From a virus, in IMG/VR virus record IMGVR_UViG_3300042892_000077, positions 1 to 56,281 of that record: a stretch of DNA of 56,281 nt; one strand, 5' to 3'. How positions within the stretch are numbered: the stretch's first letter is position 1; the number at the start of each line of letters is the position of its first letter. Of the stretch, positions 1 through 56,281 are shown piece by piece. The position numbers and the translations under genes were made by a program. The notes under the pieces were generated by a model. That model had not been told where the DNA came from, ran no database searches, and saw only the letters and a list, made by a program, of their open reading frames with translations.

Positions 1-59
1 AATTGGCATGACACTCACAACAGTAAACCCAGCCCTGCTGGACACCCAAGCCCAGTACA
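1..59. repeat. 59-bp terminal direct repeat (contig closure)
   Basis: Bases 1-59 are identical to 56223-56281. The repeat lies inside the 5' end of a tail-fibre gene and cuts it mid-codon-run, which is expected of an assembler overlap on a circular or circularly permuted molecule rather than of a biological terminus. Removing one copy gives a 56,222-bp circle, and the genes on either side of the join then read through normally. Confidence 0.9.
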
Positions 60-1087
60 CAGGGTTCAAGAACCGCATCATCAACGGCGCAATGGTGATT
101 GACCAGAGGAATGCTGGGGCGACAACCACACCGGCAGACTTCGCGTTTATCACTGACCGCTGGCAAGTTCGTCAAAGCACGGCATCAAAAATGTCGGCGG
201 GTCAAAGCTCGACAGTGCCAAATGGTTTTTCAAAATCTTTGCTTATTACTTCGCTGTCTTCTTATACAGTGAGTTCAAGTGATGTTTATGTTGTGCGGCA
301 GCAGATTGAGGGTTTTAACACTGCTGACCTTGGCTGGGGTACTGCCAACGCACAAGCGGTAACGCTGTCATTTAAGGTGCGGTCTTCTTTAACTGGCACA
401 TTTGGCGGTTCGTTTCTAAATGCAGCAAACAACCGCAGTTATGTTTTCACATACACCATCAACGCAGCAAACACTTTTGAAGACAAAGCTGTAACTATTG
501 CTGGTGACACCACAGGCACATGGGAAACTGGCAACCTGCGCGGCATTCAAATTTCGTTTGGGTTGGGGGTGGGGTCTACCGCCAGTGGTACTGCTGGCTC
601 TTGGGGTACAGCCGCATTAGCTTCAGCCACAGGCGCAGTCTCAGTAGTCGGCACAAGCGGAGCCACCTTCTACATCACAGGCGTACAGCTTGAGAAGGGC
701 AGCACAGCCACCAGCTTTGACTACAGGCCGTATGGCACGGAAATGCCGCTGTGTCAGCGGTATTACGAGAAAATGTTTGAGCCTTTTGGCTTTGGTCGTG
801 CAAACGGCTCACCTGCCCCACGCTTTTTTGCGAGGTTTACTGTGCAAAAAAGAGCAATCCCAACCTGCACTGGCGTCGGTAGTTTTTCGTGTTCTGATAT
901 GTTTACAGTGGACACAGTACAAAGTGCGGCACAAGGCGCAAGCGTAATTTCTGATATCACTACCAATGGCCTTTTGTTTGGATTTCTTAGTAGCACGCTA
1001 ATTAACTCAGCGCCTTTTTCAAACGGTGTTGTTTGCGCCAACCTAACTTCATCTGGCGCTTTTGTAACAGCCTCATCGGAGCTTTAA
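8..1087 (+). CDS. Tail fibre / receptor-binding protein, second copy (359 aa)
   Basis: The short N-terminal region (about 20 residues) leads into a conserved tail-fibre block with [16 protein letters not shown] and a C-terminal block [21 protein letters not shown], both typical of phage fibre distal domains. It is a clear paralogue of the fibre at 53858-55453: residues 20-250 here match that protein's residues 195-435 closely, while the last 110 residues differ. It lacks the N-terminal anchor domain of its paralogue, so it probably attaches through another fibre. The start overlaps the stop of the 53-aa gene before it across the circle (ATGA). The terminal part, from about base 780, is visibly more AT-rich than the rest, as expected of an exchanged receptor-binding tip. 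Likely role: host recognition. Confidence 0.8.
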
Positions 1088-1089
1088 TC

Positions 1090-1233
1090 ATGTACCGACT
1101 TATTAAAGAAGACGCTAATGTCGTGCATCGCCTGTCAGACAACGCCTTCATCCCCTTCGACCCAGCGAACACAGACTACCAAGCCTACCTCGCATGGCTG
1201 GCCGAGGGCAACACGCCAGAGGCCGCAGAATGA
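1090..1233 (+). CDS. Small fibre-associated protein (47 aa)
   Basis: A short protein ending in [24 protein letters not shown]. This motif recurs in many uncultured tailed-phage genomes directly after a fibre gene. It starts 2 bp after the fibre stop, and a longer in-frame start at 1033 would overlap the fibre gene without need. A paralogue (53 aa, 55454-55615) follows the other fibre gene, so fibre and small protein form a repeated pair. The role is unknown. A fibre chaperone or fibre tip component is an inference from position only. Confidence 0.75.
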
Positions 1234-1472
1234 GCGATCACGATGTAACCCACCGAGAAATCTACGATAGGCTGGTGGCTGTTGAGACTAAGGTGGATGC
1301 TCTGACCGAGAACACCAAGGACGTGGTGTCAGCGTTTGCTGCTGCACAGGGTGCGTTCCAAGTGTTGGAGATGCTCGGCAAGTTAGCCAAGCCGTTGCTG
1401 TGGATTAGTCTGTGGGTGGGCGGGGTATCCGCTGCCATCGTCACATTCTGGGAACACTTCAAGGTGCGCTGA
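1230..1472 (+). CDS. XhlA-like membrane protein, holin accessory (80 aa)
   Basis: The first 45 residues are polar and predicted to form a helix ([20 protein letters not shown]). One hydrophobic segment near the C-terminus follows ([19 protein letters not shown], about residues 55-73). This coiled-coil plus single-membrane-helix layout is that of XhlA/hemolysin-type phage lysis accessory proteins. It overlaps the preceding gene as ATGA and opens the lysis region that contains the holin and endolysin. The function is inferred from architecture and position. Confidence 0.6.
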
Positions 1473-1615
1473 TGGATGCCTTGCCGCCACCTCCTCCTGC
1501 TGCCCAAGCGCCAGCGCCCGTGATGGAGTGTGTGCGGTGGTCATGGTCGTCTGATAGGCTGCTGGTCTGGTGCCTTAAATGGCGTGAGAAAAACAAGCCG
1601 GAGCTCAAGAAATGA
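1472..1615 (+). CDS. Small proline-rich protein (47 aa)
   Basis: The start overlaps the previous stop by one base (TGATG) and the stop overlaps the next start (ATGA), so it sits tightly coupled in the lysis cluster. It has a PPPPP run at residues 5-9, a Trp-rich centre and a basic tail. There is no signal peptide, lipobox or convincing membrane helix, so it does not look like an Rz1 spanin. I do not recognise the family. Confidence 0.55.
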   Translation: MDALPPPPPAAQAPAPVMECVRWSWSSDRLLVWCLKWREKNKPELKK

Positions 1616-2103
1616 TCGACCCACTCACGGCCCTAGCAGGGATACAAGCCGCAGTTGCGCTGATCAAAAAGGTCAGTAAGACTGTTGACGATGTGTCCTC
1701 GCTCGGCCCCGTTCTGGGCAAATACTTTGATGCCAAGTCCACGGCAAGCAAGGCGGTTGTCGCCGCCAAGAAGTCCAAGTCCTCAATGGGCACAGCCATC
1801 CAGATCGAGATGGCCCTCGACCAAGCCAAGCGGTTTGAAGATGAGTTGCAACTGCTGTTTATGCAGTCCGGCAAGATTGACGTGTGGAACAAAATCAAGT
1901 CGCGGGCAGCGGCGATGGATGTTGAGTCCGCCCACGAAGCGCGGCGGGAGCGAGAGGCTGCGGCCAAGCACAAGAAAGAGATGGACGAGATCGTCACCAT
2001 CGTGCTGGCCCTGCTGGTTCTCGGATTGGTGCTTGGCGGTGTTGGCTGGGTTATATACGAAGCCGTGCAGCAGTGCGGCGGCAAGTGTGGTTTTCAACGA
2101 TAA
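1612..2103 (+). CDS. Tail-anchored membrane protein of the lysis region (163 aa)
   Basis: An amphipathic N-terminal part (MIDPLTALAGIQAAVALIKK) is followed by a long charged helical region and a single strong membrane segment at about residues 126-150 (IVTIVLALLVLGLVLGGVGWVIY), then a short tail with two cysteines. It is coupled by ATGA to the gene before it and lies 8 bp before the holin. This family is common in freshwater podovirus-like genomes, but its role is unknown to me. Assistance in lysis or envelope interaction is inferred from position. Confidence 0.65.
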   Translation: MIDPLTALAGIQAAVALIKKVSKTVDDVSSLGPVLGKYFDAKSTASKAVVAAKKSKSSMGTAIQIEMALDQAKRFEDELQLLFMQSGKIDVWNKIKSRAAAMDVESAHEARREREAAAKHKKEMDEIVTIVLALLVLGLVLGGVGWVIYEAVQQCGGKCGFQR

Positions 2104-2111
2104 GGATAAAC

Positions 2112-2525
2112 ATGTTCCCACTTACAGCACTCCTTGAAGTCGGTGGCAAGCTCATCGACAAACTTATTCCCGACCCGGAAGCCAAGGCCAAGGCGCAGAT
2201 GGAACTGGCAAAGCTGGCCCAAGACGGTGAACTCGCCAAGATGGCGAACGACACCAAACTCTTTGAGGTCGAGCAACAGAACACCACCGACCGCTGGCAG
2301 GCTGACATGGGTTCTGACTCGTGGCTGTCCAAGAACATCCGCCCGATGGCCCTGATAGCTATCTTCATTGCGTTCTTCCTGTTCACCATGATGTCTGCGT
2401 TCGGATACAACGCGCAGGAATCCTATGTCCAGTTGCTGGGGCAGTGGGGGCAGATCATCTTCCTTGCGTACTTTGGTGGCCGCACTGTGGAAAAACTCGC
2501 TGATATGAAGATGAACAAGAAATGA
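2112..2525 (+). CDS. Holin, GTA three-transmembrane-segment type (137 aa)
   Basis: The protein starts MFPLTALLEVGGKLIDKLIPDP, with a helical charged region to about residue 60 and then SWLSKNIRPMALIAIFIAFF and a second hydrophobic stretch around YVQLLGQWGQIIFLAYFGGR. This matches the 'holin of 3TMs, for gene-transfer release' family, including the conserved NIRP motif before the first helix and the GGR near the end. It would permeabilise the inner membrane at lysis. A ribosome-binding site (AAGGATAA) precedes the ATG at 2112, which argues against the upstream in-frame start at 2073. The endolysin gene follows with ATGA overlap. Confidence 0.85.
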   Translation: MFPLTALLEVGGKLIDKLIPDPEAKAKAQMELAKLAQDGELAKMANDTKLFEVEQQNTTDRWQADMGSDSWLSKNIRPMALIAIFIAFFLFTMMSAFGYNAQESYVQLLGQWGQIIFLAYFGGRTVEKLADMKMNKK

Positions 2526-2986
2526 ATTTATCCCTCAACTTCTCCCTACAAGAACTGACCAAAAGTCAGGAGGCGCTGCGCAAGGGGCTGAACAACGCTC
2601 CGTCGCAGGAAGTCATCAGCAACCTGCAAGAGTTGTCCAACATGGTGCTCCAGCGGGTGCGTGACCACTTCGGCAAGTCCGTCGTTGTGACCAGTGGCTA
2701 CCGCAGTCCGGAAGTCAATGCAGCCGTTGGCGGCAGCAAAACCAGCGATCACTGCAAGGGGCAGGCGGCAGACATCGAAATCCCCGGTGTGCCCAACGCA
2801 GAGTTGGCCGAGTGGATTCGTGATAATCTGGACTTTACTCAGGTCATCCTTGAGTTCTATACTCAGGGTATTCCGGACAGCGGCTGGGTGCATGTGTCGT
2901 ACGACCCCGCAAATCTGAAGAAGCAATCGCTGACCGCTGTCAAACAGGATGGCAAGACGGTTTACCTACAAGGACTGGTTGCGTAA
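2522..2986 (+). CDS. Endolysin, peptidase M15 (154 aa)
   Basis: This is a single-domain zinc peptidase of the M15 D-Ala-D-Ala carboxypeptidase type. The metal-binding signature is visible as SGYRSPEVN (about residues 58-66), SDHCKGQAADI (SxHxxGxAxD, about residues 75-85) and the C-terminal WVHVSY. It would cleave peptidoglycan stem peptides to release progeny. No cell-wall-binding domain or signal peptide is present, which fits a Gram-negative host and export through the adjacent holin. ATGA overlap with the holin indicates translational coupling. Confidence 0.88.
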   Translation: MNLSLNFSLQELTKSQEALRKGLNNAPSQEVISNLQELSNMVLQRVRDHFGKSVVVTSGYRSPEVNAAVGGSKTSDHCKGQAADIEIPGVPNAELAEWIRDNLDFTQVILEFYTQGIPDSGWVHVSYDPANLKKQSLTAVKQDGKTVYLQGLVA

Positions 2987-5427
2987 TGGCTGGTATCAAG
3001 ATCACCAACTTTCTCGGCACGGCTCCCAAGATAAGCCCGGAGTTGCTGCCGAACACGGCTGCACAGACTGCGAGCAATTGCAAGCTGTACTCGGGTGATC
3101 TGCTGCCTTATCCACAACCTGTTGTCATAGCAAACACGCTGCGCACCGGCACGATCAAGACGCTGTTCGCTCTGCGTGACCCAGACACGGACGCGCTGAA
3201 GTGGCTCTCGTGGGCTACAGACGTGGACATTGCAGTGGCGTCCTCCAACGAGAACGAGGAGCAGCGGTTCTACTACAGCGGCGATGGTGCCCCCAAGGTC
3301 AGCAACTACGAACTGGCGACAACAGGTGCCGCACCGTACCCCACAAACTACTACGATCTAGGGTTACCACTACCCCCGGACGCTACTATCCTGACGACCG
3401 TGGCTTCGACGTTCACGACCAAGACCACTGCCTCGTTCTTCCGGGACGCGGGCAACATCGCCACGATCAACGCGGGTGCTGCTCATGGGTTGCGCACGGG
3501 CAACACCATCACGATCTCCGGCTTTACGTTCATATCCGGGACGTACAACCAAGCGGGAACCTCGACGATCACGGTGACGATCAACGCCCACGGATTGGCA
3601 AACGGAGCCTCCGTCACGCTGGACTTCACGTCTGGCACAGCGGTTGATGGCACGTTTATCATCAGCAACGTCACGACCAACACGTTTGACATCATCGTCA
3701 CGACCGTGGCTACGACCAGCGGCAATGTCAACTTCGACTTGCGCGGGTTCAACGCAACCAACGTGGTGTGTACTGTCACGTCAAGCACAGCGTTCACGTA
3801 CTTCAGCCCCGGCATCCAGATCGGTAGCTCCGGCACGCCCATCGCGTTCACGACTGCCAAGATCGACCTCGGTGGTTTGACACAGACCCGCTCGTATGTC
3901 TTCACTTGGTACACCCCGTGGGATGAGGAATCCATCGCGTCCAAACCGTCGGTCAACCTGTACATCAAGGAAGGCATCACGGTCACGGTCTCGGGTATCC
4001 CTACGGTAAAGCCATCGGGCAACAACTTCATACGTGGTGTGCGGCTGTACCGCACCTTGGCTGCGGCATCTGGCACTGAGTATTTCCTGCTGTCTACGCT
4101 CTGGTTCCCGACTGGGTTGACCAACGTGGCAAGGGCATCGAACGTGTCCACGGTGCAGTTCCTGTACCCGCACAACCTGAGCATCGACGACCGCTTCAAG
4201 ATCAGTGGCTGCACAGACGCGACCTTCAACATCACAGGCGGCATCGTCTTGGACGCGCCGGATGACTACACCATCACGTACGCACAGACTGCGGCCAACG
4301 TGACAAGCACCACTGTTGCTGCCGGTACGATGTACCATGACGTGTCTGAGAACCAGCCGACGACGGCTGCGCGGTACTGGGGCGATGGTTCCTACGACTT
4401 CGTGGATGACTTCGACTCGCTCAACCTGACCGACATTCTGGTCTCCGATGAGTACGATGCACCGCCTGACAACCTGCAAGGGCTGACGGTAATCCAGAAC
4501 AACATCCTTGTTGGCTTCGTCGGTAACACCCTGTACTTCTCAGAACCCGGCGTGCTGCACGCTTGGCCCACGCGGTATGCCTTGCCCTTGGCGTACGACA
4601 TCGTTGGTCTGGCGGCGCTCAGTGGCTCCATGCTGGTTACAACTAAGGGTTATCCCTACCTTATCAGCGGTTCCGACCCTGCTTCCGGCATGGCCTCGGC
4701 CCGGATTGACGCACTGTACCCCTGCCTGAACAGCCGCAGCATGGTGACGATGGGCTATGGTATCGTGTACTCCACGCACGATGGACTGGCCGTCTACTCC
4801 CCCAACAGCGGCCCGACGATCATCACCAAGCTGCTGTACAACAACGACACTTGGGGTGAGGCGCTTGTCCCTTCTACCGTGATCGCTGAATACTACGGGG
4901 AGAATTACTTCGCGTCCCATTCAGGTGGCGCGTTTGTCTTCGAGCAAGACCAGAAGACTGGCGGCTCGTTCGTTGACGTGGACTACTCGTTTACTGCCTC
5001 GTGGTACGACACCGTGTCAGGACATCTGTACTACGTCAATGGAACCAACGGGGACATCTACCAGTGGGATGATCTGGCGCAACCGTCAGTGACGCAGGAG
5101 TGGAAGTCCAAGGTCATCGTCACCAAGGACATGATTAACCTCGGCGCAGCCCGAGTGGTGGCTGACTACTCCAGCGTGACTGTTGACTGGGACGCAGGAA
5201 CCACGCAGTGGCAGGCGTATACCAATACATGGAACAGTGCCGACGAAATTACATTCCGTATGTGGGTGGACAAGTCGCTTATCCTTGAGACGCAGGTCGG
5301 CACTTCAAACGCATTCAGGCTTCCGTCGGGGTATCGCACTGATACGTTCGAGGTGGGTGTTGAAGGCAACATCCGTGTGCGGGCCATCCATCTGGCCGAA
5401 ACTCCACTGGGCTTGAAAGAGACGTAA
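2986..5427 (+). CDS. Large tail hub / tail tubular-like structural protein (813 aa)
   Basis: The N-terminus (GIKITNFLGTAPKISPELLPNTAAQTASNCKL) and later sections such as LYFSEPG..HAWP and YGIVYSTHDGLAVYSP resemble the beta-propeller-like tail hub or nozzle proteins of podoviruses (T7 gp12-like). Three HGL/HNL-type beta inserts resembling FCCH-like domains lie near residues 165, 200 and 394. The gene overlaps the endolysin stop by one base and is followed by a second structural gene with the same TAATG overlap. Its position before the internal virion cluster supports a tail role. The precise subunit identity is inferred. Confidence 0.65.
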   Translation: MAGIKITNFLGTAPKISPELLPNTAAQTASNCKLYSGDLLPYPQPVVIANTLRTGTIKTLFALRDPDTDALKWLSWATDVDIAVASSNENEEQRFYYSGDGAPKVSNYELATTGAAPYPTNYYDLGLPLPPDATILTTVASTFTTKTTASFFRDAGNIATINAGAAHGLRTGNTITISGFTFISGTYNQAGTSTITVTINAHGLANGASVTLDFTSGTAVDGTFIISNVTTNTFDIIVTTVATTSGNVNFDLRGFNATNVVCTVTSSTAFTYFSPGIQIGSSGTPIAFTTAKIDLGGLTQTRSYVFTWYTPWDEESIASKPSVNLYIKEGITVTVSGIPTVKPSGNNFIRGVRLYRTLAAASGTEYFLLSTLWFPTGLTNVARASNVSTVQFLYPHNLSIDDRFKISGCTDATFNITGGIVLDAPDDYTITYAQTAANVTSTTVAAGTMYHDVSENQPTTAARYWGDGSYDFVDDFDSLNLTDILVSDEYDAPPDNLQGLTVIQNNILVGFVGNTLYFSEPGVLHAWPTRYALPLAYDIVGLAALSGSMLVTTKGYPYLISGSDPASGMASARIDALYPCLNSRSMVTMGYGIVYSTHDGLAVYSPNSGPTIITKLLYNNDTWGEALVPSTVIAEYYGENYFASHSGGAFVFEQDQKTGGSFVDVDYSFTASWYDTVSGHLYYVNGTNGDIYQWDDLAQPSVTQEWKSKVIVTKDMINLGAARVVADYSSVTVDWDAGTTQWQAYTNTWNSADEITFRMWVDKSLILETQVGTSNAFRLPSGYRTDTFEVGVEGNIRVRAIHLAETPLGLKET

Positions 5428-5786
5428 TGGCTATCCGTCCTCCACGCTTCGTCGCTATCCCCAACATCCCGCAGAGCGGGTTGACTGACTGGCAGTTCAA
5501 CACACTGAACGCCATGAAGGAAAACGTCGAACTCCTCACGGGCGCTCGTGGTAGCCAGAACTTGGCAGCAAGCGCAGTTACAAGATCGTCAGTTACTGTT
5601 GCGCCTCCTGCAACACAGACGATGCAGCGCGTGACGGCAGAGGGCACCGGCTTTACAATCAGCAATGTAACGGTTCCAAGCCTTGACGATTACTCTAAAC
5701 TTGTGACCAATGTCCAGCAACTGGCAAATGACGTGGCGAATTTGCGGGCAACAGTGAACGTATTGATTTTACAAATTAAAGGTTGA
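5427..5786 (+). CDS. Small tail-associated structural protein (119 aa)
   Basis: The N-terminus (PPRFVAIPNIPQSGLTDWQFNTLNAMKENVELLTG) is a pattern often seen in short virion proteins of podoviruses. The C-terminal 35 residues form a likely coiled coil (YSKLVTNVQQLANDVANLRATVNVLILQIK), suggesting oligomerisation. TAATG overlap with the tail hub gene implies co-expression and assembly with it. The function beyond virion structure is unknown. Confidence 0.65.
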   Translation: MAIRPPRFVAIPNIPQSGLTDWQFNTLNAMKENVELLTGARGSQNLAASAVTRSSVTVAPPATQTMQRVTAEGTGFTISNVTVPSLDDYSKLVTNVQQLANDVANLRATVNVLILQIKG

Positions 5787-5788
5787 AC

Positions 5789-6628
5789 ATGAACAATCCC
5801 ACTCTCACCATGCTCAGTGCCCAAGGCGCTCCAGTCCCTGCCCCAACAACCTCGCTTGATCTGCCGCCTGCGCTGGCTAGCATCTTGAGCATGGGGACAC
5901 CGGCTGCTCCCGGCTCGGGCATGGCCCCTACAGGTGGACTGTCAGGCAGTATGACGAACAACACTTCGTTCCTGCCGCAGTATGAGGAAGGTGGCATGAT
6001 TGGTCAAGGCGGTATGCCCATGCCTCCGGCCATGCCGATGGGTGGCGCTGGTGGTACACCGCAGTCCACAAGTGTTGGGGTTAACCCTAACATGCAGCAG
6101 GGTGGGGCAATGAACCCGCAGATGATGGACATGCAGGTCAACCAGTTTGCCTCGCAACATCCTGAGCAAGTGCAGCAGATTCGCGCTGCCATCATGGAAG
6201 TGATGCAGACTGGCGAACTCACCCCCGAGGAACTTAACACCGTCATCCAGTTGGCGACTGTGGCTGCGCAGAACCCTGAGATGTACCCGTACATTCGCAA
6301 GTTCGCTATCCAGCAGGGTATCGCTACCGATCAGGACTTGCCACAGCAGTACGACCAAGGTCTGGTCTTCGTGTTGCTGCTTGCAGCACGGGCCGTTCAG
6401 CAGGCTGCGGGTGGGCAGAACATGATGCAGGGTGGCACGCCAGCAATGGCCGGTAACCCGTCAATCCCCTCGATGGCAGTCGGTGGCCCAGTGCCCAACT
6501 CGAAGAAAGCCAGTGGGGGTGTCATTATCGAGGCACATGAGGGAGAATACGTCATCCCCAAACGTGTGGTCGAGATGAAGGGCCGTGAGTTCTTTGACTC
6601 GCTGGTTGAAAAATACAAGGAATCGTGA
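5789..6628 (+). CDS. Gly/Met-rich virion protein with VIPKRVVEMKG motif (279 aa)
   Basis: The N-terminal half is low in complexity (Pro, Gly, Met rich). The middle has helical segments (NQFASQHPEQVQQIRAAIMEVM, about residues 113-135), and the C-terminus ends in a GEYVIPKRVVEMKGREFFD block. That end motif is frequent in phage virion proteins next to ejection genes. I chose ATG 5789 over the in-frame TTG at 5783. It sits between the tail hub and the internal virion genes. A scaffold-like or internal virion role is an inference. Confidence 0.6.
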   Translation: MNNPTLTMLSAQGAPVPAPTTSLDLPPALASILSMGTPAAPGSGMAPTGGLSGSMTNNTSFLPQYEEGGMIGQGGMPMPPAMPMGGAGGTPQSTSVGVNPNMQQGGAMNPQMMDMQVNQFASQHPEQVQQIRAAIMEVMQTGELTPEELNTVIQLATVAAQNPEMYPYIRKFAIQQGIATDQDLPQQYDQGLVFVLLLAARAVQQAAGGQNMMQGGTPAMAGNPSIPSMAVGGPVPNSKKASGGVIIEAHEGEYVIPKRVVEMKGREFFDSLVEKYKES

Positions 6629-7074
6629 TGCAGGAACTGTCCATCGAACTGCTGTCCAAGGAGCGAGTGGTCGAGCTATGGCCCGCGCTTGAGCCGCTGT
6701 TTGATGCGGCCTGCGACGGTAACGTAATCGCCAAGGGCGAGATGGACGCTGGGCATGTGCTGCTGGCAACTCAGCTTGACAAAGCTGTTGTGTTCGCTGG
6801 CTTCCTCGATGGGAGCATCACCTGTGTTATCGCGCTTCAGTTCTACTACGTCAACGGGCACAAGGGTGCAGACGTGATGGGGCTGGCCGGGCGGGGGCTG
6901 CTTAAATTCAAAGCTGCATTCTGGGAACCCATCTTGGCATGGCTGCGAGCCAACGAGGTCGAGTTCCTTGATGCGTACACTCCCACTGATCGCGCCGAAA
7001 TGTACCTGAAGAAGTTTGGGTTCACCCAGACATGTGCCTACGTCAGAATGAATCTAGGAGAAAACCATGAGTAA
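6628..7074 (+). CDS. GNAT-fold-like internal virion assembly protein (148 aa)
   Basis: The segment pattern (a central hydrophobic strand near VFAGFLDGSITCVIALQFYY, a glycine-rich turn, then a C-terminal MYLKKFGFTQTCAYVRMNL) resembles the GNAT acyltransferase fold. It also resembles the small GNAT-like proteins that open podovirus ejection clusters in the position of T7 gene 13. The motif Q/RxxGxG/A for acetyl-CoA is not clear, so enzyme activity is doubtful. The start is ATG 6628, overlapping the previous stop by one base. Its end overlaps the next gene by 8 bp. Confidence 0.6.
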   Translation: MQELSIELLSKERVVELWPALEPLFDAACDGNVIAKGEMDAGHVLLATQLDKAVVFAGFLDGSITCVIALQFYYVNGHKGADVMGLAGRGLLKFKAAFWEPILAWLRANEVEFLDAYTPTDRAEMYLKKFGFTQTCAYVRMNLGENHE

Positions 7075-8311
7075 GTCAGTCAAGACCATCGTCGCTGTGG
7101 CAGCAGCCATCGCAATCCCATTTGCCGCACCAATGATCGCATCGTCCATCGGGATGTCTGCCGCCATCGGTACAGCTATCGGGTCGGCTACCGCAGGTAG
7201 TGTCATCGGTGGTGCCATCGTTGGCGCTGGCCTTGGTGCTGCCAAAGGCGCGATTCTTGGCGAAGACGTGGGCCGCAGTGCCCTCATGGGTGGCCTTGGT
7301 GGTGGTATCGGTGGTTACACAGCCGGTGCGTCTGCTGTTCCTACGGGTGCTGAAGCGATGGGGCCAGCCACGGCAGCGCAGCCACTTGATGCCAGCTTCA
7401 ACCAATATCTTGCTGCAACTCCGGCCCCTGTGTACGATGCAGGTACAGCATCTGCCACTGGTGCGCTTACTCCTGCACCGGGCTACGCCACCACACCGGC
7501 TACTGGCTTCTCGGGCGTGGACACTTCGGCTGGACTGAACACATCTGCGATGGGGCCAATGCCAACCGCCCAGCCACTGGGTAGCGAGTTCGATGCCTAC
7601 GCCGCCGCTGCTCCTACTGCTGGTCTGGCAACGGGCACTGCTCCTGCCGCTGCTGCGGCTCCTGCCGCTGGTGTTGCCCCTGCTGCTGCTCCTGCTGCCG
7701 CCGCTGCTGCTGCCCCGCCTACATTCATGTCGTCGCTGACCAAGGCGTTCTCCAACCCAGTCAACCAAGCTGACTTCACACTGCGTGCAGCCGGTATGCT
7801 GGCTGGCTCGGCCATTGCCGGTGACGGTCTGTCCAGCGAGGAGAAGGCTCTGCTCAACGCGCAGACCGAGGAGTTGCGCACACTGCAAACCGAGAACCGC
7901 GCCCTGTTTAACCAGAAGCTGGAGCAAGCCCAGAACATGCTCGGCGAAGCCAAGTACTTCGACCCTGAGTATTTCGGTCTGCAACGCGCTCGACGCGAGC
8001 AGGTGGCCGGTGCCCAGCGTAAACGTGCTGGTCTTCGTGGCCTGACTGGTGATCGCCGTGAGTCTGAAGGTCGTCGCTATGACATCGGCACAGGCCGTGG
8101 CACTGCTACTGCATATGACCAAGGCTACGCTGGTGGTGTGACTGGTCGCCAGCAAGCTACGGCTGCTGGTCTGAGCGCAATGCCATCTGCCTTCCCGTCC
8201 AGCGGTACTGAGATGGGTAATCTGCGCAGCGCATACGGTTCAGGCCGTGACGCCCAGCGTCAGGCTCAGTCAGACATCGGCTACTTGTTTGGCTCGTTCA
8301 CTGGCCGTTAA
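7067..8311 (+). CDS. Internal virion (ejection) protein B-like, glycine-zipper (414 aa)
   Basis: The first 90 residues form a long hydrophobic, Gly/Ala-rich run (IGTAIGSATAGSVIGGAIVGAGLGAAKGA) typical of membrane-inserting glycine-zipper segments. An Ala/Pro low-complexity linker follows around residues 190-225, then a charged helical C-terminal half (residues 250-330). The order of small GNAT-like protein, this protein, a transglycosylase protein and a giant protein parallels T7 genes 13-14-15-16. By that synteny it is the outer-membrane-channel ejection protein. A strong AGGAG ribosome-binding site precedes the ATG at 7067, which lies inside the end of the previous gene. Confidence 0.65.
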   Translation: MSKSVKTIVAVAAAIAIPFAAPMIASSIGMSAAIGTAIGSATAGSVIGGAIVGAGLGAAKGAILGEDVGRSALMGGLGGGIGGYTAGASAVPTGAEAMGPATAAQPLDASFNQYLAATPAPVYDAGTASATGALTPAPGYATTPATGFSGVDTSAGLNTSAMGPMPTAQPLGSEFDAYAAAAPTAGLATGTAPAAAAAPAAGVAPAAAPAAAAAAAPPTFMSSLTKAFSNPVNQADFTLRAAGMLAGSAIAGDGLSSEEKALLNAQTEELRTLQTENRALFNQKLEQAQNMLGEAKYFDPEYFGLQRARREQVAGAQRKRAGLRGLTGDRRESEGRRYDIGTGRGTATAYDQGYAGGVTGRQQATAAGLSAMPSAFPSSGTEMGNLRSAYGSGRDAQRQAQSDIGYLFGSFTGR

Positions 8312-8335
8312 ACCGCGCATCACGAAGGAGCCAAC

Positions 8336-10165
8336 ATGGCATTAGATTTTGGGCAGTTTCTAGGTGGGGCGGGTACAGTCGCTCGGGGTATGCGTGCAGG
8401 TGAAGAAGCCGAACGCCAAGCACAGACCAGCCGACTCCAGCTTGACGAGCGTAAGCGCCTTGACCAGTTACGTCAGGAGATGGCCGCTGCACCTATGCCA
8501 ACAGCACCCGGTGGGCCTCAGATTCCAATCACCAAGTTCGGTGAACTGGGCATTCTGCCCGTGGAATACATCGAGCCCCCTGCTGCACCCGTAGCCGCTG
8601 CGCCTGTTGTGCCCGCTGGCCCTGCCAACCTGCCAGAGATTCAGACCACACGACCACTGCCGTTCGGCCAAGACGTGCCCAACCCAATTGGCAATGAGCG
8701 CTTGGCGAAGAACGCACAGGAGCTTGTCAAGATGCGCGAGATGCGTGTCGCTGATGTTAAGCGTGGCCTCGACCAGATCGCTACCCGCACTGACATACCT
8801 CCTCGCATGGTGGCAAACCAACGGGCTTCACTGGCCCGTGAGCAGCAGCTTCTGGACGACGCCCGTCGCGGGCTGGCATCGGTAGCCCCAACAGTACCCT
8901 TCGGTATTGAGGGTCGAGGCCGTGGTGCTGCGCCTCCCGAGTTTGCCAAGCTGTACGCTGCGGTTGAACTTGTTGAGAGTGGCGGTAAAGAGAATGCTGT
9001 TAGCCCCAAGGGTGCCCTTGGCCCCATGCAGACAATGCCCAAAACGCTTGTCAAGCCGGGCTTCGGCGTAACTCCTGCCAGAGACGACAGTCCAGCAGAA
9101 CGCCGCCGTGTTGGTCAAGACCTGCTTGCTGCTTTCATTCGGAAGTACGAGGGTAACCTCGACCACGCGCTGGCTGCTTACAACTGGGGGCCGGGCAACA
9201 CCGACAAGTGGATTGCCAAGGGTGCCGACATGGCAAAGCTGCCCAAGGAAACCCGCGAGTACATCCCCAAAGTGAAGCTGGCACTGGGCCAGACTGCGGC
9301 TCCTGCCGCTATGGCTGCTGCACCTGCTGCGCCTGCACCTGCCGCTGGTGGACTGAACATTCCCGGTATCTCCTCGGCGCAAGCTGCTGAACCACCGCGC
9401 ACCCCCAAGATCGAAGTCAGCGGCACGTCCAGCTTCTACCTCGCCAACCCGCAATCCATCCCGATGGAAATGCAACGGGCGCAGCAGCAACGCGGCGAGA
9501 TCGAACGACTCGCTGGCATGTACCAACGCTCCGGCATGGGGCCACAGTTCATGGAAGCCCGTGCCAAGATGATGGAGTTGGACAATGGCATGACCTACCT
9601 GCACGGTATGCAGGGTGTGCAGGAGTTCTCTACTGCCAACGACCCTCGCCGTCTGGCCGCAGTCTGGAGCCAGTACGCAGGCGTGCCCATCGGTATTCAA
9701 CCCCGCACTGATGGTAAGTTCAACATCATCGTCAACGGCAAGAAGACCAAGGAAGGTGTGTCGTCCAGCGAGATCGTTGACACCGCCCGCTCTGCGTTCG
9801 ACCAGACTTACCGCCAGCAGAAGTCAACGGCAAGTGCCGAGTACAACAAAGAATCGTTTAAAGCCCAGCTTAAGATGCAGGAAAATCAGGGTAAAGAGGT
9901 TGCCCAGATGATTCGTGAGGTGGCAGTTGAGCGTATCAAAGGCAGCAACGCGCAAGCACTTGAGTACGCCAAGGCCAACTTCGGCTGGGACATCAAGCCC
10001 ACTGGTTCTGGCGACGGCACTGTCATCATCCGTCCACCCGGCGCAGCCCCGTACCTTTTCAATCCGTCAGGCAAGACAATCGAGATCGACGGTGTTAAAG
10101 TGCAGTCCAACGCAGCATATCCTATCGCCGGTCTCCCGACTTACGGCGGTGTACAAATGAGGTAA
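8336..10165 (+). CDS. Internal virion protein with lytic transglycosylase domain (609 aa)
   Basis: Residues about 205-320 form an SLT/lysozyme-like lytic transglycosylase domain. The catalytic Glu is E214 in VELVESGG, followed by AVSPKGALGPMQTMP and the downstream YNWGPGN motif. It would open peptidoglycan locally during DNA ejection. In T7 this activity is carried by the largest internal protein (gp16); here it is in the protein before it. The N-terminal 200 residues are charged and Pro-rich. The C-terminal half is probably helical and structural. A good AAGGAG site precedes the ATG, and the giant ejection gene follows after 3 bp. Confidence 0.85.
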   Translation: MALDFGQFLGGAGTVARGMRAGEEAERQAQTSRLQLDERKRLDQLRQEMAAAPMPTAPGGPQIPITKFGELGILPVEYIEPPAAPVAAAPVVPAGPANLPEIQTTRPLPFGQDVPNPIGNERLAKNAQELVKMREMRVADVKRGLDQIATRTDIPPRMVANQRASLAREQQLLDDARRGLASVAPTVPFGIEGRGRGAAPPEFAKLYAAVELVESGGKENAVSPKGALGPMQTMPKTLVKPGFGVTPARDDSPAERRRVGQDLLAAFIRKYEGNLDHALAAYNWGPGNTDKWIAKGADMAKLPKETREYIPKVKLALGQTAAPAAMAAAPAAPAPAAGGLNIPGISSAQAAEPPRTPKIEVSGTSSFYLANPQSIPMEMQRAQQQRGEIERLAGMYQRSGMGPQFMEARAKMMELDNGMTYLHGMQGVQEFSTANDPRRLAAVWSQYAGVPIGIQPRTDGKFNIIVNGKKTKEGVSSSEIVDTARSAFDQTYRQQKSTASAEYNKESFKAQLKMQENQGKEVAQMIREVAVERIKGSNAQALEYAKANFGWDIKPTGSGDGTVIIRPPGAAPYLFNPSGKTIEIDGVKVQSNAAYPIAGLPTYGGVQMR

Positions 10166-10168
10166 TTC

Positions 10169-13100
10169 ATGGCCACAGCAGGACTCTCTTTCGCCGACCC
10201 GTTTCTCGCAAAGGTCAACGTCGGTGAGGAGCCGAATCCCTATGCGCCGTACAGCCCAACGTCCAGCATGGGAGCGGGTGGTCTTGCTCCGTCTGCTGCC
10301 GACATGGCTGTCATGGGTGAGTCGCTGGTTAAACAAAGCCAGTTCACGATGCCCGCGATGCGCAAGCCCCCGGCCATTGCGTTCAGTCCAACAACCAAGG
10401 AGTTGTTTGTCAATGGCTTGACGTTTGCTGCGGATGATGCGTCTACTGCGCTTCAGTCTGAGCAGTATCTACGCGGCCCCGGCACTGGTCTACCAACAGG
10501 CGGCGACTGGGTTCCGCTCGACGAGCAAGCCTACGCACAGTACCTTGACTCCATCCGCAACCCCAGCTTGGGCCGACTGGCATCCAAGTCATTTGGGCGT
10601 GGTGTTGACTCCATGCAGATGATGGCTGGCCGTGGTGCCCAGCTTCTTGGGGCTGAGGAGACTGGTGCCAATATCGTGGAGCAGCAAGCTGAGGAACTGC
10701 GCAAGACTGAGCCCTTTGAGCGGCAGTTCACCGACATCGAGTCGGGCCGTGGTGCTGTCGAGTGGTTCGTCGCCAACTTCGCCCAGCAAGGGCCAAACCT
10801 GATTGAGTCCGTGGTGACTGCTGGTGCTGGTTTCCTTGCAGGTACAGCCGCTGGTGGCCCTGCCGCTGGTGCGACTGCTGCGTTCGCTGGCCTCATGGGC
10901 AAGTCCGCGTTCAAGGAAGCCATCAAGGCCGCTGCCCAGAAGAAGATTGCGGGTGAAGCCCTGAACGCCGCAGAGAACAAACTCCTGCGTGAAGCCGCTG
11001 GCTTGGCCGGTGCTGTTGCCACATCCTACGCGCAGAACCTTGCCACTGGTGCTGCTGACATCTACGGTGAGTTGCGTGACCAAGGTGCTGATGCCACGGA
11101 CATGGATGCCCGCCTCAAGGCGCTGGCCGGAAGTGTGCCCTACGCTGCACTGGAGACCCTGCCTGAGTTCTTGCTGGCCGGTCGCTTGTTCGGCGCTGGT
11201 GGTCGTGCCGCCCTGCCCGCAGGTGCCAGCCGTACGGCTCGTGCTGGTGAGTTACTCAAGCGGGGTGCGATTGGTGGTGCAGTAGGCGGTACTGCTGAGG
11301 GCTTAACTGAAGCTGGGCAAGAGAGTCTGTTGCTTGGTATCTCTGACCAAGACCTGAGTTCCCCTGAGAGCGTTGACCGCCTCATCAATTCGTTTGCCGC
11401 TGGCTTCGGTGTCGGTGGCCCCATCGGTGCTGTTGCCAACCTCAAGGGCAAGAAGGCCGCGAACCTGCTGAACCCTGCCCAGAACCCAGAGCAGACCCCC
11501 GGTGCAGCCACAGGTACAGGCTTGGCAGTAATCCCACCGACTGCACCACCTACCCCCGGCACGGGTATGGCTCCGTACTTCTCGCCCATTACGCCGACAG
11601 CCAACGCGCCAACTCCGGGCGCTGCGCAACTGCAACTGCCGCCTCCCGGCCAAGTGCTTCAGGTACAGGGTCGCCCGAACTTCGTGGTGGATTCCAGCGG
11701 TATGGTGCGTCAGGCCATGCCAGAAGACACGATTGTTGGTGTCACAGCCAACATCCCTCCGGGTGCCCAGCCCGGCTCGCAAGGTGTGCTCAACATCTTC
11801 GGCGGTCAGCCCGTCACCGCTGGTGAGATCGCAGCCCGTACTCAAGCAGTTGGTGCCCCACCTGAACTAGGGTATACCCCTACGGCCCCACAGCCAGACG
11901 CCCGGCAAGGTGCGCTTCAGTTCGGTGCTCCTGCCCCTACGCCCGTGGCAAACACACAGATGCCCAACCAGTTGCAGGCCATCCAAGACCGGATGCGCAG
12001 GCAGCGTGAGTTCGAGGCTGCACAGGCCCAGCAGCAAGCACAAGTCCAGCAGCAGATGGAGCAGATCGCTCTGCAAAGCCGCAACGCCCGTGACCTGTAC
12101 ACCATGCAGCAAGCCCAGCAAGCTGCCGCCCAGCAGCCGTCGTTGCCGATGGTTCCTGTGACCCGTCCAGCGCCGCAGCAGTTACCGCTGTTTACCCGCA
12201 AGCAAGCACCCATCCCCCCACGTGCCGGGCAGTTACGCCGTGGTGGCCGTATGGCTGCGCCTGTTGCCCCAGCCGAGGGTGATCGTGGCCTGCGCCAAGC
12301 CACACTGCAAGTGCCCATGTTCGGCACCACTGGTGAGCCCACACTGCCAGCGCTTCGGGCAGCAGGTGTTAAGGGCAAACTTAGCAAACCTGTGCCTGCC
12401 AAGGGTGTCAAGCAGATTCCACCTACCGGCAAGGCCGTGACTCCTGCGTCTGTCGAGCGGGCCAAGGCCGCTGAGGCAGCGAAAGTAACCAAGCTCAAGG
12501 CGGGCATCGCCAAACTCAAAGCAAAGGAGACTCCAAGTGCCATTCAAAAGCCAAGCCCAGCGCCGGTACCTGCACGCGGTCGAGCCGCAACTGGCAAGCA
12601 AGTGGGAGAAAAAGTACCCAGTGAAAAGCAAGCTGCCGGAAAAGGTGAAGCCCTCAAAGCCGAAGCCAAAGTCGAAACCGTAACCGACAAGCTCGCTGCA
12701 CGTATCGCCAAAGGTGCCTTCGGTGGCCCTGCTGGCGCACTCGGGGAGAAACTCAAACAGAGAAAGACTCCCCCAGCAAAAAAAGCTGAGGCGGCACCCG
12801 CTGCCGCCGTCGAGGAAGAACAGTTCGTACCCAAGACTGTTGCTGAACTGGAGGCCGTTGCCCAAGCCAAGCGTGCAGCCCAAGTCCAAGAGGAAGAACA
12901 GACTCCTGCCGACACGTTGGCAGAGGACATGCAGGTTGCAGAGACCGCCACCGATATTGCTACGTTCCGTGGTGCTATCCAGACGGTGCTCAACTACGCC
13001 TACTTCACGGGTGAAGAAACCAACACCAAGAAGCTGGTGGAACAGGCGCGTGCCTTCCTCGCTACCACCCAGTTTTCACTGGAGCAGGTGGGCGCAATTG

Positions 13101-16100
13101 ACCAAGCGTTCTTGGATGCTGCCCAGTCTACGATTGCCCTCGAAGCCATGTACAAAGGCGGCGTCAACAAGGGTAAGAACAAGCCGTGGTTCGACTACGC
13201 TGTCAGCCGTAACCTGCTGCCCAGTATCACTGTGCGCGTTACCAATCTGCCACCGGCATACAAGCCACAGGCATCCCCTATCAGCGGCAAGATCGCCAAG
13301 ACTGTGCCCGTGGAGACCAGTGCTGAGAAGCTGACCCTCACCCCGCAAGCCCGCCTCGGCGAGTTGATCGACGCACTGGTCACGCAACTGCGCACTGTGA
13401 CCCGACTGAACCAAGAGGTGAAGTTCCAAGGTACGTCGTACGCCAACGTCGTGGAGTTAGCCAAGGGGCTCTACGCTGCCACTGATGCTGTTGGTCGTGA
13501 GTACGTTATTCGTGGCTACAAGCTCAAGGATTACTTCACCGACAAGGGTGAACCCAAGATGCTCAAGTCGGGTGGTCGGTACCTGATTACCAACAGAGAC
13601 ATGACCACGGCTGATCAGCGCAAGCTGGAGCAAGAACAGAAAGCCACTGCCAAGGCGCTGGCTGCTGAAGCCAAAGCCAAGTTCGAGGAAGACGTTGACC
13701 TTGAGTCCCGCCTTGGTGGCGGCGCATTCAATGTTGAGGACGACTGGGACAGTGCCGATGGCATGTTCTACCGTGATGACGGCACCCCGATTGCTGCGTC
13801 TATCCCTGCCGGTCGTGTGCAAATGATCGTCAAAGGGTTCCTGTCCAAGCTGCGCAGCAAGCCGACAACCTACGTCTACAACAACGTGGCTGACCTCAAG
13901 GCCCGCAACCCCAAGCTGTTTGCCCGCGCCAGTGCTGCACGTAAGCAAGGCGACTTCGAGTCCACCAACTCGGTGGGTTACTCCTTCGGCCCGAACGTCA
14001 TCATCTTCAGCGACTTCGTGCGCACTGAGCAGCAGCTTAAGTTTGTGCTGGCACACGAGACACTGGGCCACTTCGGCTTCAAGGGTGTGATTCCACAGGC
14101 GCAACTCAACGAGGTGCTGACGCGCATCTATGACGCAGACGTGGACTTGCAAGCTGCTGTCGATGCGATGGTACAGAACCAAGGCATGAGCAAGCTGGAA
14201 GCTGTTGAGGAATATCTGGCCGACAACGCTGCCGATCTGGATACGTCCATCGTGGCTCGCATCTGGAACGTCCTGAAGAACTTCCTGAACAAGCTCGGCT
14301 TTGACTTCCGCGACGACGAGGCTCGCTACTTTGTCAACCAAGCTCGCAAGTATGTGCGCCGTGGTGATGGCGGTAACTTCGTCGGAGTCAAGGCAATCGT
14401 CGGTGACATGGAGCAGCTTGAGCAAGACCGTGATGATGGTCGCTACGCTCGGCAGTCGATGGGCACACTGGCATCTCGGGCATTTGCCACGGGGGCTATG
14501 AACCGGCAGTACGGTGGCACTGGTGGTCTGGCTGGTGCGATGGAAGCGTTTGCCAAGGGTGCCTTCGGTGCTCGCAAGGATGTCCCCGGTCGTATCGCCT
14601 CCGTGCTTGAGCAAGTCCAGACACTGGACAACAAGGCTCGCCGCAGTTACGGTCTGAACCAAATCTACAGGTTGCTTGAAAAGCAGCAGCAGTACGCACG
14701 CGCTTTGCTGTCGAAGTACCAGCGTATGACGGCGTTCACCCACTCACCCGATGTGTTCGGGTTTGGCAACGGTGTGACCGAGGCACAGAAGGAAGTGTCT
14801 GGCGAGTTGCTGTCACGCGCTGCGCTGCTGCGTGCCGCTGAGGCTACCGATGAAGTCATCAAGTCGTACGACAGTCTGGTCTCAGTAGACGCCAGTGGTG
14901 TGATCAACGTAGACCCGATTGTGCGGCAAGCCATTGAGAAAGCTGGCTTCGTGACGGCTGAGGAGTTCCGCAAGGGCTTCGACATCACCTACTCCAACGG
15001 CGAGAAGGTGCGCTTCCAGTTCGACGTGAAGGAAGACAGCCCAGAGTGGAAGGTCTACACCGAGTTGCGTGAGACTGTGAACGATGCAGCTATCGACCTG
15101 ATGCTGTCCAACTACGAAGCTGCACAGGCTGAAGGCAAGCGCGTCATCAGCGATCTAAACGCCAAGCGCAAGGGTGCGAACGTGTTCACGGCGATGGACT
15201 TGGAAGCTGTTCGTCAAGCTGCCATGCTGTACCAAGAAAAGCGGTATGCAGGTAGTGACGTTGCCAGTGCTGGTGTTGACCTCAAGCGCAAGTCGCAGAA
15301 GGAATCCGAGGAGTTCGTGGTCGCATTCGGTCGGGCACTGTTCAACGATGACGTGTTCGCAGTGTGGATGAAAGACCCAGCCGCCAAGGCTGAGATCGCC
15401 AAGGACATGGAGGAGTTCCTCAAGGCTGAGTACGATGACCTGCGTGCCCAACTGCCAAGTCTGCGCAGCAAGATCAAGGGCGACACCCAGTCGTTCGAGG
15501 TGCAGAAAGCTATCCGCGATCTGTTCATGTTCGACCTGCAATCCAAGAACGCAGACTACTACGCCAAGCGCACCATCCTTGGTTCGTATGTTCCGTTCAC
15601 ACGCCGTGGCTCTGAGCAAGTGCGACTCGTGGCTGTTGATGAGCGGGGCAACCCAGTGCAACTGGACGAGAACCTGCGTGCCACGCTGCCGTACTTCCAG
15701 TTCGATAGCCGCAGTGAAGCAACCGCCGCTGCTGAGGAGTTGGAGGCTGAGTTCGGTGGCGATAACGAGTGGGTGATGCTTGACGAGACTGGCTCTGAGA
15801 CCACTGTCCGGCTGCGCCCCGAAGTATCCAAGACCCGTCAGTCCCCTGACTTGACTGAAGCAGTGAACTTCAACGAGTTCGTCTACGTGCTGAACCGACT
15901 GAACGTCAACCTCGCACCAGAGACTCGTGAGAAGATCGTCACGACACTGACCAACCAGAACAGTCGCGCACGCCGCAACCTCCAGCGTTCTGGTACTGAG
16001 GGCTGGGATAAGAATGTGGTGCGCTCCGTGTCTGAGCATCTGGAAACGTCGGCTCACGTCGCTGCCAAGAAGCTGTACCGCCACCGCCTCGACGACATCT

Positions 16101-17995
16101 TGCTGACAACCGGCAATTGGTTGGGGGATGAGGGTAAGCTCAACGCACTGAAAGATGCCGTGGATAGTGCTACGTCAGACGGTGCCCGCGCCCGCGCCCA
16201 GCGTGAGTACGATGAGTACGCCTTCATGTACCAGTACATGGCCGGTAGCCGTGGCGGCAAGACTGTCACCATCGGTGGCAAGGAAGTACCCACACTGGGT
16301 CGTGGCGAGGACTACCGTGAAGAAGCCAAGCAGGTGCTGCGTTGGTACAGCGAAGCGTCCAACATCACGGACTCCACCGAGGACATGCTGTCTGGCGAAG
16401 CTGGTTCTGCACTCAAACTTACCACGGTGCTGATGCAGTTGGGTGGCTCTGTCGCCACGGCTGTGATCAACTTGGCATCGCTTGTCACACACAGCCTGCC
16501 ATACCTGTCGTACTACAACTCGGCTCGCGGGTTCGGTGGTGGCTACGGTGAGGCCAAGTCTGCCACTGCGCTCTGGAAAGCTGCCAAGGACTTGAAGAAC
16601 CCCAACTTGTCCGAGGATGCGTTCCTCAACGAGATGATGCGTGATGGTTCGTACGAGCAGTACGGCTTGACGGAAGACGAAGCGCAGTTCTTGTTTGACC
16701 AGACCGAGCAGGGCACACTGCAAGCATCCCAGTTCAACGCGCTCGTGGGTACTGCACGCGGCAAGGTGTTCAACAACAAGGCACAAGCTGCCATTAAGTT
16801 GTGGATGTCCATGTTCAGCTACACCGAGTCGGTCAACCGCCGTGTCACGGCACTGGCTGCGTACCGGCTGGAGAAAGACCGCGCACTTGCCCAAGGTGTG
16901 GACGAAGCACAGGCTATCACTGACGCCACAGAAGCTGCCCGTAAAGCAGTCAACTACGCGCAGGGTGAGTACGCCATGTTCAACCGCCCCGAGATGGCTC
17001 GTGGCAACGTGCTGCAATACATCTTCATGTACAAGCAGTTCGTGATCGTGACTGTGCAGTTGCTGCGTAACATGCCCAAGGAAGGGCAGTTGATGATGCT
17101 TGGCTTCTTGCTGCTGACATCCGGTCTCAAGGGTCTGCCGTTTGCTGAGGACATCTTCGACATCGTGGACACCATCGCGCAGAAGCTGGGGCTGAAGATG
17201 CCAAGCGTGGAGAAAGCACTGTCCGAGTGGATTGATGCTGTAGCCCCCGGCGCTACACCCTACCTGATGCGTGGTGCGCTTGACCGGGTGACTGGTGCAA
17301 CGGTCTCCACCCGCATGGGTATGGGCGATCTGATTCCACTGACTGGTGCGTTCCGCGCTGGTGCTGACCCTGCTCGTGAGGCCGCAGACTTTGCTGGCCC
17401 AGTGTTCAGTGGTATCACAGGGCTGGTAGGCATGGCTGGTTCTCTCACCAAGTACGGTGCGGAAGTAACAGGTCTGCGTGACGACACCACGGACTTCAAC
17501 ACTGTGCTGCGTGAGTCTCCGGTTGCTGCGTTCCGCTCAGTCGGCGACAGCTTCGCCTTCCTCACCGATGGCCGGATAACAAACATGCGTGGACAAGTTG
17601 TGGCAAATGAAGCACCGCTGCACACAGTCGTCGCCCGTCTGTTGGGCTTCTACCCTGCCATTGCCACGGAGCAGAACGACATCGTGCGTATCTCCAAGCA
17701 AGCGACCGAGTACAACAAGGCGATCAAGGCTGAGTACGTCAAGTCGTATGTCAAGGCCAAGCTGGCTGGTGACTCTGACCGCATGGCTAGCATCGCTGAG
17801 GATGTGCGCGAGTGGAACGAAGCTGCCAAGGGTACGGGGCTGGAGATCACCTCGTTCGGTAAGTCAGCCAACCGTGCCGCACTCGAAGCATCCCGTCCGA
17901 CAGTAGCCCGTTATCTCAAGTCAGCACCCAAACAGATGCGGCCTGAGACATTGGAACTGCTGCGGCTCAACGGACTGGACGACGAGATCAGATAG
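10169..17995 (+). CDS. Giant internal virion / polyvalent protein with zincin motif (2608 aa)
   Basis: By position this is the counterpart of T7 gp16 (1318 aa) but about twice as long. Residues 1-430 are Gly/Ala-rich with hydrophobic stretches (about 211-246). Residues 430-930 are Pro/Gln-rich and low in complexity. A putative zincin site lies at H1296-E1297-T-L-G-H1301-F-G, with a possible third ligand in EEYLAD at about 1347-1351. This HExxGHxG type is known from phage polyvalent proteins. Residues 1500-2000 are helical. The last 550 residues contain hydrophobic segments (about 2085-2115 and 2305-2325) and resemble the C-terminal LPD38-type region of large polyvalent proteins. No N4-type RNA polymerase motifs were seen. 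Likely role: ejected with the DNA, spanning the envelope and possibly attacking host proteins. Its stop overlaps the convergent primase gene by 8 bp. Confidence 0.75.
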   Translation: MATAGLSFADPFLAKVNVGEEPNPYAPYSPTSSMGAGGLAPSAADMAVMGESLVKQSQFTMPAMRKPPAIAFSPTTKELFVNGLTFAADDASTALQSEQYLRGPGTGLPTGGDWVPLDEQAYAQYLDSIRNPSLGRLASKSFGRGVDSMQMMAGRGAQLLGAEETGANIVEQQAEELRKTEPFERQFTDIESGRGAVEWFVANFAQQGPNLIESVVTAGAGFLAGTAAGGPAAGATAAFAGLMGKSAFKEAIKAAAQKKIAGEALNAAENKLLREAAGLAGAVATSYAQNLATGAADIYGELRDQGADATDMDARLKALAGSVPYAALETLPEFLLAGRLFGAGGRAALPAGASRTARAGELLKRGAIGGAVGGTAEGLTEAGQESLLLGISDQDLSSPESVDRLINSFAAGFGVGGPIGAVANLKGKKAANLLNPAQNPEQTPGAATGTGLAVIPPTAPPTPGTGMAPYFSPITPTANAPTPGAAQLQLPPPGQVLQVQGRPNFVVDSSGMVRQAMPEDTIVGVTANIPPGAQPGSQGVLNIFGGQPVTAGEIAARTQAVGAPPELGYTPTAPQPDARQGALQFGAPAPTPVANTQMPNQLQAIQDRMRRQREFEAAQAQQQAQVQQQMEQIALQSRNARDLYTMQQAQQAAAQQPSLPMVPVTRPAPQQLPLFTRKQAPIPPRAGQLRRGGRMAAPVAPAEGDRGLRQATLQVPMFGTTGEPTLPALRAAGVKGKLSKPVPAKGVKQIPPTGKAVTPASVERAKAAEAAKVTKLKAGIAKLKAKETPSAIQKPSPAPVPARGRAATGKQVGEKVPSEKQAAGKGEALKAEAKVETVTDKLAARIAKGAFGGPAGALGEKLKQRKTPPAKKAEAAPAAAVEEEQFVPKTVAELEAVAQAKRAAQVQEEEQTPADTLAEDMQVAETATDIATFRGAIQTVLNYAYFTGEETNTKKLVEQARAFLATTQFSLEQVGAIDQAFLDAAQSTIALEAMYKGGVNKGKNKPWFDYAVSRNLLPSITVRVTNLPPAYKPQASPISGKIAKTVPVETSAEKLTLTPQARLGELIDALVTQLRTVTRLNQEVKFQGTSYANVVELAKGLYAATDAVGREYVIRGYKLKDYFTDKGEPKMLKSGGRYLITNRDMTTADQRKLEQEQKATAKALAAEAKAKFEEDVDLESRLGGGAFNVEDDWDSADGMFYRDDGTPIAASIPAGRVQMIVKGFLSKLRSKPTTYVYNNVADLKARNPKLFARASAARKQGDFESTNSVGYSFGPNVIIFSDFVRTEQQLKFVLAHETLGHFGFKGVIPQAQLNEVLTRIYDADVDLQAAVDAMVQNQGMSKLEAVEEYLADNAADLDTSIVARIWNVLKNFLNKLGFDFRDDEARYFVNQARKYVRRGDGGNFVGVKAIVGDMEQLEQDRDDGRYARQSMGTLASRAFATGAMNRQYGGTGGLAGAMEAFAKGAFGARKDVPGRIASVLEQVQTLDNKARRSYGLNQIYRLLEKQQQYARALLSKYQRMTAFTHSPDVFGFGNGVTEAQKEVSGELLSRAALLRAAEATDEVIKSYDSLVSVDASGVINVDPIVRQAIEKAGFVTAEEFRKGFDITYSNGEKVRFQFDVKEDSPEWKVYTELRETVNDAAIDLMLSNYEAAQAEGKRVISDLNAKRKGANVFTAMDLEAVRQAAMLYQEKRYAGSDVASAGVDLKRKSQKESEEFVVAFGRALFNDDVFAVWMKDPAAKAEIAKDMEEFLKAEYDDLRAQLPSLRSKIKGDTQSFEVQKAIRDLFMFDLQSKNADYYAKRTILGSYVPFTRRGSEQVRLVAVDERGNPVQLDENLRATLPYFQFDSRSEATAAAEELEAEFGGDNEWVMLDETGSETTVRLRPEVSKTRQSPDLTEAVNFNEFVYVLNRLNVNLAPETREKIVTTLTNQNSRARRNLQRSGTEGWDKNVVRSVSEHLETSAHVAAKKLYRHRLDDILLTTGNWLGDEGKLNALKDAVDSATSDGARARAQREYDEYAFMYQYMAGSRGGKTVTIGGKEVPTLGRGEDYREEAKQVLRWYSEASNITDSTEDMLSGEAGSALKLTTVLMQLGGSVATAVINLASLVTHSLPYLSYYNSARGFGGGYGEAKSATALWKAAKDLKNPNLSEDAFLNEMMRDGSYEQYGLTEDEAQFLFDQTEQGTLQASQFNALVGTARGKVFNNKAQAAIKLWMSMFSYTESVNRRVTALAAYRLEKDRALAQGVDEAQAITDATEAARKAVNYAQGEYAMFNRPEMARGNVLQYIFMYKQFVIVTVQLLRNMPKEGQLMMLGFLLLTSGLKGLPFAEDIFDIVDTIAQKLGLKMPSVEKALSEWIDAVAPGATPYLMRGALDRVTGATVSTRMGMGDLIPLTGAFRAGADPAREAADFAGPVFSGITGLVGMAGSLTKYGAEVTGLRDDTTDFNTVLRESPVAAFRSVGDSFAFLTDGRITNMRGQVVANEAPLHTVVARLLGFYPAIATEQNDIVRISKQATEYNKAIKAEYVKSYVKAKLAGDSDRMASIAEDVREWNEAAKGTGLEITSFGKSANRAALEASRPTVARYLKSAPKQMRPETLELLRLNGLDDEIR

Positions 17996-20831
17996 CTTTA
18001 AGCTGGCCGTAGGCCAAGTCCTCAACGGCTTGGTCTGCGTCACTGAGGATGCCCTGCAAACGAGGGTGCGTGAGGTTCACACCGATGACGTACGACTGGC
18101 CCAGCTTGATGGGTGAGTCCTTACCGAGGTAAGCCTTCTCAGACTTGGGCGTAGCGATGGCATTCTCAGCAGCGATCTCAGACAGGAACGTCTTGTAGTC
18201 TGCGCCACGGGTAGCCAGCCACTTGCGAAAGTGTGTCCTGTCCAGCAGCACCGTACCATGTGTGAACAGGTCGCTGGATGTCTTGCGGTACATGTCGAAC
18301 CTCACACGCAACTCGCCCCGTGGTACACGGCTGAAGTCGATGGTGGGTTTCTGTACCCCTGTCTGCATGGCTGTCAACGTAGCGTCTGCGGTGTCGTTCA
18401 AGTACTCGGTCAACAGGTCGAACGAGTCGGTCTTGTTCTCGGCCACCGTCCGGCGTATCGCACCCATCTGTGCCAGTGCCCACTCGATTGCAGGGGTGTG
18501 GTCGAAGGCGATCAAGCCCCACTCTTTTGCCAGCCGCCCTGCCCATTCAGCGAGGATGATGGACTGCTCGTAGTACCGCTCACTACCCGCGAACTTGCAC
18601 TTGTATCGGGTGGCGAACTGCGCAGTTGCCTCAGCGATTGATGCACGGATACCGTCGGCTCCAAGCTCCAGCAACCGCCGTACAAACTCGTGGCCCACAT
18701 GTCCGTAGTTGGTGCTGACGAACTCATAAATCATGCGGCCAGCGGTGCTGTCCTTGGTGAACATCTGGTGGACGGGGACGCTCACCTCAAGGATACGGGC
18801 CATCTGCGCATCGGTGTCTAGCCCGGACGCAATCAGCTTGGCATTCATAGACTTGTTGGTGGATACGATAACGGGCATTGCCCATGTTGTCGAAGCGCGT
18901 TCCTCAGCGTTGCGATTGAGTCGGGTCTTGTTGCGTCCTTGGCTGACCCAGTACGCGAAGTCACCGACCTCCTTGTTGTCCATCATCGTTGTCTCGTCGA
19001 TGGTCATTGGCATGTGTGCGTACAGACCCATCCGTCCGAACAAACTGTTCTGTGTGAACTTGGCAGTGAAGTGCAACTCAGCAGGGTTACCATAGATCGA
19101 CTGCACCCAGAACTGGGCCAGTGTCTTGCCGCCGCCTGTCGGGCCGTACAGCGAGATGGTCAGTCCCTTCAAGCCAGTGAATGCGTAGAGCGGAGCAGAC
19201 AGTCCAACCAGCAGGGTGAACATGTGCGCTGGCATTCCAGCTTTCTCAAGCAAAGAGGTGAAGTCCACCCATGCTGACATCGACCCAGCGCGACCGTAGA
19301 GTTCAGTGCCCAGTCGCTGTGACCCAGCCGCCAGTGCGATGGTCTCCTCAGAAACCGTGCCGTCAGCATTGCGCCGCAGGATTGTGTCGCCAAGCACGAA
19401 CTGGGAGAAGTTTTCTTTCCACCCCATCGTGCTGTACATGTTGGTCATTGCGCGTTTCTGGCGCAACTCGTCCATATAAGATCGAAGCATAAGTTGGAAG
19501 TGTCCTGTCTGTGATTTGCCATTGAGCACGATGCCTTGGTCAGCGATGTTGGTCGCAAACTCCCTGTGCCCATCCGTGAGATAGGCTTGCCGCATTGCCA
19601 ACTCAGTCCAGCCCACGTGTGGCCGGTTCCAGTTGTAGCGCACAGTCTCGTAGCCCAGCCCCTCATCCTTGCCGTAGCTCACGGGGTAGATGTCGAACTT
19701 GCACACGTCGATGTCGGTCTCGTCGATGGTCATCTTGATACCATCTGAGGTGCGTTTGAACGGGCGCGGCAGTGGCACATCCAGTGCTGTCGATGCGGGA
19801 GCCTCAGTGGCAACGGCCACCTCTTGGTACTGCACACCCAGTCGTGCTGGGGAACCGATCTTGTCTTTGAACTTGCAGCCCTTGCAGCCACCGGGTCTGT
19901 CCACCTCGAACTTGGTACACGTGGTCGGGCCAGTGGTGGACATCTTCCAGTGGTGTACCTTGCGCAGTGTCTCCGTGGCGTTGAAGCCGGGGTGGTTCTC
20001 GCTCCACGATATGGCTACCTCATCGGGGTCTTGGCAGTACGCAGCCACTCCGATCAGGTTGTACCACAGGGGCTCGGCCACCTCAGTCTGGTTCTTGATA
20101 GCCCAGCCGATCTGCTGGCACTTCATGGCAACCACGGCTGCGACTGCTGGGGGTAGCTCCGCCTGAACCTGCAACGCTTGTGCCAACGGGCTGTTGGATG
20201 TTAAACGTGGGAGGCTCACCGGGCGAGCTACCGTGTACGCAGCCAGACAAGCAGCGATCTGCCCGACCAATGCAGTGGGTGCGTCGATGAGAAGCCGCAC
20301 CTCAGTGCCGCTCTTTGGGTTCTTTGTACCCACAGGGCGAAGCACCCGCGCACTGTCGGCGGGTACGGCTGGGTCAATCTCGAAACCCTTGTCCTTGGCA
20401 GCAGCTTTCATTGCCTCAGCCAGTGGCTTCCATCGGGCTGGCTCAAGCTCCTCGGATAGCACCCAGTACACATGCAGCCCGTTGCCGGAGTGAATGATCA
20501 TAGGCTTGGGCAGTCCCATCTGCTGGACAAACCTACCTGTTGCGGCCAGTCCTTCACGCCACGTGGGGAAGGGTTTGTTCTCACCGCAGTCAACGTCCAG
20601 CGCAATCACCTTGGTGGCTCGGACGTTCTCTTGTTTGCGACTTCCCTTTTCCGTGAATGCGGAGATGGCGAAGTATGTGTTGTTGCCGCGCTGGTCTAAG
20701 CCCAGCACTGCCTTTGCGAGATCGTCTACTGAGGAAAAGAATCCCTGCCTGTTACCGTCTGCATTGATGACGGTTGTGACAAAGAAACCTTCCGACGGTA
20801 GAACCCGCTGAAGAAAGTTCAACGTGTTCAT
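17988..20831 (-). CDS. Primase-helicase: AEP-type primase plus DUF927-like ATPase (947 aa)
   Basis: The N-terminal archaeo-eukaryotic primase-like domain shows the metal motif LDVDCG (D79, D81), HSGNGLHVYW (H114-W123) and ADSARVLRPVGTKN (R165 region). The C-terminal ATPase has Walker A GPTGGGKT (K569) and a Walker B-like PMTIDE about 60 residues later, as in DUF927 phage replication helicases. Together they would synthesise primers and unwind the fork. It is the last gene of the leftward operon, after the HTH gene. An RNA structure that can mask its AGGGG ribosome-binding site sits immediately upstream. The 3' end overlaps the convergent giant virion gene. Confidence 0.85.
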   Translation of the reverse strand: MNTLNFLQRVLPSEGFFVTTVINADGNRQGFFSSVDDLAKAVLGLDQRGNNTYFAISAFTEKGSRKQENVRATKVIALDVDCGENKPFPTWREGLAATGRFVQQMGLPKPMIIHSGNGLHVYWVLSEELEPARWKPLAEAMKAAAKDKGFEIDPAVPADSARVLRPVGTKNPKSGTEVRLLIDAPTALVGQIAACLAAYTVARPVSLPRLTSNSPLAQALQVQAELPPAVAAVVAMKCQQIGWAIKNQTEVAEPLWYNLIGVAAYCQDPDEVAISWSENHPGFNATETLRKVHHWKMSTTGPTTCTKFEVDRPGGCKGCKFKDKIGSPARLGVQYQEVAVATEAPASTALDVPLPRPFKRTSDGIKMTIDETDIDVCKFDIYPVSYGKDEGLGYETVRYNWNRPHVGWTELAMRQAYLTDGHREFATNIADQGIVLNGKSQTGHFQLMLRSYMDELRQKRAMTNMYSTMGWKENFSQFVLGDTILRRNADGTVSEETIALAAGSQRLGTELYGRAGSMSAWVDFTSLLEKAGMPAHMFTLLVGLSAPLYAFTGLKGLTISLYGPTGGGKTLAQFWVQSIYGNPAELHFTAKFTQNSLFGRMGLYAHMPMTIDETTMMDNKEVGDFAYWVSQGRNKTRLNRNAEERASTTWAMPVIVSTNKSMNAKLIASGLDTDAQMARILEVSVPVHQMFTKDSTAGRMIYEFVSTNYGHVGHEFVRRLLELGADGIRASIAEATAQFATRYKCKFAGSERYYEQSIILAEWAGRLAKEWGLIAFDHTPAIEWALAQMGAIRRTVAENKTDSFDLLTEYLNDTADATLTAMQTGVQKPTIDFSRVPRGELRVRFDMYRKTSSDLFTHGTVLLDRTHFRKWLATRGADYKTFLSEIAAENAIATPKSEKAYLGKDSPIKLGQSYVIGVNLTHPRLQGILSDADQAVEDLAYGQLKAI

Positions 20832-20872
20832 TGTGCCCCTGCTGGAACAGGGGGATTGCTCCCCCTGCTACC
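20832..20872 (-). promoter_or_regulatory. Two mutually exclusive hairpins controlling the primase-helicase start
   Basis: In transcript sense the 41-nt gap contains CAGGGGGA-GCAA-TCCCCCTG, a perfect 8-bp stem with a GNRA loop. The same CCCCTG can instead pair with the CAGGGG that forms the ribosome-binding site 5 nt before the ATG (6-bp stem, 6-nt loop). Only one of the two stems can form at a time. The upstream stem is stronger and would leave the site open. This suggests translational control by a ribosome finishing the HTH gene or by a bound protein. It is an inference from base pairing only. Confidence 0.5.
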
Positions 20873-21160
20873 TCATTTATCTAAATCAAGTACGGCTACG
20901 AGCCGCTCCTTGCGCTGCTTCTGGTCTGCGGCAATCACCTCTGGTGGAGGCCACTGGTGGTTCTTGATGACCGTCAGCAAGCGCCGCAACATTGTCCGTA
21001 CTGCCTCGTCGTTGGATTTGCGAAGGGGTTTGCCCTTCACCCAGCCATAATAAGTCATTCGGGACACTCCTAGCAACTCGGACATATCCTGAGTCGTGAG
21101 GAGCATGTGCTTGCGGAGCGCCTCGACCTTGGAAAATTCCAGTGTCGGTTTAGGCGTCAT
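20873..21160 (-). CDS. HTH transcriptional regulator, XRE/Cro-like (95 aa)
   Basis: Residues 22-45 form a recognisable helix-turn-helix (TTQDMSELLGVSRMTYYGWVKG), followed by a charged helical tail. The N-terminus overlaps the end of the SSB-like gene by 11 bp. It is the only clear DNA-binding regulator in the genome, so it is a candidate binder for the repeated operator-like sites at 37192-38852 and for control of the late promoter. Targets are inferred. Confidence 0.75.
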   Translation of the reverse strand: MTPKPTLEFSKVEALRKHMLLTTQDMSELLGVSRMTYYGWVKGKPLRKSNDEAVRTMLRRLLTVIKNHQWPPPEVIAADQKQRKERLVAVLDLDK

Positions 21161-22148
21161 CTGCGGCCACCTCTCCGACCAGTGCAGCGATCTCGTCAGC
21201 CAGTGACAGCGACGACTGCGCGTCTGCTACCTGTACAGGAGCAGCCTTGGCTTGCACAGGCTTGGCAGCAGGGGTTGCTGGGGCCGGTGTTGCCTTGGCG
21301 GGAGCGCCGAAACCACGCTTTGGAGCAGCAGCCGGTGCGGGTGCAGGGGCAGGTGCAGGTTCCTCAACGGGAGCCACTGCTTTGACAGCGGGTTTCGGCA
21401 CAACTGGTGCAGCAGCACGTGCAATCTGGGGCACGGCCACGGCTTTTGAATTCTCACCAGTGATCTCACGCACGGCTGGTGTACCGAACAGTGTATCAAC
21501 AACTTCCTGAGTCTCAGGCTCAAGGAATCCGTGGAAGGAAAACTTCAGCTTGGGGAACGAAGCATCAGTGTCAAACGACACACGGGTCTTGATAATCTCT
21601 GGCGGGATACCACGGACGGACAACTCTTTCTGGTACTGGTTCAATCCCTTGAGTGCAGCCGGAGTAACGGACAGCAGGTAGATCGGGCCAGTCGGGTCAT
21701 CGGCAGAGACCACAGCCAGACGCTTGGTATCAGCACAGGCTTTGATCTGCTGACCATTGTCAGTCACTTTGGAACCCCATGCGTTTTGTGGGCAGCTTGC
21801 GCACAGGTCGTTCTGCGGGTCGGTAGCTGATGCGTCAGGGGACACACCGTCCAACGACTGGCAATCAGGGGCTTGTGGCTCGGCGTCTTTCGTCCATGCC
21901 TTGGCGTACCATGACTTGGACAGGCGGGGGTTCGCACCAACAACTACCACGTCGAGGGTCGTGGATTCCAGCACAGTCTCGGTGTCACCCTCGACGATGC
22001 GAAAGCGTGAACCCTTGATACTGATGCGTGGGAACGACTCACTTGTGGACAGGCCACCAGTCATGGACTGGGACAGCGCAGATGGAACACCAACACGGGA
22101 TGCGAGGTGGGCGGGGACGGTAAGATTCACGAGGGCGATGTTGCTCAT
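21150..22148 (-). CDS. Single-stranded-DNA-binding-like protein with Cys cluster and acidic tail (332 aa)
   Basis: The N-terminal 200 residues form a beta-rich domain with four or five cysteines (DCQSLDG, LCASC, KACADTKR, about residues 95-145) that could bind zinc, as in several phage SSB-like proteins. A long Pro/Ala-rich linker (about residues 235-310) leads to an acidic, hydrophobic end (ADEIAALVGEVAADDA). This is the arrangement of an SSB with an acidic tail for partner binding. It is placed among replication genes and has a strong AAGGAG site. The SSB role is a good inference but not proven. Confidence 0.6.
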   Translation of the reverse strand: MSNIALVNLTVPAHLASRVGVPSALSQSMTGGLSTSESFPRISIKGSRFRIVEGDTETVLESTTLDVVVVGANPRLSKSWYAKAWTKDAEPQAPDCQSLDGVSPDASATDPQNDLCASCPQNAWGSKVTDNGQQIKACADTKRLAVVSADDPTGPIYLLSVTPAALKGLNQYQKELSVRGIPPEIIKTRVSFDTDASFPKLKFSFHGFLEPETQEVVDTLFGTPAVREITGENSKAVAVPQIARAAAPVVPKPAVKAVAPVEEPAPAPAPAPAAAPKRGFGAPAKATPAPATPAAKPVQAKAAPVQVADAQSSLSLADEIAALVGEVAADDA

Positions 22149-22561
22149 TTTGAGACTCCTTGGTTGACGAAAAATTGTGATGTGTTGCGACCGCTGACTA
22201 CGGTATGACCTGTGCCACCTTTACCGATAGCGGTGGTGTACTGGCCGGAGATGGAACCTCCCCATGCTGGCTCAATGCCCAGCTTCTCTTTGGCAGCAGC
22301 GACCACGATGTGATCAGCGATTGCTTGGCGATCAGCGCAGTAAGTGAACCCACCCATACGCTCACCGTGGAGGATGGATTCTTGGTTCATAGTACGCACG
22401 AGGTAACCGTTGTCGATCTTGAACGCCACCAGTGCAGCGCCGCTGCTACCCAGCATGTCTTGTATCTTGTTGGCGCGACCCGCCTCGATGACGTACTCAC
22501 GTGCTGCCACGTCATCATGCAATATATTCCGCAGTGTTTTGCGGAGCCAGTTTTTAATCAT
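22145..22561 (-). CDS. Hypothetical protein in replication operon (138 aa)
   Basis: The N-terminus is basic and helical (IKNWLRKTLRNILHDDVAAREYVIEAGRANKIQDML). A compact alpha/beta body ends in a Gly-rich stretch (GGSISGQYTTAIGKGGTGHT). It is coupled by ATGA to the SSB-like gene downstream and lies 3 bp after the gene upstream. I do not recognise a family. The tight spacing suggests a replication-associated role. Confidence 0.7.
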   Translation of the reverse strand: MIKNWLRKTLRNILHDDVAAREYVIEAGRANKIQDMLGSSGAALVAFKIDNGYLVRTMNQESILHGERMGGFTYCADRQAIADHIVVAAAKEKLGIEPAWGGSISGQYTTAIGKGGTGHTVVSGRNTSQFFVNQGVSK

Positions 22562-22564
22562 GGT

Positions 22565-23017
22565 CTAGTCCTCAGCTTTGACTGTTGGTTTGCGGACACT
22601 AACGCTCAACTTAGTGCCGTATGTAATACCGGGCGGGACGGCCTTGGTCAGGTCGATGTATCCACGCACGGCTGTTTTGCTCACACGCTTTTCCAGCATG
22701 TCGAACGCATCGTTCTCACGGATGAACGTCAGCACTGCATCCCAGTCGGCCACGTTCGCAAAGTCGGTGGTTGTCAGGAACGCTGTACCGTGCGCTGTCT
22801 TGAAGCTGGACACTCCAAGCTGGTCGGCCTGAGCTTTAATCCACGCTTCGAGCTTGGTCATCTTGGCCTCAATCGTGGACACCTTGTCTTTGATCTCTGC
22901 TTCGATGGCTTCCTTCTGCCTACGTAGCTTCATGTACGTGCCGATCACATCGTCCACGTTAGGTACGTCCATCCTTGCTCTGGCGTGGGACGCGATCTCC
23001 TCTGCATATTCACTCAT
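22565..23017 (-). CDS. Coiled-coil protein, possibly Gam-like (150 aa)
   Basis: A long central coiled coil (YMKLRRQKEAIEAEIKDKVSTIEAKMTKLEAWIKAQADQ, about residues 31-72) is followed by a globular end with FKTAHGTAFLTTTDFANVADWDAVL. The coil plus conserved end resembles Gam-type proteins that protect DNA ends from host nucleases, which would fit its place next to helicase and nucleases. The match is to architecture only. ATG 23017 is chosen because AGGTGAT precedes it, not the start at 23044. Confidence 0.65.
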   Translation of the reverse strand: MSEYAEEIASHARARMDVPNVDDVIGTYMKLRRQKEAIEAEIKDKVSTIEAKMTKLEAWIKAQADQLGVSSFKTAHGTAFLTTTDFANVADWDAVLTFIRENDAFDMLEKRVSKTAVRGYIDLTKAVPPGITYGTKLSVSVRKPTVKAED

Positions 23018-23021
23018 GTCA

Positions 23022-24590
23022 TCACCTCTTATTTGTAAGTTCACTAATCATGTCCAGCAGCAAGCCTTGCAGCTTCTGCTTTGTACGCAGCCGCTCGTAC
23101 ATCTTGTGCTCAAGGTCTGTCGCCTCGATGTGGATGACGTTGGACACGTTGCGTTTGCCGATGCGCTCGATACGACCATTGGCTTGCACGTAGACTTCGT
23201 TGCTGTTGATCGGCCCGTACCAGATAATCGTTGAGGCTGAGGTCAGTGTCAGACCGTGTGCCATCGTGCCGGGGTGGGCGATCAATACATGTGGGTCACG
23301 CTCGTGCTGGAACCCTTGGAATATCCTGTTGCGCTCTGACGCAGACACCGCACCGTTGACAACGCCAACAGACCAGTGCTTGCTCAGTTCTTTCTCCAAC
23401 ATGTGGAGTGTCCCTGTCAGTGGGACGAACAGAATTACTTTCTCTCCTGCTTCTTCGATGATCTCCTTGACCAAGTTAATCCGTGGGGAACAGTCGATCA
23501 GGATGTTCTGACCGTCATCGCCATACGCCACGCCGCAAGCGATCTGCACTAACTTCTGAACCTTGACTGCCTCGTTGACTGCCGTGATGGTTCCACCGGA
23601 CACGCGCTCCTGTGTCATCTCGGTCACGAAATGTTTGAGCATCTGCTCGTAGTGCTTCTTCTGCTCTGGGGTCAGGGCCACCTGCCTTGTCTGCACGATG
23701 GTCTCTGGCAAGTCAAAGCACTCGTCCCGTGTGTACCGCACCGATGGCTGGAGGATGTGCTTGACAATCTCCGTTGACTCCGGACGTGGCACGAACTTCC
23801 ACTGGCCTATCTTCATCATCACCTGTTCACGGAACGCGGTATACGTCTTGGTGCAGAACGGGCTGTTGATCAGCTTGGACAAAGCCCATGCGTCTGTCGG
23901 GTCGTTAGGCGTAGGTGTTCCGGTCATCAACCACAAACGTGCTGATGGGTTATTGTCTGCCCACTTGCGAAATATCTTGAACCGTTGCGTCGATGGGTTG
24001 CGCAGCACTGCTGCCTCGTCCACGATGATCAGGTCGAACATGCCGTGGCACTGCTCCTTGATGATGGGGAACCCGTCATGGTTGACGATATAAAACTGTA
24101 CGTCATGCTTGAGTAACTTCAGCCGCTTCTCTGCCGTGCCGTGCATCACCACGAACTTGTGGTGTGGAAAGCCAGTGAACAAGGCGTCACCCCAGACCCG
24201 CTCCAGTGTGGACAGCGGCGACAGTATCAGGACACGCTTGATCTTCTTGGTCTTGAGCAAGTAGTCCGCTGCCCACAGTGCGCTCTGGGTCTTGCCAGTA
24301 CCGATCTCGTTGAGTACCAGTGCCCGATGCTGCAAGGTCAGGAACGCTGCCGTCTGCTTCTGGTGGTCGTAAGGTACGTACTGGCCCGGCCACGGGTAGT
24401 AGTGCAGGATAGGGGATGGGGCTTCGATGCCCAGATTGCGCAGCACCTTGACTTCATCAAGCTGATGTGGCGTGATGACCAGTGTCACCCCCTGCACTTC
24501 AATTGTCTTGGCCGTGGGGATGCTGTCGAGTACCCTGTTGGGGTTGTTCAACTTCAGCGCAATCGCCCTTGACTTCTCAACTACCAGCAT
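23022..24590 (-). CDS. SNF2-family DNA helicase/translocase (522 aa)
   Basis: Motifs are seen in order: motif I NEIGTGKTQSA (about residues 90-100), motif Ia LILSPLSTLERVW, motif II VDEAAVLRN (DEAA), motif III LMTGTP, motif V near HPGTMAHGLTLTSAS and motif VI QANGRIERIGK (QxxGRxxRxG). This is a full-length superfamily 2 SNF2 core without accessory domains, as in many phages, acting in replication or recombination. A VRR-NUC nuclease gene lies immediately upstream with 4 bp between, a frequent phage pairing. ATG 24590 has an AAGGTAA site. Confidence 0.92.
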   Translation of the reverse strand: MLVVEKSRAIALKLNNPNRVLDSIPTAKTIEVQGVTLVITPHQLDEVKVLRNLGIEAPSPILHYYPWPGQYVPYDHQKQTAAFLTLQHRALVLNEIGTGKTQSALWAADYLLKTKKIKRVLILSPLSTLERVWGDALFTGFPHHKFVVMHGTAEKRLKLLKHDVQFYIVNHDGFPIIKEQCHGMFDLIIVDEAAVLRNPSTQRFKIFRKWADNNPSARLWLMTGTPTPNDPTDAWALSKLINSPFCTKTYTAFREQVMMKIGQWKFVPRPESTEIVKHILQPSVRYTRDECFDLPETIVQTRQVALTPEQKKHYEQMLKHFVTEMTQERVSGGTITAVNEAVKVQKLVQIACGVAYGDDGQNILIDCSPRINLVKEIIEEAGEKVILFVPLTGTLHMLEKELSKHWSVGVVNGAVSASERNRIFQGFQHERDPHVLIAHPGTMAHGLTLTSASTIIWYGPINSNEVYVQANGRIERIGKRNVSNVIHIEATDLEHKMYERLRTKQKLQGLLLDMISELTNKR

Positions 24591-24594
24591 GTCG

Positions 24595-24894
24595 TTACCT
24601 TCTGTTCTCGATGATCGCCTCAAGCGCCATCAATGTAATGTCGTCAGATACCACCACCCACGTACCACCGGCTTCCTTGATCTCCCGACCACAGATTTTC
24701 TGTAGCTCGGTCGGCTTGCCAGTGGCAGACTTGACCTCAATCCCAACAAACTCCCCGCTCACGATGGCAATGATGTCTGGTATCCCTGACTTGCCGAACC
24801 CGTTGTTCGCTGGGAAAAAGTACCAGATGTTCATCGCCTTGAGTAGCTTCACTACCTTGGCTTTAACCTTACCCTCGGGGGTCAATGCACTCAT
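24595..24894 (-). CDS. VRR-NUC endonuclease (99 aa)
   Basis: This is a minimal VRR-NUC domain of the PD-(D/E)xK superfamily. GIPDIIAI (acidic metal ligand) is followed by FVGIEVKSATGKPTELQ (the ExK motif and conserved T-Q helix). The N-terminal helix and aromatic motif WYFFPANNGFGKSG are also typical. It probably cleaves branched DNA together with the SNF2 helicase encoded just downstream. Length is usual for the phage form. Confidence 0.9.
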   Translation of the reverse strand: MSALTPEGKVKAKVVKLLKAMNIWYFFPANNGFGKSGIPDIIAIVSGEFVGIEVKSATGKPTELQKICGREIKEAGGTWVVVSDDITLMALEAIIENRR

Positions 24895-24936
24895 TGTATC
24901 ACCTACCTTTACGCTTGTGTCAAGTATTTAATTAGG

Positions 24937-25593
24937 TTAAACCCTAGCAAAGTCACAGTCATGTCGGGCTGGACAGAACCGGCACAGCCCGCTGGGTTTC
25001 GCGGGCCAGTTGTCATGCTCCAGTGAGGTGTGGATACGCTGGATGCGCTTCATAATCTCGGCCCACACAGTGTTGACATCCTCTCGGTTGTACACCTCGG
25101 TGTCCATCTCCATCGTCTTGAGCCAGACCAGACTGGTCTTCACCCGCTGCACCTGCGGGTAGTGCTTGAACACCTGTGCCGCAAAGATTTGCATCTGGAA
25201 AAAGTCCACTTTGCGCTTGCCCGTCTTCCAATCCATGACCACTGCATCGTTGCCTGTGATTACAAGCACGTCAAGTTTACTTCGCAGCCATGCGTCCGCA
25301 TCCCACCAACCTGTTGGTGTAAGGTTGTCGTTGAGAACCAACTCCTTCTCGATGTGCAACTCACCGTTGCTGGCGATGCGCTCGACCGATTTGCACAGCG
25401 GCTCGTAGTTGATGATCTCCTGCGGTAGGTCTGTGCCCTTGAGCCGGTTCTCAAGGAACGCATGTACCCGTTCGCCGTGCTTGCTGGCTTCGCCCCCGCC
25501 GTCCACCACGTCTTTAAGGATTCGTTGGCGGTAGTACCGCAACGGGCAGTTCTCGTACAAGGTGATGGACGAGTAGGAATGAGCAAGGCGCAT
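24937..25593 (-). CDS. Cas4/RecB-like exonuclease with Fe-S cysteines (218 aa)
   Basis: A PD-(D/E)xK nuclease: SKLDVLVITG (metal-binding Asp) and VVMDWKTGKRK (DxK), with the QMQIFAA helix typical of RecB/Cas4 nucleases. Four cysteines, one N-terminal (LYENCPLRY) and three C-terminal (LCRFCPARHDCDFA), match the Fe-S cluster layout of Cas4/AddB-like proteins. It probably resects DNA ends for recombination with the SNF2 and SSB-like proteins. No CRISPR array is present. A small CAGGG/CCCTG hairpin lies upstream at 25606-25620. Confidence 0.88.
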   Translation of the reverse strand: MRLAHSYSSITLYENCPLRYYRQRILKDVVDGGGEASKHGERVHAFLENRLKGTDLPQEIINYEPLCKSVERIASNGELHIEKELVLNDNLTPTGWWDADAWLRSKLDVLVITGNDAVVMDWKTGKRKVDFFQMQIFAAQVFKHYPQVQRVKTSLVWLKTMEMDTEVYNREDVNTVWAEIMKRIQRIHTSLEHDNWPAKPSGLCRFCPARHDCDFARV

Positions 25594-25653
25594 AGGTCAT
25601 AGCCACAGGGGGTATCCCTGCGGTGTACTGTTAATTGGAAAAGCCAGTGTACA

Positions 25654-25884
25654 TCACGCCGACATGCGTTGCAAGGCGTCGTACTTGGCAAGCTCCAGCG
25701 TGGCAACAAGTTGCATCAAGTCAGTGATGCCGGACGAGAAACGATGGTAGTCCCCGTCGATCTTCACCAGCATGAACACCTCGCTTGCGTTGCCCGACTC
25801 GATGACTTGCTCAGTGACAGCAGCCAACAACTTCAGCACCTCGTGGTTGCGTGGTTCCCGCTTGATCTCTTTGATGTTGCTCAT
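25654..25884 (-). CDS. Hypothetical protein (76 aa)
   Basis: A short, mixed-charge protein (residues 10-76) with the predicted pattern helix-strand-strand-helix (VFMLVKIDGDYHRFSSG then a helical end). The start at 25884 is chosen because it overlaps the upstream stop as ATGA and has a GAAAG-like site. An upstream ATG at 25908 lacks one. The family is unknown. Confidence 0.6.
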   Translation of the reverse strand: MSNIKEIKREPRNHEVLKLLAAVTEQVIESGNASEVFMLVKIDGDYHRFSSGITDLMQLVATLELAKYDALQRMSA

Positions 25885-26249
25885 TTGTTTTCTTTCGGTG
25901 GCGTGCATGTGTGAATCGTGGTCAGGTCAGCAGTGCGCTTGCCGCAGCGTTGGCAGAAGTTGCGCTCCTGTATGGGCAGCTTTTTCCATCTGTCATCGCC
26001 AGCCTCCATAACGTATGCGAAGTCAAGCGGCTCCTGCTCTGGCTGTGCCGTCAATTCTTCAATGCGTTTTTCCAGCCATTTGATTGTTGATTCGTGGTAC
26101 TGGATGATGATTGCGTCTGCATCATCATGTGCCAAGGCTTCAGCCACCATTGCCTCACGCTCATCAGCACGGACAAGCTCAGCGAAATGTTCAATGTCCC
26201 CGTGCAGCGTCAGGCCGTTGACCTCGATCAGTTTAAATACATCAGTCAT
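25881..26249 (-). CDS. Hypothetical protein with C-terminal zinc-binding motif (122 aa)
   Basis: A helical, acidic body includes a likely coiled coil (YHESTIKWLEKRIEELTAQ). The C-terminal CQRCGKRTADLTTIHTC could form a small zinc site (CxxC plus H/C). ATGA overlaps at both ends place it in a tightly coupled string of small genes before the polymerase. ATG 26249 has a GAAGGGGAAC site. The function is unknown. Confidence 0.65.
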   Translation of the reverse strand: MTDVFKLIEVNGLTLHGDIEHFAELVRADEREAMVAEALAHDDADAIIIQYHESTIKWLEKRIEELTAQPEQEPLDFAYVMEAGDDRWKKLPIQERNFCQRCGKRTADLTTIHTCTPPKENK

Positions 26250-26440
26250 ATGTTCCCCTTCGGTGTATCGAACCGTATAAAAAAGCATCGCCATCCTCTG
26301 AAGATGTGCAGCCCGTTGAACTCCACGTCACCCGCAGTGGCCTTGCGCTGGGCCAGTGCTGCGTTGTAGCGCAGGAACCTCGTGCCGTTTACATCGAACA
26401 GGATGTACCCACGTAGCCATGCTTCCAGTGTCTTGTTCAT
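26246..26440 (-). CDS. Hypothetical protein (64 aa)
   Basis: A small basic, aromatic-rich protein (NKTLEAWLRGYILFDVNGTRFLRYNAALA...FRGWRCFFIRF) that looks like a compact beta-rich fold. It is coupled by ATGA at its 3' end and overlaps the next upstream gene by 4 bp. No family is recognised. Confidence 0.6.
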   Translation of the reverse strand: MNKTLEAWLRGYILFDVNGTRFLRYNAALAQRKATAGDVEFNGLHIFRGWRCFFIRFDTPKGNI

Positions 26441-26685
26441 TTGCTTTCCCCCTTGCGTACTGGGCTGTAGATCGTGAACGTCTTGGGCTTGAGTGCGATC
26501 AACTCCGCTGTCTTCTTGGTCATGCCGACAGTGCCGTAGTGTGGGTTGTCCACCTGCTCTCGCTCGATGGCCTTGGTCGATGCAATGCTGCGCTTGCGGG
26601 ACGTTTCGTTCTCGTTGCGTGTCTCACCCCGCTTGGCTCTTTCCTCGTCGGTGTACTGCCGCCAGTTGAATGCGTTGACCATCAT
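26437..26685 (-). CDS. Hypothetical basic protein (82 aa)
   Basis: The N-terminal half is highly charged (YTDEERAKRGETRNENETSRKR) and the C-terminal half has HYGTVGMTKKTAELIALKPKTF. It overlaps the stop of the DNA polymerase gene as ATGA. It may be a DNA-binding or polymerase-associated factor, but this is only suggested by charge and position. Confidence 0.6.
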   Translation of the reverse strand: MMVNAFNWRQYTDEERAKRGETRNENETSRKRSIASTKAIEREQVDNPHYGTVGMTKKTAELIALKPKTFTIYSPVRKGESK

Positions 26686-28562
26686 GTATCTCCGTAGTTG
26701 CTTGCCATGCCGGACTCACAGGCCACTGGCAGGGTCGGTGCCCAGACTGGTGGCGTAGACATCACACTCTCAAGAAGTTGCTGTGTCTGTGCGGCTGTGT
26801 CGCTCGCCGCTACGGTGACGATCTCGTCATGCACTTGGAACGTAGTGAGGATGCCGTGCTTACGGGCAGCAGCCATCTGTTCACGGATAACCAAAGCAGC
26901 GAGTGCTTGCACCACGTTCTCTGTCATCTTGCCGCCGTAGATTTTGGTGCGGTTGATCTCGGCCTCAGTACCCGCAGTCACCCGTGCTGTCACTGCCTTG
27001 CGATACGACCGCACATCGGCGATGTAGTCGAACCCGTTGGCCGTCTGCCGCAGCCCGTGGTATTGAATCTTCAACGTGTTGGGCAGTGTTACGCCGGTGT
27101 TGTCGTAGGTCACCTGCTCGTTCAACATACCGCTGCGCCCTTGCACCATGCCTGACAATGCGTGGCCACACGCTGACCACAACCCGACGATGCGGAAGTT
27201 CTTCTGCCGGTACAGACGCACAATCCTCTCGGCCTCGTTGAGGTCGATGATCACGTTCATACCACCCTGTCCGATCTCCAGTGTGCGCCGGAACTTCTCA
27301 GCACCCATGCCGTAGCCTAGTCCCAAGATGCAGGTCTTGCCGACGAAGCGTTCCACCTTGTCAGCCTTGGTAATGGTACGGCCATACACCTCGCTGGCAA
27401 ACTCAGAGTACACATCCCTGTTCTGCCTGAAGGCTTCAAGTAAGTCCTCCTGCTTGGCTAACCACGCCACTACACGGGCCTCAATCTGTGACGAGTCACA
27501 TGCAATGATCATGTGCCCCTCTGGTGCTTTGAGTGCCCTGCGTATGGTGTTGTTGCCACGTGCTGGCAGGTTCTGTAGGTTGAGCTTGTCACCCCCACTG
27601 AAGCGGCCTGTGTGTGCGCCGTAGTAGTTGAGCATGATGGGCAGCGCACCCCGTCCAGCCACCCCGATCAGTGCCTCGGTACGTGTCTGCTCGATGGTCG
27701 ATTTAACTCCCAGCCTTGCTGTCACCACTGCCTGTACACGGTCGTCCGGATGGTCGAGTAGGTCAGTCATACCCTTGTCTGTCTTGGCGAATGCCCACGC
27801 TTGCTTGCCTGTCTTGAGACTGGTCTTCACAGGCGGCTCGACACCCAGCTTCTTGAGGTACTGTGCGAAGATGTCGTTGCTCATCAGCATCTTGGTCAGT
27901 GCTTCACCGGATGCACCTGTCTCATCCAGACTGGAGATCAGCGCAGCCTTGCGTTCGTTTACTTCCACAAGATGTTGCTGCAAGAGTGGCACGTCAAGCT
28001 GGATCACGGGTTCGGTATACATGCGCAGTGTCTGGTCGATCACCAGCAACTCACTGGCAGGGAAGCCTTGCTTGAGTTTGTCGAACAGTTTGCGGGTAAT
28101 CTCCACATCGTTGATGCAGTACTCAGCGTACCGTGCCATCTCATCCGGCGAGAAGTCCTCACGGCGTTTGCCCAGTGCATTGACTACCTCTGTACCCTTG
28201 ACGCCCAGTCCGTAGTACGCAGTCAGCGCAGCCAGTGAACCACCCACAGATACGCTGTGCATTGGTCGAGCCATCGACAGTGTGTCCAGCCACAGCCTCG
28301 GCCTGATACCGAAGTGCCACGACAGGATAGCCCCGTCGAATGCAGTGTGATGGCACAGGATGGCCTTGTTGCTGTAGTCCAGCGAGTTTAGGAACGAGCC
28401 GGGGTTCTCCCCCGTGTACCAGTCTGTTGGGTGGTTGTTGACCTTGACCCCCACACCGATGACTTGGAACTGAGGGCTGCGTATGTACGATTCAGTAGTC
28501 ATCTTGGACAGACTGAACACTGGGTCGTAGTAGGTCTCGAAGTCGATGGTCACAATGTCCAT
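26682..28562 (-). CDS. Family A DNA polymerase with 3'-5' exonuclease (626 aa)
   Basis: The exonuclease domain has motif I IDFETYYD (D7, E9), a motif II-like CHHTAFDGAIL and motif III EYCINDVEIT, all intact. The polymerase domain shows motif A ACDSSQIEARVVAWLA, motif B-like KTCILGLGYGMG and motif C FQVHDEIV (H578-D579). Length is usual for phage enzymes of this family. It would replicate the genome with the primase-helicase encoded downstream. I chose ATG 28562, which overlaps the previous stop (TGATG), over the in-frame GTG at 28565. Confidence 0.97.
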   Translation of the reverse strand: MDIVTIDFETYYDPVFSLSKMTTESYIRSPQFQVIGVGVKVNNHPTDWYTGENPGSFLNSLDYSNKAILCHHTAFDGAILSWHFGIRPRLWLDTLSMARPMHSVSVGGSLAALTAYYGLGVKGTEVVNALGKRREDFSPDEMARYAEYCINDVEITRKLFDKLKQGFPASELLVIDQTLRMYTEPVIQLDVPLLQQHLVEVNERKAALISSLDETGASGEALTKMLMSNDIFAQYLKKLGVEPPVKTSLKTGKQAWAFAKTDKGMTDLLDHPDDRVQAVVTARLGVKSTIEQTRTEALIGVAGRGALPIMLNYYGAHTGRFSGGDKLNLQNLPARGNNTIRRALKAPEGHMIIACDSSQIEARVVAWLAKQEDLLEAFRQNRDVYSEFASEVYGRTITKADKVERFVGKTCILGLGYGMGAEKFRRTLEIGQGGMNVIIDLNEAERIVRLYRQKNFRIVGLWSACGHALSGMVQGRSGMLNEQVTYDNTGVTLPNTLKIQYHGLRQTANGFDYIADVRSYRKAVTARVTAGTEAEINRTKIYGGKMTENVVQALAALVIREQMAAARKHGILTTFQVHDEIVTVAASDTAAQTQQLLESVMSTPPVWAPTLPVACESGMASNYGDT

Positions 28563-28807
28563 CACTCAAGCTCCTCAAGTATCTCAAGAAGTTTCTGCAT
28601 GTAGTGCTTCCCCTTGGCGATCTCCACAGCGGACTCATCCTTGCTACCCATGCGCATCAGATACTTGAGCGCACCTCCACGGTAGTAACCAATGCGTTGC
28701 TCGATGGGCCATGTGTCCACCACATCCCACGGCTGCACGTCCATCTCCTTGTAGTGCGAACCGCCCACCTGCCGGTCGTTGGCACGTGTCGTGTCTAAGT
28801 CTGTCAT
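28562..28807 (-). CDS. DUF3310 protein (81 aa)
   Basis: The DUF3310 signature is clear: VGGSHYKEMDVQPWDVVDTW followed by GYYRGGALKYLMRMGSKD and a closing helix AVEIAKGKHYMQKLLE. Proteins of this family are often annotated as SaV-like nucleotide kinases, but the biochemical role is not settled. It is coupled directly to the polymerase gene. Confidence 0.9.
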   Translation of the reverse strand: MTDLDTTRANDRQVGGSHYKEMDVQPWDVVDTWPIEQRIGYYRGGALKYLMRMGSKDESAVEIAKGKHYMQKLLEILEELE

Positions 28808-28808
28808 C

Positions 28809-29303
28809 TCATGCTCCTGTTAAAGTTAATCTGGGTAGCTTGGTAGCACCCTTGTTGCGTATCTTGTTGGTGGCGTAGGTCAGCGCCCTGTCCATATCGC
28901 CAAGCGTAATCACATCCATCTGTGCATCATGCAACTCCATCATCATGTTCAAGGCGTTGATCTCCGGCCCTGTCGGGACGAACCGATGAATCTCAACAGC
29001 CCTGTACACGATGCGCAGCACTGCCTCACGTCCATCAACAGCGTGTGCTGCGTACTCTTTCCCAAAGCCGATGGCACACAGCGCCTCCACGATGTTGCTC
29101 ATGCTCACCAGCTTGTCGATGTCGTCCTTCACAGCAGCACCCTTGAGTAGTGCTGCCATAGCCTGACTGTTCTTGATCTTGAGGTCGATCAGGTACGAGT
29201 CATGCTTGGCTACAGGGGATATGTTCTCGATGACGTAGCCAAGCGGGTTAACAAACCTCGCTCGTGGTCTGTACTTCTTGGTTGGTTTTTTGTTCTTCGC
29301 CAT
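28809..29303 (-). CDS. Hypothetical protein (164 aa)
   Basis: The N-terminus is very basic (AKNKKPTKKYRPRARFVNP). The rest is predicted largely helical, with LVSMSNIVEALCAIGFGKEYAAHAVDGREAVLRIVYRA. ATG 29303 is chosen for its GGAG site rather than the upstream in-frame start at 29342. Its 5' end overlaps the 3' end of the next upstream gene by 56 bp. The family is unknown; nucleic-acid binding is possible from the basic start. Confidence 0.65.
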   Translation of the reverse strand: MAKNKKPTKKYRPRARFVNPLGYVIENISPVAKHDSYLIDLKIKNSQAMAALLKGAAVKDDIDKLVSMSNIVEALCAIGFGKEYAAHAVDGREAVLRIVYRAVEIHRFVPTGPEINALNMMMELHDAQMDVITLGDMDRALTYATNKIRNKGATKLPRLTLTGA

Positions 29304-30114
29304 ACTGATCTCCGAATACACCAAATCTTTTACGTAGCTCAATGCTCAACTTGTTGCACACAGCATCAACAGTGTCAACGACATGCGCCTTGGTTGGCCG
29401 CTCACCACGCCACCAGTTAACGTGTGATGATTTCACAAAGCCATCGAGTAGCACATCAGTGTATTCCCCATCGCGGATACACCTGTACAGGTAGTCAACC
29501 CACTTGGGGTTTACCCAGTCAGGCTTGTTCAGCATGAACGCACTACGCCCTCCGCGTTTTATCTCATCGTGCGACCTCTCACACAGCGTGTCCAGCACAC
29601 CGAGCTTGGCTCTGACTGCGATACCCCGCTTGAACTTACGCAGTGCCCGTAGCCACTGAAGATTGCGCTCACTGTCCGTTGAGTCAGTGAGTCTGGGTCT
29701 AGCGTTGATGCAGCAACCACGGGTCAGGTCGAACGCAACACCAGCGAACAACTCCTGCCCTGTCTTGTCCCATCGCTCCTTCACGTAGTACTGATACCGC
29801 AGTTGTCCTGACGGGTCATCGCGGTGGTACAAAAGCTCGAACGTGGACGTACCCTTACTGCGCCACAGGATGGGCAACACCCTGCTCAGGGAGCTACTCA
29901 TAGTGCGGGAGATGGTAGCCCCCTGCAACGGCGAGATGAGAAACGTCAGTACGTTGTCAGATGTCAGTGATGCGAACGTAACGTGGTCGTACATGAAGTA
30001 GAACGTGTCATCCTTCTTGATCATGGTTGCCCATGACCTCAGCTTCTTGAGCGTAGACTTACGCATGAAGCGCACTGCCGATGCGTAGTCGGTGATGAGT
30101 GGGCTGTAGTCCAC
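29248..30114 (-). CDS. Hypothetical protein (288 aa)
   Basis: A mixed alpha/beta protein with several aromatic strands (FYFMYDHVTFASLTSDNVLTF, FELLYHRDD) and a basic C-terminal third. No motif I can assign. No ATG fits the 5' end closely. GTG 30114, 1 bp after the upstream stop and preceded by GGGG, is the best start. The alternatives are TTG 30162 and ATG 30066. It belongs to the string of co-transcribed accessory genes. Confidence 0.65.
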   Translation of the reverse strand: MDYSPLITDYASAVRFMRKSTLKKLRSWATMIKKDDTFYFMYDHVTFASLTSDNVLTFLISPLQGATISRTMSSSLSRVLPILWRSKGTSTFELLYHRDDPSGQLRYQYYVKERWDKTGQELFAGVAFDLTRGCCINARPRLTDSTDSERNLQWLRALRKFKRGIAVRAKLGVLDTLCERSHDEIKRGGRSAFMLNKPDWVNPKWVDYLYRCIRDGEYTDVLLDGFVKSSHVNWWRGERPTKAHVVDTVDAVCNKLSIELRKRFGVFGDQYGEEQKTNQEVQTTSEVC

Positions 30115-30115
30115 G

Positions 30116-30742
30116 TCAGAACCCCATCTTGTTGGCTGCTGCCATCGCAGTGATACGGTCAAGGTCGATGGTAAGCACGGGTGCTACCTTTTCTCTGGAT
30201 ACAATGAGTCGGTGTGTATCCTTGACGTTATCAGGTATCAAGTCCCACAGTGGAGGCCATGCCTTGAGTGCCGGTGCAAGGGTAGAGTAGGTCGTGATGA
30301 CAGTCTTCACTGCGGATACGAACTCGTCACGCCTTGCCTCTGCTGCCTTGATACGCTCGTTGTACGCCACCAGTTGGGCATGGTAGTCATCCCACATTGA
30401 GGGATGGTTGAGGACAATCTCGTCACCATAGGAGCCGTTGTACTGCGCACCGTACGACGAATCGAATGACACGGGGAACGGCATCAGCTTACTCAACATG
30501 AAGGTGAAGTTGCAACGCAGTCCATTGACCTTGGCGACAATTATCTTGTCACGCATCTTGAAGAACTGCACAGGAAGTTTCTGCATGTCGGCCAGATGGG
30601 GGCCGAGGGTTTGTGCATAGATGTAGTCACCCCACCCTGTAGGCTCACTGTTCTTGGCTGCTTCGATCTTGTCTACAAACTTCTTGGACGCTATGTTGAG
30701 AATCTGCGTCTTCAGCGCATCGCTAAATCGTACTGTTGCCAT
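30116..30742 (-). CDS. Hypothetical protein, possibly Nmad5-like (208 aa)
   Basis: The N-terminal half contains KMRDKIIVAKVNG and a strand-rich region. The C-terminal half has a long charged helix and the motif ALKAWPPLWDLIPDNVKDTH. This last motif reminds me of the Nmad5 domain (putative nucleotide-modification-associated) of phage proteins, but I cannot confirm it. It is preceded by a short membrane protein gene and followed by the 288-aa gene without a gap. Confidence 0.65.
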   Translation of the reverse strand: MATVRFSDALKTQILNIASKKFVDKIEAAKNSEPTGWGDYIYAQTLGPHLADMQKLPVQFFKMRDKIIVAKVNGLRCNFTFMLSKLMPFPVSFDSSYGAQYNGSYGDEIVLNHPSMWDDYHAQLVAYNERIKAAEARRDEFVSAVKTVITTYSTLAPALKAWPPLWDLIPDNVKDTHRLIVSREKVAPVLTIDLDRITAMAAANKMGF

Positions 30743-30743
30743 G

Positions 30744-30983
30744 TTAATTTATCCCTTCAAAACCTGAATTAGAAATAGAACCCGTCTTCCCTTTGTGTGT
30801 GATGTACATCCTGCCGTGCTTGATCTCCACCGTGGTAGTACCACGTGCCACGTCTTCAATGCACATCACCATCAGTGCCAGTGCGACACCTCGTTTCTTC
30901 AGCAGATGCTGCTGGTACATGATGTACCCTGCCATCGCTGCATACACAGCCAGTGCCAGTAGCTCAGTCTCTGTGATCGTCAT
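30744..30983 (-). CDS. Small membrane protein (79 aa)
   Basis: One membrane segment lies near the N-terminus (LLALAVYAAMAGYIMYQQHLL, about residues 7-27), followed by a soluble part ending in HGRMYITHKGKTGSISNSGF. ATG 30983 is chosen over the TTG at 30995. The 5' end overlaps the next gene by 20 bp. The role is unknown; an envelope-located early protein such as a superinfection or host-takeover factor is possible. Confidence 0.55.
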   Translation of the reverse strand: MTITETELLALAVYAAMAGYIMYQQHLLKKRGVALALMVMCIEDVARGTTTVEIKHGRMYITHKGKTGSISNSGFEGIN

Positions 30984-31245
30984 GCCGTATTCCAATCCTA
31001 TGTTTAATGCACATCACTCGTGTCATCTCCGTTATCGTCTTAAACTTCTGCCATGACCCACCCGGTAGCCGAGCAGCAAACTGATGGGTGTGGACGTGGG
31101 TATCAAACCGCTTCACCATCTCGAATGCGTCATACCCCCTGTAGTAGATGGTGATGTCCCACTCGTCGCCCAACATCGTGTGCTGCGCCTTTGCTCGACT
31201 CCGAGTAGTTACCCCCACCTTGTAACCATCAGGCAGGGGCAGCAT
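30964..31245 (-). CDS. Hypothetical protein (93 aa)
   Basis: A beta-rich small protein (LPDGYKVGVTTRSRAKAQHTMLGDEWDITIYYRGYDAFEMVKRFDTHVHTHQ... in part) with a basic His-rich end. It starts at ATG 31245, which overlaps the stop of the zincin-VWA gene (TGATG), so it is translationally coupled to it. No family is recognised. Confidence 0.6.
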   Translation of the reverse strand: MLPLPDGYKVGVTTRSRAKAQHTMLGDEWDITIYYRGYDAFEMVKRFDTHVHTHQFAARLPGGSWQKFKTITEMTRVMCIKHRIGIRHDDHRD

Positions 31246-32405
31246 CACATCTCCACCACTTCGCCGAACGGCGCAGTACCGGGGTCTGTCGTAACCCACA
31301 GCACAGGACAGTCAGGTGCATCGCCGAAACTGTTGCAGCACAGGTCAGTCAGGAACACCACAGCAACTGGCTCGATGTTGAGTTCAGCGATCTTGGCAAA
31401 CACCGGAGCAAAGTCTGTACCACCACCGCCGTGTGGCTTGATGTCCAGCGCATCGTCTGGGCCGTAGTCCTCAACGTGGCTGACCTCAGAGTCAAAGTAC
31501 AGCACGTGTACACGTGTCGGTAGCAGGTCTTCCTTGAACGTCGTGATCTCCGCTGCAAACTGGTTGATCACCTCGCTGGTGATGGAGCCGGAGCAATCCA
31601 CTGCGTATACAACCTCGCCCATCTGCTCACCGCTGGAGCTTGGCAGGTACAGGTTCTGTGCAATGAAGCGGCGGTTAGGCCGTGCCCAAGACCGAGTGTC
31701 AGCCTTGCACTTCTGGAGGAATCGCTGCATCACTTCACGCCAGTTAACCTTGGGGTGCAACACCTCGTCAACCAGTCGCTGCATGTTGGCAGACAACTTG
31801 CCCATCATCTTGGCAGCTTGCGCAGCCTGAGCAACCTTGACCTTCCACTCAGCCTGTGTCTGAGCCTGTTCAGCAGGGCCACCGGAGCCGTCCTCGCAGT
31901 TGTCCAGTGGGTCACCCTCACCGCCGTACTCACCGCTGTCGTCCTCTTGTGGCAGGATGTTGTAGATACCATCCGAAGTACCGTTGCCAGCGTTGTAGAT
32001 TTGCGGGTTCATCAGCCCCTGCTTGGGCATCTTGCCGATGTTGTCGTTGACCAGTAGCTGGTTGATCACGTAGTCAGCGGCCTTGTTCCAGCGCCGAGCC
32101 TGTCGCTCACCACGTCTGAAGTTGTGCTCCAGCATGGGGTGCATACACTCATGGGCCACAAGGAACTTAAGCTCCTCGTCTGTCAACGTGCCAATGAAGT
32201 CGGGGTTGAACACCACCCGCTTGCCGTTGGTTGCAGCAGTGGGTACTGCACGGTCAAGCAGGAACGGCATACCGAGGGCGATAGTACCGATGAACGGATG
32301 CTCAAGAATCAGGGCAGTCTTGGCTTTCGCCAGTCTGATCTTGAGCTTGGCTTCCTCAGCCGGAGTAAGGGGCTGAACTTCAGCCGGAGCAGTAGCAACA
32401 GACAT
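31245..32405 (-). CDS. Zincin plus VWA-like protein, DUF2201 type (386 aa)
   Basis: The N-terminal half carries a metallopeptidase-like motif H85-E86-C-M-H89-P-M-L-E-H94. The middle is acidic and Gly-rich (about residues 155-180). The C-terminal half is a von Willebrand A-type domain with MIDAS DCSGS (D270-S274) and a later GGGGTDFAPVF (conserved Thr/Asp). This is the VWA-like metallopeptidase (DUF2201) arrangement, which normally works with a MoxR-type AAA+ ATPase. Such an ATPase is encoded three genes upstream at 33688-34674. The pair is expected to remodel or cleave a protein target in a magnesium- and ATP-dependent way. The target is unknown. Confidence 0.88.
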   Translation of the reverse strand: MSVATAPAEVQPLTPAEEAKLKIRLAKAKTALILEHPFIGTIALGMPFLLDRAVPTAATNGKRVVFNPDFIGTLTDEELKFLVAHECMHPMLEHNFRRGERQARRWNKAADYVINQLLVNDNIGKMPKQGLMNPQIYNAGNGTSDGIYNILPQEDDSGEYGGEGDPLDNCEDGSGGPAEQAQTQAEWKVKVAQAAQAAKMMGKLSANMQRLVDEVLHPKVNWREVMQRFLQKCKADTRSWARPNRRFIAQNLYLPSSSGEQMGEVVYAVDCSGSITSEVINQFAAEITTFKEDLLPTRVHVLYFDSEVSHVEDYGPDDALDIKPHGGGGTDFAPVFAKIAELNIEPVAVVFLTDLCCNSFGDAPDCPVLWVTTDPGTAPFGEVVEM

Positions 32406-32413
32406 GTAATCTC

Positions 32414-32776
32414 CTAGTTAAGACGAACGATTTCAACGAACTTGCCAGTGTGGTCAATCGTTGTGATGGAAGCACCAGTACCCCAGTGTTTGTTGCACCA
32501 CGCTGCCATCGAACCCCGCAGGTTCTCAGGTTTGAACTCAGCGAACGGAACCTTGGCAGCACCACCGGGTGGCATGTCCTTGAGGTACGGTATGAAGTGC
32601 TTGGTCAGCGACCCTACTGGATGCAGACTCGCAGCCCTTGTCCGCAGCTTGGCAGGAGGCAGCACTTGCAAGGTGCCGTACTCAGTACCATCAGGCAGGA
32701 TGATCTTGTACTGGGCCTTGAGACCAGTCAGTGTATTAATGGCCCTGTCGAAGGCGATTTGTTGGATAGTCAGCAT
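32414..32776 (-). CDS. Hypothetical protein between DUF3150-like and VWA genes (120 aa)
   Basis: A basic protein with YKIILPDGTEYGTLQV near the N-terminus and a C-terminal region with NLRGSMAAWCNKHWG. It lies between the DUF3150-like and zincin-VWA genes, 1 and 8 bp from them, and so is probably part of the same module. The family is unknown; it could be a substrate adaptor or target of the ATPase. GGGAG site upstream. Confidence 0.6.
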   Translation of the reverse strand: MLTIQQIAFDRAINTLTGLKAQYKIILPDGTEYGTLQVLPPAKLRTRAASLHPVGSLTKHFIPYLKDMPPGGAAKVPFAEFKPENLRGSMAAWCNKHWGTGASITTIDHTGKFVEIVRLN

Positions 32777-32777
32777 G

Positions 32778-33626
32778 TTATTTAGCTCCCATGAAGACGC
32801 TCATTGCGTCCATAATTTTCTTAGCTTCTGCTGCCGTATCACGGCGCAGGTCGGGGTCGTTACGCAGGGCGTCAGGATGCTTGATCAGTGACGCTTCAAC
32901 CTGTTGACGCATGGCCTCAAGGTTAGGGTCATCACTGAAGTTCAGCCTTGGTAGCAGGGCACAGATTTCACGAGTGTTCTCCAGCATGGAGTCACGGAAG
33001 ATCGCCTTGGGGTCAGCCAGCTTCTCAGCCATGTGCTTCACCCTGTCGTACAGCCGAGTCCACACCTCGCTCATGGCCTTGCCTTGTGCATCGGCAACAC
33101 GCTTCTCAACATCTTGTTGGATGCGGAGCAACTCTGCTGATGCGATGCTTACACGGAAGTCCGCAGACGGAACAGGGAACACGGCCATGTCCATGCTGAA
33201 CTTGTCAGAGACCTGCCACCGCAGTGGATAGTCCGACTCGTTGTACAGGTTGCCGAGTACCCGCTGGGCAGCGAGTTTGAGACTGTCGTAGTTGTCAACG
33301 AAGGTCTGCACCAGTGACTCCCACTCGCCCTTCTCCTTGCGGAAGTCGGACATGAAGTTGAGGTAGTTGCTGGTGGGCAGCATCATCGTGCCATCCATAC
33401 CCCACGGCAGTGTGTTGTCGTAGTACTTCTGCCGAATCAGTGTCGCTTTCTTGTGGACATGATCAAGCAGATCGTTCATTGGCAACAGCGACTTGTTGTA
33501 CCGGCCAGCACCCATCGTGGTGTTGTTGGCATCGGCCACCTGCCGTGTGGCAGTCTTGTCGTACTTACGGGCTGTCCACTGGCTGATGTTCAACTGAACA
33601 AGCAGGGCTCTATCGTTTAGATTCAT
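32778..33626 (-). CDS. DUF3150-like protein (282 aa)
   Basis: The start MNLNDRALLVQLNISQWTARKYD and the long helical body (RIQQDVEKRVADAQGKAMSEVWTRLYDR) resemble the DUF3150 family. That family is often found with MoxR/CobS-like ATPases and VWA proteins in phages, plasmids and ICEs. Its molecular role is unknown. The gene follows the ATPase after 61 bp and precedes the 120-aa gene by 1 bp. A strong AGAGGAGA site is present. Confidence 0.7.
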   Translation of the reverse strand: MNLNDRALLVQLNISQWTARKYDKTATRQVADANNTTMGAGRYNKSLLPMNDLLDHVHKKATLIRQKYYDNTLPWGMDGTMMLPTSNYLNFMSDFRKEKGEWESLVQTFVDNYDSLKLAAQRVLGNLYNESDYPLRWQVSDKFSMDMAVFPVPSADFRVSIASAELLRIQQDVEKRVADAQGKAMSEVWTRLYDRVKHMAEKLADPKAIFRDSMLENTREICALLPRLNFSDDPNLEAMRQQVEASLIKHPDALRNDPDLRRDTAAEAKKIMDAMSVFMGAK

Positions 33627-33687
33627 AGGATTCTCCTCTATACAGGTTGGTAGGTGTTAAGCACAGTAGATTACTAATAACCATCGC

Positions 33688-34674
33688 TCAAAACAGCACA
33701 TCTTGGTGGGCAATCGACCACTTGGTGAACGCTTGTGTGTTGGCAAGGTCGGGGTTACGCCGTGCTGCTTGGCTGATGGTCAACACGCTGAACTCTGGTG
33801 GCATACGCTCGGCGTAGGTACAGACCCTCTCGAAGTTGCCGTCCGTAGCTCGCTGTGCAATAGCACCAGACAGGGCATACAGAGTCGCAGGGTCAGAGGG
33901 CACATCACCAGCAGTGGGGTTCAGCAGGATAGCGTCAGGGTTGGGCAGCTTGCGGAAGATACGCAGGAACCCAACGAACTCAGCAGCAGCACCCTCACCG
34001 ACAGCACCCTTGAACGACTCGTACTCAGCCTCTGGTGGCACAGTACCAAGCACATCGGACACACCCTCAACCCATGATCGAGGTGTAGGGTTCTGGTCAC
34101 GCTGTGGGTCAGAGTCATGCAGCAGGTTGGGACGAAAGCGAATGAACGAGATTATCTCTGGCTTTACATCGTTGTCAATAGCCCAGCTTGTAAAGTCATC
34201 GAGGTGGGTCTCCAACTCGTACACAGTCTCTCGGTTACGCAGATGGGACAGCACACGGTTAGCACCAGCCCTGTCGGACTGCCTGTTGCCAGTGGACACT
34301 ACCTGCCATCCATCGGGCATCGACACACCGTGCAGATTACGGGCTTGGCAGATGTTTGCCAGCACCTTTTGAAGGTCACCGTTGGCTTGGTTGCGGTCGT
34401 CAAACAGCAGGATGCCACGCTCTGGGGCTTTGCCCTTGACAGGGAACCAGTCTGGCAGTCGGTACTTCAGACCGCCGTCACCATCGGGGAACAGGATACC
34501 GAAGTCCTCGACCAGCATGGTCGGCATGTGCCGTTCGATGCAGGGTACATCAAGCTCCTTGGCAACTTCATGTACGATGGTTGTCTTACCACCACCGGGA
34601 GCACCCTCGATGCAGATGGTACGCTGGATGGGGAACAGGGACTTGATAGTGTCCTTGAGAAGTGTAGCTCGCAT
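33688..34674 (-). CDS. MoxR-type AAA+ ATPase (328 aa)
   Basis: Walker A GAPGGGKT is at residues 24-31. Walker B GILLFDDRNQA is at about residues 87-97, where MoxR proteins usually read LLFDE(L/I)N(R/K)A, so the usual Glu is replaced by Asp (D93). Sensor 1 follows as VVSTGNRQ, and the arginine-rich region is SHLRNRE. The C-terminal helical lid is typical. The protein would power remodelling of a target together with the zincin-VWA protein. The gene heads a cluster of four genes. Its ATG has an AAAGGAAT site, and a 54-aa gene precedes it by 2 bp. Confidence 0.9.
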   Translation of the reverse strand: MRATLLKDTIKSLFPIQRTICIEGAPGGGKTTIVHEVAKELDVPCIERHMPTMLVEDFGILFPDGDGGLKYRLPDWFPVKGKAPERGILLFDDRNQANGDLQKVLANICQARNLHGVSMPDGWQVVSTGNRQSDRAGANRVLSHLRNRETVYELETHLDDFTSWAIDNDVKPEIISFIRFRPNLLHDSDPQRDQNPTPRSWVEGVSDVLGTVPPEAEYESFKGAVGEGAAAEFVGFLRIFRKLPNPDAILLNPTAGDVPSDPATLYALSGAIAQRATDGNFERVCTYAERMPPEFSVLTISQAARRNPDLANTQAFTKWSIAHQDVLF

Positions 34675-34676
34675 GA

Positions 34677-34841
34677 TCAGATTCCTTTGAAAAGTTTATG
34701 GTCGGGGCCAGTGGATACCACCTGCCCATCCTGTCGTGAACCCTTGGCATCTTGCTTGTTGCCAAAGTACATGACCTCGCCGTGGATGTCCTTGACCACA
34801 TCTCCGCGTTTACCGTGCCGCAGCACAAACAGTCGCTTCAT
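34677..34841 (-). CDS. Hypothetical small protein (54 aa)
   Basis: The sequence runs MKRLFVLRHGKRGDVVKDIHG...VMYFGNKQDAKGSRQD and ends PDHKLFKGI. An excellent AAGGAGAG site precedes the ATG, which overlaps the stop of the gene before it (ATGA). It ends 2 bp before the MoxR ATPase start. It is basic and probably folds as a small beta-alpha domain. The family is unknown. Confidence 0.7.
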   Translation of the reverse strand: MKRLFVLRHGKRGDVVKDIHGEVMYFGNKQDAKGSRQDGQVVSTGPDHKLFKGI

Positions 34842-35008
34842 TTGCTCTCTCCTTGGTTGATGTAATGTTCGATGCGCCAGAGCTTTTCCTGCATACCCTC
34901 CAACTCAGTTATGGTGAGTGTCTCCCCCTGTATAGCGGACTGCACCCTATTGAGCAGCGCCTCGATGTACCCCTCGGTCACGCCCTTGGATATGGTTATC
35001 TTGCTCAT
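34838..35008 (-). CDS. Hypothetical helical small protein (56 aa)
   Basis: MSKITISKGVTEGYIEALLNRVQSAIQ begins a mostly helical, acidic protein ending in LEGMQEKLWRIEHYINQGES. It starts at ATG 35008 (AGGAGAT site) rather than the far upstream in-frame start at 35179, which would overlap another gene. The stop overlaps the next start as ATGA. The function is unknown. Confidence 0.65.
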   Translation of the reverse strand: MSKITISKGVTEGYIEALLNRVQSAIQGETLTITELEGMQEKLWRIEHYINQGESK

Positions 35009-35220
35009 TTGGCATCTCCTCGATTGATAAACACACACTCGTTGGGGTGAGTTAGACCCTTGGAGTCCACATAGGACTCCCCACAGCCGACCATCCACTC
35101 TACGAGCAGAACAGCCATCAGTAGTCCGAACGCCAGTACTCCCAGTCCAGTGAAGAACCACTGAAGCAGTACCCTCCACAGAGGGCGGGAGGTGGCAATA
35201 ACCATACGACTCATCTTCAT
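35005..35220 (-). CDS. Small single-pass membrane protein (71 aa)
   Basis: A basic N-terminus (MKMSRMVIATSRPLWR) precedes one strong membrane helix (VLLQWFFTGLGVLAFGLLMAVLL, about residues 17-40), followed by an outside-type tail with two cysteines (GCGESYVD...NECVF). ATGA overlaps at both ends and a GAGG site support the gene. An early inner-membrane protein, perhaps for superinfection exclusion, but no family is recognised. Confidence 0.65.
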   Translation of the reverse strand: MKMSRMVIATSRPLWRVLLQWFFTGLGVLAFGLLMAVLLVEWMVGCGESYVDSKGLTHPNECVFINRGDAK

Positions 35221-35432
35221 GTCGTCCTCTTTGGGTTAAGTTGTTTGAGCATCTCTGGGTCAGTGAACAGCATGTAATTGCTCTTGTTCATCGGGGCCAC
35301 AGTGTGTTTCTTCTGCTTGGCAGTAGCCTCCCCACAGGGCAGACAGGTTCGGTAGCCAAGCTGGGCTCTGCGGTATTCCACATGCCCTCCGTAACACTGT
35401 ACACACAGGTATCGTCTGTCTTCAGCACTCAT
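35217..35432 (-). CDS. Small zinc-ribbon-like protein (71 aa)
   Basis: Two CxxC pairs, CVQC (about residues 10-13) and CLPC (about residues 30-33), are spaced as in a small zinc finger or ribbon. A basic C-terminal tail follows. It is coupled by ATGA to the genes on both sides. It may bind nucleic acid or a host protein; the specific role is unknown. Confidence 0.7.
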   Translation of the reverse strand: MSAEDRRYLCVQCYGGHVEYRRAQLGYRTCLPCGEATAKQKKHTVAPMNKSNYMLFTDPEMLKQLNPKRTT

Positions 35433-36013
35433 GCTTCATCTCCTTGTGTTAGTTCATCTGTCATCTCGTTGGCTACTATCCAGTCCCACACCACTTCGTC
35501 ACTGGTCAGGTGGTCGTACTCTTTCTCCAAGTTCCTGTACAACTGCCGCATGTGGTTTCTGAAAATCTCCTTGGCCTGAGTCTCAAAGTCGTCCATCTCA
35601 GCATCCAGCAGGACTTGCCAAGCCTCGACAACCTGCTCCTGAAGCTCCGATGGCCTGTCGATGTACCAGTCAAGCCGGTCACAGTCGCTGTCGAACACAG
35701 TGCAGTTCTCGTGGTAGTAGTGCCCACTCTGTATTACTGACAGCTTGATACGCCCTCCACAGTCCAACAGCTTGCGTATCATGGGGAAGTCAGCAGGTGT
35801 AAAGTGACAGTCGAGAAACACTCGTCCGTCCTCAATCCATCCATCGAAGCAAGCACCATCCCCCTGTGACCAAAAGCCACTGTAGAACATGCGCTGCACC
35901 TCGATGCCCTTGGCCTTCATATCCTCGGTGAAGTTGCTGTACACACAGTCGTACCACTCGTCATACTCGGTGTTGATGGTGCGGTACTTGGTGAGCAACT
36001 CCTCCTTGGTCAC
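35429..36013 (-). CDS. Phage protein with FWSQGDGA motif, antitoxin-like (194 aa)
   Basis: The motif MFYSGFWSQGDGACFDG (about residues 41-57) is the hallmark of a widespread phage/plasmid family often labelled antitoxin-like. Its biochemical role is not established, and no toxin gene is evident beside it. The remainder is acidic and helical, with LDCHFTPADFPMIRKLL and a C-terminal EKEYDHLTSDEVVWDWI. The start is GTG 36013, supported by an excellent CGAGGAGA site and GTGA overlap. Confidence 0.75.
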   Translation of the reverse strand: MTKEELLTKYRTINTEYDEWYDCVYSNFTEDMKAKGIEVQRMFYSGFWSQGDGACFDGWIEDGRVFLDCHFTPADFPMIRKLLDCGGRIKLSVIQSGHYYHENCTVFDSDCDRLDWYIDRPSELQEQVVEAWQVLLDAEMDDFETQAKEIFRNHMRQLYRNLEKEYDHLTSDEVVWDWIVANEMTDELTQGDEA

Positions 36014-36183
36014 GGCTTCTCCTCGATGACGCCAAGCAGGTCTTGCTCGTAGTTCTCATCGTTGTGGTCGTTCTCCACGCTGAACTCCTCGTTCGCCATC
36101 TCGACGGCATCCTGCTCGTTGTCAGCCTGAACTTGCAGGGTCTTGGTTACCGTGGCTCGGATGGTGATGCTGTAGGTTTTCAT
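36010..36183 (-). CDS. Hypothetical small acidic protein (57 aa)
   Basis: MKTYSITIRATVTKTLQVQADNEQDAVEMANEEF suggests a beta-strand pair and a helix, as in small DpnD/PcfM-like proteins found in phages, followed by an acidic tail. ATG 36183 is chosen over an in-frame start at 36255 that would overlap the upstream gene extensively. The function is unknown. Confidence 0.65.
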   Translation of the reverse strand: MKTYSITIRATVTKTLQVQADNEQDAVEMANEEFSVENDHNDENYEQDLLGVIEEKP

Positions 36184-36530
36184 GCTGAGACCCCTGTCAG
36201 GATGCGCTCTTTGGCAATAGCAGCGTACCCCCCACGGGCCAGTCGTTTCATCCATTCAGCGGACAACAGCACTGTGGAAGTGTGAGGGTGAGACTGTGTA
36301 CGGTGCTTGGAGGTGGTAACGCTGTGCCTCTCCTCGTTCTCAAACCATACACCGTTAGCCTTGACGAACAGCGGCCAGTGAGCACCGTAGCTGTAAACCA
36401 CATACCACATGTCTGGGCCGTTGGTTCCATCGGTGTTGTTCTGAGTGCAGAACTGAGCGAACAGGTTGTTCCCTTGGAAAGGATGCTCCCGCTGTACCAG
36501 TGCCCTGCACTCCTTGTTTGCTACTTTCAT
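36180..36530 (-). CDS. Hypothetical phage protein (116 aa)
   Basis: Residues about 40-90 read MWYVVYSYGAHWPLFVKANGVWFENEERHSVTTSKH, a conserved block I have seen in phage hypothetical proteins. It is a small mixed beta-alpha protein with a basic end. ATG 36530 has a TGGAGA site, and the longer frame to 36614 would overlap the next gene. The function is unknown. Confidence 0.65.
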   Translation of the reverse strand: MKVANKECRALVQREHPFQGNNLFAQFCTQNNTDGTNGPDMWYVVYSYGAHWPLFVKANGVWFENEERHSVTTSKHRTQSHPHTSTVLLSAEWMKRLARGGYAAIAKERILTGVSA

Positions 36531-36610
36531 ATAGTCTCCAGTAGTGATGCAACATCGCATCCCACAACCCACTGTCACATGGGCTGTAAGCTGATATGTC
36601 AGCGGCGGTC
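36531..36610. other. Short non-coding gap between small early genes
   Basis: An 80-bp spacer on the leftward block with only weak 5-bp inverted repeats (for example GCTGA/TCAGC). No promoter or terminator is supported. Confidence 0.4.
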
Positions 36611-36847
36611 TCAAAGGGTGCTGAACGCTGATGTGTCACCGTCGTAGAACCAGTCGGTGTACGAGTAGATGCTGCCCTCAGTGCTGAGGAACACACCGTA
36701 CAGTGGTTCGCTGTCGGCTTCTTCATAGCCAGCTTCTGACAGGGATACCATCAACCCCCGTTCATCAGCAATTTCTTCCCACTGCATCTCATCCACAAGG
36801 TCGAGTTCAAACAACTCACTGACAACTTTCACAGATGACTTGATCAT
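36611..36847 (-). CDS. Hypothetical acidic protein (78 aa)
   Basis: A strongly acidic protein (FELDLVDEMQWEEIADERG...EADSEPLYGVFLSTEGS). It is the first gene after the terminator-like hairpin at 36861-36888, with its ribosome-binding site (TGGAGA) just beyond the hairpin. Strong acidity is common in DNA-mimic early phage proteins, but this is only a suggestion. ATG 36847 is chosen. Confidence 0.6.
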   Translation of the reverse strand: MIKSSVKVVSELFELDLVDEMQWEEIADERGLMVSLSEAGYEEADSEPLYGVFLSTEGSIYSYTDWFYDGDTSAFSTL

Positions 36848-36860
36848 GTCTATCTCCAGT

Positions 36861-36888
36861 AAAAACGCAGTGTGAGACGGCACACTGC
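36861..36888 (-). terminator. Intrinsic terminator after the first paralogue
   Basis: In transcript sense, GCAGTGTG-CCGTCT-CACACTGC forms a perfect 8-bp stem (36867-36888) directly followed by GTTTTTAC. It lies 12 bp after the stop of the 96-aa gene and just before the ribosome-binding site of the next gene. All downstream leftward genes must be transcribed through it or from an internal promoter. Confidence 0.75.
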
Positions 36889-36900
36889 AAACCGATACGA

Positions 36901-37191
36901 TTAAGCCAACTTGACAACAGTAATCTTCACAGCACCGGGGGCTTTGCGTTCTGGCAACAGAGCGATGTAAGGCTTACCCCAACGGTCAGACATCAACACT
37001 GGTGTATCACCAGTCGCTTCTGGCTTGAAAACCTTGGGTGTCAACTTGTTGGACTTGGCTACTGTGAGCATAGTCTTGTAAAGTTCAGCGATAGATTCGC
37101 TGTCAAACTTGCCGTCAACATCAGGCTTTACAACCACTTCCTTCTTGAGGTTGCTGAACAGAGAAACTTTACCTTGATAAATCTTAGCCAT
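36901..37191 (-). CDS. Small early protein, paralogue A (96 aa)
   Basis: It is a paralogue of the 98-aa protein at 38153-38449. Shared features, in order, are VS(L/V)..N.K.E, KPD/KRDP.GKF, E(L/I)Y, T.P(V/L)L, R(W/F)G(K/N)PYIALL..R and a C-terminal (V/T)KLA. The protein is basic and compact. It is encoded on its own, with the AT-rich region upstream and a terminator downstream. The family is unknown to me. Duplication and position directly behind strong control signals suggest an abundant early product, perhaps DNA-binding. Confidence 0.8.
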   Translation of the reverse strand: MAKIYQGKVSLFSNLKKEVVVKPDVDGKFDSESIAELYKTMLTVAKSNKLTPKVFKPEATGDTPVLMSDRWGKPYIALLPERKAPGAVKITVVKLA

Positions 37192-37901
37192 GATGGCTCC
37201 TTAAACGAGGGTTATAAGACAGTGAACAGCGGAATCGCTGCCCAAAACCAGTCTGCCCCGCCCCGCCGCCGATGTCAAGTTGGCCGCAGTTGTCCAAGAA
37301 CATGTCAAGTTATAAGGGAATTTAGTGCAACAATCTAACTTGACAGTGTAAACAATCTGTGAAATAGGGGTGGGAATAGATTGCCAATAGATCGTGGGAA
37401 CCCGCATGGATGCTGGATAGTGTGCTATACAATCTGCATAATCTGTGGTTTTGGAAGTAATGTGGCGCTACAAAATTAGAAAGTGTCTATGCCATATTAT
37501 GAAATGAGAGCAGAAATAATTTTGTATAGGAAAGGGTATGAAAAAATCACAGATTATACAGATTGTTAGATTGTTGTAGTGTATATATTGGCTTTCTCTT
37601 TTTCGTAAGTGGTTGATTCATATGGCTAATCTGGACTACTTTACGTGTAAGGTATGTAAGGTTTTACGATCTAAATTCCACTAAATTGCGTATAGTTAAG
37701 AACAGATTGTTGGAGCGTATAGTTAGATTGTGTCAGTTTAGCCTGTTTACCCGTGAAATTGTGTAAAGTTGCTGTATACTGTACGTATAAGGGTGTAAAG
37801 TCGCCGTAAGTGCGAGCCATGACCCCCCGACGTATAGTGTATTTATACATGAACGAGGAAAAGCGGACGTAACGTGGCACTTTACACAAATTTAGAACGA
37901 G
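37192..37901. other. AT-rich non-coding region with iterated motifs; origin or control region candidate
   Basis: About 710 bp without a convincing gene, clearly richer in A+T than the flanks. The heptamer ACAATCT/AGATTGT occurs at 37330, 37352, 37429, 37560, 37568, 37704 and 37725. GTGTAAAGT occurs at 37761, 37793 and, inverted, 37879. ACTTGACA occurs at 37338 and, inverted, at 37273 and 37303 (exactly 30 bp apart). CGTATAGTT occurs twice near 37689 and 37715. Such arrays fit a replication origin or a multi-operator regulatory region. No consensus promoter for the gene at 37191 could be picked out. Function is inferred. Confidence 0.55.
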
Positions 37902-37923
37902 AAAAAGCCCGCTTTCGCGGGCC
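37902..37923 (-). terminator. Intrinsic terminator after the 51-aa membrane protein gene
   Basis: In transcript sense, GCCCGC-GAAA-GCGGGC (37907-37922) forms a perfect 6-bp stem with a GNRA loop followed immediately by TTTTT. It lies 8 bp beyond the stop at 37931. This is the clearest terminator in the window. Confidence 0.9.
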
Positions 37924-37930
37924 TTACATC

Positions 37931-38086
37931 TCATCGGTCGCGGTCACACTCGTTGCGAGCTGAGATCGTGAGGATTATCCAGCCCAGACCGAACATTGCA
38001 ACCCAAAGCCAGTTGCCTTCAGGGATTAGAACAGTCAGGGAGCAGCCGATCATGGTGGCACCGGCAAGGGTCATCAAATAATTCAT
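37931..38086 (-). CDS. Small two-helix membrane protein (51 aa)
   Basis: The sequence begins MNYLMTLAGATMIGCSLTVLI and continues WLWVAMFGLGWIILTISAR, giving two hydrophobic helices joined by PEGN, with a charged end ECDRDR. A GGAG site stands before the ATG at 38086. It is enclosed between two terminator hairpins, downstream of paralogue B. It is probably an early inner-membrane protein. The family is unknown. Confidence 0.75.
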   Translation of the reverse strand: MNYLMTLAGATMIGCSLTVLIPEGNWLWVAMFGLGWIILTISARNECDRDR

Positions 38087-38111
38087 ATCATTCTCCAGTT
38101 TTAAGGGTAAA

Positions 38112-38140
38112 GAAGAAGGCAGGGAGCCTGTGCTCCCTGC
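38112..38140 (-). terminator. Terminator-like hairpin after the second paralogue
   Basis: In transcript sense, GCAGGGAGC-ACAG-GCTCCCTGC (38119-38140) is a perfect 9-bp stem followed by CTTCTTCTTT, a pyrimidine run with interruptions. It lies 12 bp after the stop of the 98-aa gene, the same spacing as the terminator after paralogue A. Confidence 0.65.
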
Positions 38141-38152
38141 GATCTCACACTA

Positions 38153-38449
38153 TCAGGCCAGTTTTGTCACTGTGCGCTTCGCTGCGGTTTCTGCCCGCTT
38201 GCCCAGCAGGGCAATGTAGGGGTTACCGAAACGATTTGCCAAGAGCAGCGGTTCAGTGCCGCCTTCAGTGACAAAGAGAGAGTACTTGTTGATCGGTGAC
38301 TTCAGCTTTTTGCTGAACTCTTTGATCTTGCTGTAAATCTCTGCCGCATCGGCTGCTGTAAACTTACCTTCGGGGTCTCGCTTGATAGCGATCTCACCCT
38401 TGGAATTTTGAACAACGGAAACGGCACCTTCAAAGGTCTTTGCAGACAT
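38153..38449 (-). CDS. Small early protein, paralogue B (98 aa)
   Basis: First gene of the leftward block, and a paralogue of the 96-aa protein at 36901-37191 (shared GKF near residue 28, EIY near 39, RFGNPYIALLGKR and the C-terminal TKLA). It is basic, without cysteine, and predicted to be a mixed alpha/beta domain. It is preceded by a promoter, a stem-loop and a boxA-like element, and followed by a terminator-like hairpin. The role is unknown. Very early, high-level expression is inferred. Confidence 0.8.
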   Translation of the reverse strand: MSAKTFEGAVSVVQNSKGEIAIKRDPEGKFTAADAAEIYSKIKEFSKKLKSPINKYSLFVTEGGTEPLLLANRFGNPYIALLGKRAETAAKRTVTKLA

Positions 38450-38469
38450 AGTAGAACTCCAGTACAGAT

Positions 38470-38498
38470 TGTTAAAGAGCGGTAGCGGTTGCTACCGC
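38470..38498 (-). promoter_or_regulatory. boxA-like antitermination element with adjacent stem-loop
   Basis: In transcript sense the leader reads GCGGTAGC-AACC-GCTACCGC (perfect 8-bp stem, 38479-38498) running directly into TCTTTAACA. CGCTCTTTA is the lambdoid boxA consensus, and GCTCTTTAACA matches the bacterial rRNA leader boxA that binds NusB/S10. The stem-before-boxA order is that of rRNA leaders. The CGC of boxA is shared with the stem, so the two may compete. A role in reading through the three terminators downstream is inferred. Confidence 0.55.
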
Positions 38499-38529
38499 CC
38501 TGTCAGTGCAAGATTGCATCGACAAATTC

Positions 38530-38557
38530 AGACTATCAAACTATACGATAATGTCAA
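38530..38557 (-). promoter_or_regulatory. Leftward sigma70-like promoter
   Basis: In transcript sense: TTGACA (38557-38552), a 16-bp spacer ending in TGA, then TAGTCT (38535-38530). The perfect -35 box and the extended -10 TGn element compensate for a weak -10 hexamer. Transcription would start near 38522, giving a leader of about 73 nt that contains the stem-loop and boxA-like element. Confidence 0.55.
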
Positions 38558-38708
38558 GTAGCAGGGGAGAATATACCCGACCAGACTGTAGGGTTATTCC
38601 TTCGCGCCTTGCCGCTGCGGGCGCTAGCGAGGCAGGGGGAGGGGGGGTACATGGCCTGCCAGCCGCGACCCGGCCCCTATATACCCCAACTCCTTAAACC
38701 ACGACCCA

Positions 38709-38790
38709 CAAAAAGCACGTGTAAAGTTAGACCCCCCACTTGCCCCATTCCCAAAAAATCGCGCCCCCCAAAAAGGAACGTGTAAAGTTA
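38709..38790 (+). repeat. Two 21-bp-class direct repeats upstream of the rightward promoter
   Basis: ACAAAAAGCACGTGTAAAG (from about 38708) and CAAAAAGGAACGTGTAAAG (from about 38769) are near-identical and both continue TTA. They are 61 bp apart and end 28 bp before the -35 box. The core GTGTAAAGT is also present three times in the AT-rich region at 37761-37887. Likely binding sites of one regulator. Confidence 0.6.
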
Positions 38791-38817
38791 CCTGACCACC
38801 ACCCAAGCACATGCCTC

Positions 38818-38844
38818 TTGACAGCAGCGTACATACGGCATAAT
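38818..38844 (+). promoter_or_regulatory. Rightward sigma70-like promoter, possibly giving a leaderless mRNA
   Basis: TTGACA (38818-38823), a 15-bp spacer, then CATAAT (38839-38844). The expected start at about 38851-38853 coincides with the ATG of the first packaging gene, which has no ribosome-binding site. The spacer is 2 bp shorter than ideal, so an activator may be needed, consistent with the repeats upstream. Confidence 0.55.
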
Positions 38845-38852
38845 CTGCGCTC

Positions 38853-39344
38853 ATGGATAACCACCCACTCAATCACACCAAGTGGTCAGACCGACTGGCC
38901 TTCGACGTGGCTCTCACACTGGAGGGCAGCGGCGAGTCTTTGCAGGAAGTCATCACCCGGCACAACATCAATGCCAACGACATCCTCAAGTTCAACGCCG
39001 ACCCGGTGTTCCTCAAGAAGGTGGAGCACTACCGCACCGAGGTGAGGGAGAAGGGTATGACCTTCAAGCTCAAGGCGCGTGCGCAGGCCGAGGAGTTGCT
39101 CACCACCAGTTGGTTGCTCATCCACAGCGCTGATGTGTCACCCGCAGTCAAGGCCGACCTGATCAAGTCCACGGTGAAGTGGGCCGGGCTGGAGCCCAAG
39201 GATGCAGGGCCGGGAGATGTAGGCGGTGGCGGTGTGAAGATCACGATCAACTTGGGGCCGGATGCACGCGACATGCGCACCATCGAAGCGTCCACAACCG
39301 AGATAGAAGATGCCACTACCATCGAGCATTCAGGCTTTATTTAA
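38853..39344 (+). CDS. Terminase small subunit-like protein (163 aa)
   Basis: It lies just before the large terminase gene. The N-terminal region (FDVALTLEGSGESLQEVITRHNINANDILKF, about residues 16-47) reads as a helix-turn-helix for DNA recognition. A basic helical centre for oligomerisation and an acidic C-terminal tail follow, as in small terminases. It would recognise phage DNA and regulate packaging. No ribosome-binding site is seen before the ATG; see the promoter at 38818-38844. Confidence 0.7.
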   Translation: MDNHPLNHTKWSDRLAFDVALTLEGSGESLQEVITRHNINANDILKFNADPVFLKKVEHYRTEVREKGMTFKLKARAQAEELLTTSWLLIHSADVSPAVKADLIKSTVKWAGLEPKDAGPGDVGGGGVKITINLGPDARDMRTIEASTTEIEDATTIEHSGFI

Positions 39345-39513
39345 CGAGACGTTCGACGGGATGCAGGCAGCGAAGTTCAAGACCGCCAGTGAGGCGGCAA
39401 ACTTGGAGACCAACTTGAAGTGGTTGAGTCGGTCGTACCGCACGAAGATTGTCACAACAAAAAAGCACGGACGTGAGTTCGTGGTGATGCTACTGGAGCA
39501 GTATGGCGCTTGA
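39310..39513 (+). CDS. Hypothetical protein between terminase genes (67 aa)
   Basis: A small basic helical protein (LFNETFDGMQAAKFKTASEAANLETNLKWLSRSYRTK) overlapping the small terminase by 35 bp and the large terminase by 11 bp. It could be a packaging accessory. An internal ATG at 39361 is an alternative start. The family is unknown. Confidence 0.55.
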   Translation: MPLPSSIQALFNETFDGMQAAKFKTASEAANLETNLKWLSRSYRTKIVTTKKHGREFVVMLLEQYGA

Positions 39514-40891
39514 TATTTCGTACACCCCACCGCCCACGGGCAAGAAGTTCATGGCGTCCAACGCCAAGATGCGCACCCTGATGGGGCCGGTCGGTTCGGG
39601 CAAGTCAGTGACCTGCTCGTTCGAGGTCATCCGCAGAGCGTCCATGCAAGCGCCCGATGCTACGGGCAAGCGCAGGTCACGGGCAGCGGTTGTGCGGGAA
39701 ACCGTGCGGCAGTTACAGGACACGACCATCAAGACGTTCCTCGACTGGTTCCCGCCGGGGCAGTGTGGGCAGTACATGCGCACCACCAAGACCTACCTGT
39801 TCAGCGTTGGCGATGTGGAGTGCGAGATTATGTTTCGGGCGTTGGATGACGCTGACGACGTCGCCAACTTGAACTCGTTGGAGTTGACCTTCGCGTGGTT
39901 CAACGAGTGCCGCGACATCCACCCGGATATTGTGGACGCCATGTCCAAACGGATTGGGCGGTTCCCCTCGGCCAAGGACGGCGGGCCGACATGGCATGGG
40001 ATGTGGGCGGATACCAACCCGCCGACGATGGACACGTGGTGGTACTACCAGATGGAGGGGCTGGACATCAAGGACGGTGTGTCGCCCAACAACAACGGAT
40101 GGGACGTGTTCAAGCAGCCGTCGGGGCGCAGTCCTTACGCTGAGAACATCGAGAACCTGCCGGACGGGTACTACGATACACAGGGCCGCAGCGAGGAATA
40201 CGTGCGGGTTTACATCGACGGAGAGTATGGGCTGTCGTCGGCGGGTATGCCGGTGTACAAATACTTCCGGCCCGACTACCACATGGCGAAGGGGCCGCTG
40301 CGTTCCATCATCAACGGGGTTCGGCCCATCGTCGTGGGGATGGACTTGGGGCTTACACCTGCGGCGGTCATCGGCCAGCAAGACCCACGCGGACGGGCAC
40401 TGGTGCTCGACGAGTGCGTCAGTTTCGACATGGGGGCCCAGCGGTTCATCCGCACCATGCTCAAGCCGCTGCTCTACGAGCGGTTTCCCGGCGCACCCGT
40501 GCTCATCGTCGTTGACCCGGCAGGTGTGCAGCGGGCGCAGACCGACGAGCGCTCGGCAGTGGACATCATCCGGGCTGAGGGTATGCGGGTTATCCCTGCC
40601 AAGACCAACAGCGTCTCGGCGCGGGTCAACGCGGTGGACGAGTACCTCATGCGGCAAGTGGACGGTGACCCCGGCTTCCTGCTCGACCCGAGATGCACCC
40701 AGCTTAAAGCCGCCATGATGGGTGGGTACCGCTACAAGCCCAAGGGCGACGGGGACATCGACAAAAACAAACACTCGCACGTAGCCGAGGCGCTCCAGTA
40801 CCTGATGCTGCACATCGCCAGCGCGGGGGAAGGTGGGCACATGCCCATGCGCCGAGAAATAAAGCGTGCGGCAAGCGCAGGATGGACATGA
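39503..40891 (+). CDS. terL: Terminase large subunit (462 aa)
   Basis: The ATPase domain has Walker A GPVGSGKS (about residues 28-35), followed by Walker B LTFAWFNECRD (about residues 128-138). The C-terminal nuclease domain has the metal ligands in VVGMDLGLTP (first Asp), VDPAG (second region) and KHSHVAEALQY near the end. The ATPase drives DNA into the procapsid, and the nuclease cuts it. Length is in the usual range. An intrinsic terminator follows 46 bp after the stop. Confidence 0.95.
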   Translation: MALDISYTPPPTGKKFMASNAKMRTLMGPVGSGKSVTCSFEVIRRASMQAPDATGKRRSRAAVVRETVRQLQDTTIKTFLDWFPPGQCGQYMRTTKTYLFSVGDVECEIMFRALDDADDVANLNSLELTFAWFNECRDIHPDIVDAMSKRIGRFPSAKDGGPTWHGMWADTNPPTMDTWWYYQMEGLDIKDGVSPNNNGWDVFKQPSGRSPYAENIENLPDGYYDTQGRSEEYVRVYIDGEYGLSSAGMPVYKYFRPDYHMAKGPLRSIINGVRPIVVGMDLGLTPAAVIGQQDPRGRALVLDECVSFDMGAQRFIRTMLKPLLYERFPGAPVLIVVDPAGVQRAQTDERSAVDIIRAEGMRVIPAKTNSVSARVNAVDEYLMRQVDGDPGFLLDPRCTQLKAAMMGGYRYKPKGDGDIDKNKHSHVAEALQYLMLHIASAGEGGHMPMRREIKRAASAGWT

Positions 40892-40937
40892 AGCGCTATA
40901 CTGGACGGGAGTTGTCACCTCCGTCCCATTAAGGGTT

Positions 40938-40968
40938 AACCCTCAGAGCGATCTGGGGGTTTCTTTTT
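40938..40968 (+). terminator. Intrinsic terminator after the terminase genes
   Basis: AACCCTCAGA-GCGA-TCTGGGGGTT is a 10-bp stem with one G-T pair and a GNRA-like loop, immediately followed by TCTTTTT. It separates packaging genes from the head genes, which therefore need readthrough or their own promoter. Confidence 0.9.
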
Positions 40969-41024
40969 AGTTGCTCGTGTGTATACTTCGTGGTAGAACA
41001 CCGATATGTAGGTAAGGAACGACC

Positions 41025-41219
41025 ATGAAAATGCCGAAATCGAAAGCTGGTAAGTCGTACGAAATCTTTTCGACGAACCCGAAAATGGATACCTCCGGTA
41101 TGGCTGGTAAGCCCAAGCCATTTGAGGTGTACGCATACACGCCACCACCTATGGACATCGAGGACATGATGGAAGCGCGTGAGATGAAGACCAACAAAAA
41201 ACCGGAAGCGGAGTCCTGA
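41025..41219 (+). CDS. Hypothetical small protein before portal (64 aa)
   Basis: A basic N-terminus (MKMPKSKAGKSYEIF), a Pro-rich centre (YAYTPPPMDIEDMMEAREM) and a charged end. An AAGGAAC site precedes the ATG, and its stop overlaps the portal start (TGATG). It is a frequent companion of podovirus portal genes with unknown role. Confidence 0.6.
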   Translation: MKMPKSKAGKSYEIFSTNPKMDTSGMAGKPKPFEVYAYTPPPMDIEDMMEAREMKTNKKPEAES

Positions 41220-43267
41220 TGGCCGGTCTGACATTCCTGCGGGTTGTCAACAACACTGACCTTGCAAAGCAAGAGCAGGAAGTCTCTGACCGCGCTTTAC
41301 AAGAGCGCCAGAACCAGCCCATCATCCTCGGCCTTGCCTCCTACCTGCGTGAGTGCTGGGATGCAGCCCAGATGGCCAAGCGGCCCATCGAGCAGGAGAT
41401 GCTCCAAGCGCTGCGTCAGCGCAACGGCCAGTACGAGGCCGACAAGCTCAAGCAGATTCAGGGTCAGGGCGGCTCTGAGTTGTACATGATGATCACCGAA
41501 GTCAAGTGCCGTGCGGCTGAGTCGTGGTTGCGCGACATCCTGCTGGACAACGGCTCGCCCCCTTGGGACTTGACTGCTACCCCCATCCCTGACCTGTCAC
41601 CTGCCCAGACGCGGGATGTGCAGGAGCTTTTTGCCGAGCGCGTGTTGAAGATGGTCGGTGAAATCGGCCAAGCTCCCACCCGTGAGGAGATGAGCGAGAT
41701 GCGCGAGATGGTCTCGCAGGACTACCGCTTCAAGGTACTGCACGATGCACAGATGCGGGCCGACAGGATGAAGCTGAAGATTCAAGACCAGTTCGCACAA
41801 GGCGGCTGGGAGAGTTCGTTCAACGACTTCATCACCGATCTGGTCACGCACCCTGCTGCGTTCGTCAAAGGCCCGATTGTCCGCCGTCAGCGCACGCTGG
41901 GCTGGAAGACTGACGCCACTGGCCGCACCGTGGTCGAGCCCATTGAGCGCCTTGGCCCCGAGTACGAGCGCGTTGACCCGTTCCGTATCTACCCCGAGCC
42001 GGGCATCAGCACGATCAACGAAGGCTACCTGTTCGAGCATCACCGCATGTCCCGCATGACGCTGGCCGACATGATCGGTTTGCCGGGCTACGACGACGAT
42101 GCCATCCGCAAAGTGCTGGAAATCGGCAACGGTTTGTCGTGGATTGGTGAGGATGTGGAGTTGCAAAAGGACGAGGAGGAGCGCAAGTTCTACTCGTACA
42201 TGCGGCCAACTACCGAGTTCGACGCGCTTGAATTCTGGGGCAAAGTCAGCGGCAAGATGCTCATCGAGTGGGGTCTGTCGGAGGAAGATGTGCCCGATTC
42301 GGCCCGTGAGTACGACGCCAACGTGTGGCTGGTCGGCAACTACGTCATCAAGGCGGTGCTGAACTATGACCCCCTCGGCGAGAAACCGTACGCCAAAACC
42401 TCGTTTATCAAGTGTCCGGGCGCATTCTGGGGCAAGGGTATTCCCAAGATCATTGAAGACCTGCAAGGCGTGTGTAACGCTGCCGCAAGGGCATTGGTGA
42501 ACAACATGGGCATCTCCTCTGGCCCGCAGGTTGAGGTCAACCTTGAGCGCATCCCGCCAAACGAGGACATCACCCAGTTGACCCCGTGGAAAATCTGGCA
42601 GGTTACCAACGACCCCGTTGGCTCCAGTGCTCCGGCCATCCGGTTCACGCAGCCTGATTCACGTGCCAACGAGTTGATGGCTGTCTACGAGAAGTTCAGC
42701 CGTCTGGCCGATGACCACTCCGGTATCCCTGCGTACGTCTACGGCGACCTGAATGTTCAGGGTGCTGGCCGCACATCGTCTGGCCTGTCCATGCTCATGG
42801 GCGCGGCAGGCAAGGGTATCCGGCAAGTCGTGATGCACATCGACACCGATGTGGTCAAACCAATTGTCCTTCGTCAGTTCGTGTACAACATGCGCTACGA
42901 CGAGGATGAGTCCATCAAGGGCGACGTTGAAGTTTCAGCGAAGGGCGCGATCAATCTCGCCGTCAAGGAAACTGTCAACATTCGCCGCATCGAGTTCCTC
43001 AACGCAACCGCCAACCCCATTGATCTTGAGATTCTTGGGAAGGAAGGACGAGCCACCATCCTACGGGAAGTGGCTAAAGGGTTGCAAATGCCTGTGGAGG
43101 AAGTTGTTCCATCTCGGGAGAAGTCGGACTATCAGGGTCGTATGCAGGCGAGAGCGGCGCAACAAGCGCCAGCCCCGTCAGCTACCCCCGAGCGTCCTGA
43201 CGGCTCTCCCAAAGGTGGGATGGAAGCCAACACAGTTCAAAGCCGCGTGAGTGGACAGGCCGCATGA
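41219..43267 (+). CDS. Portal protein, head-to-tail connector (682 aa)
   Basis: Large protein following the terminase and preceding scaffold and capsid genes. It has the helical N-terminal region and segments such as KSLLK-type EYERVDPFRIYPEPG, LQGVCNAAARALVNNMGISSGPQ and YVYGDLNVQGAGRTSSGLSMLMG, which are typical of podovirus portals. It forms the dodecameric DNA channel at one capsid vertex. The C-terminal 60 residues are low in complexity. Confidence 0.9.
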   Translation: MAGLTFLRVVNNTDLAKQEQEVSDRALQERQNQPIILGLASYLRECWDAAQMAKRPIEQEMLQALRQRNGQYEADKLKQIQGQGGSELYMMITEVKCRAAESWLRDILLDNGSPPWDLTATPIPDLSPAQTRDVQELFAERVLKMVGEIGQAPTREEMSEMREMVSQDYRFKVLHDAQMRADRMKLKIQDQFAQGGWESSFNDFITDLVTHPAAFVKGPIVRRQRTLGWKTDATGRTVVEPIERLGPEYERVDPFRIYPEPGISTINEGYLFEHHRMSRMTLADMIGLPGYDDDAIRKVLEIGNGLSWIGEDVELQKDEEERKFYSYMRPTTEFDALEFWGKVSGKMLIEWGLSEEDVPDSAREYDANVWLVGNYVIKAVLNYDPLGEKPYAKTSFIKCPGAFWGKGIPKIIEDLQGVCNAAARALVNNMGISSGPQVEVNLERIPPNEDITQLTPWKIWQVTNDPVGSSAPAIRFTQPDSRANELMAVYEKFSRLADDHSGIPAYVYGDLNVQGAGRTSSGLSMLMGAAGKGIRQVVMHIDTDVVKPIVLRQFVYNMRYDEDESIKGDVEVSAKGAINLAVKETVNIRRIEFLNATANPIDLEILGKEGRATILREVAKGLQMPVEEVVPSREKSDYQGRMQARAAQQAPAPSATPERPDGSPKGGMEANTVQSRVSGQAA

Positions 43268-43479
43268 TTAAGCCTGAACCTCAAGCGATCAAGGTACTCG
43301 CTACCATCGTTCGACAGCATCCGGAGTTTCTGGTGTGGCTGGAAGAATGGCGGATGCGGGAACTGGAGTCGCTTCCAAGCGCAATAAACAACCCGACAGT
43401 GTTTCAGGGGCGCTGTCAGGTATTGGGTGAACTGTATAAGTTCGCCAAAGAATCCCCTGCGTTGGCGGCAAAGTTATGA
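43264..43479 (+). CDS. Hypothetical protein after portal (71 aa)
   Basis: A short helical protein (IRQHPEFLVWLEEWRMRELESLP... with Arg-Gln replaced in part) that starts within the portal stop (ATGA). It is commonly found between portal and scaffold genes. A role in head assembly is inferred from position. Confidence 0.6.
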   Translation: MIKPEPQAIKVLATIVRQHPEFLVWLEEWRMRELESLPSAINNPTVFQGRCQVLGELYKFAKESPALAAKL

Positions 43480-43523
43480 AAAAACTCGCCGTCTAATCAC
43501 GCACACCGATAGGAGCGTTCAAC

Positions 43524-44567
43524 ATGGCACTTCCAGAGCAAATTCGCAAGCAGACCGAGGCTGTACAAGAACTGTACAAGCAACTCAACAACGACAGTGG
43601 AACAGGCGAGGTAACCCCTCAAGCCGATGGCCCCGCTGCGTCTGGTGAGCCCGCACCTACACGTTCAGTAGCCGACGAGAACCTTGGGTCGAATAACGCT
43701 GCTCTTTCATCGGGCAACGAGTCAACACCCGATGATGAAAAAGTCCCAGAAGAAAGTGTCGTACAGAAGTACAAGACGCTTCAGGGTATGTACAACGCCG
43801 AAGTCCCCCGTCTGCATCAGCAGAACCGGGAGATGACGAACCGTGTGCAGCAGATGGAACAGTTGCTTGCAACACTTTCAGCGCAGCAGTCGAGCCAGTC
43901 TCAGCAACGTCAGGAAGCCGTGGTCGAAAAGATCGTGTCTGACAAAGACGTTGAGGAATATGGCGAGTCGATTGATGTGATGCGCAAGGTCTCCCGCGAG
44001 GAGTTAATCCCCGTGGCGCAGCGCCTTGCACAGATTGAAGGTATGTTGCGGCAGATGCAGCAGAACGTGGTGCCACAGGTGCAAGCCGTAGCACAGCGCC
44101 AAGCTGCCTCCTCCGAGCAAGCCTTCTGGGCTGACCTCACACGGGCTGTTCCAACGTGGCGCGACGTGAACGACAATCAGGACTTCCAGTCTTGGCTGCT
44201 CGCCGCTGACCCGCTTACTGGCATCACACGCCAGACGTACCTTGACGATGCACAACGTGCGCTTGACGCACCACGTGTTGGTAATTTCTTCCGGGCTTGG
44301 TTGGATTCCACTGGACAAGCCGCTGTTGCTCAACCCACTGGTCGCGCTTCCAGTTCCGAGTTGGAGAAACAGGTTACCCCCGGTCGCTCACGTAGCACCG
44401 GAGCGCCTGCCTCCAATAAAGGCCGCGTATACGCCCCTGCTGACATCACTACCTTTTTTAACGATGTCCGCTCGGGTAAATACAAAGGTCGGGAGCCGGA
44501 ACGTGACCGCATCGAACGCGATATTTTCGCCGCCCAGCGAGAAAATCGTATCCAAGTCCCTGCCTGA
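43524..44567 (+). CDS. Scaffolding protein (347 aa)
   Basis: An acidic, Gln-rich protein with long helical/coiled-coil segments (YNAEVPRLHQQNREMTNRVQQMEQLLATL, about residues 89-117) and a disordered N-terminal region. It ends in a basic C-terminus (KYKGREPERDRIERDIFAAQRENR) of the kind that contacts capsid subunits. Position between portal and major capsid supports the assignment. Confidence 0.8.
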   Translation: MALPEQIRKQTEAVQELYKQLNNDSGTGEVTPQADGPAASGEPAPTRSVADENLGSNNAALSSGNESTPDDEKVPEESVVQKYKTLQGMYNAEVPRLHQQNREMTNRVQQMEQLLATLSAQQSSQSQQRQEAVVEKIVSDKDVEEYGESIDVMRKVSREELIPVAQRLAQIEGMLRQMQQNVVPQVQAVAQRQAASSEQAFWADLTRAVPTWRDVNDNQDFQSWLLAADPLTGITRQTYLDDAQRALDAPRVGNFFRAWLDSTGQAAVAQPTGRASSSELEKQVTPGRSRSTGAPASNKGRVYAPADITTFFNDVRSGKYKGREPERDRIERDIFAAQRENRIQVPA

Positions 44568-44583
44568 TTAGAGGAGTTTTCTC

Positions 44584-45510
44584 ATGTCTTATCCCGTTTC
44601 CCCCGGTCGCCCAAATTACAGCGGCAACTTCATCCCAGAAATCTGGTCTGGTAAATTGATCGAGAATTTCTACGACGCCACCGTGCTCGCAGCTATCTCG
44701 AACACCACCTACGAAGGTGAGATTCGTCAGTACGGCGATACGGTCAACATCCGTACCACCCCTGAGATCACCATCCGTGACTACGTGAAGGGCCAAACCC
44801 TGACCGTTGAGAACCCAGACAAGCCAAAGCTCCAGTTGATCATCGACAAAGGCGAGTACTTCGCTTGCGTTGAAGATGATGTGGACAAGGTTCAGGCTGA
44901 CATCAACTTGATGGACACTTGGTCGAAAGACGCTTCCGAGCGTATGAAAATCAAGATCGACCAGCGCGTTCTGACTGACATCCTGCCCGGCATTTCGTCT
45001 TTCAACAAAGGCGCAACCGCTGGTGAGCAGTCCCTGTCGTTCAACCTCGGCACTTCTGGCGCTCCGCTGGTCGTGACTAAGGATGGCGCTGGTGGTACTG
45101 TCTCCGTGGTTGACCTGCTGGTTGACATGGGCACCGTGCTGGACGAAGCCAATGCTCCTGAGAGCGACCGCTTCATCGTCATTCCTGCCAAGATGGCTGG
45201 TCTGATCAAGAAGTCGGAACTGAAAGACGCTTCGCTGACTGGTGACAGCATGTCTGTCGTCCGTAACGGTCGTCTGGGTATGGTTGACCGCTTCACGATC
45301 TACGTGAGCCACAACCTGTCTGTGTCTTCGGGCAAGTACAACATCGTCGCCGGTCACAAGATGGGCTTCACGTTTGCCAGCCAGATGACCAACATGGAAA
45401 CCATCCGCTCCGAGTCCACCTTCGGCAACATCATCCGTGGTCTGCAAGTCTACGGCTACAAAGTTGTCAAGGGCGAAGCTCTGGCTCAGTCGGTTATCTC
45501 GTTCTCGTAA
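44584..45510 (+). CDS. Major capsid protein (308 aa)
   Basis: It begins MSYPVSPGRPNYSGNFIPEIWSG, followed by YEGEIRQYGDTVNIRTTPEITIRDY and the long helix region typical of HK97-fold capsid proteins in podovirus-like phages. The C-terminal FTFASQMTNMETIRSESTFGNIIRGLQVYG block is also conserved. A strong GAGGAG site precedes the ATG. A GC-rich hairpin follows the stop within 6 bp. Codon use appears strongly biased, as for an abundant protein. Confidence 0.9.
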   Translation: MSYPVSPGRPNYSGNFIPEIWSGKLIENFYDATVLAAISNTTYEGEIRQYGDTVNIRTTPEITIRDYVKGQTLTVENPDKPKLQLIIDKGEYFACVEDDVDKVQADINLMDTWSKDASERMKIKIDQRVLTDILPGISSFNKGATAGEQSLSFNLGTSGAPLVVTKDGAGGTVSVVDLLVDMGTVLDEANAPESDRFIVIPAKMAGLIKKSELKDASLTGDSMSVVRNGRLGMVDRFTIYVSHNLSVSSGKYNIVAGHKMGFTFASQMTNMETIRSESTFGNIIRGLQVYGYKVVKGEALAQSVISFS

Positions 45511-45515
45511 TCTGA

Positions 45516-45540
45516 GGGGGGCATTGCGCCCCCCTTCTAT
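45516..45540 (+). terminator. GC-rich hairpin after the capsid gene
   Basis: GGGGGGC-ATTGC-GCCCCCC forms a 7-bp stem immediately downstream of the stop, followed by TTCTAT. The stem is strong but the T-tract is weak. It may be a partial terminator or a barrier protecting the capsid message from 3' exonucleases. Confidence 0.6.
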
Positions 45541-45561
45541 CAATTTTGAAAGGATTCTGAA

Positions 45562-46017
45562 ATGGCTGCATATACTGACTCGCTCGGGTTCAATAAGGGT
45601 ACCGCTGCGTACCCCGCGAACGTCACCGACATCTCCAAGTTTGAAGTAACCTTGGACTTCGCCGCGATCATCGCCGCTCGTCTGGCTGCTGGTGCTACTG
45701 CACTGGCTGCTGCCGACACGCTGCAAGTGATTGCCCTGCCTGCTGGCTCCGTCGTCCTGTCGGCTGGCGTGAACGTGACCTCTGCTGAGACCACCAACAC
45801 GACTGCTACCTTCGACCTCGGCTTCACGGGTGGTTCGCCGTACGCTGCAAATGCGTATGCCAACGACGTTGCTTCCAACGCCACTGGCTTGAAAGCGTCT
45901 GATCTCGCAAACCCATCCGTTGTGGTTGCTGCCGACACGATTGATCTTCTGATCAACACCGCTGTCCCAGCCAACTGCGTGGTGAAGGTTTTCGCTATCG
46001 TCGCCAACGCCAACTAA
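45562..46017 (+). CDS. Small head structural protein, decoration candidate (151 aa)
   Basis: An Ala/Thr-rich beta-type protein (VIALPAGSVVLSAGVNVTSAETTNTTATFDLGFTGG). Its residues around LPAGSVV resemble small jelly-roll head proteins located after capsid genes. An AAAGGA site precedes the ATG. The stop is followed by a UUCG hairpin. A decoration role is inferred from position and composition. Confidence 0.6.
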   Translation: MAAYTDSLGFNKGTAAYPANVTDISKFEVTLDFAAIIAARLAAGATALAAADTLQVIALPAGSVVLSAGVNVTSAETTNTTATFDLGFTGGSPYAANAYANDVASNATGLKASDLANPSVVVAADTIDLLINTAVPANCVVKVFAIVANAN

Positions 46018-46020
46018 CAC

Positions 46021-46042
46021 GACAGGGGCTTCGGCCCTTGTC
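46021..46042 (+). terminator. UUCG hairpin after the decoration candidate
   Basis: GACAGGGGC-TTCG-GCCCTTGTC: a 9-bp stem (one G-T pair) closed by the very stable cUUCGg loop, 3 bp past the stop codon and without a T-tract. It is better explained as a message-stabilising or attenuating element than a full terminator. Confidence 0.6.
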
Positions 46043-46059
46043 TCCCAAAGGAGAATGAA

Positions 46060-46311
46060 ATGGGTGTTTATCGTGGTATTGCGCAAGACAATGTGACCAT
46101 CAACAGCGGAACGGCTCGTCTCGACGGCCTGACTATGCTCGCGCCACTCGCATTGGCTACTTACACGGTTGCTACCGTACCGGCTGCGGCCTCGTACACA
46201 GGCGACCTGATCTATGTGTCAAACGGTGCTGCTGGCGCTGCTGTCGTTGCATTCAGCAACGGTACAAACTGGCTGCGCGTGGACACGCTGGCTGCAATCG
46301 CGGCTGCGTAA
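46060..46311 (+). CDS. Small structural protein (83 aa)
   Basis: MGVYRGIAQDNVTINSGTA then YVSNGAAGAAVVAFSNGTNWLRVD: a compact beta-type protein like those attached to virions in this gene order. An AAAGGAGAA site is upstream. A UUCG hairpin follows. The specific role is unknown. Confidence 0.6.
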   Translation: MGVYRGIAQDNVTINSGTARLDGLTMLAPLALATYTVATVPAAASYTGDLIYVSNGAAGAAVVAFSNGTNWLRVDTLAAIAAA

Positions 46312-46319
46312 AGTAAACT

Positions 46320-46343
46320 GGTGGGGCTTCGGCCCTGCCTTTT
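46320..46343 (+). terminator. UUCG hairpin with T-tract after the 83-aa gene
   Basis: GGTGGGGC-TTCG-GCCCTGCC forms an 8-bp stem with two G-T pairs and a UUCG loop, then TTTT. It shares the core GGGGCTTCGGCCCT with the hairpin at 46021 and lies just before the next gene's ribosome-binding site (TTGGAGAT). Confidence 0.65.
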
Positions 46344-46354
46344 GGAGATAAAGA

Positions 46355-47233
46355 ATGCCAACAAACCTCACCGGCACGACAATTGCCAGCACTTTCGACC
46401 AATTGCTGCACGTCGATGAAGGCCCGGCTGCGACCGAAAAGACGGTCTACAGCGGCACAGGAGTGGCAACAGCCCTGAAAGTGGGCACGCTTTCCGCATC
46501 AGTGGACAACATTCAGTTGGATGGCAACACCATCGCAACAACCAACACCAACGGCAACCTCGTGCTGGCCCCCAACGGCACGGGTGTGGTCACGACAGAT
46601 AACATCAGCCTGTCGGGCAACGCCATCACCGTCACGGATACCAACGGCAACCTCGTCCTGTCTGGCAACGGCACCGGCTCCGTGTCGATGGTCAATGCCG
46701 CGATCACAGGCGGTACGATCTCCGGGGTCACGTTCACCGGCTCGTTCACCGGCCTCACGTCCATTTCCTCAGTGACGCTCATCGCTGGCAATTTGACGAT
46801 GGACGACAACGCGATCTCGGCCAACAACACCGACGGCGACATCAAGCTCAACCCCAACGGTACGGGCGAGGTCATCATCTCCAAACCCTTTGGGTACGGC
46901 GGTACAGGTGTGGGCGGCGCAGTCACTCAGGGCACAAGCCGCACGACTGCTGTCACGCTCAACAAGGTCAGCGGGCGGATTACTATGTTCGCGTCCACTG
47001 CAATTGCGGGTCTGTCGTCCAATGAGTTCACGCTCAACAACAGTTTTATCGACCCGGACGATGTGATCGTTGCCTGTTTCGCTTCGGGCTTGACTTCTGC
47101 CCAGTACTCAATCAACGCTACTGTTGTCTCGTCTGGGTCATGCAAGATCGCTGTCCACAACGTGACAAACACTGCGACTGCTGCCGACACGCCGGTCATC
47201 AATTTTGCGATCATTAAAGCGGTTGCCGCATAA
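46355..47233 (+). CDS. Repeat-containing virion protein (292 aa)
   Basis: Three copies of a short repeat, NTNGNLVLAPNGTG, DTNGNLVLSGNGTG and NTDGDIKLNPNGTG (near residues 61, 92 and 154), give a beta-rich, fibre-like shaft. The C-terminal region (NNSFIDPDDVIVACFASG...CKIAVHNVTNTA) resembles small head or tail spike ends. It may form a head fibre or a tail appendage. The repeats resemble those in other phage fibre proteins. Confidence 0.65.
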   Translation: MPTNLTGTTIASTFDQLLHVDEGPAATEKTVYSGTGVATALKVGTLSASVDNIQLDGNTIATTNTNGNLVLAPNGTGVVTTDNISLSGNAITVTDTNGNLVLSGNGTGSVSMVNAAITGGTISGVTFTGSFTGLTSISSVTLIAGNLTMDDNAISANNTDGDIKLNPNGTGEVIISKPFGYGGTGVGGAVTQGTSRTTAVTLNKVSGRITMFASTAIAGLSSNEFTLNNSFIDPDDVIVACFASGLTSAQYSINATVVSSGSCKIAVHNVTNTATAADTPVINFAIIKAVAA

Positions 47234-47242
47234 AGGAGCATC

Positions 47243-47497
47243 ATGGCAAAGACACCAGCGTGGACACGCAAGGAAGGCAAAGACCCCAAGGGTGGGCTGA
47301 ACGCAGCCGGACGTGCGTCGTACAACAAGGCCAACCCCGGTAAGCCCGGCCTGAAACCGCCGCAGCCTGAAGGTGGGTCGCGCAAGGATTCGTTCTGTGC
47401 CCGGATGGAAGGCATGAAGAAGAAGCTGACCAGCGCCAAGACAGCCAACGACCCCAACAGCCGCATCAATAAATCGCTCAAAGCGTGGAAGTGCTGA
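47243..47497 (+). CDS. Small basic protein (84 aa)
   Basis: AWTRKEGKDPKGGLNAAGRASYNKANPG is a widely distributed phage block, with SFCARMEGMKKKL later. It is very basic and probably binds DNA. It is often found among head genes in uncultured phages. An AAAGGAG site precedes the ATG. Confidence 0.7.
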   Translation: MAKTPAWTRKEGKDPKGGLNAAGRASYNKANPGKPGLKPPQPEGGSRKDSFCARMEGMKKKLTSAKTANDPNSRINKSLKAWKC

Positions 47498-47498
47498 C

Positions 47499-47534
47499 AT
47501 GGCTACCAAACCGAAAACCGCGAAGTACCGTTAA
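47499..47534 (+). CDS. Tiny basic peptide ORF, possibly a remnant (11 aa)
   Basis: ATG GCT ACC AAA... encodes MATKPKTAKYR and then a stop. It has a GGAAG-like site and lies between two small basic genes. It could be a real micro-peptide, a truncated remnant of a longer basic gene, or chance. Confidence 0.2.
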   Translation: MATKPKTAKYR

Positions 47535-47553
47535 CTTAACCAAGGAGTCTGAT

Positions 47554-47694
47554 ATGCCCGGAATGATGCCCAAAGCAAAAAAACCTATGCCGTACAAGGC
47601 AGGCGGCATGGTCTTTAAGCCATGCGCCCAGTGTCCCAACACCGCCAAATGCAAAGCCGCTGGCAAGTGCATGGCGAAGCAGGGTAAAAAATGA
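47554..47694 (+). CDS. Small Cys-rich basic protein (46 aa)
   Basis: CAQCPNTAKCKAAGKC (CxxC-x5-C-x5-C) in a Lys-rich peptide could bind zinc. A strong AAGGAG site precedes ATG 47554. A longer in-frame start at 47485 would overlap the previous gene. It is coupled by ATGA to the next gene. Similar small Cys-rich proteins occur at this position in related phages; the role is unknown. Confidence 0.65.
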   Translation: MPGMMPKAKKPMPYKAGGMVFKPCAQCPNTAKCKAAGKCMAKQGKK

Positions 47695-47957
47695 GCACGA
47701 TGTACATCCGCGTTCGCAAAGACGGCTTCGTCTACGACTGGAATCCAATTCTGGCGAAGAACCCTGACTGCGAAGTCATCACTGAGGAGGAAGCCTACCC
47801 GGAACGGTTCATCCAGCCAGCGGTTGTGGAACAGGTTAAACTCGAACGTAAGAAGCGCAAGGGTGCGCTCGATCTCGGAACCAGTGACATCCCCGAGGCT
47901 CCGCCGTATACTTCACCTGAGTTGGCTGCTGAAGCCGCACGAGGAATGCCTGCATGA
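47691..47957 (+). CDS. Hypothetical structural-region protein (88 aa)
   Basis: MSTMYIRVRKDGFVYDWNPILAKNPDCEVITEEEAYPER resembles a small family that precedes adaptor genes in podoviruses. ATGA overlaps at both ends tie it to neighbours. No enzymatic motif. Likely virion-associated. Confidence 0.65.
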   Translation: MSTMYIRVRKDGFVYDWNPILAKNPDCEVITEEEAYPERFIQPAVVEQVKLERKKRKGALDLGTSDIPEAPPYTSPELAAEAARGMPA

Positions 47958-48595
47958 CACCGAGCGAAGTCATCACCGAGGTACGGCGGCTTGTCCAAGA
48001 CACGCGAGAGCCGTTCCGTAACTCAGACGTAGTTCTGCTGGGGTTTGTAAATCAGACCCTCAAGCGGATGGTGATACTTCGCCCGGATTTGTTCACGGTC
48101 ATTGGGGAATTCCCTATGACTGCGAACGTCGTTTTACAGTCCTGCCCCACAGGCTCGACTCGATTGGTCGAAATCTTCCAAGTCAAGAACGGCGCGGCTG
48201 TCACCGAAGCGTCCCGCGATATGCTCGACCAGAGCTACCCAGAGTGGGTCAGTGAGCCACCCGGCCAGCCGATCAACTTCATGCGGCATGTGCGCAACCC
48301 CAACAAGTTCTTCGTTTACCCCCGGCCCGCGCTGAACACAGTGCTCATCGGGGAGTACGTGCAGTCACCTCCGGCATACACGCTGGCACAGACCATCGAG
48401 CTACCCGACGGGTACTTCAGCACAGTCATCGACGGCACGGTCTTCCTCACGGAGTCGATTGACAACGAGCATGTGCTATCTGGGCGGGCCAAGTTGTTCC
48501 AAGACGCCTTTGTGCAGGGCTTGGGTGTCGGTCTTCAGTCGCGGGTTATCACTGATACCGAGACTGGCGGCATGGAAATCAAACAGGTGGTGTAA
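47954..48595 (+). CDS. Head-tail adaptor protein, first (213 aa)
   Basis: The N-terminal EVITEVRRLVQDTREPFRNSDVVLLGFVNQTLKRMV pattern is typical of the phage adaptor family placed after the capsid genes (DUF6682-like). The C-terminal part has beta strands. It would bind beneath the portal to extend the channel (T7 gp11-type role). ATGA overlap with the previous gene and TAATG overlap with the next. Confidence 0.7.
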   Translation: MTPSEVITEVRRLVQDTREPFRNSDVVLLGFVNQTLKRMVILRPDLFTVIGEFPMTANVVLQSCPTGSTRLVEIFQVKNGAAVTEASRDMLDQSYPEWVSEPPGQPINFMRHVRNPNKFFVYPRPALNTVLIGEYVQSPPAYTLAQTIELPDGYFSTVIDGTVFLTESIDNEHVLSGRAKLFQDAFVQGLGVGLQSRVITDTETGGMEIKQVV

Positions 48596-49266
48596 TGATT
48601 ACCCGAGACTTCTCCTCGCTCTCCGTCCGGCTCCAGCCCAGTGTGCCGGGGTGCCCGCGCCAAACGATTACGCAGTACGTACGCGACTGTGCTATCCGGG
48701 TGTGCGAGCGCACGCTGGCATGGCGCTACCAGCAGCCAAGGTTCAACTTGACGCCCGGCACATACGTGTACAACTACAGCAAGCCTGTGGATACCGAGGT
48801 GTGCGCCGTGTTTTCGTCGCTGATGAACGACAACCAGCTTGAGGTGCTGACGCTGGAGCAAGCGTTGGAGTCGTACCCCAAGTGGGCCGACAAGTACACG
48901 ACAACGGGCGACATCGCCCTGTACGGTAGCCAGCCGCAGGCCATCACCCAGATTTCCCCATCACAGTACGCTGTCCTGCCGTTGCCAGACGCGCTTGTTC
49001 CATACAATATGCGCATGATCTATGCGCTGCGCCCGACGCGCTCCTCCTCCGGCATGGACGAGGTGATGTTCAACGAACTCGAAGACGTGATCATGCACGG
49101 TGCGCTTCAGGAACTGCTGGCCCTCCCCAAGACAAGCTGGTCTGACCGGGAGTTGGCCGCGTACCACGCCAAGCAGCATCTGTCGCAACTCACTGAGCGC
49201 CGGGCACGGGCAAACATCGGCAATGCACGGGGTACTGTTATGACCCGAATGAACCCGTTTCGATAA
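48595..49266 (+). CDS. Head-tail adaptor / tail tubular A-like protein, second (223 aa)
   Basis: PGCPRQTITQYVRDCAIRVCERTLAWRYQQPRFNLTPGTYVYNY is characteristic of podovirus adaptor proteins, and the C-terminal helices (VIMHGALQELLALPKTSWSDRELAAYHAKQ) are also conserved. It probably forms a ring between portal and tail hub, together with the 213-aa protein. Confidence 0.7.
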   Translation: MITRDFSSLSVRLQPSVPGCPRQTITQYVRDCAIRVCERTLAWRYQQPRFNLTPGTYVYNYSKPVDTEVCAVFSSLMNDNQLEVLTLEQALESYPKWADKYTTTGDIALYGSQPQAITQISPSQYAVLPLPDALVPYNMRMIYALRPTRSSSGMDEVMFNELEDVIMHGALQELLALPKTSWSDRELAAYHAKQHLSQLTERRARANIGNARGTVMTRMNPFR

Positions 49267-49274
49267 GGCAGAAC

Positions 49275-49604
49275 ATGGCAACCTACAAACTGGTACAGGG
49301 CGACACCGCGCCGCAACTTCGACTGGCTCTGTCCAATACCCAGACTGGGGTCGCAACCGACCTGACCGGGGCAACTGTAACCCTGCACTTTCGGGCCAGC
49401 GGTTCGACAACGCTCTTGTTCAGCCGTCCGGCAATCATCGTCGCTCCAGCAACCAACGGGATTGCCATCGTCGCTTGGGCAATCGGTGATCTTGACCGTG
49501 ATGCGGGCGAGTACGAGGGTGAAGTTGAGGTCGTGCTGGGCACGGGCGAGCGGGAAACAATCTACGACATCTTGCAGTTTGAATTGCGAGAGGACTTTGC
49601 GTGA
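49275..49604 (+). CDS. Small beta-sandwich tail protein, BppU-like (109 aa)
   Basis: YKLVQGDTAPQLRLALSNTQTGVATDLTGATVTLHFRA followed by DAGEYEGEVEVVLGTGERETI is the pattern of the N-terminal immunoglobulin-like domain of phage baseplate upper proteins and related tail attachment proteins. It probably anchors fibres. The stop overlaps the GTG start of the next gene. Confidence 0.65.
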   Translation: MATYKLVQGDTAPQLRLALSNTQTGVATDLTGATVTLHFRASGSTTLLFSRPAIIVAPATNGIAIVAWAIGDLDRDAGEYEGEVEVVLGTGERETIYDILQFELREDFA

Positions 49605-50452
49605 AACTTGTAACAGCGTATCTGGCGGTCAGACTGGCTGCGGGCATCACCGCAAACCGTCTACGCCTGAGCGTTGCTGCAAGCCGGATGCGGCTGACCA
49701 TCGGTGTTCTGGGCCTGCGACTGGTCTCGACGCTGGGGGAGTTCCTCCAGATTCTGACCAAGCAAGATACCGTGGGTGTGCAGGAATCCCGCCGCGCCAG
49801 CATGACGCGAGTACGCAGCGACGACGCATTTATCACTGATTTTGCGGTTGTTGTCCCCAACAAGAAGGTCTACGACGGTACAAGTTTCGGGGATGGCGAG
49901 CCGTATTTCCTAGAAGATTACGTGGTCGGTGCCCCTGATTTCCAGACTTACACGCTCGGGATTCAGGTATTCAAGGACATCACCAAGCCTCGGGCTGAGG
50001 CACTGGGTGTCGCGGAATCGTCTGAGATCGTCCTCCAGAAGAACTTTACTGAGAACATTACCATCACCGATGACGTGAACGGTGGGTTGTTTGACACCGA
50101 TGATCAGTTGCTGGAGTTCTTCAAGGCCGCGTCCAACACGTCTGCGGTCTCTGATCTTGCAACCCGGAGCGTGGGGGCCGTCCGCAGCGATGCTGCCGCC
50201 GTAGCCGAGTCAAGCACCCTGAGCATTACCACCAGCCGCTTCGAGGCGCTGCTGGCTTCTGACGCCCCGCAGATCATCTTCGCAACCAGTAAGGCGGATG
50301 CCACTGGCGTAACTGACGCTTTCAATGTATCCTTTGGGGGTGTTTACGCTGAACCGCCCACGGCCCAAGACTCAGGAAGTTTGCGCAGCCAAGGATACGT
50401 AGAGTTCAGTTATTTTGCCGAAGACTACGTGGGGTCGTCCCGAACTTTCTAA
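49601..50452 (+). CDS. Tail fibre-region structural protein (283 aa)
   Basis: It starts with GTG 49601 (GTGA overlap and a perfect GAGAGGA site). The first 60 residues have repeated hydrophobic Arg/Leu-rich beta segments, and the body contains repeated short blocks rich in Ser/Ala/Asp (for example AVAESSTLSITTS and GVTDAFNVSFGGV). This indicates a beta-structured appendage. The family is unknown. Confidence 0.6.
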   Translation: MKLVTAYLAVRLAAGITANRLRLSVAASRMRLTIGVLGLRLVSTLGEFLQILTKQDTVGVQESRRASMTRVRSDDAFITDFAVVVPNKKVYDGTSFGDGEPYFLEDYVVGAPDFQTYTLGIQVFKDITKPRAEALGVAESSEIVLQKNFTENITITDDVNGGLFDTDDQLLEFFKAASNTSAVSDLATRSVGAVRSDAAAVAESSTLSITTSRFEALLASDAPQIIFATSKADATGVTDAFNVSFGGVYAEPPTAQDSGSLRSQGYVEFSYFAEDYVGSSRTF

Positions 50453-50462
50453 AGGAATCGCT

Positions 50463-50924
50463 ATGAACGCAAACGACAAACTTCAACTCTCAGGTGCGCT
50501 GGGCATCGTCATCACCGGCAAAGACGGCGTGGTCAAGGAGTCGAAAACTGTACCCAACCTTGTAGTCAACGCAGGCTTGGCGTTCATCACCAGCCGCATG
50601 ACCGGCACCGCCAAGGCTGTAATGAGCCACATGGCTGTGGGTGCAGGTACCTCGGCTGCTGCCGCGACTGACACCGATCTGGGCAGTCTGCTGGGAGTAC
50701 GTAAAGCGCTGACCAGCGCGACTATCTCCGGGGCCAACAACCAAGCCATCGTGTACGTTGCCACCTTCGCCGCTGGCGAGGGCACTGGCGCTATCACAGA
50801 AGCAGGCATCTTCAATGCAAGCAGCAGCGGGGACATGCTCTGCCGCACGGTGTTTGCAGTGGTCAACAAGGCTGTTGACGACACGATGCAGATCACTTGG
50901 ACTATCACGCTGTCGGCTTCTTAA
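50463..50924 (+). CDS. Tail fibre-region protein (153 aa)
   Basis: KDGVVKESKTVPNLVVNAGLAFITSRMTG and the later AVGAGTSAAAATDTDLGSLLG resemble a phage tail-fibre family seen in several podoviruses, with the final TITLSAS. It has a good AAAGGAAT site. ATG 50463 is chosen over a frame start at 50415. Confidence 0.65.
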   Translation: MNANDKLQLSGALGIVITGKDGVVKESKTVPNLVVNAGLAFITSRMTGTAKAVMSHMAVGAGTSAAAATDTDLGSLLGVRKALTSATISGANNQAIVYVATFAAGEGTGAITEAGIFNASSSGDMLCRTVFAVVNKAVDDTMQITWTITLSAS

Positions 50925-50934
50925 GAGGTAGCAC

Positions 50935-51180
50935 ATGGCTGTCATCGTCACACGAACAGGTAAAGGCTCCCCGCTTACAAACGCGGAGTTGGACGCCAAC
51001 TTTGTCAACATCAACAACCAGCTTGCGACGGCAGATATTACTGCTGGCACGATCACTGGAATTACTGACTTGGCAATTGCTGACGGTGGCACAGGTGCGT
51101 CCAACGTGGCTGGGGCGCAGGCCAATTTACAGGTAGACCCCGCTGGTACGGCTGTGGCCCTCGCCATCGCGCTTGGATAA
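50935..51180 (+). CDS. Short fibre attachment protein (81 aa)
   Basis: RTGKGSPLTNAELDANFVNIN is the classic short N-terminal anchor motif of phage tail fibre proteins, and LAIADGGTGASNVAGAQANL is a further common fibre motif. Here it stands as a complete small gene rather than as part of a long fibre, probably acting as a fibre anchor or linker. Confidence 0.7.
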   Translation: MAVIVTRTGKGSPLTNAELDANFVNINNQLATADITAGTITGITDLAIADGGTGASNVAGAQANLQVDPAGTAVALAIALG

Positions 51181-51189
51181 GGATAAATC

Positions 51190-51516
51190 ATGGCAAATAC
51201 ATTCAAAAACTTCTTGAGCAAGAACGTCGGCACATCCCCTGCCACGGTCTACACATGCCCGACCGCGACCCAGACCACCATCATCGGGTTCTCAATTGCC
51301 AACACCTCGGCCTCCCCGATCACCTGTGATGCCTACATCACGTCCAGCGCAGTGAGCTACTACCTCATCAAGTCGGCTGTGGTGCCTGTGGGTGGTTCGC
51401 TGGTCATCGTGGGTGGCGACCAGAAGGTCGTGCTTGAGGCGGCGGATGTGCTGCTTGTTGTAACCTCGGCGGCAACGTCTGCTGATGCGGTCTGCTCCCT
51501 GCTGGAGATTGCATAA
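51190..51516 (+). CDS. Small tail protein (108 aa)
   Basis: A beta-type protein (SPATVYTCPTATQTTIIGFSIANTSASPITCDAYITSS) of a kind common among phage tail fibre clusters. An AAGGATAA site precedes the ATG, and the stop overlaps the next start. The function is unknown. Confidence 0.65.
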   Translation: MANTFKNFLSKNVGTSPATVYTCPTATQTTIIGFSIANTSASPITCDAYITSSAVSYYLIKSAVVPVGGSLVIVGGDQKVVLEAADVLLVVTSAATSADAVCSLLEIA

Positions 51517-52799
51517 TGGCATACATCGGCTCCACTCCAACCACCCAGAGCTTCGTCGCTGGGACGGACTACTTCAACGGTACGGGGTCGCAGGTTGCCT
51601 TCACGCTCAGTCGGTCGGTCAACTCGGTCAATGACATTGAAGTCATCGTCAACAATGTCGAGCAGATTCCCAGCGGCTACTCGGTATCGGGTACAACGCT
51701 CACGTTCTCAGCAGCCCCATCGGCGGGTACGAGCAATGTGTATGTGCGGTATCTGACAACGACTTTGCAAAGCATTGCACCCGGTCAAGGTACAGTAGGA
51801 ACCACTCAATTACAAGATAATTCTGTTACGGCTTCAAAAATTGCTAGCGGCGCGGTGTCACCGGCTGCTGTGTCAGACCAAAATAATACCTCCACTGGGT
51901 ATTTTGATTTGCCTGCTGGGACTACAGCACAGCGCCCGGGAACACCTGTTAATGGGATGCTTCGGTACAACAGCACTACAGCTAAAATTGAAGCCTATCA
52001 AAACGGTGGGTGGACAAATTACGCCCTTGCATATGACATTCAGGTTCTTGTAGTAGCTGGCGGCGGTGGCGGTTCTGCTACGGCTGGCGGTGGCGGCGGT
52101 GGCGGCGGTTATATTGCCACGACAGCAAGCGTTAGTTCAGCAGGCGCGTACGCAATTATTATTGGCGGCGGCGGTACTGGGGCTACGGTTGACGGGGGCA
52201 GTGGCGTAAACGGAACAGCTTCCGCGTTTGCTCTTACGACTACTGTAGGCGGCGGCGGCGGAGCGCACGGTGGAGCTAACACACTAGGCGGTGGTTCAGG
52301 CGGCGGTGGCGGATATGGTTCACTTGCGGCAGGTGGAATTGGAACAGTTGGCCAAGGAAATAACGGCGGTGCAGGCGGAAATGTCAACGCACCAAATTAT
52401 CCTTGCGGCGGTGGCGGCGGTGCAGGCGCGGTTGGCGGTTCTTGTACTCCGGGTTCCGCTGCGGGTGGCCTTGGCGGCGCGGGTGCGCAATGGCTTAACG
52501 GGTCGTACTACGCTGGCGGCGGTGGGGGTTCTGGTACAGGAAATGCTGCTGGGGGCGTAGGCGGCGGCGGCAGAGGTGGCCTCGTTGCTGATGCAACAAA
52601 ATTACCCGGCACTGCCAATACAGGCGGCGGTGGCGGTGGCGGTGGATTCGGTGGTACTGGTGGCGCTATCGGTAATGGTGGCTCTGGCGTTGTCATCGTC
52701 CGTTACGAGGGGGCTACAAAAGGTACGGGCGGCACTATAACTTCCGCAGGTGGCTTTACATTCCACACCTTTACTTCATCTGGCACATTCACGGCGTAA
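51516..52799 (+). CDS. Gly-rich adhesin-type tail fibre (427 aa)
   Basis: The N-terminal anchor domain (AYIGSTPTTQSFVAGTDYFNG through residue 90) is paralogous to the N-terminus of the fibre at 53858. From about residue 175 the protein is built of poly-glycine strands (GGGGGG, GGSGGGGGYG and similar) separated by short variable loops. This is the layout of polyglycine-II-helix adhesins such as T4-like gp38. It ends FTFHTFTSSGTFTA, a typical Gly-rich fibre tip ending. It is a receptor-binding protein candidate. Confidence 0.8.
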   Translation: MAYIGSTPTTQSFVAGTDYFNGTGSQVAFTLSRSVNSVNDIEVIVNNVEQIPSGYSVSGTTLTFSAAPSAGTSNVYVRYLTTTLQSIAPGQGTVGTTQLQDNSVTASKIASGAVSPAAVSDQNNTSTGYFDLPAGTTAQRPGTPVNGMLRYNSTTAKIEAYQNGGWTNYALAYDIQVLVVAGGGGGSATAGGGGGGGGYIATTASVSSAGAYAIIIGGGGTGATVDGGSGVNGTASAFALTTTVGGGGGAHGGANTLGGGSGGGGGYGSLAAGGIGTVGQGNNGGAGGNVNAPNYPCGGGGGAGAVGGSCTPGSAAGGLGGAGAQWLNGSYYAGGGGGSGTGNAAGGVGGGGRGGLVADATKLPGTANTGGGGGGGGFGGTGGAIGNGGSGVVIVRYEGATKGTGGTITSAGGFTFHTFTSSGTFTA

Positions 52800-52808
52800 G
52801 GATAGGAC

Positions 52809-53093
52809 ATGGCGCATTTTGCAAAAGTTGTTAACGGCCTAGTAATGCAAGTCATCGTTGCAGAGCCAGAATTCTTCAACACATTTGTGGACTCTAGTTC
52901 AGGTGAGTGGGTACAGACCAGCTACAACATGCTGGGGGGCGCTCATGCACTCGGTGGTACTCCCCTGCGTAAAAACTACGCTGGCATCGGGTACACATAC
53001 GATAGCACCCGTGATGCGTTTATCCCACCAAAACCAGAAGGCGACTGGACATTAAACGAAGACACTTGTTTGTGGGAAACGGAGATTAAATAA
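52809..53093 (+). CDS. Fibre-associated protein of the MAHFAKV family (94 aa)
   Basis: MAHFAKVVNGLVMQVIVAE..WVQTSYNMLGG...LRKNYAGIGYTYD..RDAFIPPKPEG is a well-conserved block found after fibre genes in cyanophages and many uncultured phages. The role is unknown; it may cap or help fold fibres. Confidence 0.75.
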   Translation: MAHFAKVVNGLVMQVIVAEPEFFNTFVDSSSGEWVQTSYNMLGGAHALGGTPLRKNYAGIGYTYDSTRDAFIPPKPEGDWTLNEDTCLWETEIK

Positions 53094-53596
53094 TGCCACT
53101 CAGCAAAATTGACAGCGACAGCCTGAACAGCGGGTTGACTTTTAGCGGCCAGCAAACGATACCCACCATCAACCTGACGGGTGGTCAGATCACGTTCCCC
53201 GCAACCCAAGTGCCATCGGCTGACGCAAACACGCTGGATGATTATGAGGAGGGAACTTGGACGCCTGCGCTTGCTCCCGTAACTGGAACAATTACCTCAC
53301 AAAGTGTTTTTGGTAGTTATATAAAAATAGGCAATCAAGTAACTTTAACTTTTAAAGCAATTATCACTGGTGGGACAGTTACCGCTATAGGCACTATTGG
53401 CGGCTTTCCATTTACCTCCATAAACGCTAACCAGCAAGCGTGCGGCGCGGCAAGGGAAATACAAGTAACGGGAGCAATATACCAAATTGCAGCAGTTGGT
53501 AACACTGTTACAGCGGATGTTCGTAAATACGACAACTCAACTGCTGTTACAAACTCTTATGGCTGGCAAGGTTCTATAACTTACATCACTTCATAA
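53093..53596 (+). CDS. Tail appendage protein (167 aa)
   Basis: PLSKIDSDSLNSGLTFSGQQTIPTINLTGGQITFPATQ is an N-terminal fibre-like region ending in a conserved LDDYEEGTWTPAL, a motif of phage fibre proteins. A beta-rich tip follows. From about base 53280 the sequence is markedly AT-rich compared with its 5' end, suggesting an exchanged tip. Confidence 0.7.
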   Translation: MPLSKIDSDSLNSGLTFSGQQTIPTINLTGGQITFPATQVPSADANTLDDYEEGTWTPALAPVTGTITSQSVFGSYIKIGNQVTLTFKAIITGGTVTAIGTIGGFPFTSINANQQACGAAREIQVTGAIYQIAAVGNTVTADVRKYDNSTAVTNSYGWQGSITYITS

Positions 53597-53606
53597 AAGG
53601 AAACCC

Positions 53607-53861
53607 ATGCCAACATTCACCGAATCTAAAGTCATCGACCAGATCACCGTCACTGAGAACGGCACTGTGCTGTACCGCGAGGCTACACGCATCCTCAAGG
53701 ATGGCGACCAGATTGCTCAGACCTACCACCGCACCAGCCTGACGCCGGGCCAAGACCTCACAGGCCAACCAGCCAACGCGGTGGCTATCTGTAACGCAGC
53801 TTGGACACCAGAGGTTGTTGCAGCCTACCAAGCCGCACAAGCCAACCGGGAAACACCATGA
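53607..53861 (+). CDS. Small fibre-region protein (84 aa)
   Basis: VIDQITVTENGTVLYREATRILKDGDQIAQTYHRTSLTPGQDLTGQPA...WTPEVVAAYQA (in parts) is a conserved small family of fibre regions in aquatic phages. Its stop overlaps the start of the next fibre gene (ATGA). The role is unknown. Confidence 0.7.
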   Translation: MPTFTESKVIDQITVTENGTVLYREATRILKDGDQIAQTYHRTSLTPGQDLTGQPANAVAICNAAWTPEVVAAYQAAQANRETP

Positions 53862-55453
53862 GCTACATAGGCGCAGAGCCAACCACAGCAGCGTTTCCGT
53901 TTGACCAGTTCAGCGGGACGGGCGCAGCTACATCTTTCACGCTGACTTACGCTCCTGCGAGTGCTACGTCTATCCTTGTCGCCATCTCTGGCGTGATGCA
54001 GAACCCCAACCTGTACTCAGTCATTGGGACAACCCTGTCGTTCAGCCCAGCCCCACCAGCGGGAACCAACAACATCTCGGTGCTGTATCTGGGCCTGCCG
54101 GTCATCGGCTCAAGCTCACCGGGCAACACTGCGTTCATGAGTTCAACTGATCTGACTGCCACGGCGGGCCAGACTGTCTTTGCTTCTGCGGGCAGCTACA
54201 CCCCCGGCTTCGTGCAGGTCTACCGCAACGGCGCAAGGCTGGGCAACGCTGACTTCACAGCTACCAACGGAACCACCATCACGCTGGCTGTAGGGGCCAC
54301 TGCTGGCGATCTGGTGACGATTGAGTACTACACCCTCACTTCGCTGACCAACGCCCTCCCACTGACAGGCGGGACAGTAACTGGGTCAACGACATTTAAT
54401 ACCGGAGTCACGATCAATGGGGGCTTGGTGTCGGGCTTCACGGGCATGAAGAACAGGATCATCAACGGGAACATGGTGATAAGCCAAAGGAATAACTCTA
54501 CGAGTGTGACGCCTGCGGCTTCGGCTTACACGTTGGATCGCTGGGAAGCTGGTATGTCGGCGGCGTCCAAGTTTTCAGTCCAGCGCAGCACAACAGCGCC
54601 AGCAGGCTTTACAAATTCTTTGTTGGCAACCAGTACGTCGGCATATACGGCCACCACAAGCCAGACGTTTAACCTGACGCAGTTCATTGAAGGCTTTAAC
54701 GTAGCTGACATGGGTTTTGGCACTGCCAGCGCTCAGACTTTTACTTTGTCGTTTCAGGTTCGTAGTTCGCTTACAGGCACGTTTGGTGGCGCTTTCCAGA
54801 ACTCAGACCGCACAAGATCGTATCCCTTTACGTTCACCATCAGCGCGGCCAACACGTTTGAAACAAAGACGGTGACAGTGGCGGGGGATACTTCGGGCAC
54901 ATGGCTGACTGACAGCGGTCGCGGCTTGAACGTGATCTTTTCTTTGGGCGCTGGCGCTACTCTTAGCGGCACATCAGGTGCATGGGCCACAGCAACCTAC
55001 TACTCAGCCACAGGCGCAACCTCCGTTGTTGGCACAAGCGGCGCAACCTTCTACATCACTGGTGTGCAACTGGAGCGCGGCAGCAACGCCACCAGCTTTG
55101 AGTTCATTGACTACGGACGGCAGTTGGCACAGTGTCAGCGGTATTATCAATTAGCAGAAGGTTTTAATGGTATTGCTGCGGGTAGTGGTACAGTTATGTA
55201 CTGCACTATGCAATTTAAAACAGAAATGCGTGCAAATCCAAGTGTGTCTGCAAATGCCAACATTCAAATTACATATCCGGGTGTAAATGACTACACACAA
55301 TCTTCCCCAAGTATTACGATAAGTGCAGGCAGGGTATCCACAAGGGCAATCCAGTTAAATATAAATAATTTTACAGGACTTACAAGCCTTAGCCCGTTGT
55401 CACACAATGTTGGAATAAACAATGCTTCTGTAACACTTAGTTCGGAGTTATAA
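53858..55453 (+). CDS. Tail fibre / receptor-binding protein, first copy (531 aa)
   Basis: The N-terminal 100 residues (SYIGAEPTTAAFPFDQFSGTG) form an anchor paralogous to the Gly-rich fibre. A shaft follows. The region from about residue 195 (MKNRIINGNMVISQRNN) to [19 protein letters not shown] is closely related to the fibre at 8-1087. The terminal 100 residues (from about base 55140) are AT-rich and unrelated to the other copy. ATG 53858 is chosen by ATGA coupling. Likely function: host adsorption. Confidence 0.85.
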   Translation: MSYIGAEPTTAAFPFDQFSGTGAATSFTLTYAPASATSILVAISGVMQNPNLYSVIGTTLSFSPAPPAGTNNISVLYLGLPVIGSSSPGNTAFMSSTDLTATAGQTVFASAGSYTPGFVQVYRNGARLGNADFTATNGTTITLAVGATAGDLVTIEYYTLTSLTNALPLTGGTVTGSTTFNTGVTINGGLVSGFTGMKNRIINGNMVISQRNNSTSVTPAASAYTLDRWEAGMSAASKFSVQRSTTAPAGFTNSLLATSTSAYTATTSQTFNLTQFIEGFNVADMGFGTASAQTFTLSFQVRSSLTGTFGGAFQNSDRTRSYPFTFTISAANTFETKTVTVAGDTSGTWLTDSGRGLNVIFSLGAGATLSGTSGAWATATYYSATGATSVVGTSGATFYITGVQLERGSNATSFEFIDYGRQLAQCQRYYQLAEGFNGIAAGSGTVMYCTMQFKTEMRANPSVSANANIQITYPGVNDYTQSSPSITISAGRVSTRAIQLNINNFTGLTSLSPLSHNVGINNASVTLSSEL

Positions 55454-55615
55454 ATGTACAAACAATACAAAGACACAATGACTGGCGAAGTCGCAGACAA
55501 AGCAATCATCCGCACAGCAGACGGTGCATGTATCCCCTTTGACCCCGCGAACACCGACTACATCGCTTACTTGGCATGGCTTGAAGCTGGCAACACACCG
55601 GAGGCAGCAGAATGA
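55454..55615 (+). CDS. Small fibre-associated protein (53 aa)
   Basis: It is a paralogue of the 47-aa gene at 1090-1233, with [28 protein letters not shown] at the C-terminus. It begins directly after the fibre stop (one base between) and overlaps the next start as ATGA. The pair of fibre gene and small protein is thus present twice. Confidence 0.75.
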   Translation: MYKQYKDTMTGEVADKAIIRTADGACIPFDPANTDYIAYLAWLEAGNTPEAAE

Positions 55616-56070
55616 CCGCAGCAGTAACTCTCGCATCACTGGGCAACGGCCCAGCGTTTAATGCTTATACAAAAACAGCACAATCAATTTCATCAAGTAC
55701 GTTTACAAAAATTCAGTTTAACGTAAAAAGATTTGATACCGCAACAGCGTATGACGCAACCACTAACTATAGATTTCAACCTTTAGTCGCTGGATACTAT
55801 CAAATTAATGCAAACATAAGCGGTGGTGGAGGCACTACTGGCTATTGGCAATGTTACATATTTAAAAATGCAAGTCAATATTCTGCCGGTAGCGGCATCC
55901 CCAATAACACTAATGTTGGTGGAAAAATAACTGCGTCAACAGTTATGTATCTTAATGGATCAACTGACTACGCTGAGTTTTATGTTTGGCAGAATAACGG
56001 AACTTCTATTGCACTACAAGTTGCCGATGGAGATAACACCTTTTCGGGTGCAATGGTAAGGGGCGCATAA
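55612..56070 (+). CDS. C1q-like jelly-roll tail tip protein (152 aa)
   Basis: STFTKIQFNVKRFDTATAYD..TNYRFQPLVAGYYQINANISGGG, then YIFKN and a closing strand pattern, matches the C1q/TNF-like trimeric jelly-roll fold used by phage receptor-binding tips. It is almost entirely AT-rich compared with nearby head genes, suggesting recent acquisition. It sits between the two fibre cassettes. Confidence 0.75.
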   Translation: MTAAVTLASLGNGPAFNAYTKTAQSISSSTFTKIQFNVKRFDTATAYDATTNYRFQPLVAGYYQINANISGGGGTTGYWQCYIFKNASQYSAGSGIPNNTNVGGKITASTVMYLNGSTDYAEFYVWQNNGTSIALQVADGDNTFSGAMVRGA

Positions 56071-56071
56071 C

Positions 56072-56233
56072 ATGACACTCTACGACAAAATCATGGCTTT
56101 GTACCCGTCACTCACAGACAGTGACTTCATGACCACAATCAGGCTCCAGAACGACTCTGACGGTAGGGGCGACTACATTGCTGCGTGGGAACACCCAACG
56201 CTGGCACGACCAACTGAGGAGCAATTGGCATGA
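56072..56233 (+). CDS. Small fibre-region protein (53 aa)
   Basis: MTLYDKIMALYPSLTDSDFMTTIRLQND...DYIAAWEHPTLARPTEEQLA: a small conserved type placed just upstream of fibre genes. It begins 1 bp after the preceding stop, and its stop overlaps the start of the second fibre (ATGA), which continues across the circle at base 8. Confidence 0.75.
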   Translation: MTLYDKIMALYPSLTDSDFMTTIRLQNDSDGRGDYIAAWEHPTLARPTEEQLA

Positions 56234-56281
56234 CACTCACAACAGTAAACCCAGCCCTGCTGGACACCCAAGCCCAGTACA
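56230..56281 (+). CDS. Tail fibre gene, 5' fragment repeated from 8-59
   Basis: The first 17 codons of the second fibre gene, a duplicate caused by the terminal repeat. In the circular genome this is the same gene as 8-1087, with its ATG overlapping the previous stop. Confidence 0.9.
   Translation, partial: MTLTTVNPALLDTQAQY

Follow-up and report, generated by a model that had tools for sequence, protein, structure and literature searches.

In the cellular NorQD, RavA-ViaA and CbbQ-CbbO systems, a separate MoxR motor is paired with a cofactor protein bearing a C-terminal VWA domain (PMC9976466), and these pairs serve in cofactor insertion, respiratory complexes or rubisco. The Walker B motif of NorQ contains Glu (E109), while the MIDAS of NorD binds the target and hydrolysis drives the remodelling (PMC9976466). 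Midasin (Rea1/MDN1), a single giant eukaryotic polypeptide that lacks a zincin domain and acts on ribosome-assembly substrates, works through a MIDAS grip and an AAA motor (PMC6624252, PMC8837202), and its MIDAS binds the UBL domains of its substrates (PMC6624252). In phages, the pairing of a MoxR ATPase with a zincin-VWA protein is already known from gp24/gp25 of N4 (Schitoviridae) and, since 2021, from the group 2.2 jumbo phages, and it occurs in about 600 phage records. No function for this pair is reported in the literature searched, in line with the original prediction. The main text of the CRISPRi-ART paper contains no result for N4 gp24/gp25, and the "gp25" named there is that of PTXU04.

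The locus described here lies in IMG/VR virus record IMGVR_UViG_3300042892_000077, the whole of which (56,281 nt) constitutes the window. Like the cellular pairs, and in contrast to midasin, it encodes the motor and the VWA cofactor as separate proteins. All four predicted ORFs are on the minus strand at the positions given earlier, and the ORFs, Walker motifs, HExxH...H and MIDAS were confirmed by direct reading and on alignments. However, the conserved unit comprises three genes, MoxR, DUF3150-like and zincin-VWA, and not four. The 120-aa ORF, previously counted as a member of the set, is present in just 6 of the 72 contigs of the phage family and is therefore optional; the slot that it occupies is a hotspot, filled elsewhere by small CxxC-type proteins or by an HNH gene. 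The order MoxR-DUF3150-VWA is invariant across the phage family, and the triplet was present in all 29 contigs retrieved via the DNA polymerase, with no gene loss among them. This three-part form, fixed in a family of uncultured podoviruses (tailed phages), is new here. No near-identical phage isolate was found for the 25-41 kb stretch of the window, and the single match in a genome scan was the same phage family inside an actinobacterial bin. In a promoter and terminator scan, terminators were at chance level and promoters slightly above it.

Table. Features of the triplet and its neighbourhood (positions in the window)
Feature	Position	Strand	Remarks
MoxR-type AAA+ ATPase, N4 gp24 family, PHROG 1297	33688..34674	-	328 aa
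Walker A GAPGGGKT, residues 24-31	34582..34605	-	sequence
Walker B LLFDD, residues 89-93, with Asp in place of the catalytic Glu	34396..34410	-	LLFDDRNQA variant
DUF3150-like helical protein, third core subunit	32778..33626	-	282 aa
120-aa ORF, optional, inserted in the DUF3150-VWA interval	32414..32776	-	non-core
DUF2201 protein, zincin-like metallopeptidase + VWA, N4 gp25 family, PHROG 1314	31245..32405	-	386 aa
HExxH....H motif, residues 85-94 (H85/E86/H89, H94)	32124..32153	-	sequence
MIDAS DxSxS, residues 270-274	31584..31598	-	sequence
208-aa fast-evolving neighbour, weakly Nmad5-like	30116..30742	-	72/72 contigs, 39% median identity
304-aa fast-evolving neighbour, kind not recognised, start codon uncertain	29248..30162	-	same place, 71/72 contigs
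Family A DNA polymerase	26682..28565	-	Pfam DNA_pol_A 3.1e-33

The MoxR protein matches PHROG 1297 at 1.6e-66. As a single sequence it reached Pfam AAA_5 only at 0.0015, which misses the cut-off of that family, and it found no match in the PDB. When the profile of the ATPase family was used, the best solved matches were the AAA modules of midasin (1.2e-36), as compared to 7e-10 for the next best and about 1e-9 for other families. On these profiles, the protein is assigned to the MoxR/midasin-type clade, and not to other AAA+ proteins. Within Walker A, G27, G29 and K30 are invariant or nearly so among 51 representatives. The catalytic Glu of Walker B, expected of this clade, is absent; Asp stands at this position as a natural variant of the site. 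The Glu-to-Asp change is real, as originally predicted, since DD occurs in all 70 distinct family sequences, and it is a fixed trait of the lineage and not a chance variant. Among the sets examined, the Asp was seen only in those bearing DUF3150, and its fixation there is likewise new. The alignments further show that sensor-1 N130, the Arg-finger candidate R148 and sensor-2 R199 are kept.

The zincin-VWA protein is well supported by Pfam, with DUF2201_N at 4.7e-47 (161.3 bits; gathering score 23.2) and DUF2201 at 1.7e-27 (96.4 bits; gathering score 26.4), and it matches PHROG 1314 at 3e-102. These profiles, together with PHROG 1297 and the motifs, bear out the proposed MoxR-VWA remodelling pair. 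PHROG 1314 is labelled as an HNH endonuclease, an identity that we rejected, as Pfam returned the two DUF2201 families and no HNH family; the MoxR + zincin-VWA pair is widely labelled in this way. The HExxH and the following His are intact in 79 of 79 distinct family contexts, which upholds the zincin half, and conservation points to H94 or D111 as the third zinc ligand. The protein may thus far be called a putative zinc-binding peptidase. MIDAS residues D270, S272, S274, T330 and D354 are invariant across 66 representatives. A fold search with the VWA half returned VWA domains, including those of NorD in the NorQD complex and the MDN1 MIDAS, while the other half of the protein matched the peptidase selecase. 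To our knowledge, no zincin domain has been described for the partners in NorQD, RavA-ViaA or CbbQ-CbbO.

The third protein is called "DUF3150-like" because it misses the gathering score of Pfam PF11348 (12.1 bits against 24.9; E 0.12). The best relative in its alignment likewise stayed below the cut-off (E 0.009), and a Cupriavidus homologue scored 22.1 bits. On the other hand, Foldseek matched the protein over its full length to a viral protein named "DUF3150 domain-containing" (E 7.6e-16, 28% identity), and its identity to homologues from plasmids, some of them named DUF3150, and from MinM2 is 31-39%; both results sustain the DUF3150-like assignment. The predicted model is moderate (pLDDT 75, pTM 0.47), and its fold search against solved structures gave nothing significant. 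A scan of the plasmid DUF3150 against viral contigs yielded no match, and a literature search on DUF3150 found no paper. Judging from its linkage, we would guess that the protein is a subunit or substrate adaptor.

The N4 gp24/gp25 and jumbo phage pairs belong to the same two families as the window proteins, in the same order and with intact HExxH and MIDAS. However, their protein identity to the window is about 22-36%, their Walker B keeps Glu, and no DUF3150 gene was found in the stretches read. Cyanophage MinM2 carries MoxR, DUF3150 and VWA in the order of the window, and the Planktothrix phages Pag-Yong1 and Pra-JY27 carry MoxR and DUF3150 in that order, but these three differ by a Walker B Glu, several extra small genes in between and about 30% identity. 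The triplet also occurs on large Burkholderiales plasmids (megaplasmids), another new finding here, in agreement with the predicted occurrence on mobile elements. There, all three proteins are in the same order with the Walker B Asp, which was seen in Burkholderia, Cupriavidus, Simplicispira and Variovorax plasmids, and the ATPases fall in the same clade as those of the phage family (92/96 support, not starred). As compared to the window, the plasmid triplets show roughly 31-39% identity, have no DNA polymerase beside them within the sequence read, and often lie 4-10 kb from a PRTRC cassette, although no PRTRC gene was found in the stretches read around the Rhodovastum, Simplicispira and Variovorax triplets. 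A Variovorax plasmid relative has lost the HExxH but keeps the MIDAS and the motor. The proteolytic outcome originally suggested is hence possible but not obligatory.

Within the window, the triplet is located in the replication-side minus-strand operon, after its initial small genes, and the virion genes lie apart on the plus strand. The DNA polymerase gene is always downstream of the triplet in the phage family, and the linkage recurs in Rhizobium phage RHph_TM3_14A and in LIT1. In KPP25, a relative by DNA polymerase, no recognisable MoxR-VWA pair was found in the stretch read, implying that the job of the pair is not universal. Of the 16 phage loci looked at, 8 have a thymidylate synthase or dCTP/dCMP deaminase gene no more than about 6 kb away, which we count towards a role in DNA metabolism; this is a raw count, in which the N4-like loci are not independent. 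For the 208-aa neighbour, 11 out of 12 members matched Nmad5, with 6.1e-5 as the best value; the resemblance is weak, and a nucleotide-modification role was set aside. MoxR is more conserved than the DNA polymerase of its own phage in 49 of 50 distinct contigs and DUF3150 in 47 of 50, while the VWA protein is about as conserved as the polymerase and the adjoining genes diverge strongly. Such conservation, at or above the level of the DNA polymerase, is also new here and speaks for a core function and against an arms race with the host.

Given that the triplet is invariant, near the DNA polymerase and highly conserved, with support from profiles and motifs, we tentatively favour, at somewhat less than even confidence, the view that it is a single ATP-driven protein-remodelling machine, most likely acting on a complex of phage DNA metabolism. 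The MoxR protein would form an AAA+ ring as the motor, and the DUF2201 protein would dock on this ring and grip the substrate through its VWA MIDAS. Clipping or holding of the substrate may fall to the zincin domain, proteolysis being optional, and the DUF3150-like protein would serve this sub-type as its third subunit or as a substrate adaptor. A protein complex of phage DNA metabolism would then be remodelled, the substrate being a guess. We infer the ring, docking and MIDAS grip from studied MoxR-VWA pairs and their relatives, namely NorQD, RavA-ViaA and midasin, and our best guess is to liken the machine to a split midasin-like or NorQD-like remodelling motor. In a bolder version, which we consider a long shot, this virus-borne engine would grip a ubiquitin-like handle on its substrate. 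The idea comes from the UBL binding of the midasin MIDAS and from the plasmid triplet, usually within about 10 kb of PRTRC, a cassette encoding a ubiquitin-like protein with E1-, E2- and JAB-type proteins. The PRTRC association may, however, be inherited with one plasmid lineage, and a search of the window for a ubiquitin-like gene of the PRTRC-type Pfam family, run without a positive control, found none.

Counting against a role in DNA metabolism, the pair adjoins virion genes in the jumbo phages 121Q and RaK2. A chaperone-protease for virion assembly or maturation, whose zincin processes structural proteins, was proposed for the same pair in 2021 (PMC7824862), with reference to a peptidase-less MoxR-vWA system required for archaeal virus tail assembly, and high conservation of the core genes is also compatible with it. 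We nevertheless consider this unlikely, as the window triplet is placed away from the virion genes, N4 and its relatives keep the pair alongside the middle RNA polymerase and nucleotide genes, and plasmids and bacterial chromosomes that make no virions also carry the pair or triplet. The location in the early block had instead been taken to favour an anti-host role, in which the machine would take apart or cut a complex or a defence protein of the host. In its favour are the position behind the small opening genes of the operon, the existence of related MoxR-vWA ternary systems that are conflict systems of bacteria (PMC7159879), and a pair beside toxin-like genes on the Synechocystis plasmid pSYSA. 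This role seems improbable to us as well: sequence change is slower in MoxR and DUF3150 than in the DNA polymerase, and about as slow in the VWA protein, the opposite of an arms race, there is no gene loss in 29 contigs, and the DUF3150 and VWA proteins match no PADLOC family. Nor does the set correspond to the VMAP ternary system, as its order is MoxR-DUF3150-VWA, not VMAP-MoxR-vWA, and its third protein stops at the VWA domain, without a variable C-terminal effector.

The fixed Asp bears on the motor itself, since it could mean weak hydrolysis, which counts against an active motor. A weak or inactive ATPase, with the set serving as a stable scaffold or ATP-gated switch, would fit its fixation in the family and its presence in the plasmid relatives. 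We judge this quite improbable, as the retained Walker A, sensor 1, Arg finger and sensor 2 suggest that hydrolysis still matters. Metal-cofactor insertion or chelatase-like auxiliary metabolism has very little probability. CobS-CobT has a similar MoxR-VWA architecture and is carried by some tailed viruses (PMC8651126), but the match to PHROG 249 is weak (0.005, against 1.6e-66 for PHROG 1297), the VWA partner is a DUF2201 protein with an HExxH domain, and no cofactor gene was recognised among the window ORFs searched. The family assignments largely refute this role, and the proteins were not taken as CobS/CobT cobaltochelatase subunits.

With the pair present in some 600 phages, N4 among them, conservation at or above that of the DNA polymerase indicates that the triplet does something central. 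The three-part form provides a defined subunit set for reconstitution, N4 on laboratory E. coli K-12 gives a setting in which the pair can be studied, and the fixed Walker B Asp offers a natural test case for how this residue tunes an AAA+ motor.

The four-gene set in the minus-strand block had been described in the original prediction as a MoxR-type ATPase, a DUF3150-like protein, a 120-aa protein and a protein joining a zincin motif to a VWA domain, and its open reading frames, motifs and coordinates were all correct. The ATPase belongs to PHROG 1297 (1.6e-66), and the top solved-structure match of its family profile is midasin (1.2e-36), with the next families at about 1e-9. The VWA protein matches DUF2201_N (4.7e-47) and DUF2201 (1.7e-27). 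The DUF3150 assignment of the 282-aa protein falls under the Pfam cut-off; its predicted structure aligns along the entire length with a viral DUF3150 protein (E 7.6e-16). PHROGs labels the DUF2201 metallopeptidase-VWA family (PHROG 1314) 'HNH endonuclease', and many of its phage records, such as N4 gp25, carry the product name 'HNH endonuclease' or 'homing endonuclease'. Pfam detected no HNH domain in the window protein.

The window is a viral contig of 56,281 bases (IMG/VR), with plus-strand virion genes at both ends. The minus-strand block extends leftward from about 37.4 kb to 18 kb, in the order small genes, triplet, and then DNA polymerase A, exonuclease-like, helicase and primase-like genes. 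The closest isolates by DNA polymerase, RHph_TM3_14A and KPP25, are just 36-37% identical, indicating an uncultured podovirus family within the collection searched. One contig of this phage family, CAKZRW010000107.1 (loci L174 and L184), sits in the genome bin of an uncultured actinobacterium, either by misbinning or because the phage was infecting that host.

Features of the window
Feature	Position	Strand	Remark
Internal virion and tail proteins	8-17995	+	virion genes
2608-aa ORF	10169-17995		amid virion genes; PHROG matches (function unknown) confined to C-terminal 500 residues
159-aa gene	22565-23044	-	weakly similar to Mu Gam (Pfam 4.7e-5 to 0.002, under cut-offs)
208-aa gene	30116-30742	-	weakly Nmad5-like (nucleotide modification associated)
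VWA	31245-32405	-	triplet
DUF3150-VWA gap	32406-32777		insertion hotspot, as is the same slot in other contigs
DUF3150-like	32778-33626	-	triplet
MoxR	33688-34674	-	triplet
Terminase	39503-40891	+	virion gene
Portal-like	41219-43267	+	virion gene
Major head protein	44584-45510	+	virion gene

Of 72 contigs that include both region ends, 71 share one gene order (MoxR, DUF3150, VWA, 208-aa gene, 304-aa gene and DNA polymerase), and the remaining one has no recognised 304-aa gene. The 120-aa ORF was present in only 6 of the 72; the conserved unit is three genes. Insertions recur between the DUF3150 and VWA genes, and this hotspot holds CxxC-type small proteins, an HNH gene (locus L120) or other small ORFs. 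In a second set retrieved via the DNA polymerase, so that the module itself did not drive selection, all three genes were found in 29/29 contigs with enough upstream sequence.

Median identities to the window were 84.8% for MoxR, 76.7% for DUF3150, 73.8% for VWA and 71.0% for the DNA polymerase, as compared to 39.4% for the 208-aa neighbour and 32.8%, from just 25/72 contigs, for the 304-aa neighbour. MoxR, DUF3150 and VWA were more conserved than the DNA polymerase in 49, 47 and 35 of 50 distinct contigs, respectively, and median dN was 0.124, 0.198, 0.227 and, for the polymerase, 0.229. Such a pattern is typical of a core function, not of a fast arms race. The 208-aa gene, which invariably lies downstream of the triplet, evolves fast (median dN 0.624), and 11 of 12 members of its family weakly match Nmad5 (best E 6.1e-5).

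HExxH and the next His are retained in 79/79 distinct family contexts, and all 66 representatives keep the MIDAS residues. The Walker B motif is LLFDDRNQA or LCFDDRNQA in 70/70 window-family sequences, whereas every other-phage ATPase in the alignment has Glu at the Asp position. The Asp also accompanies a DUF3150 partner in Burkholderia, Cupriavidus, Simplicispira and Variovorax plasmids, while Rhodovastum, MinM2 and locus L179 combine DUF3150 with Glu. Thus, among the sets examined, the Asp is limited to those bearing DUF3150, yet is not required by them. In Variovorax plasmid NZ_LR594672.1 (L196, 8007-9293), the VWA protein of a complete triplet retains the MIDAS but has an HExxH motif without its first His and its Glu, and its ATPase partner has the Asp. 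Some copies may thus do without proteolysis.

Searching with the VWA protein places the MoxR-VWA pair in 601 phage records, and searching with the ATPase in 635, including N4 (gp24/gp25), giant phages and Paride. Among isolated phages, window-related DUF3150 was found only in MinM2 and two Planktothrix phages; plasmid-borne triplets occur in Burkholderia, Cupriavidus, Rhodovastum, Simplicispira and Variovorax. The ATPase tree groups the window family with the triplet plasmids, MinM2 and RHph_TM3_14A (support 92/96, branch not starred), whereas MinM2 and Rhodovastum fall outside this group in the VWA tree, at modest support. Actinobacterial genomes carry chromosomal MoxR-DUF2201 pairs without DUF3150. 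On Synechocystis PCC 6803 plasmid pSYSA (NZ_CP073020.1, L194), a MoxR-DUF2201 VWA pair adjoins toxin-antitoxin-like genes. The 75-kb Acinetobacter baumannii 'plasmid' pRBH2-3 (NZ_CP110465.1, L195) bears a DNA-directed RNA polymerase gene and an N4 gp24/gp25-type pair, and this plasmid record may therefore represent the genome of an N4-like phage.

Among matches listed in both searches, the ATPase and PRTRC ThiF share a record in 34 Burkholderiales plasmids, in most of them roughly within 10 kb as read off the listings. However, most of the 332 ThiF records lack the triplet, and no PRTRC gene lay near other triplets in the stretches read, so that the association may reflect shared ancestry only.

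The NorQD complex uses the MIDAS of its VWA protein for target binding, and its MoxR ring hydrolyses ATP to power remodelling (PMC9976466); Rea1/midasin attaches by its MIDAS to the UBL domains of assembly factors, which the AAA engine dislodges (PMC6624252). Given that the triplet has the same parts, its best reading is a putative grip-and-pull machine, in which the DUF3150 protein would most simply be a third subunit or adaptor. From the position of the genes near replication and nucleotide genes, we infer that this machine works in phage DNA metabolism: the genes lie close to the DNA polymerase in the window and likewise in RHph_TM3_14A, a helicase and polymerase adjoin the pair in LIT1, and thymidylate synthase or dC deaminase is nearby in 8/16 phage loci read, as a raw count. 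A role in virion assembly is the published alternative for the MoxR-VWA pair (PMC7824862), and conservation alone does not separate it from a replication role. The triplet is real and well conserved, and its three-part form, as far as our searches show not previously described, builds on an already known phage pair.
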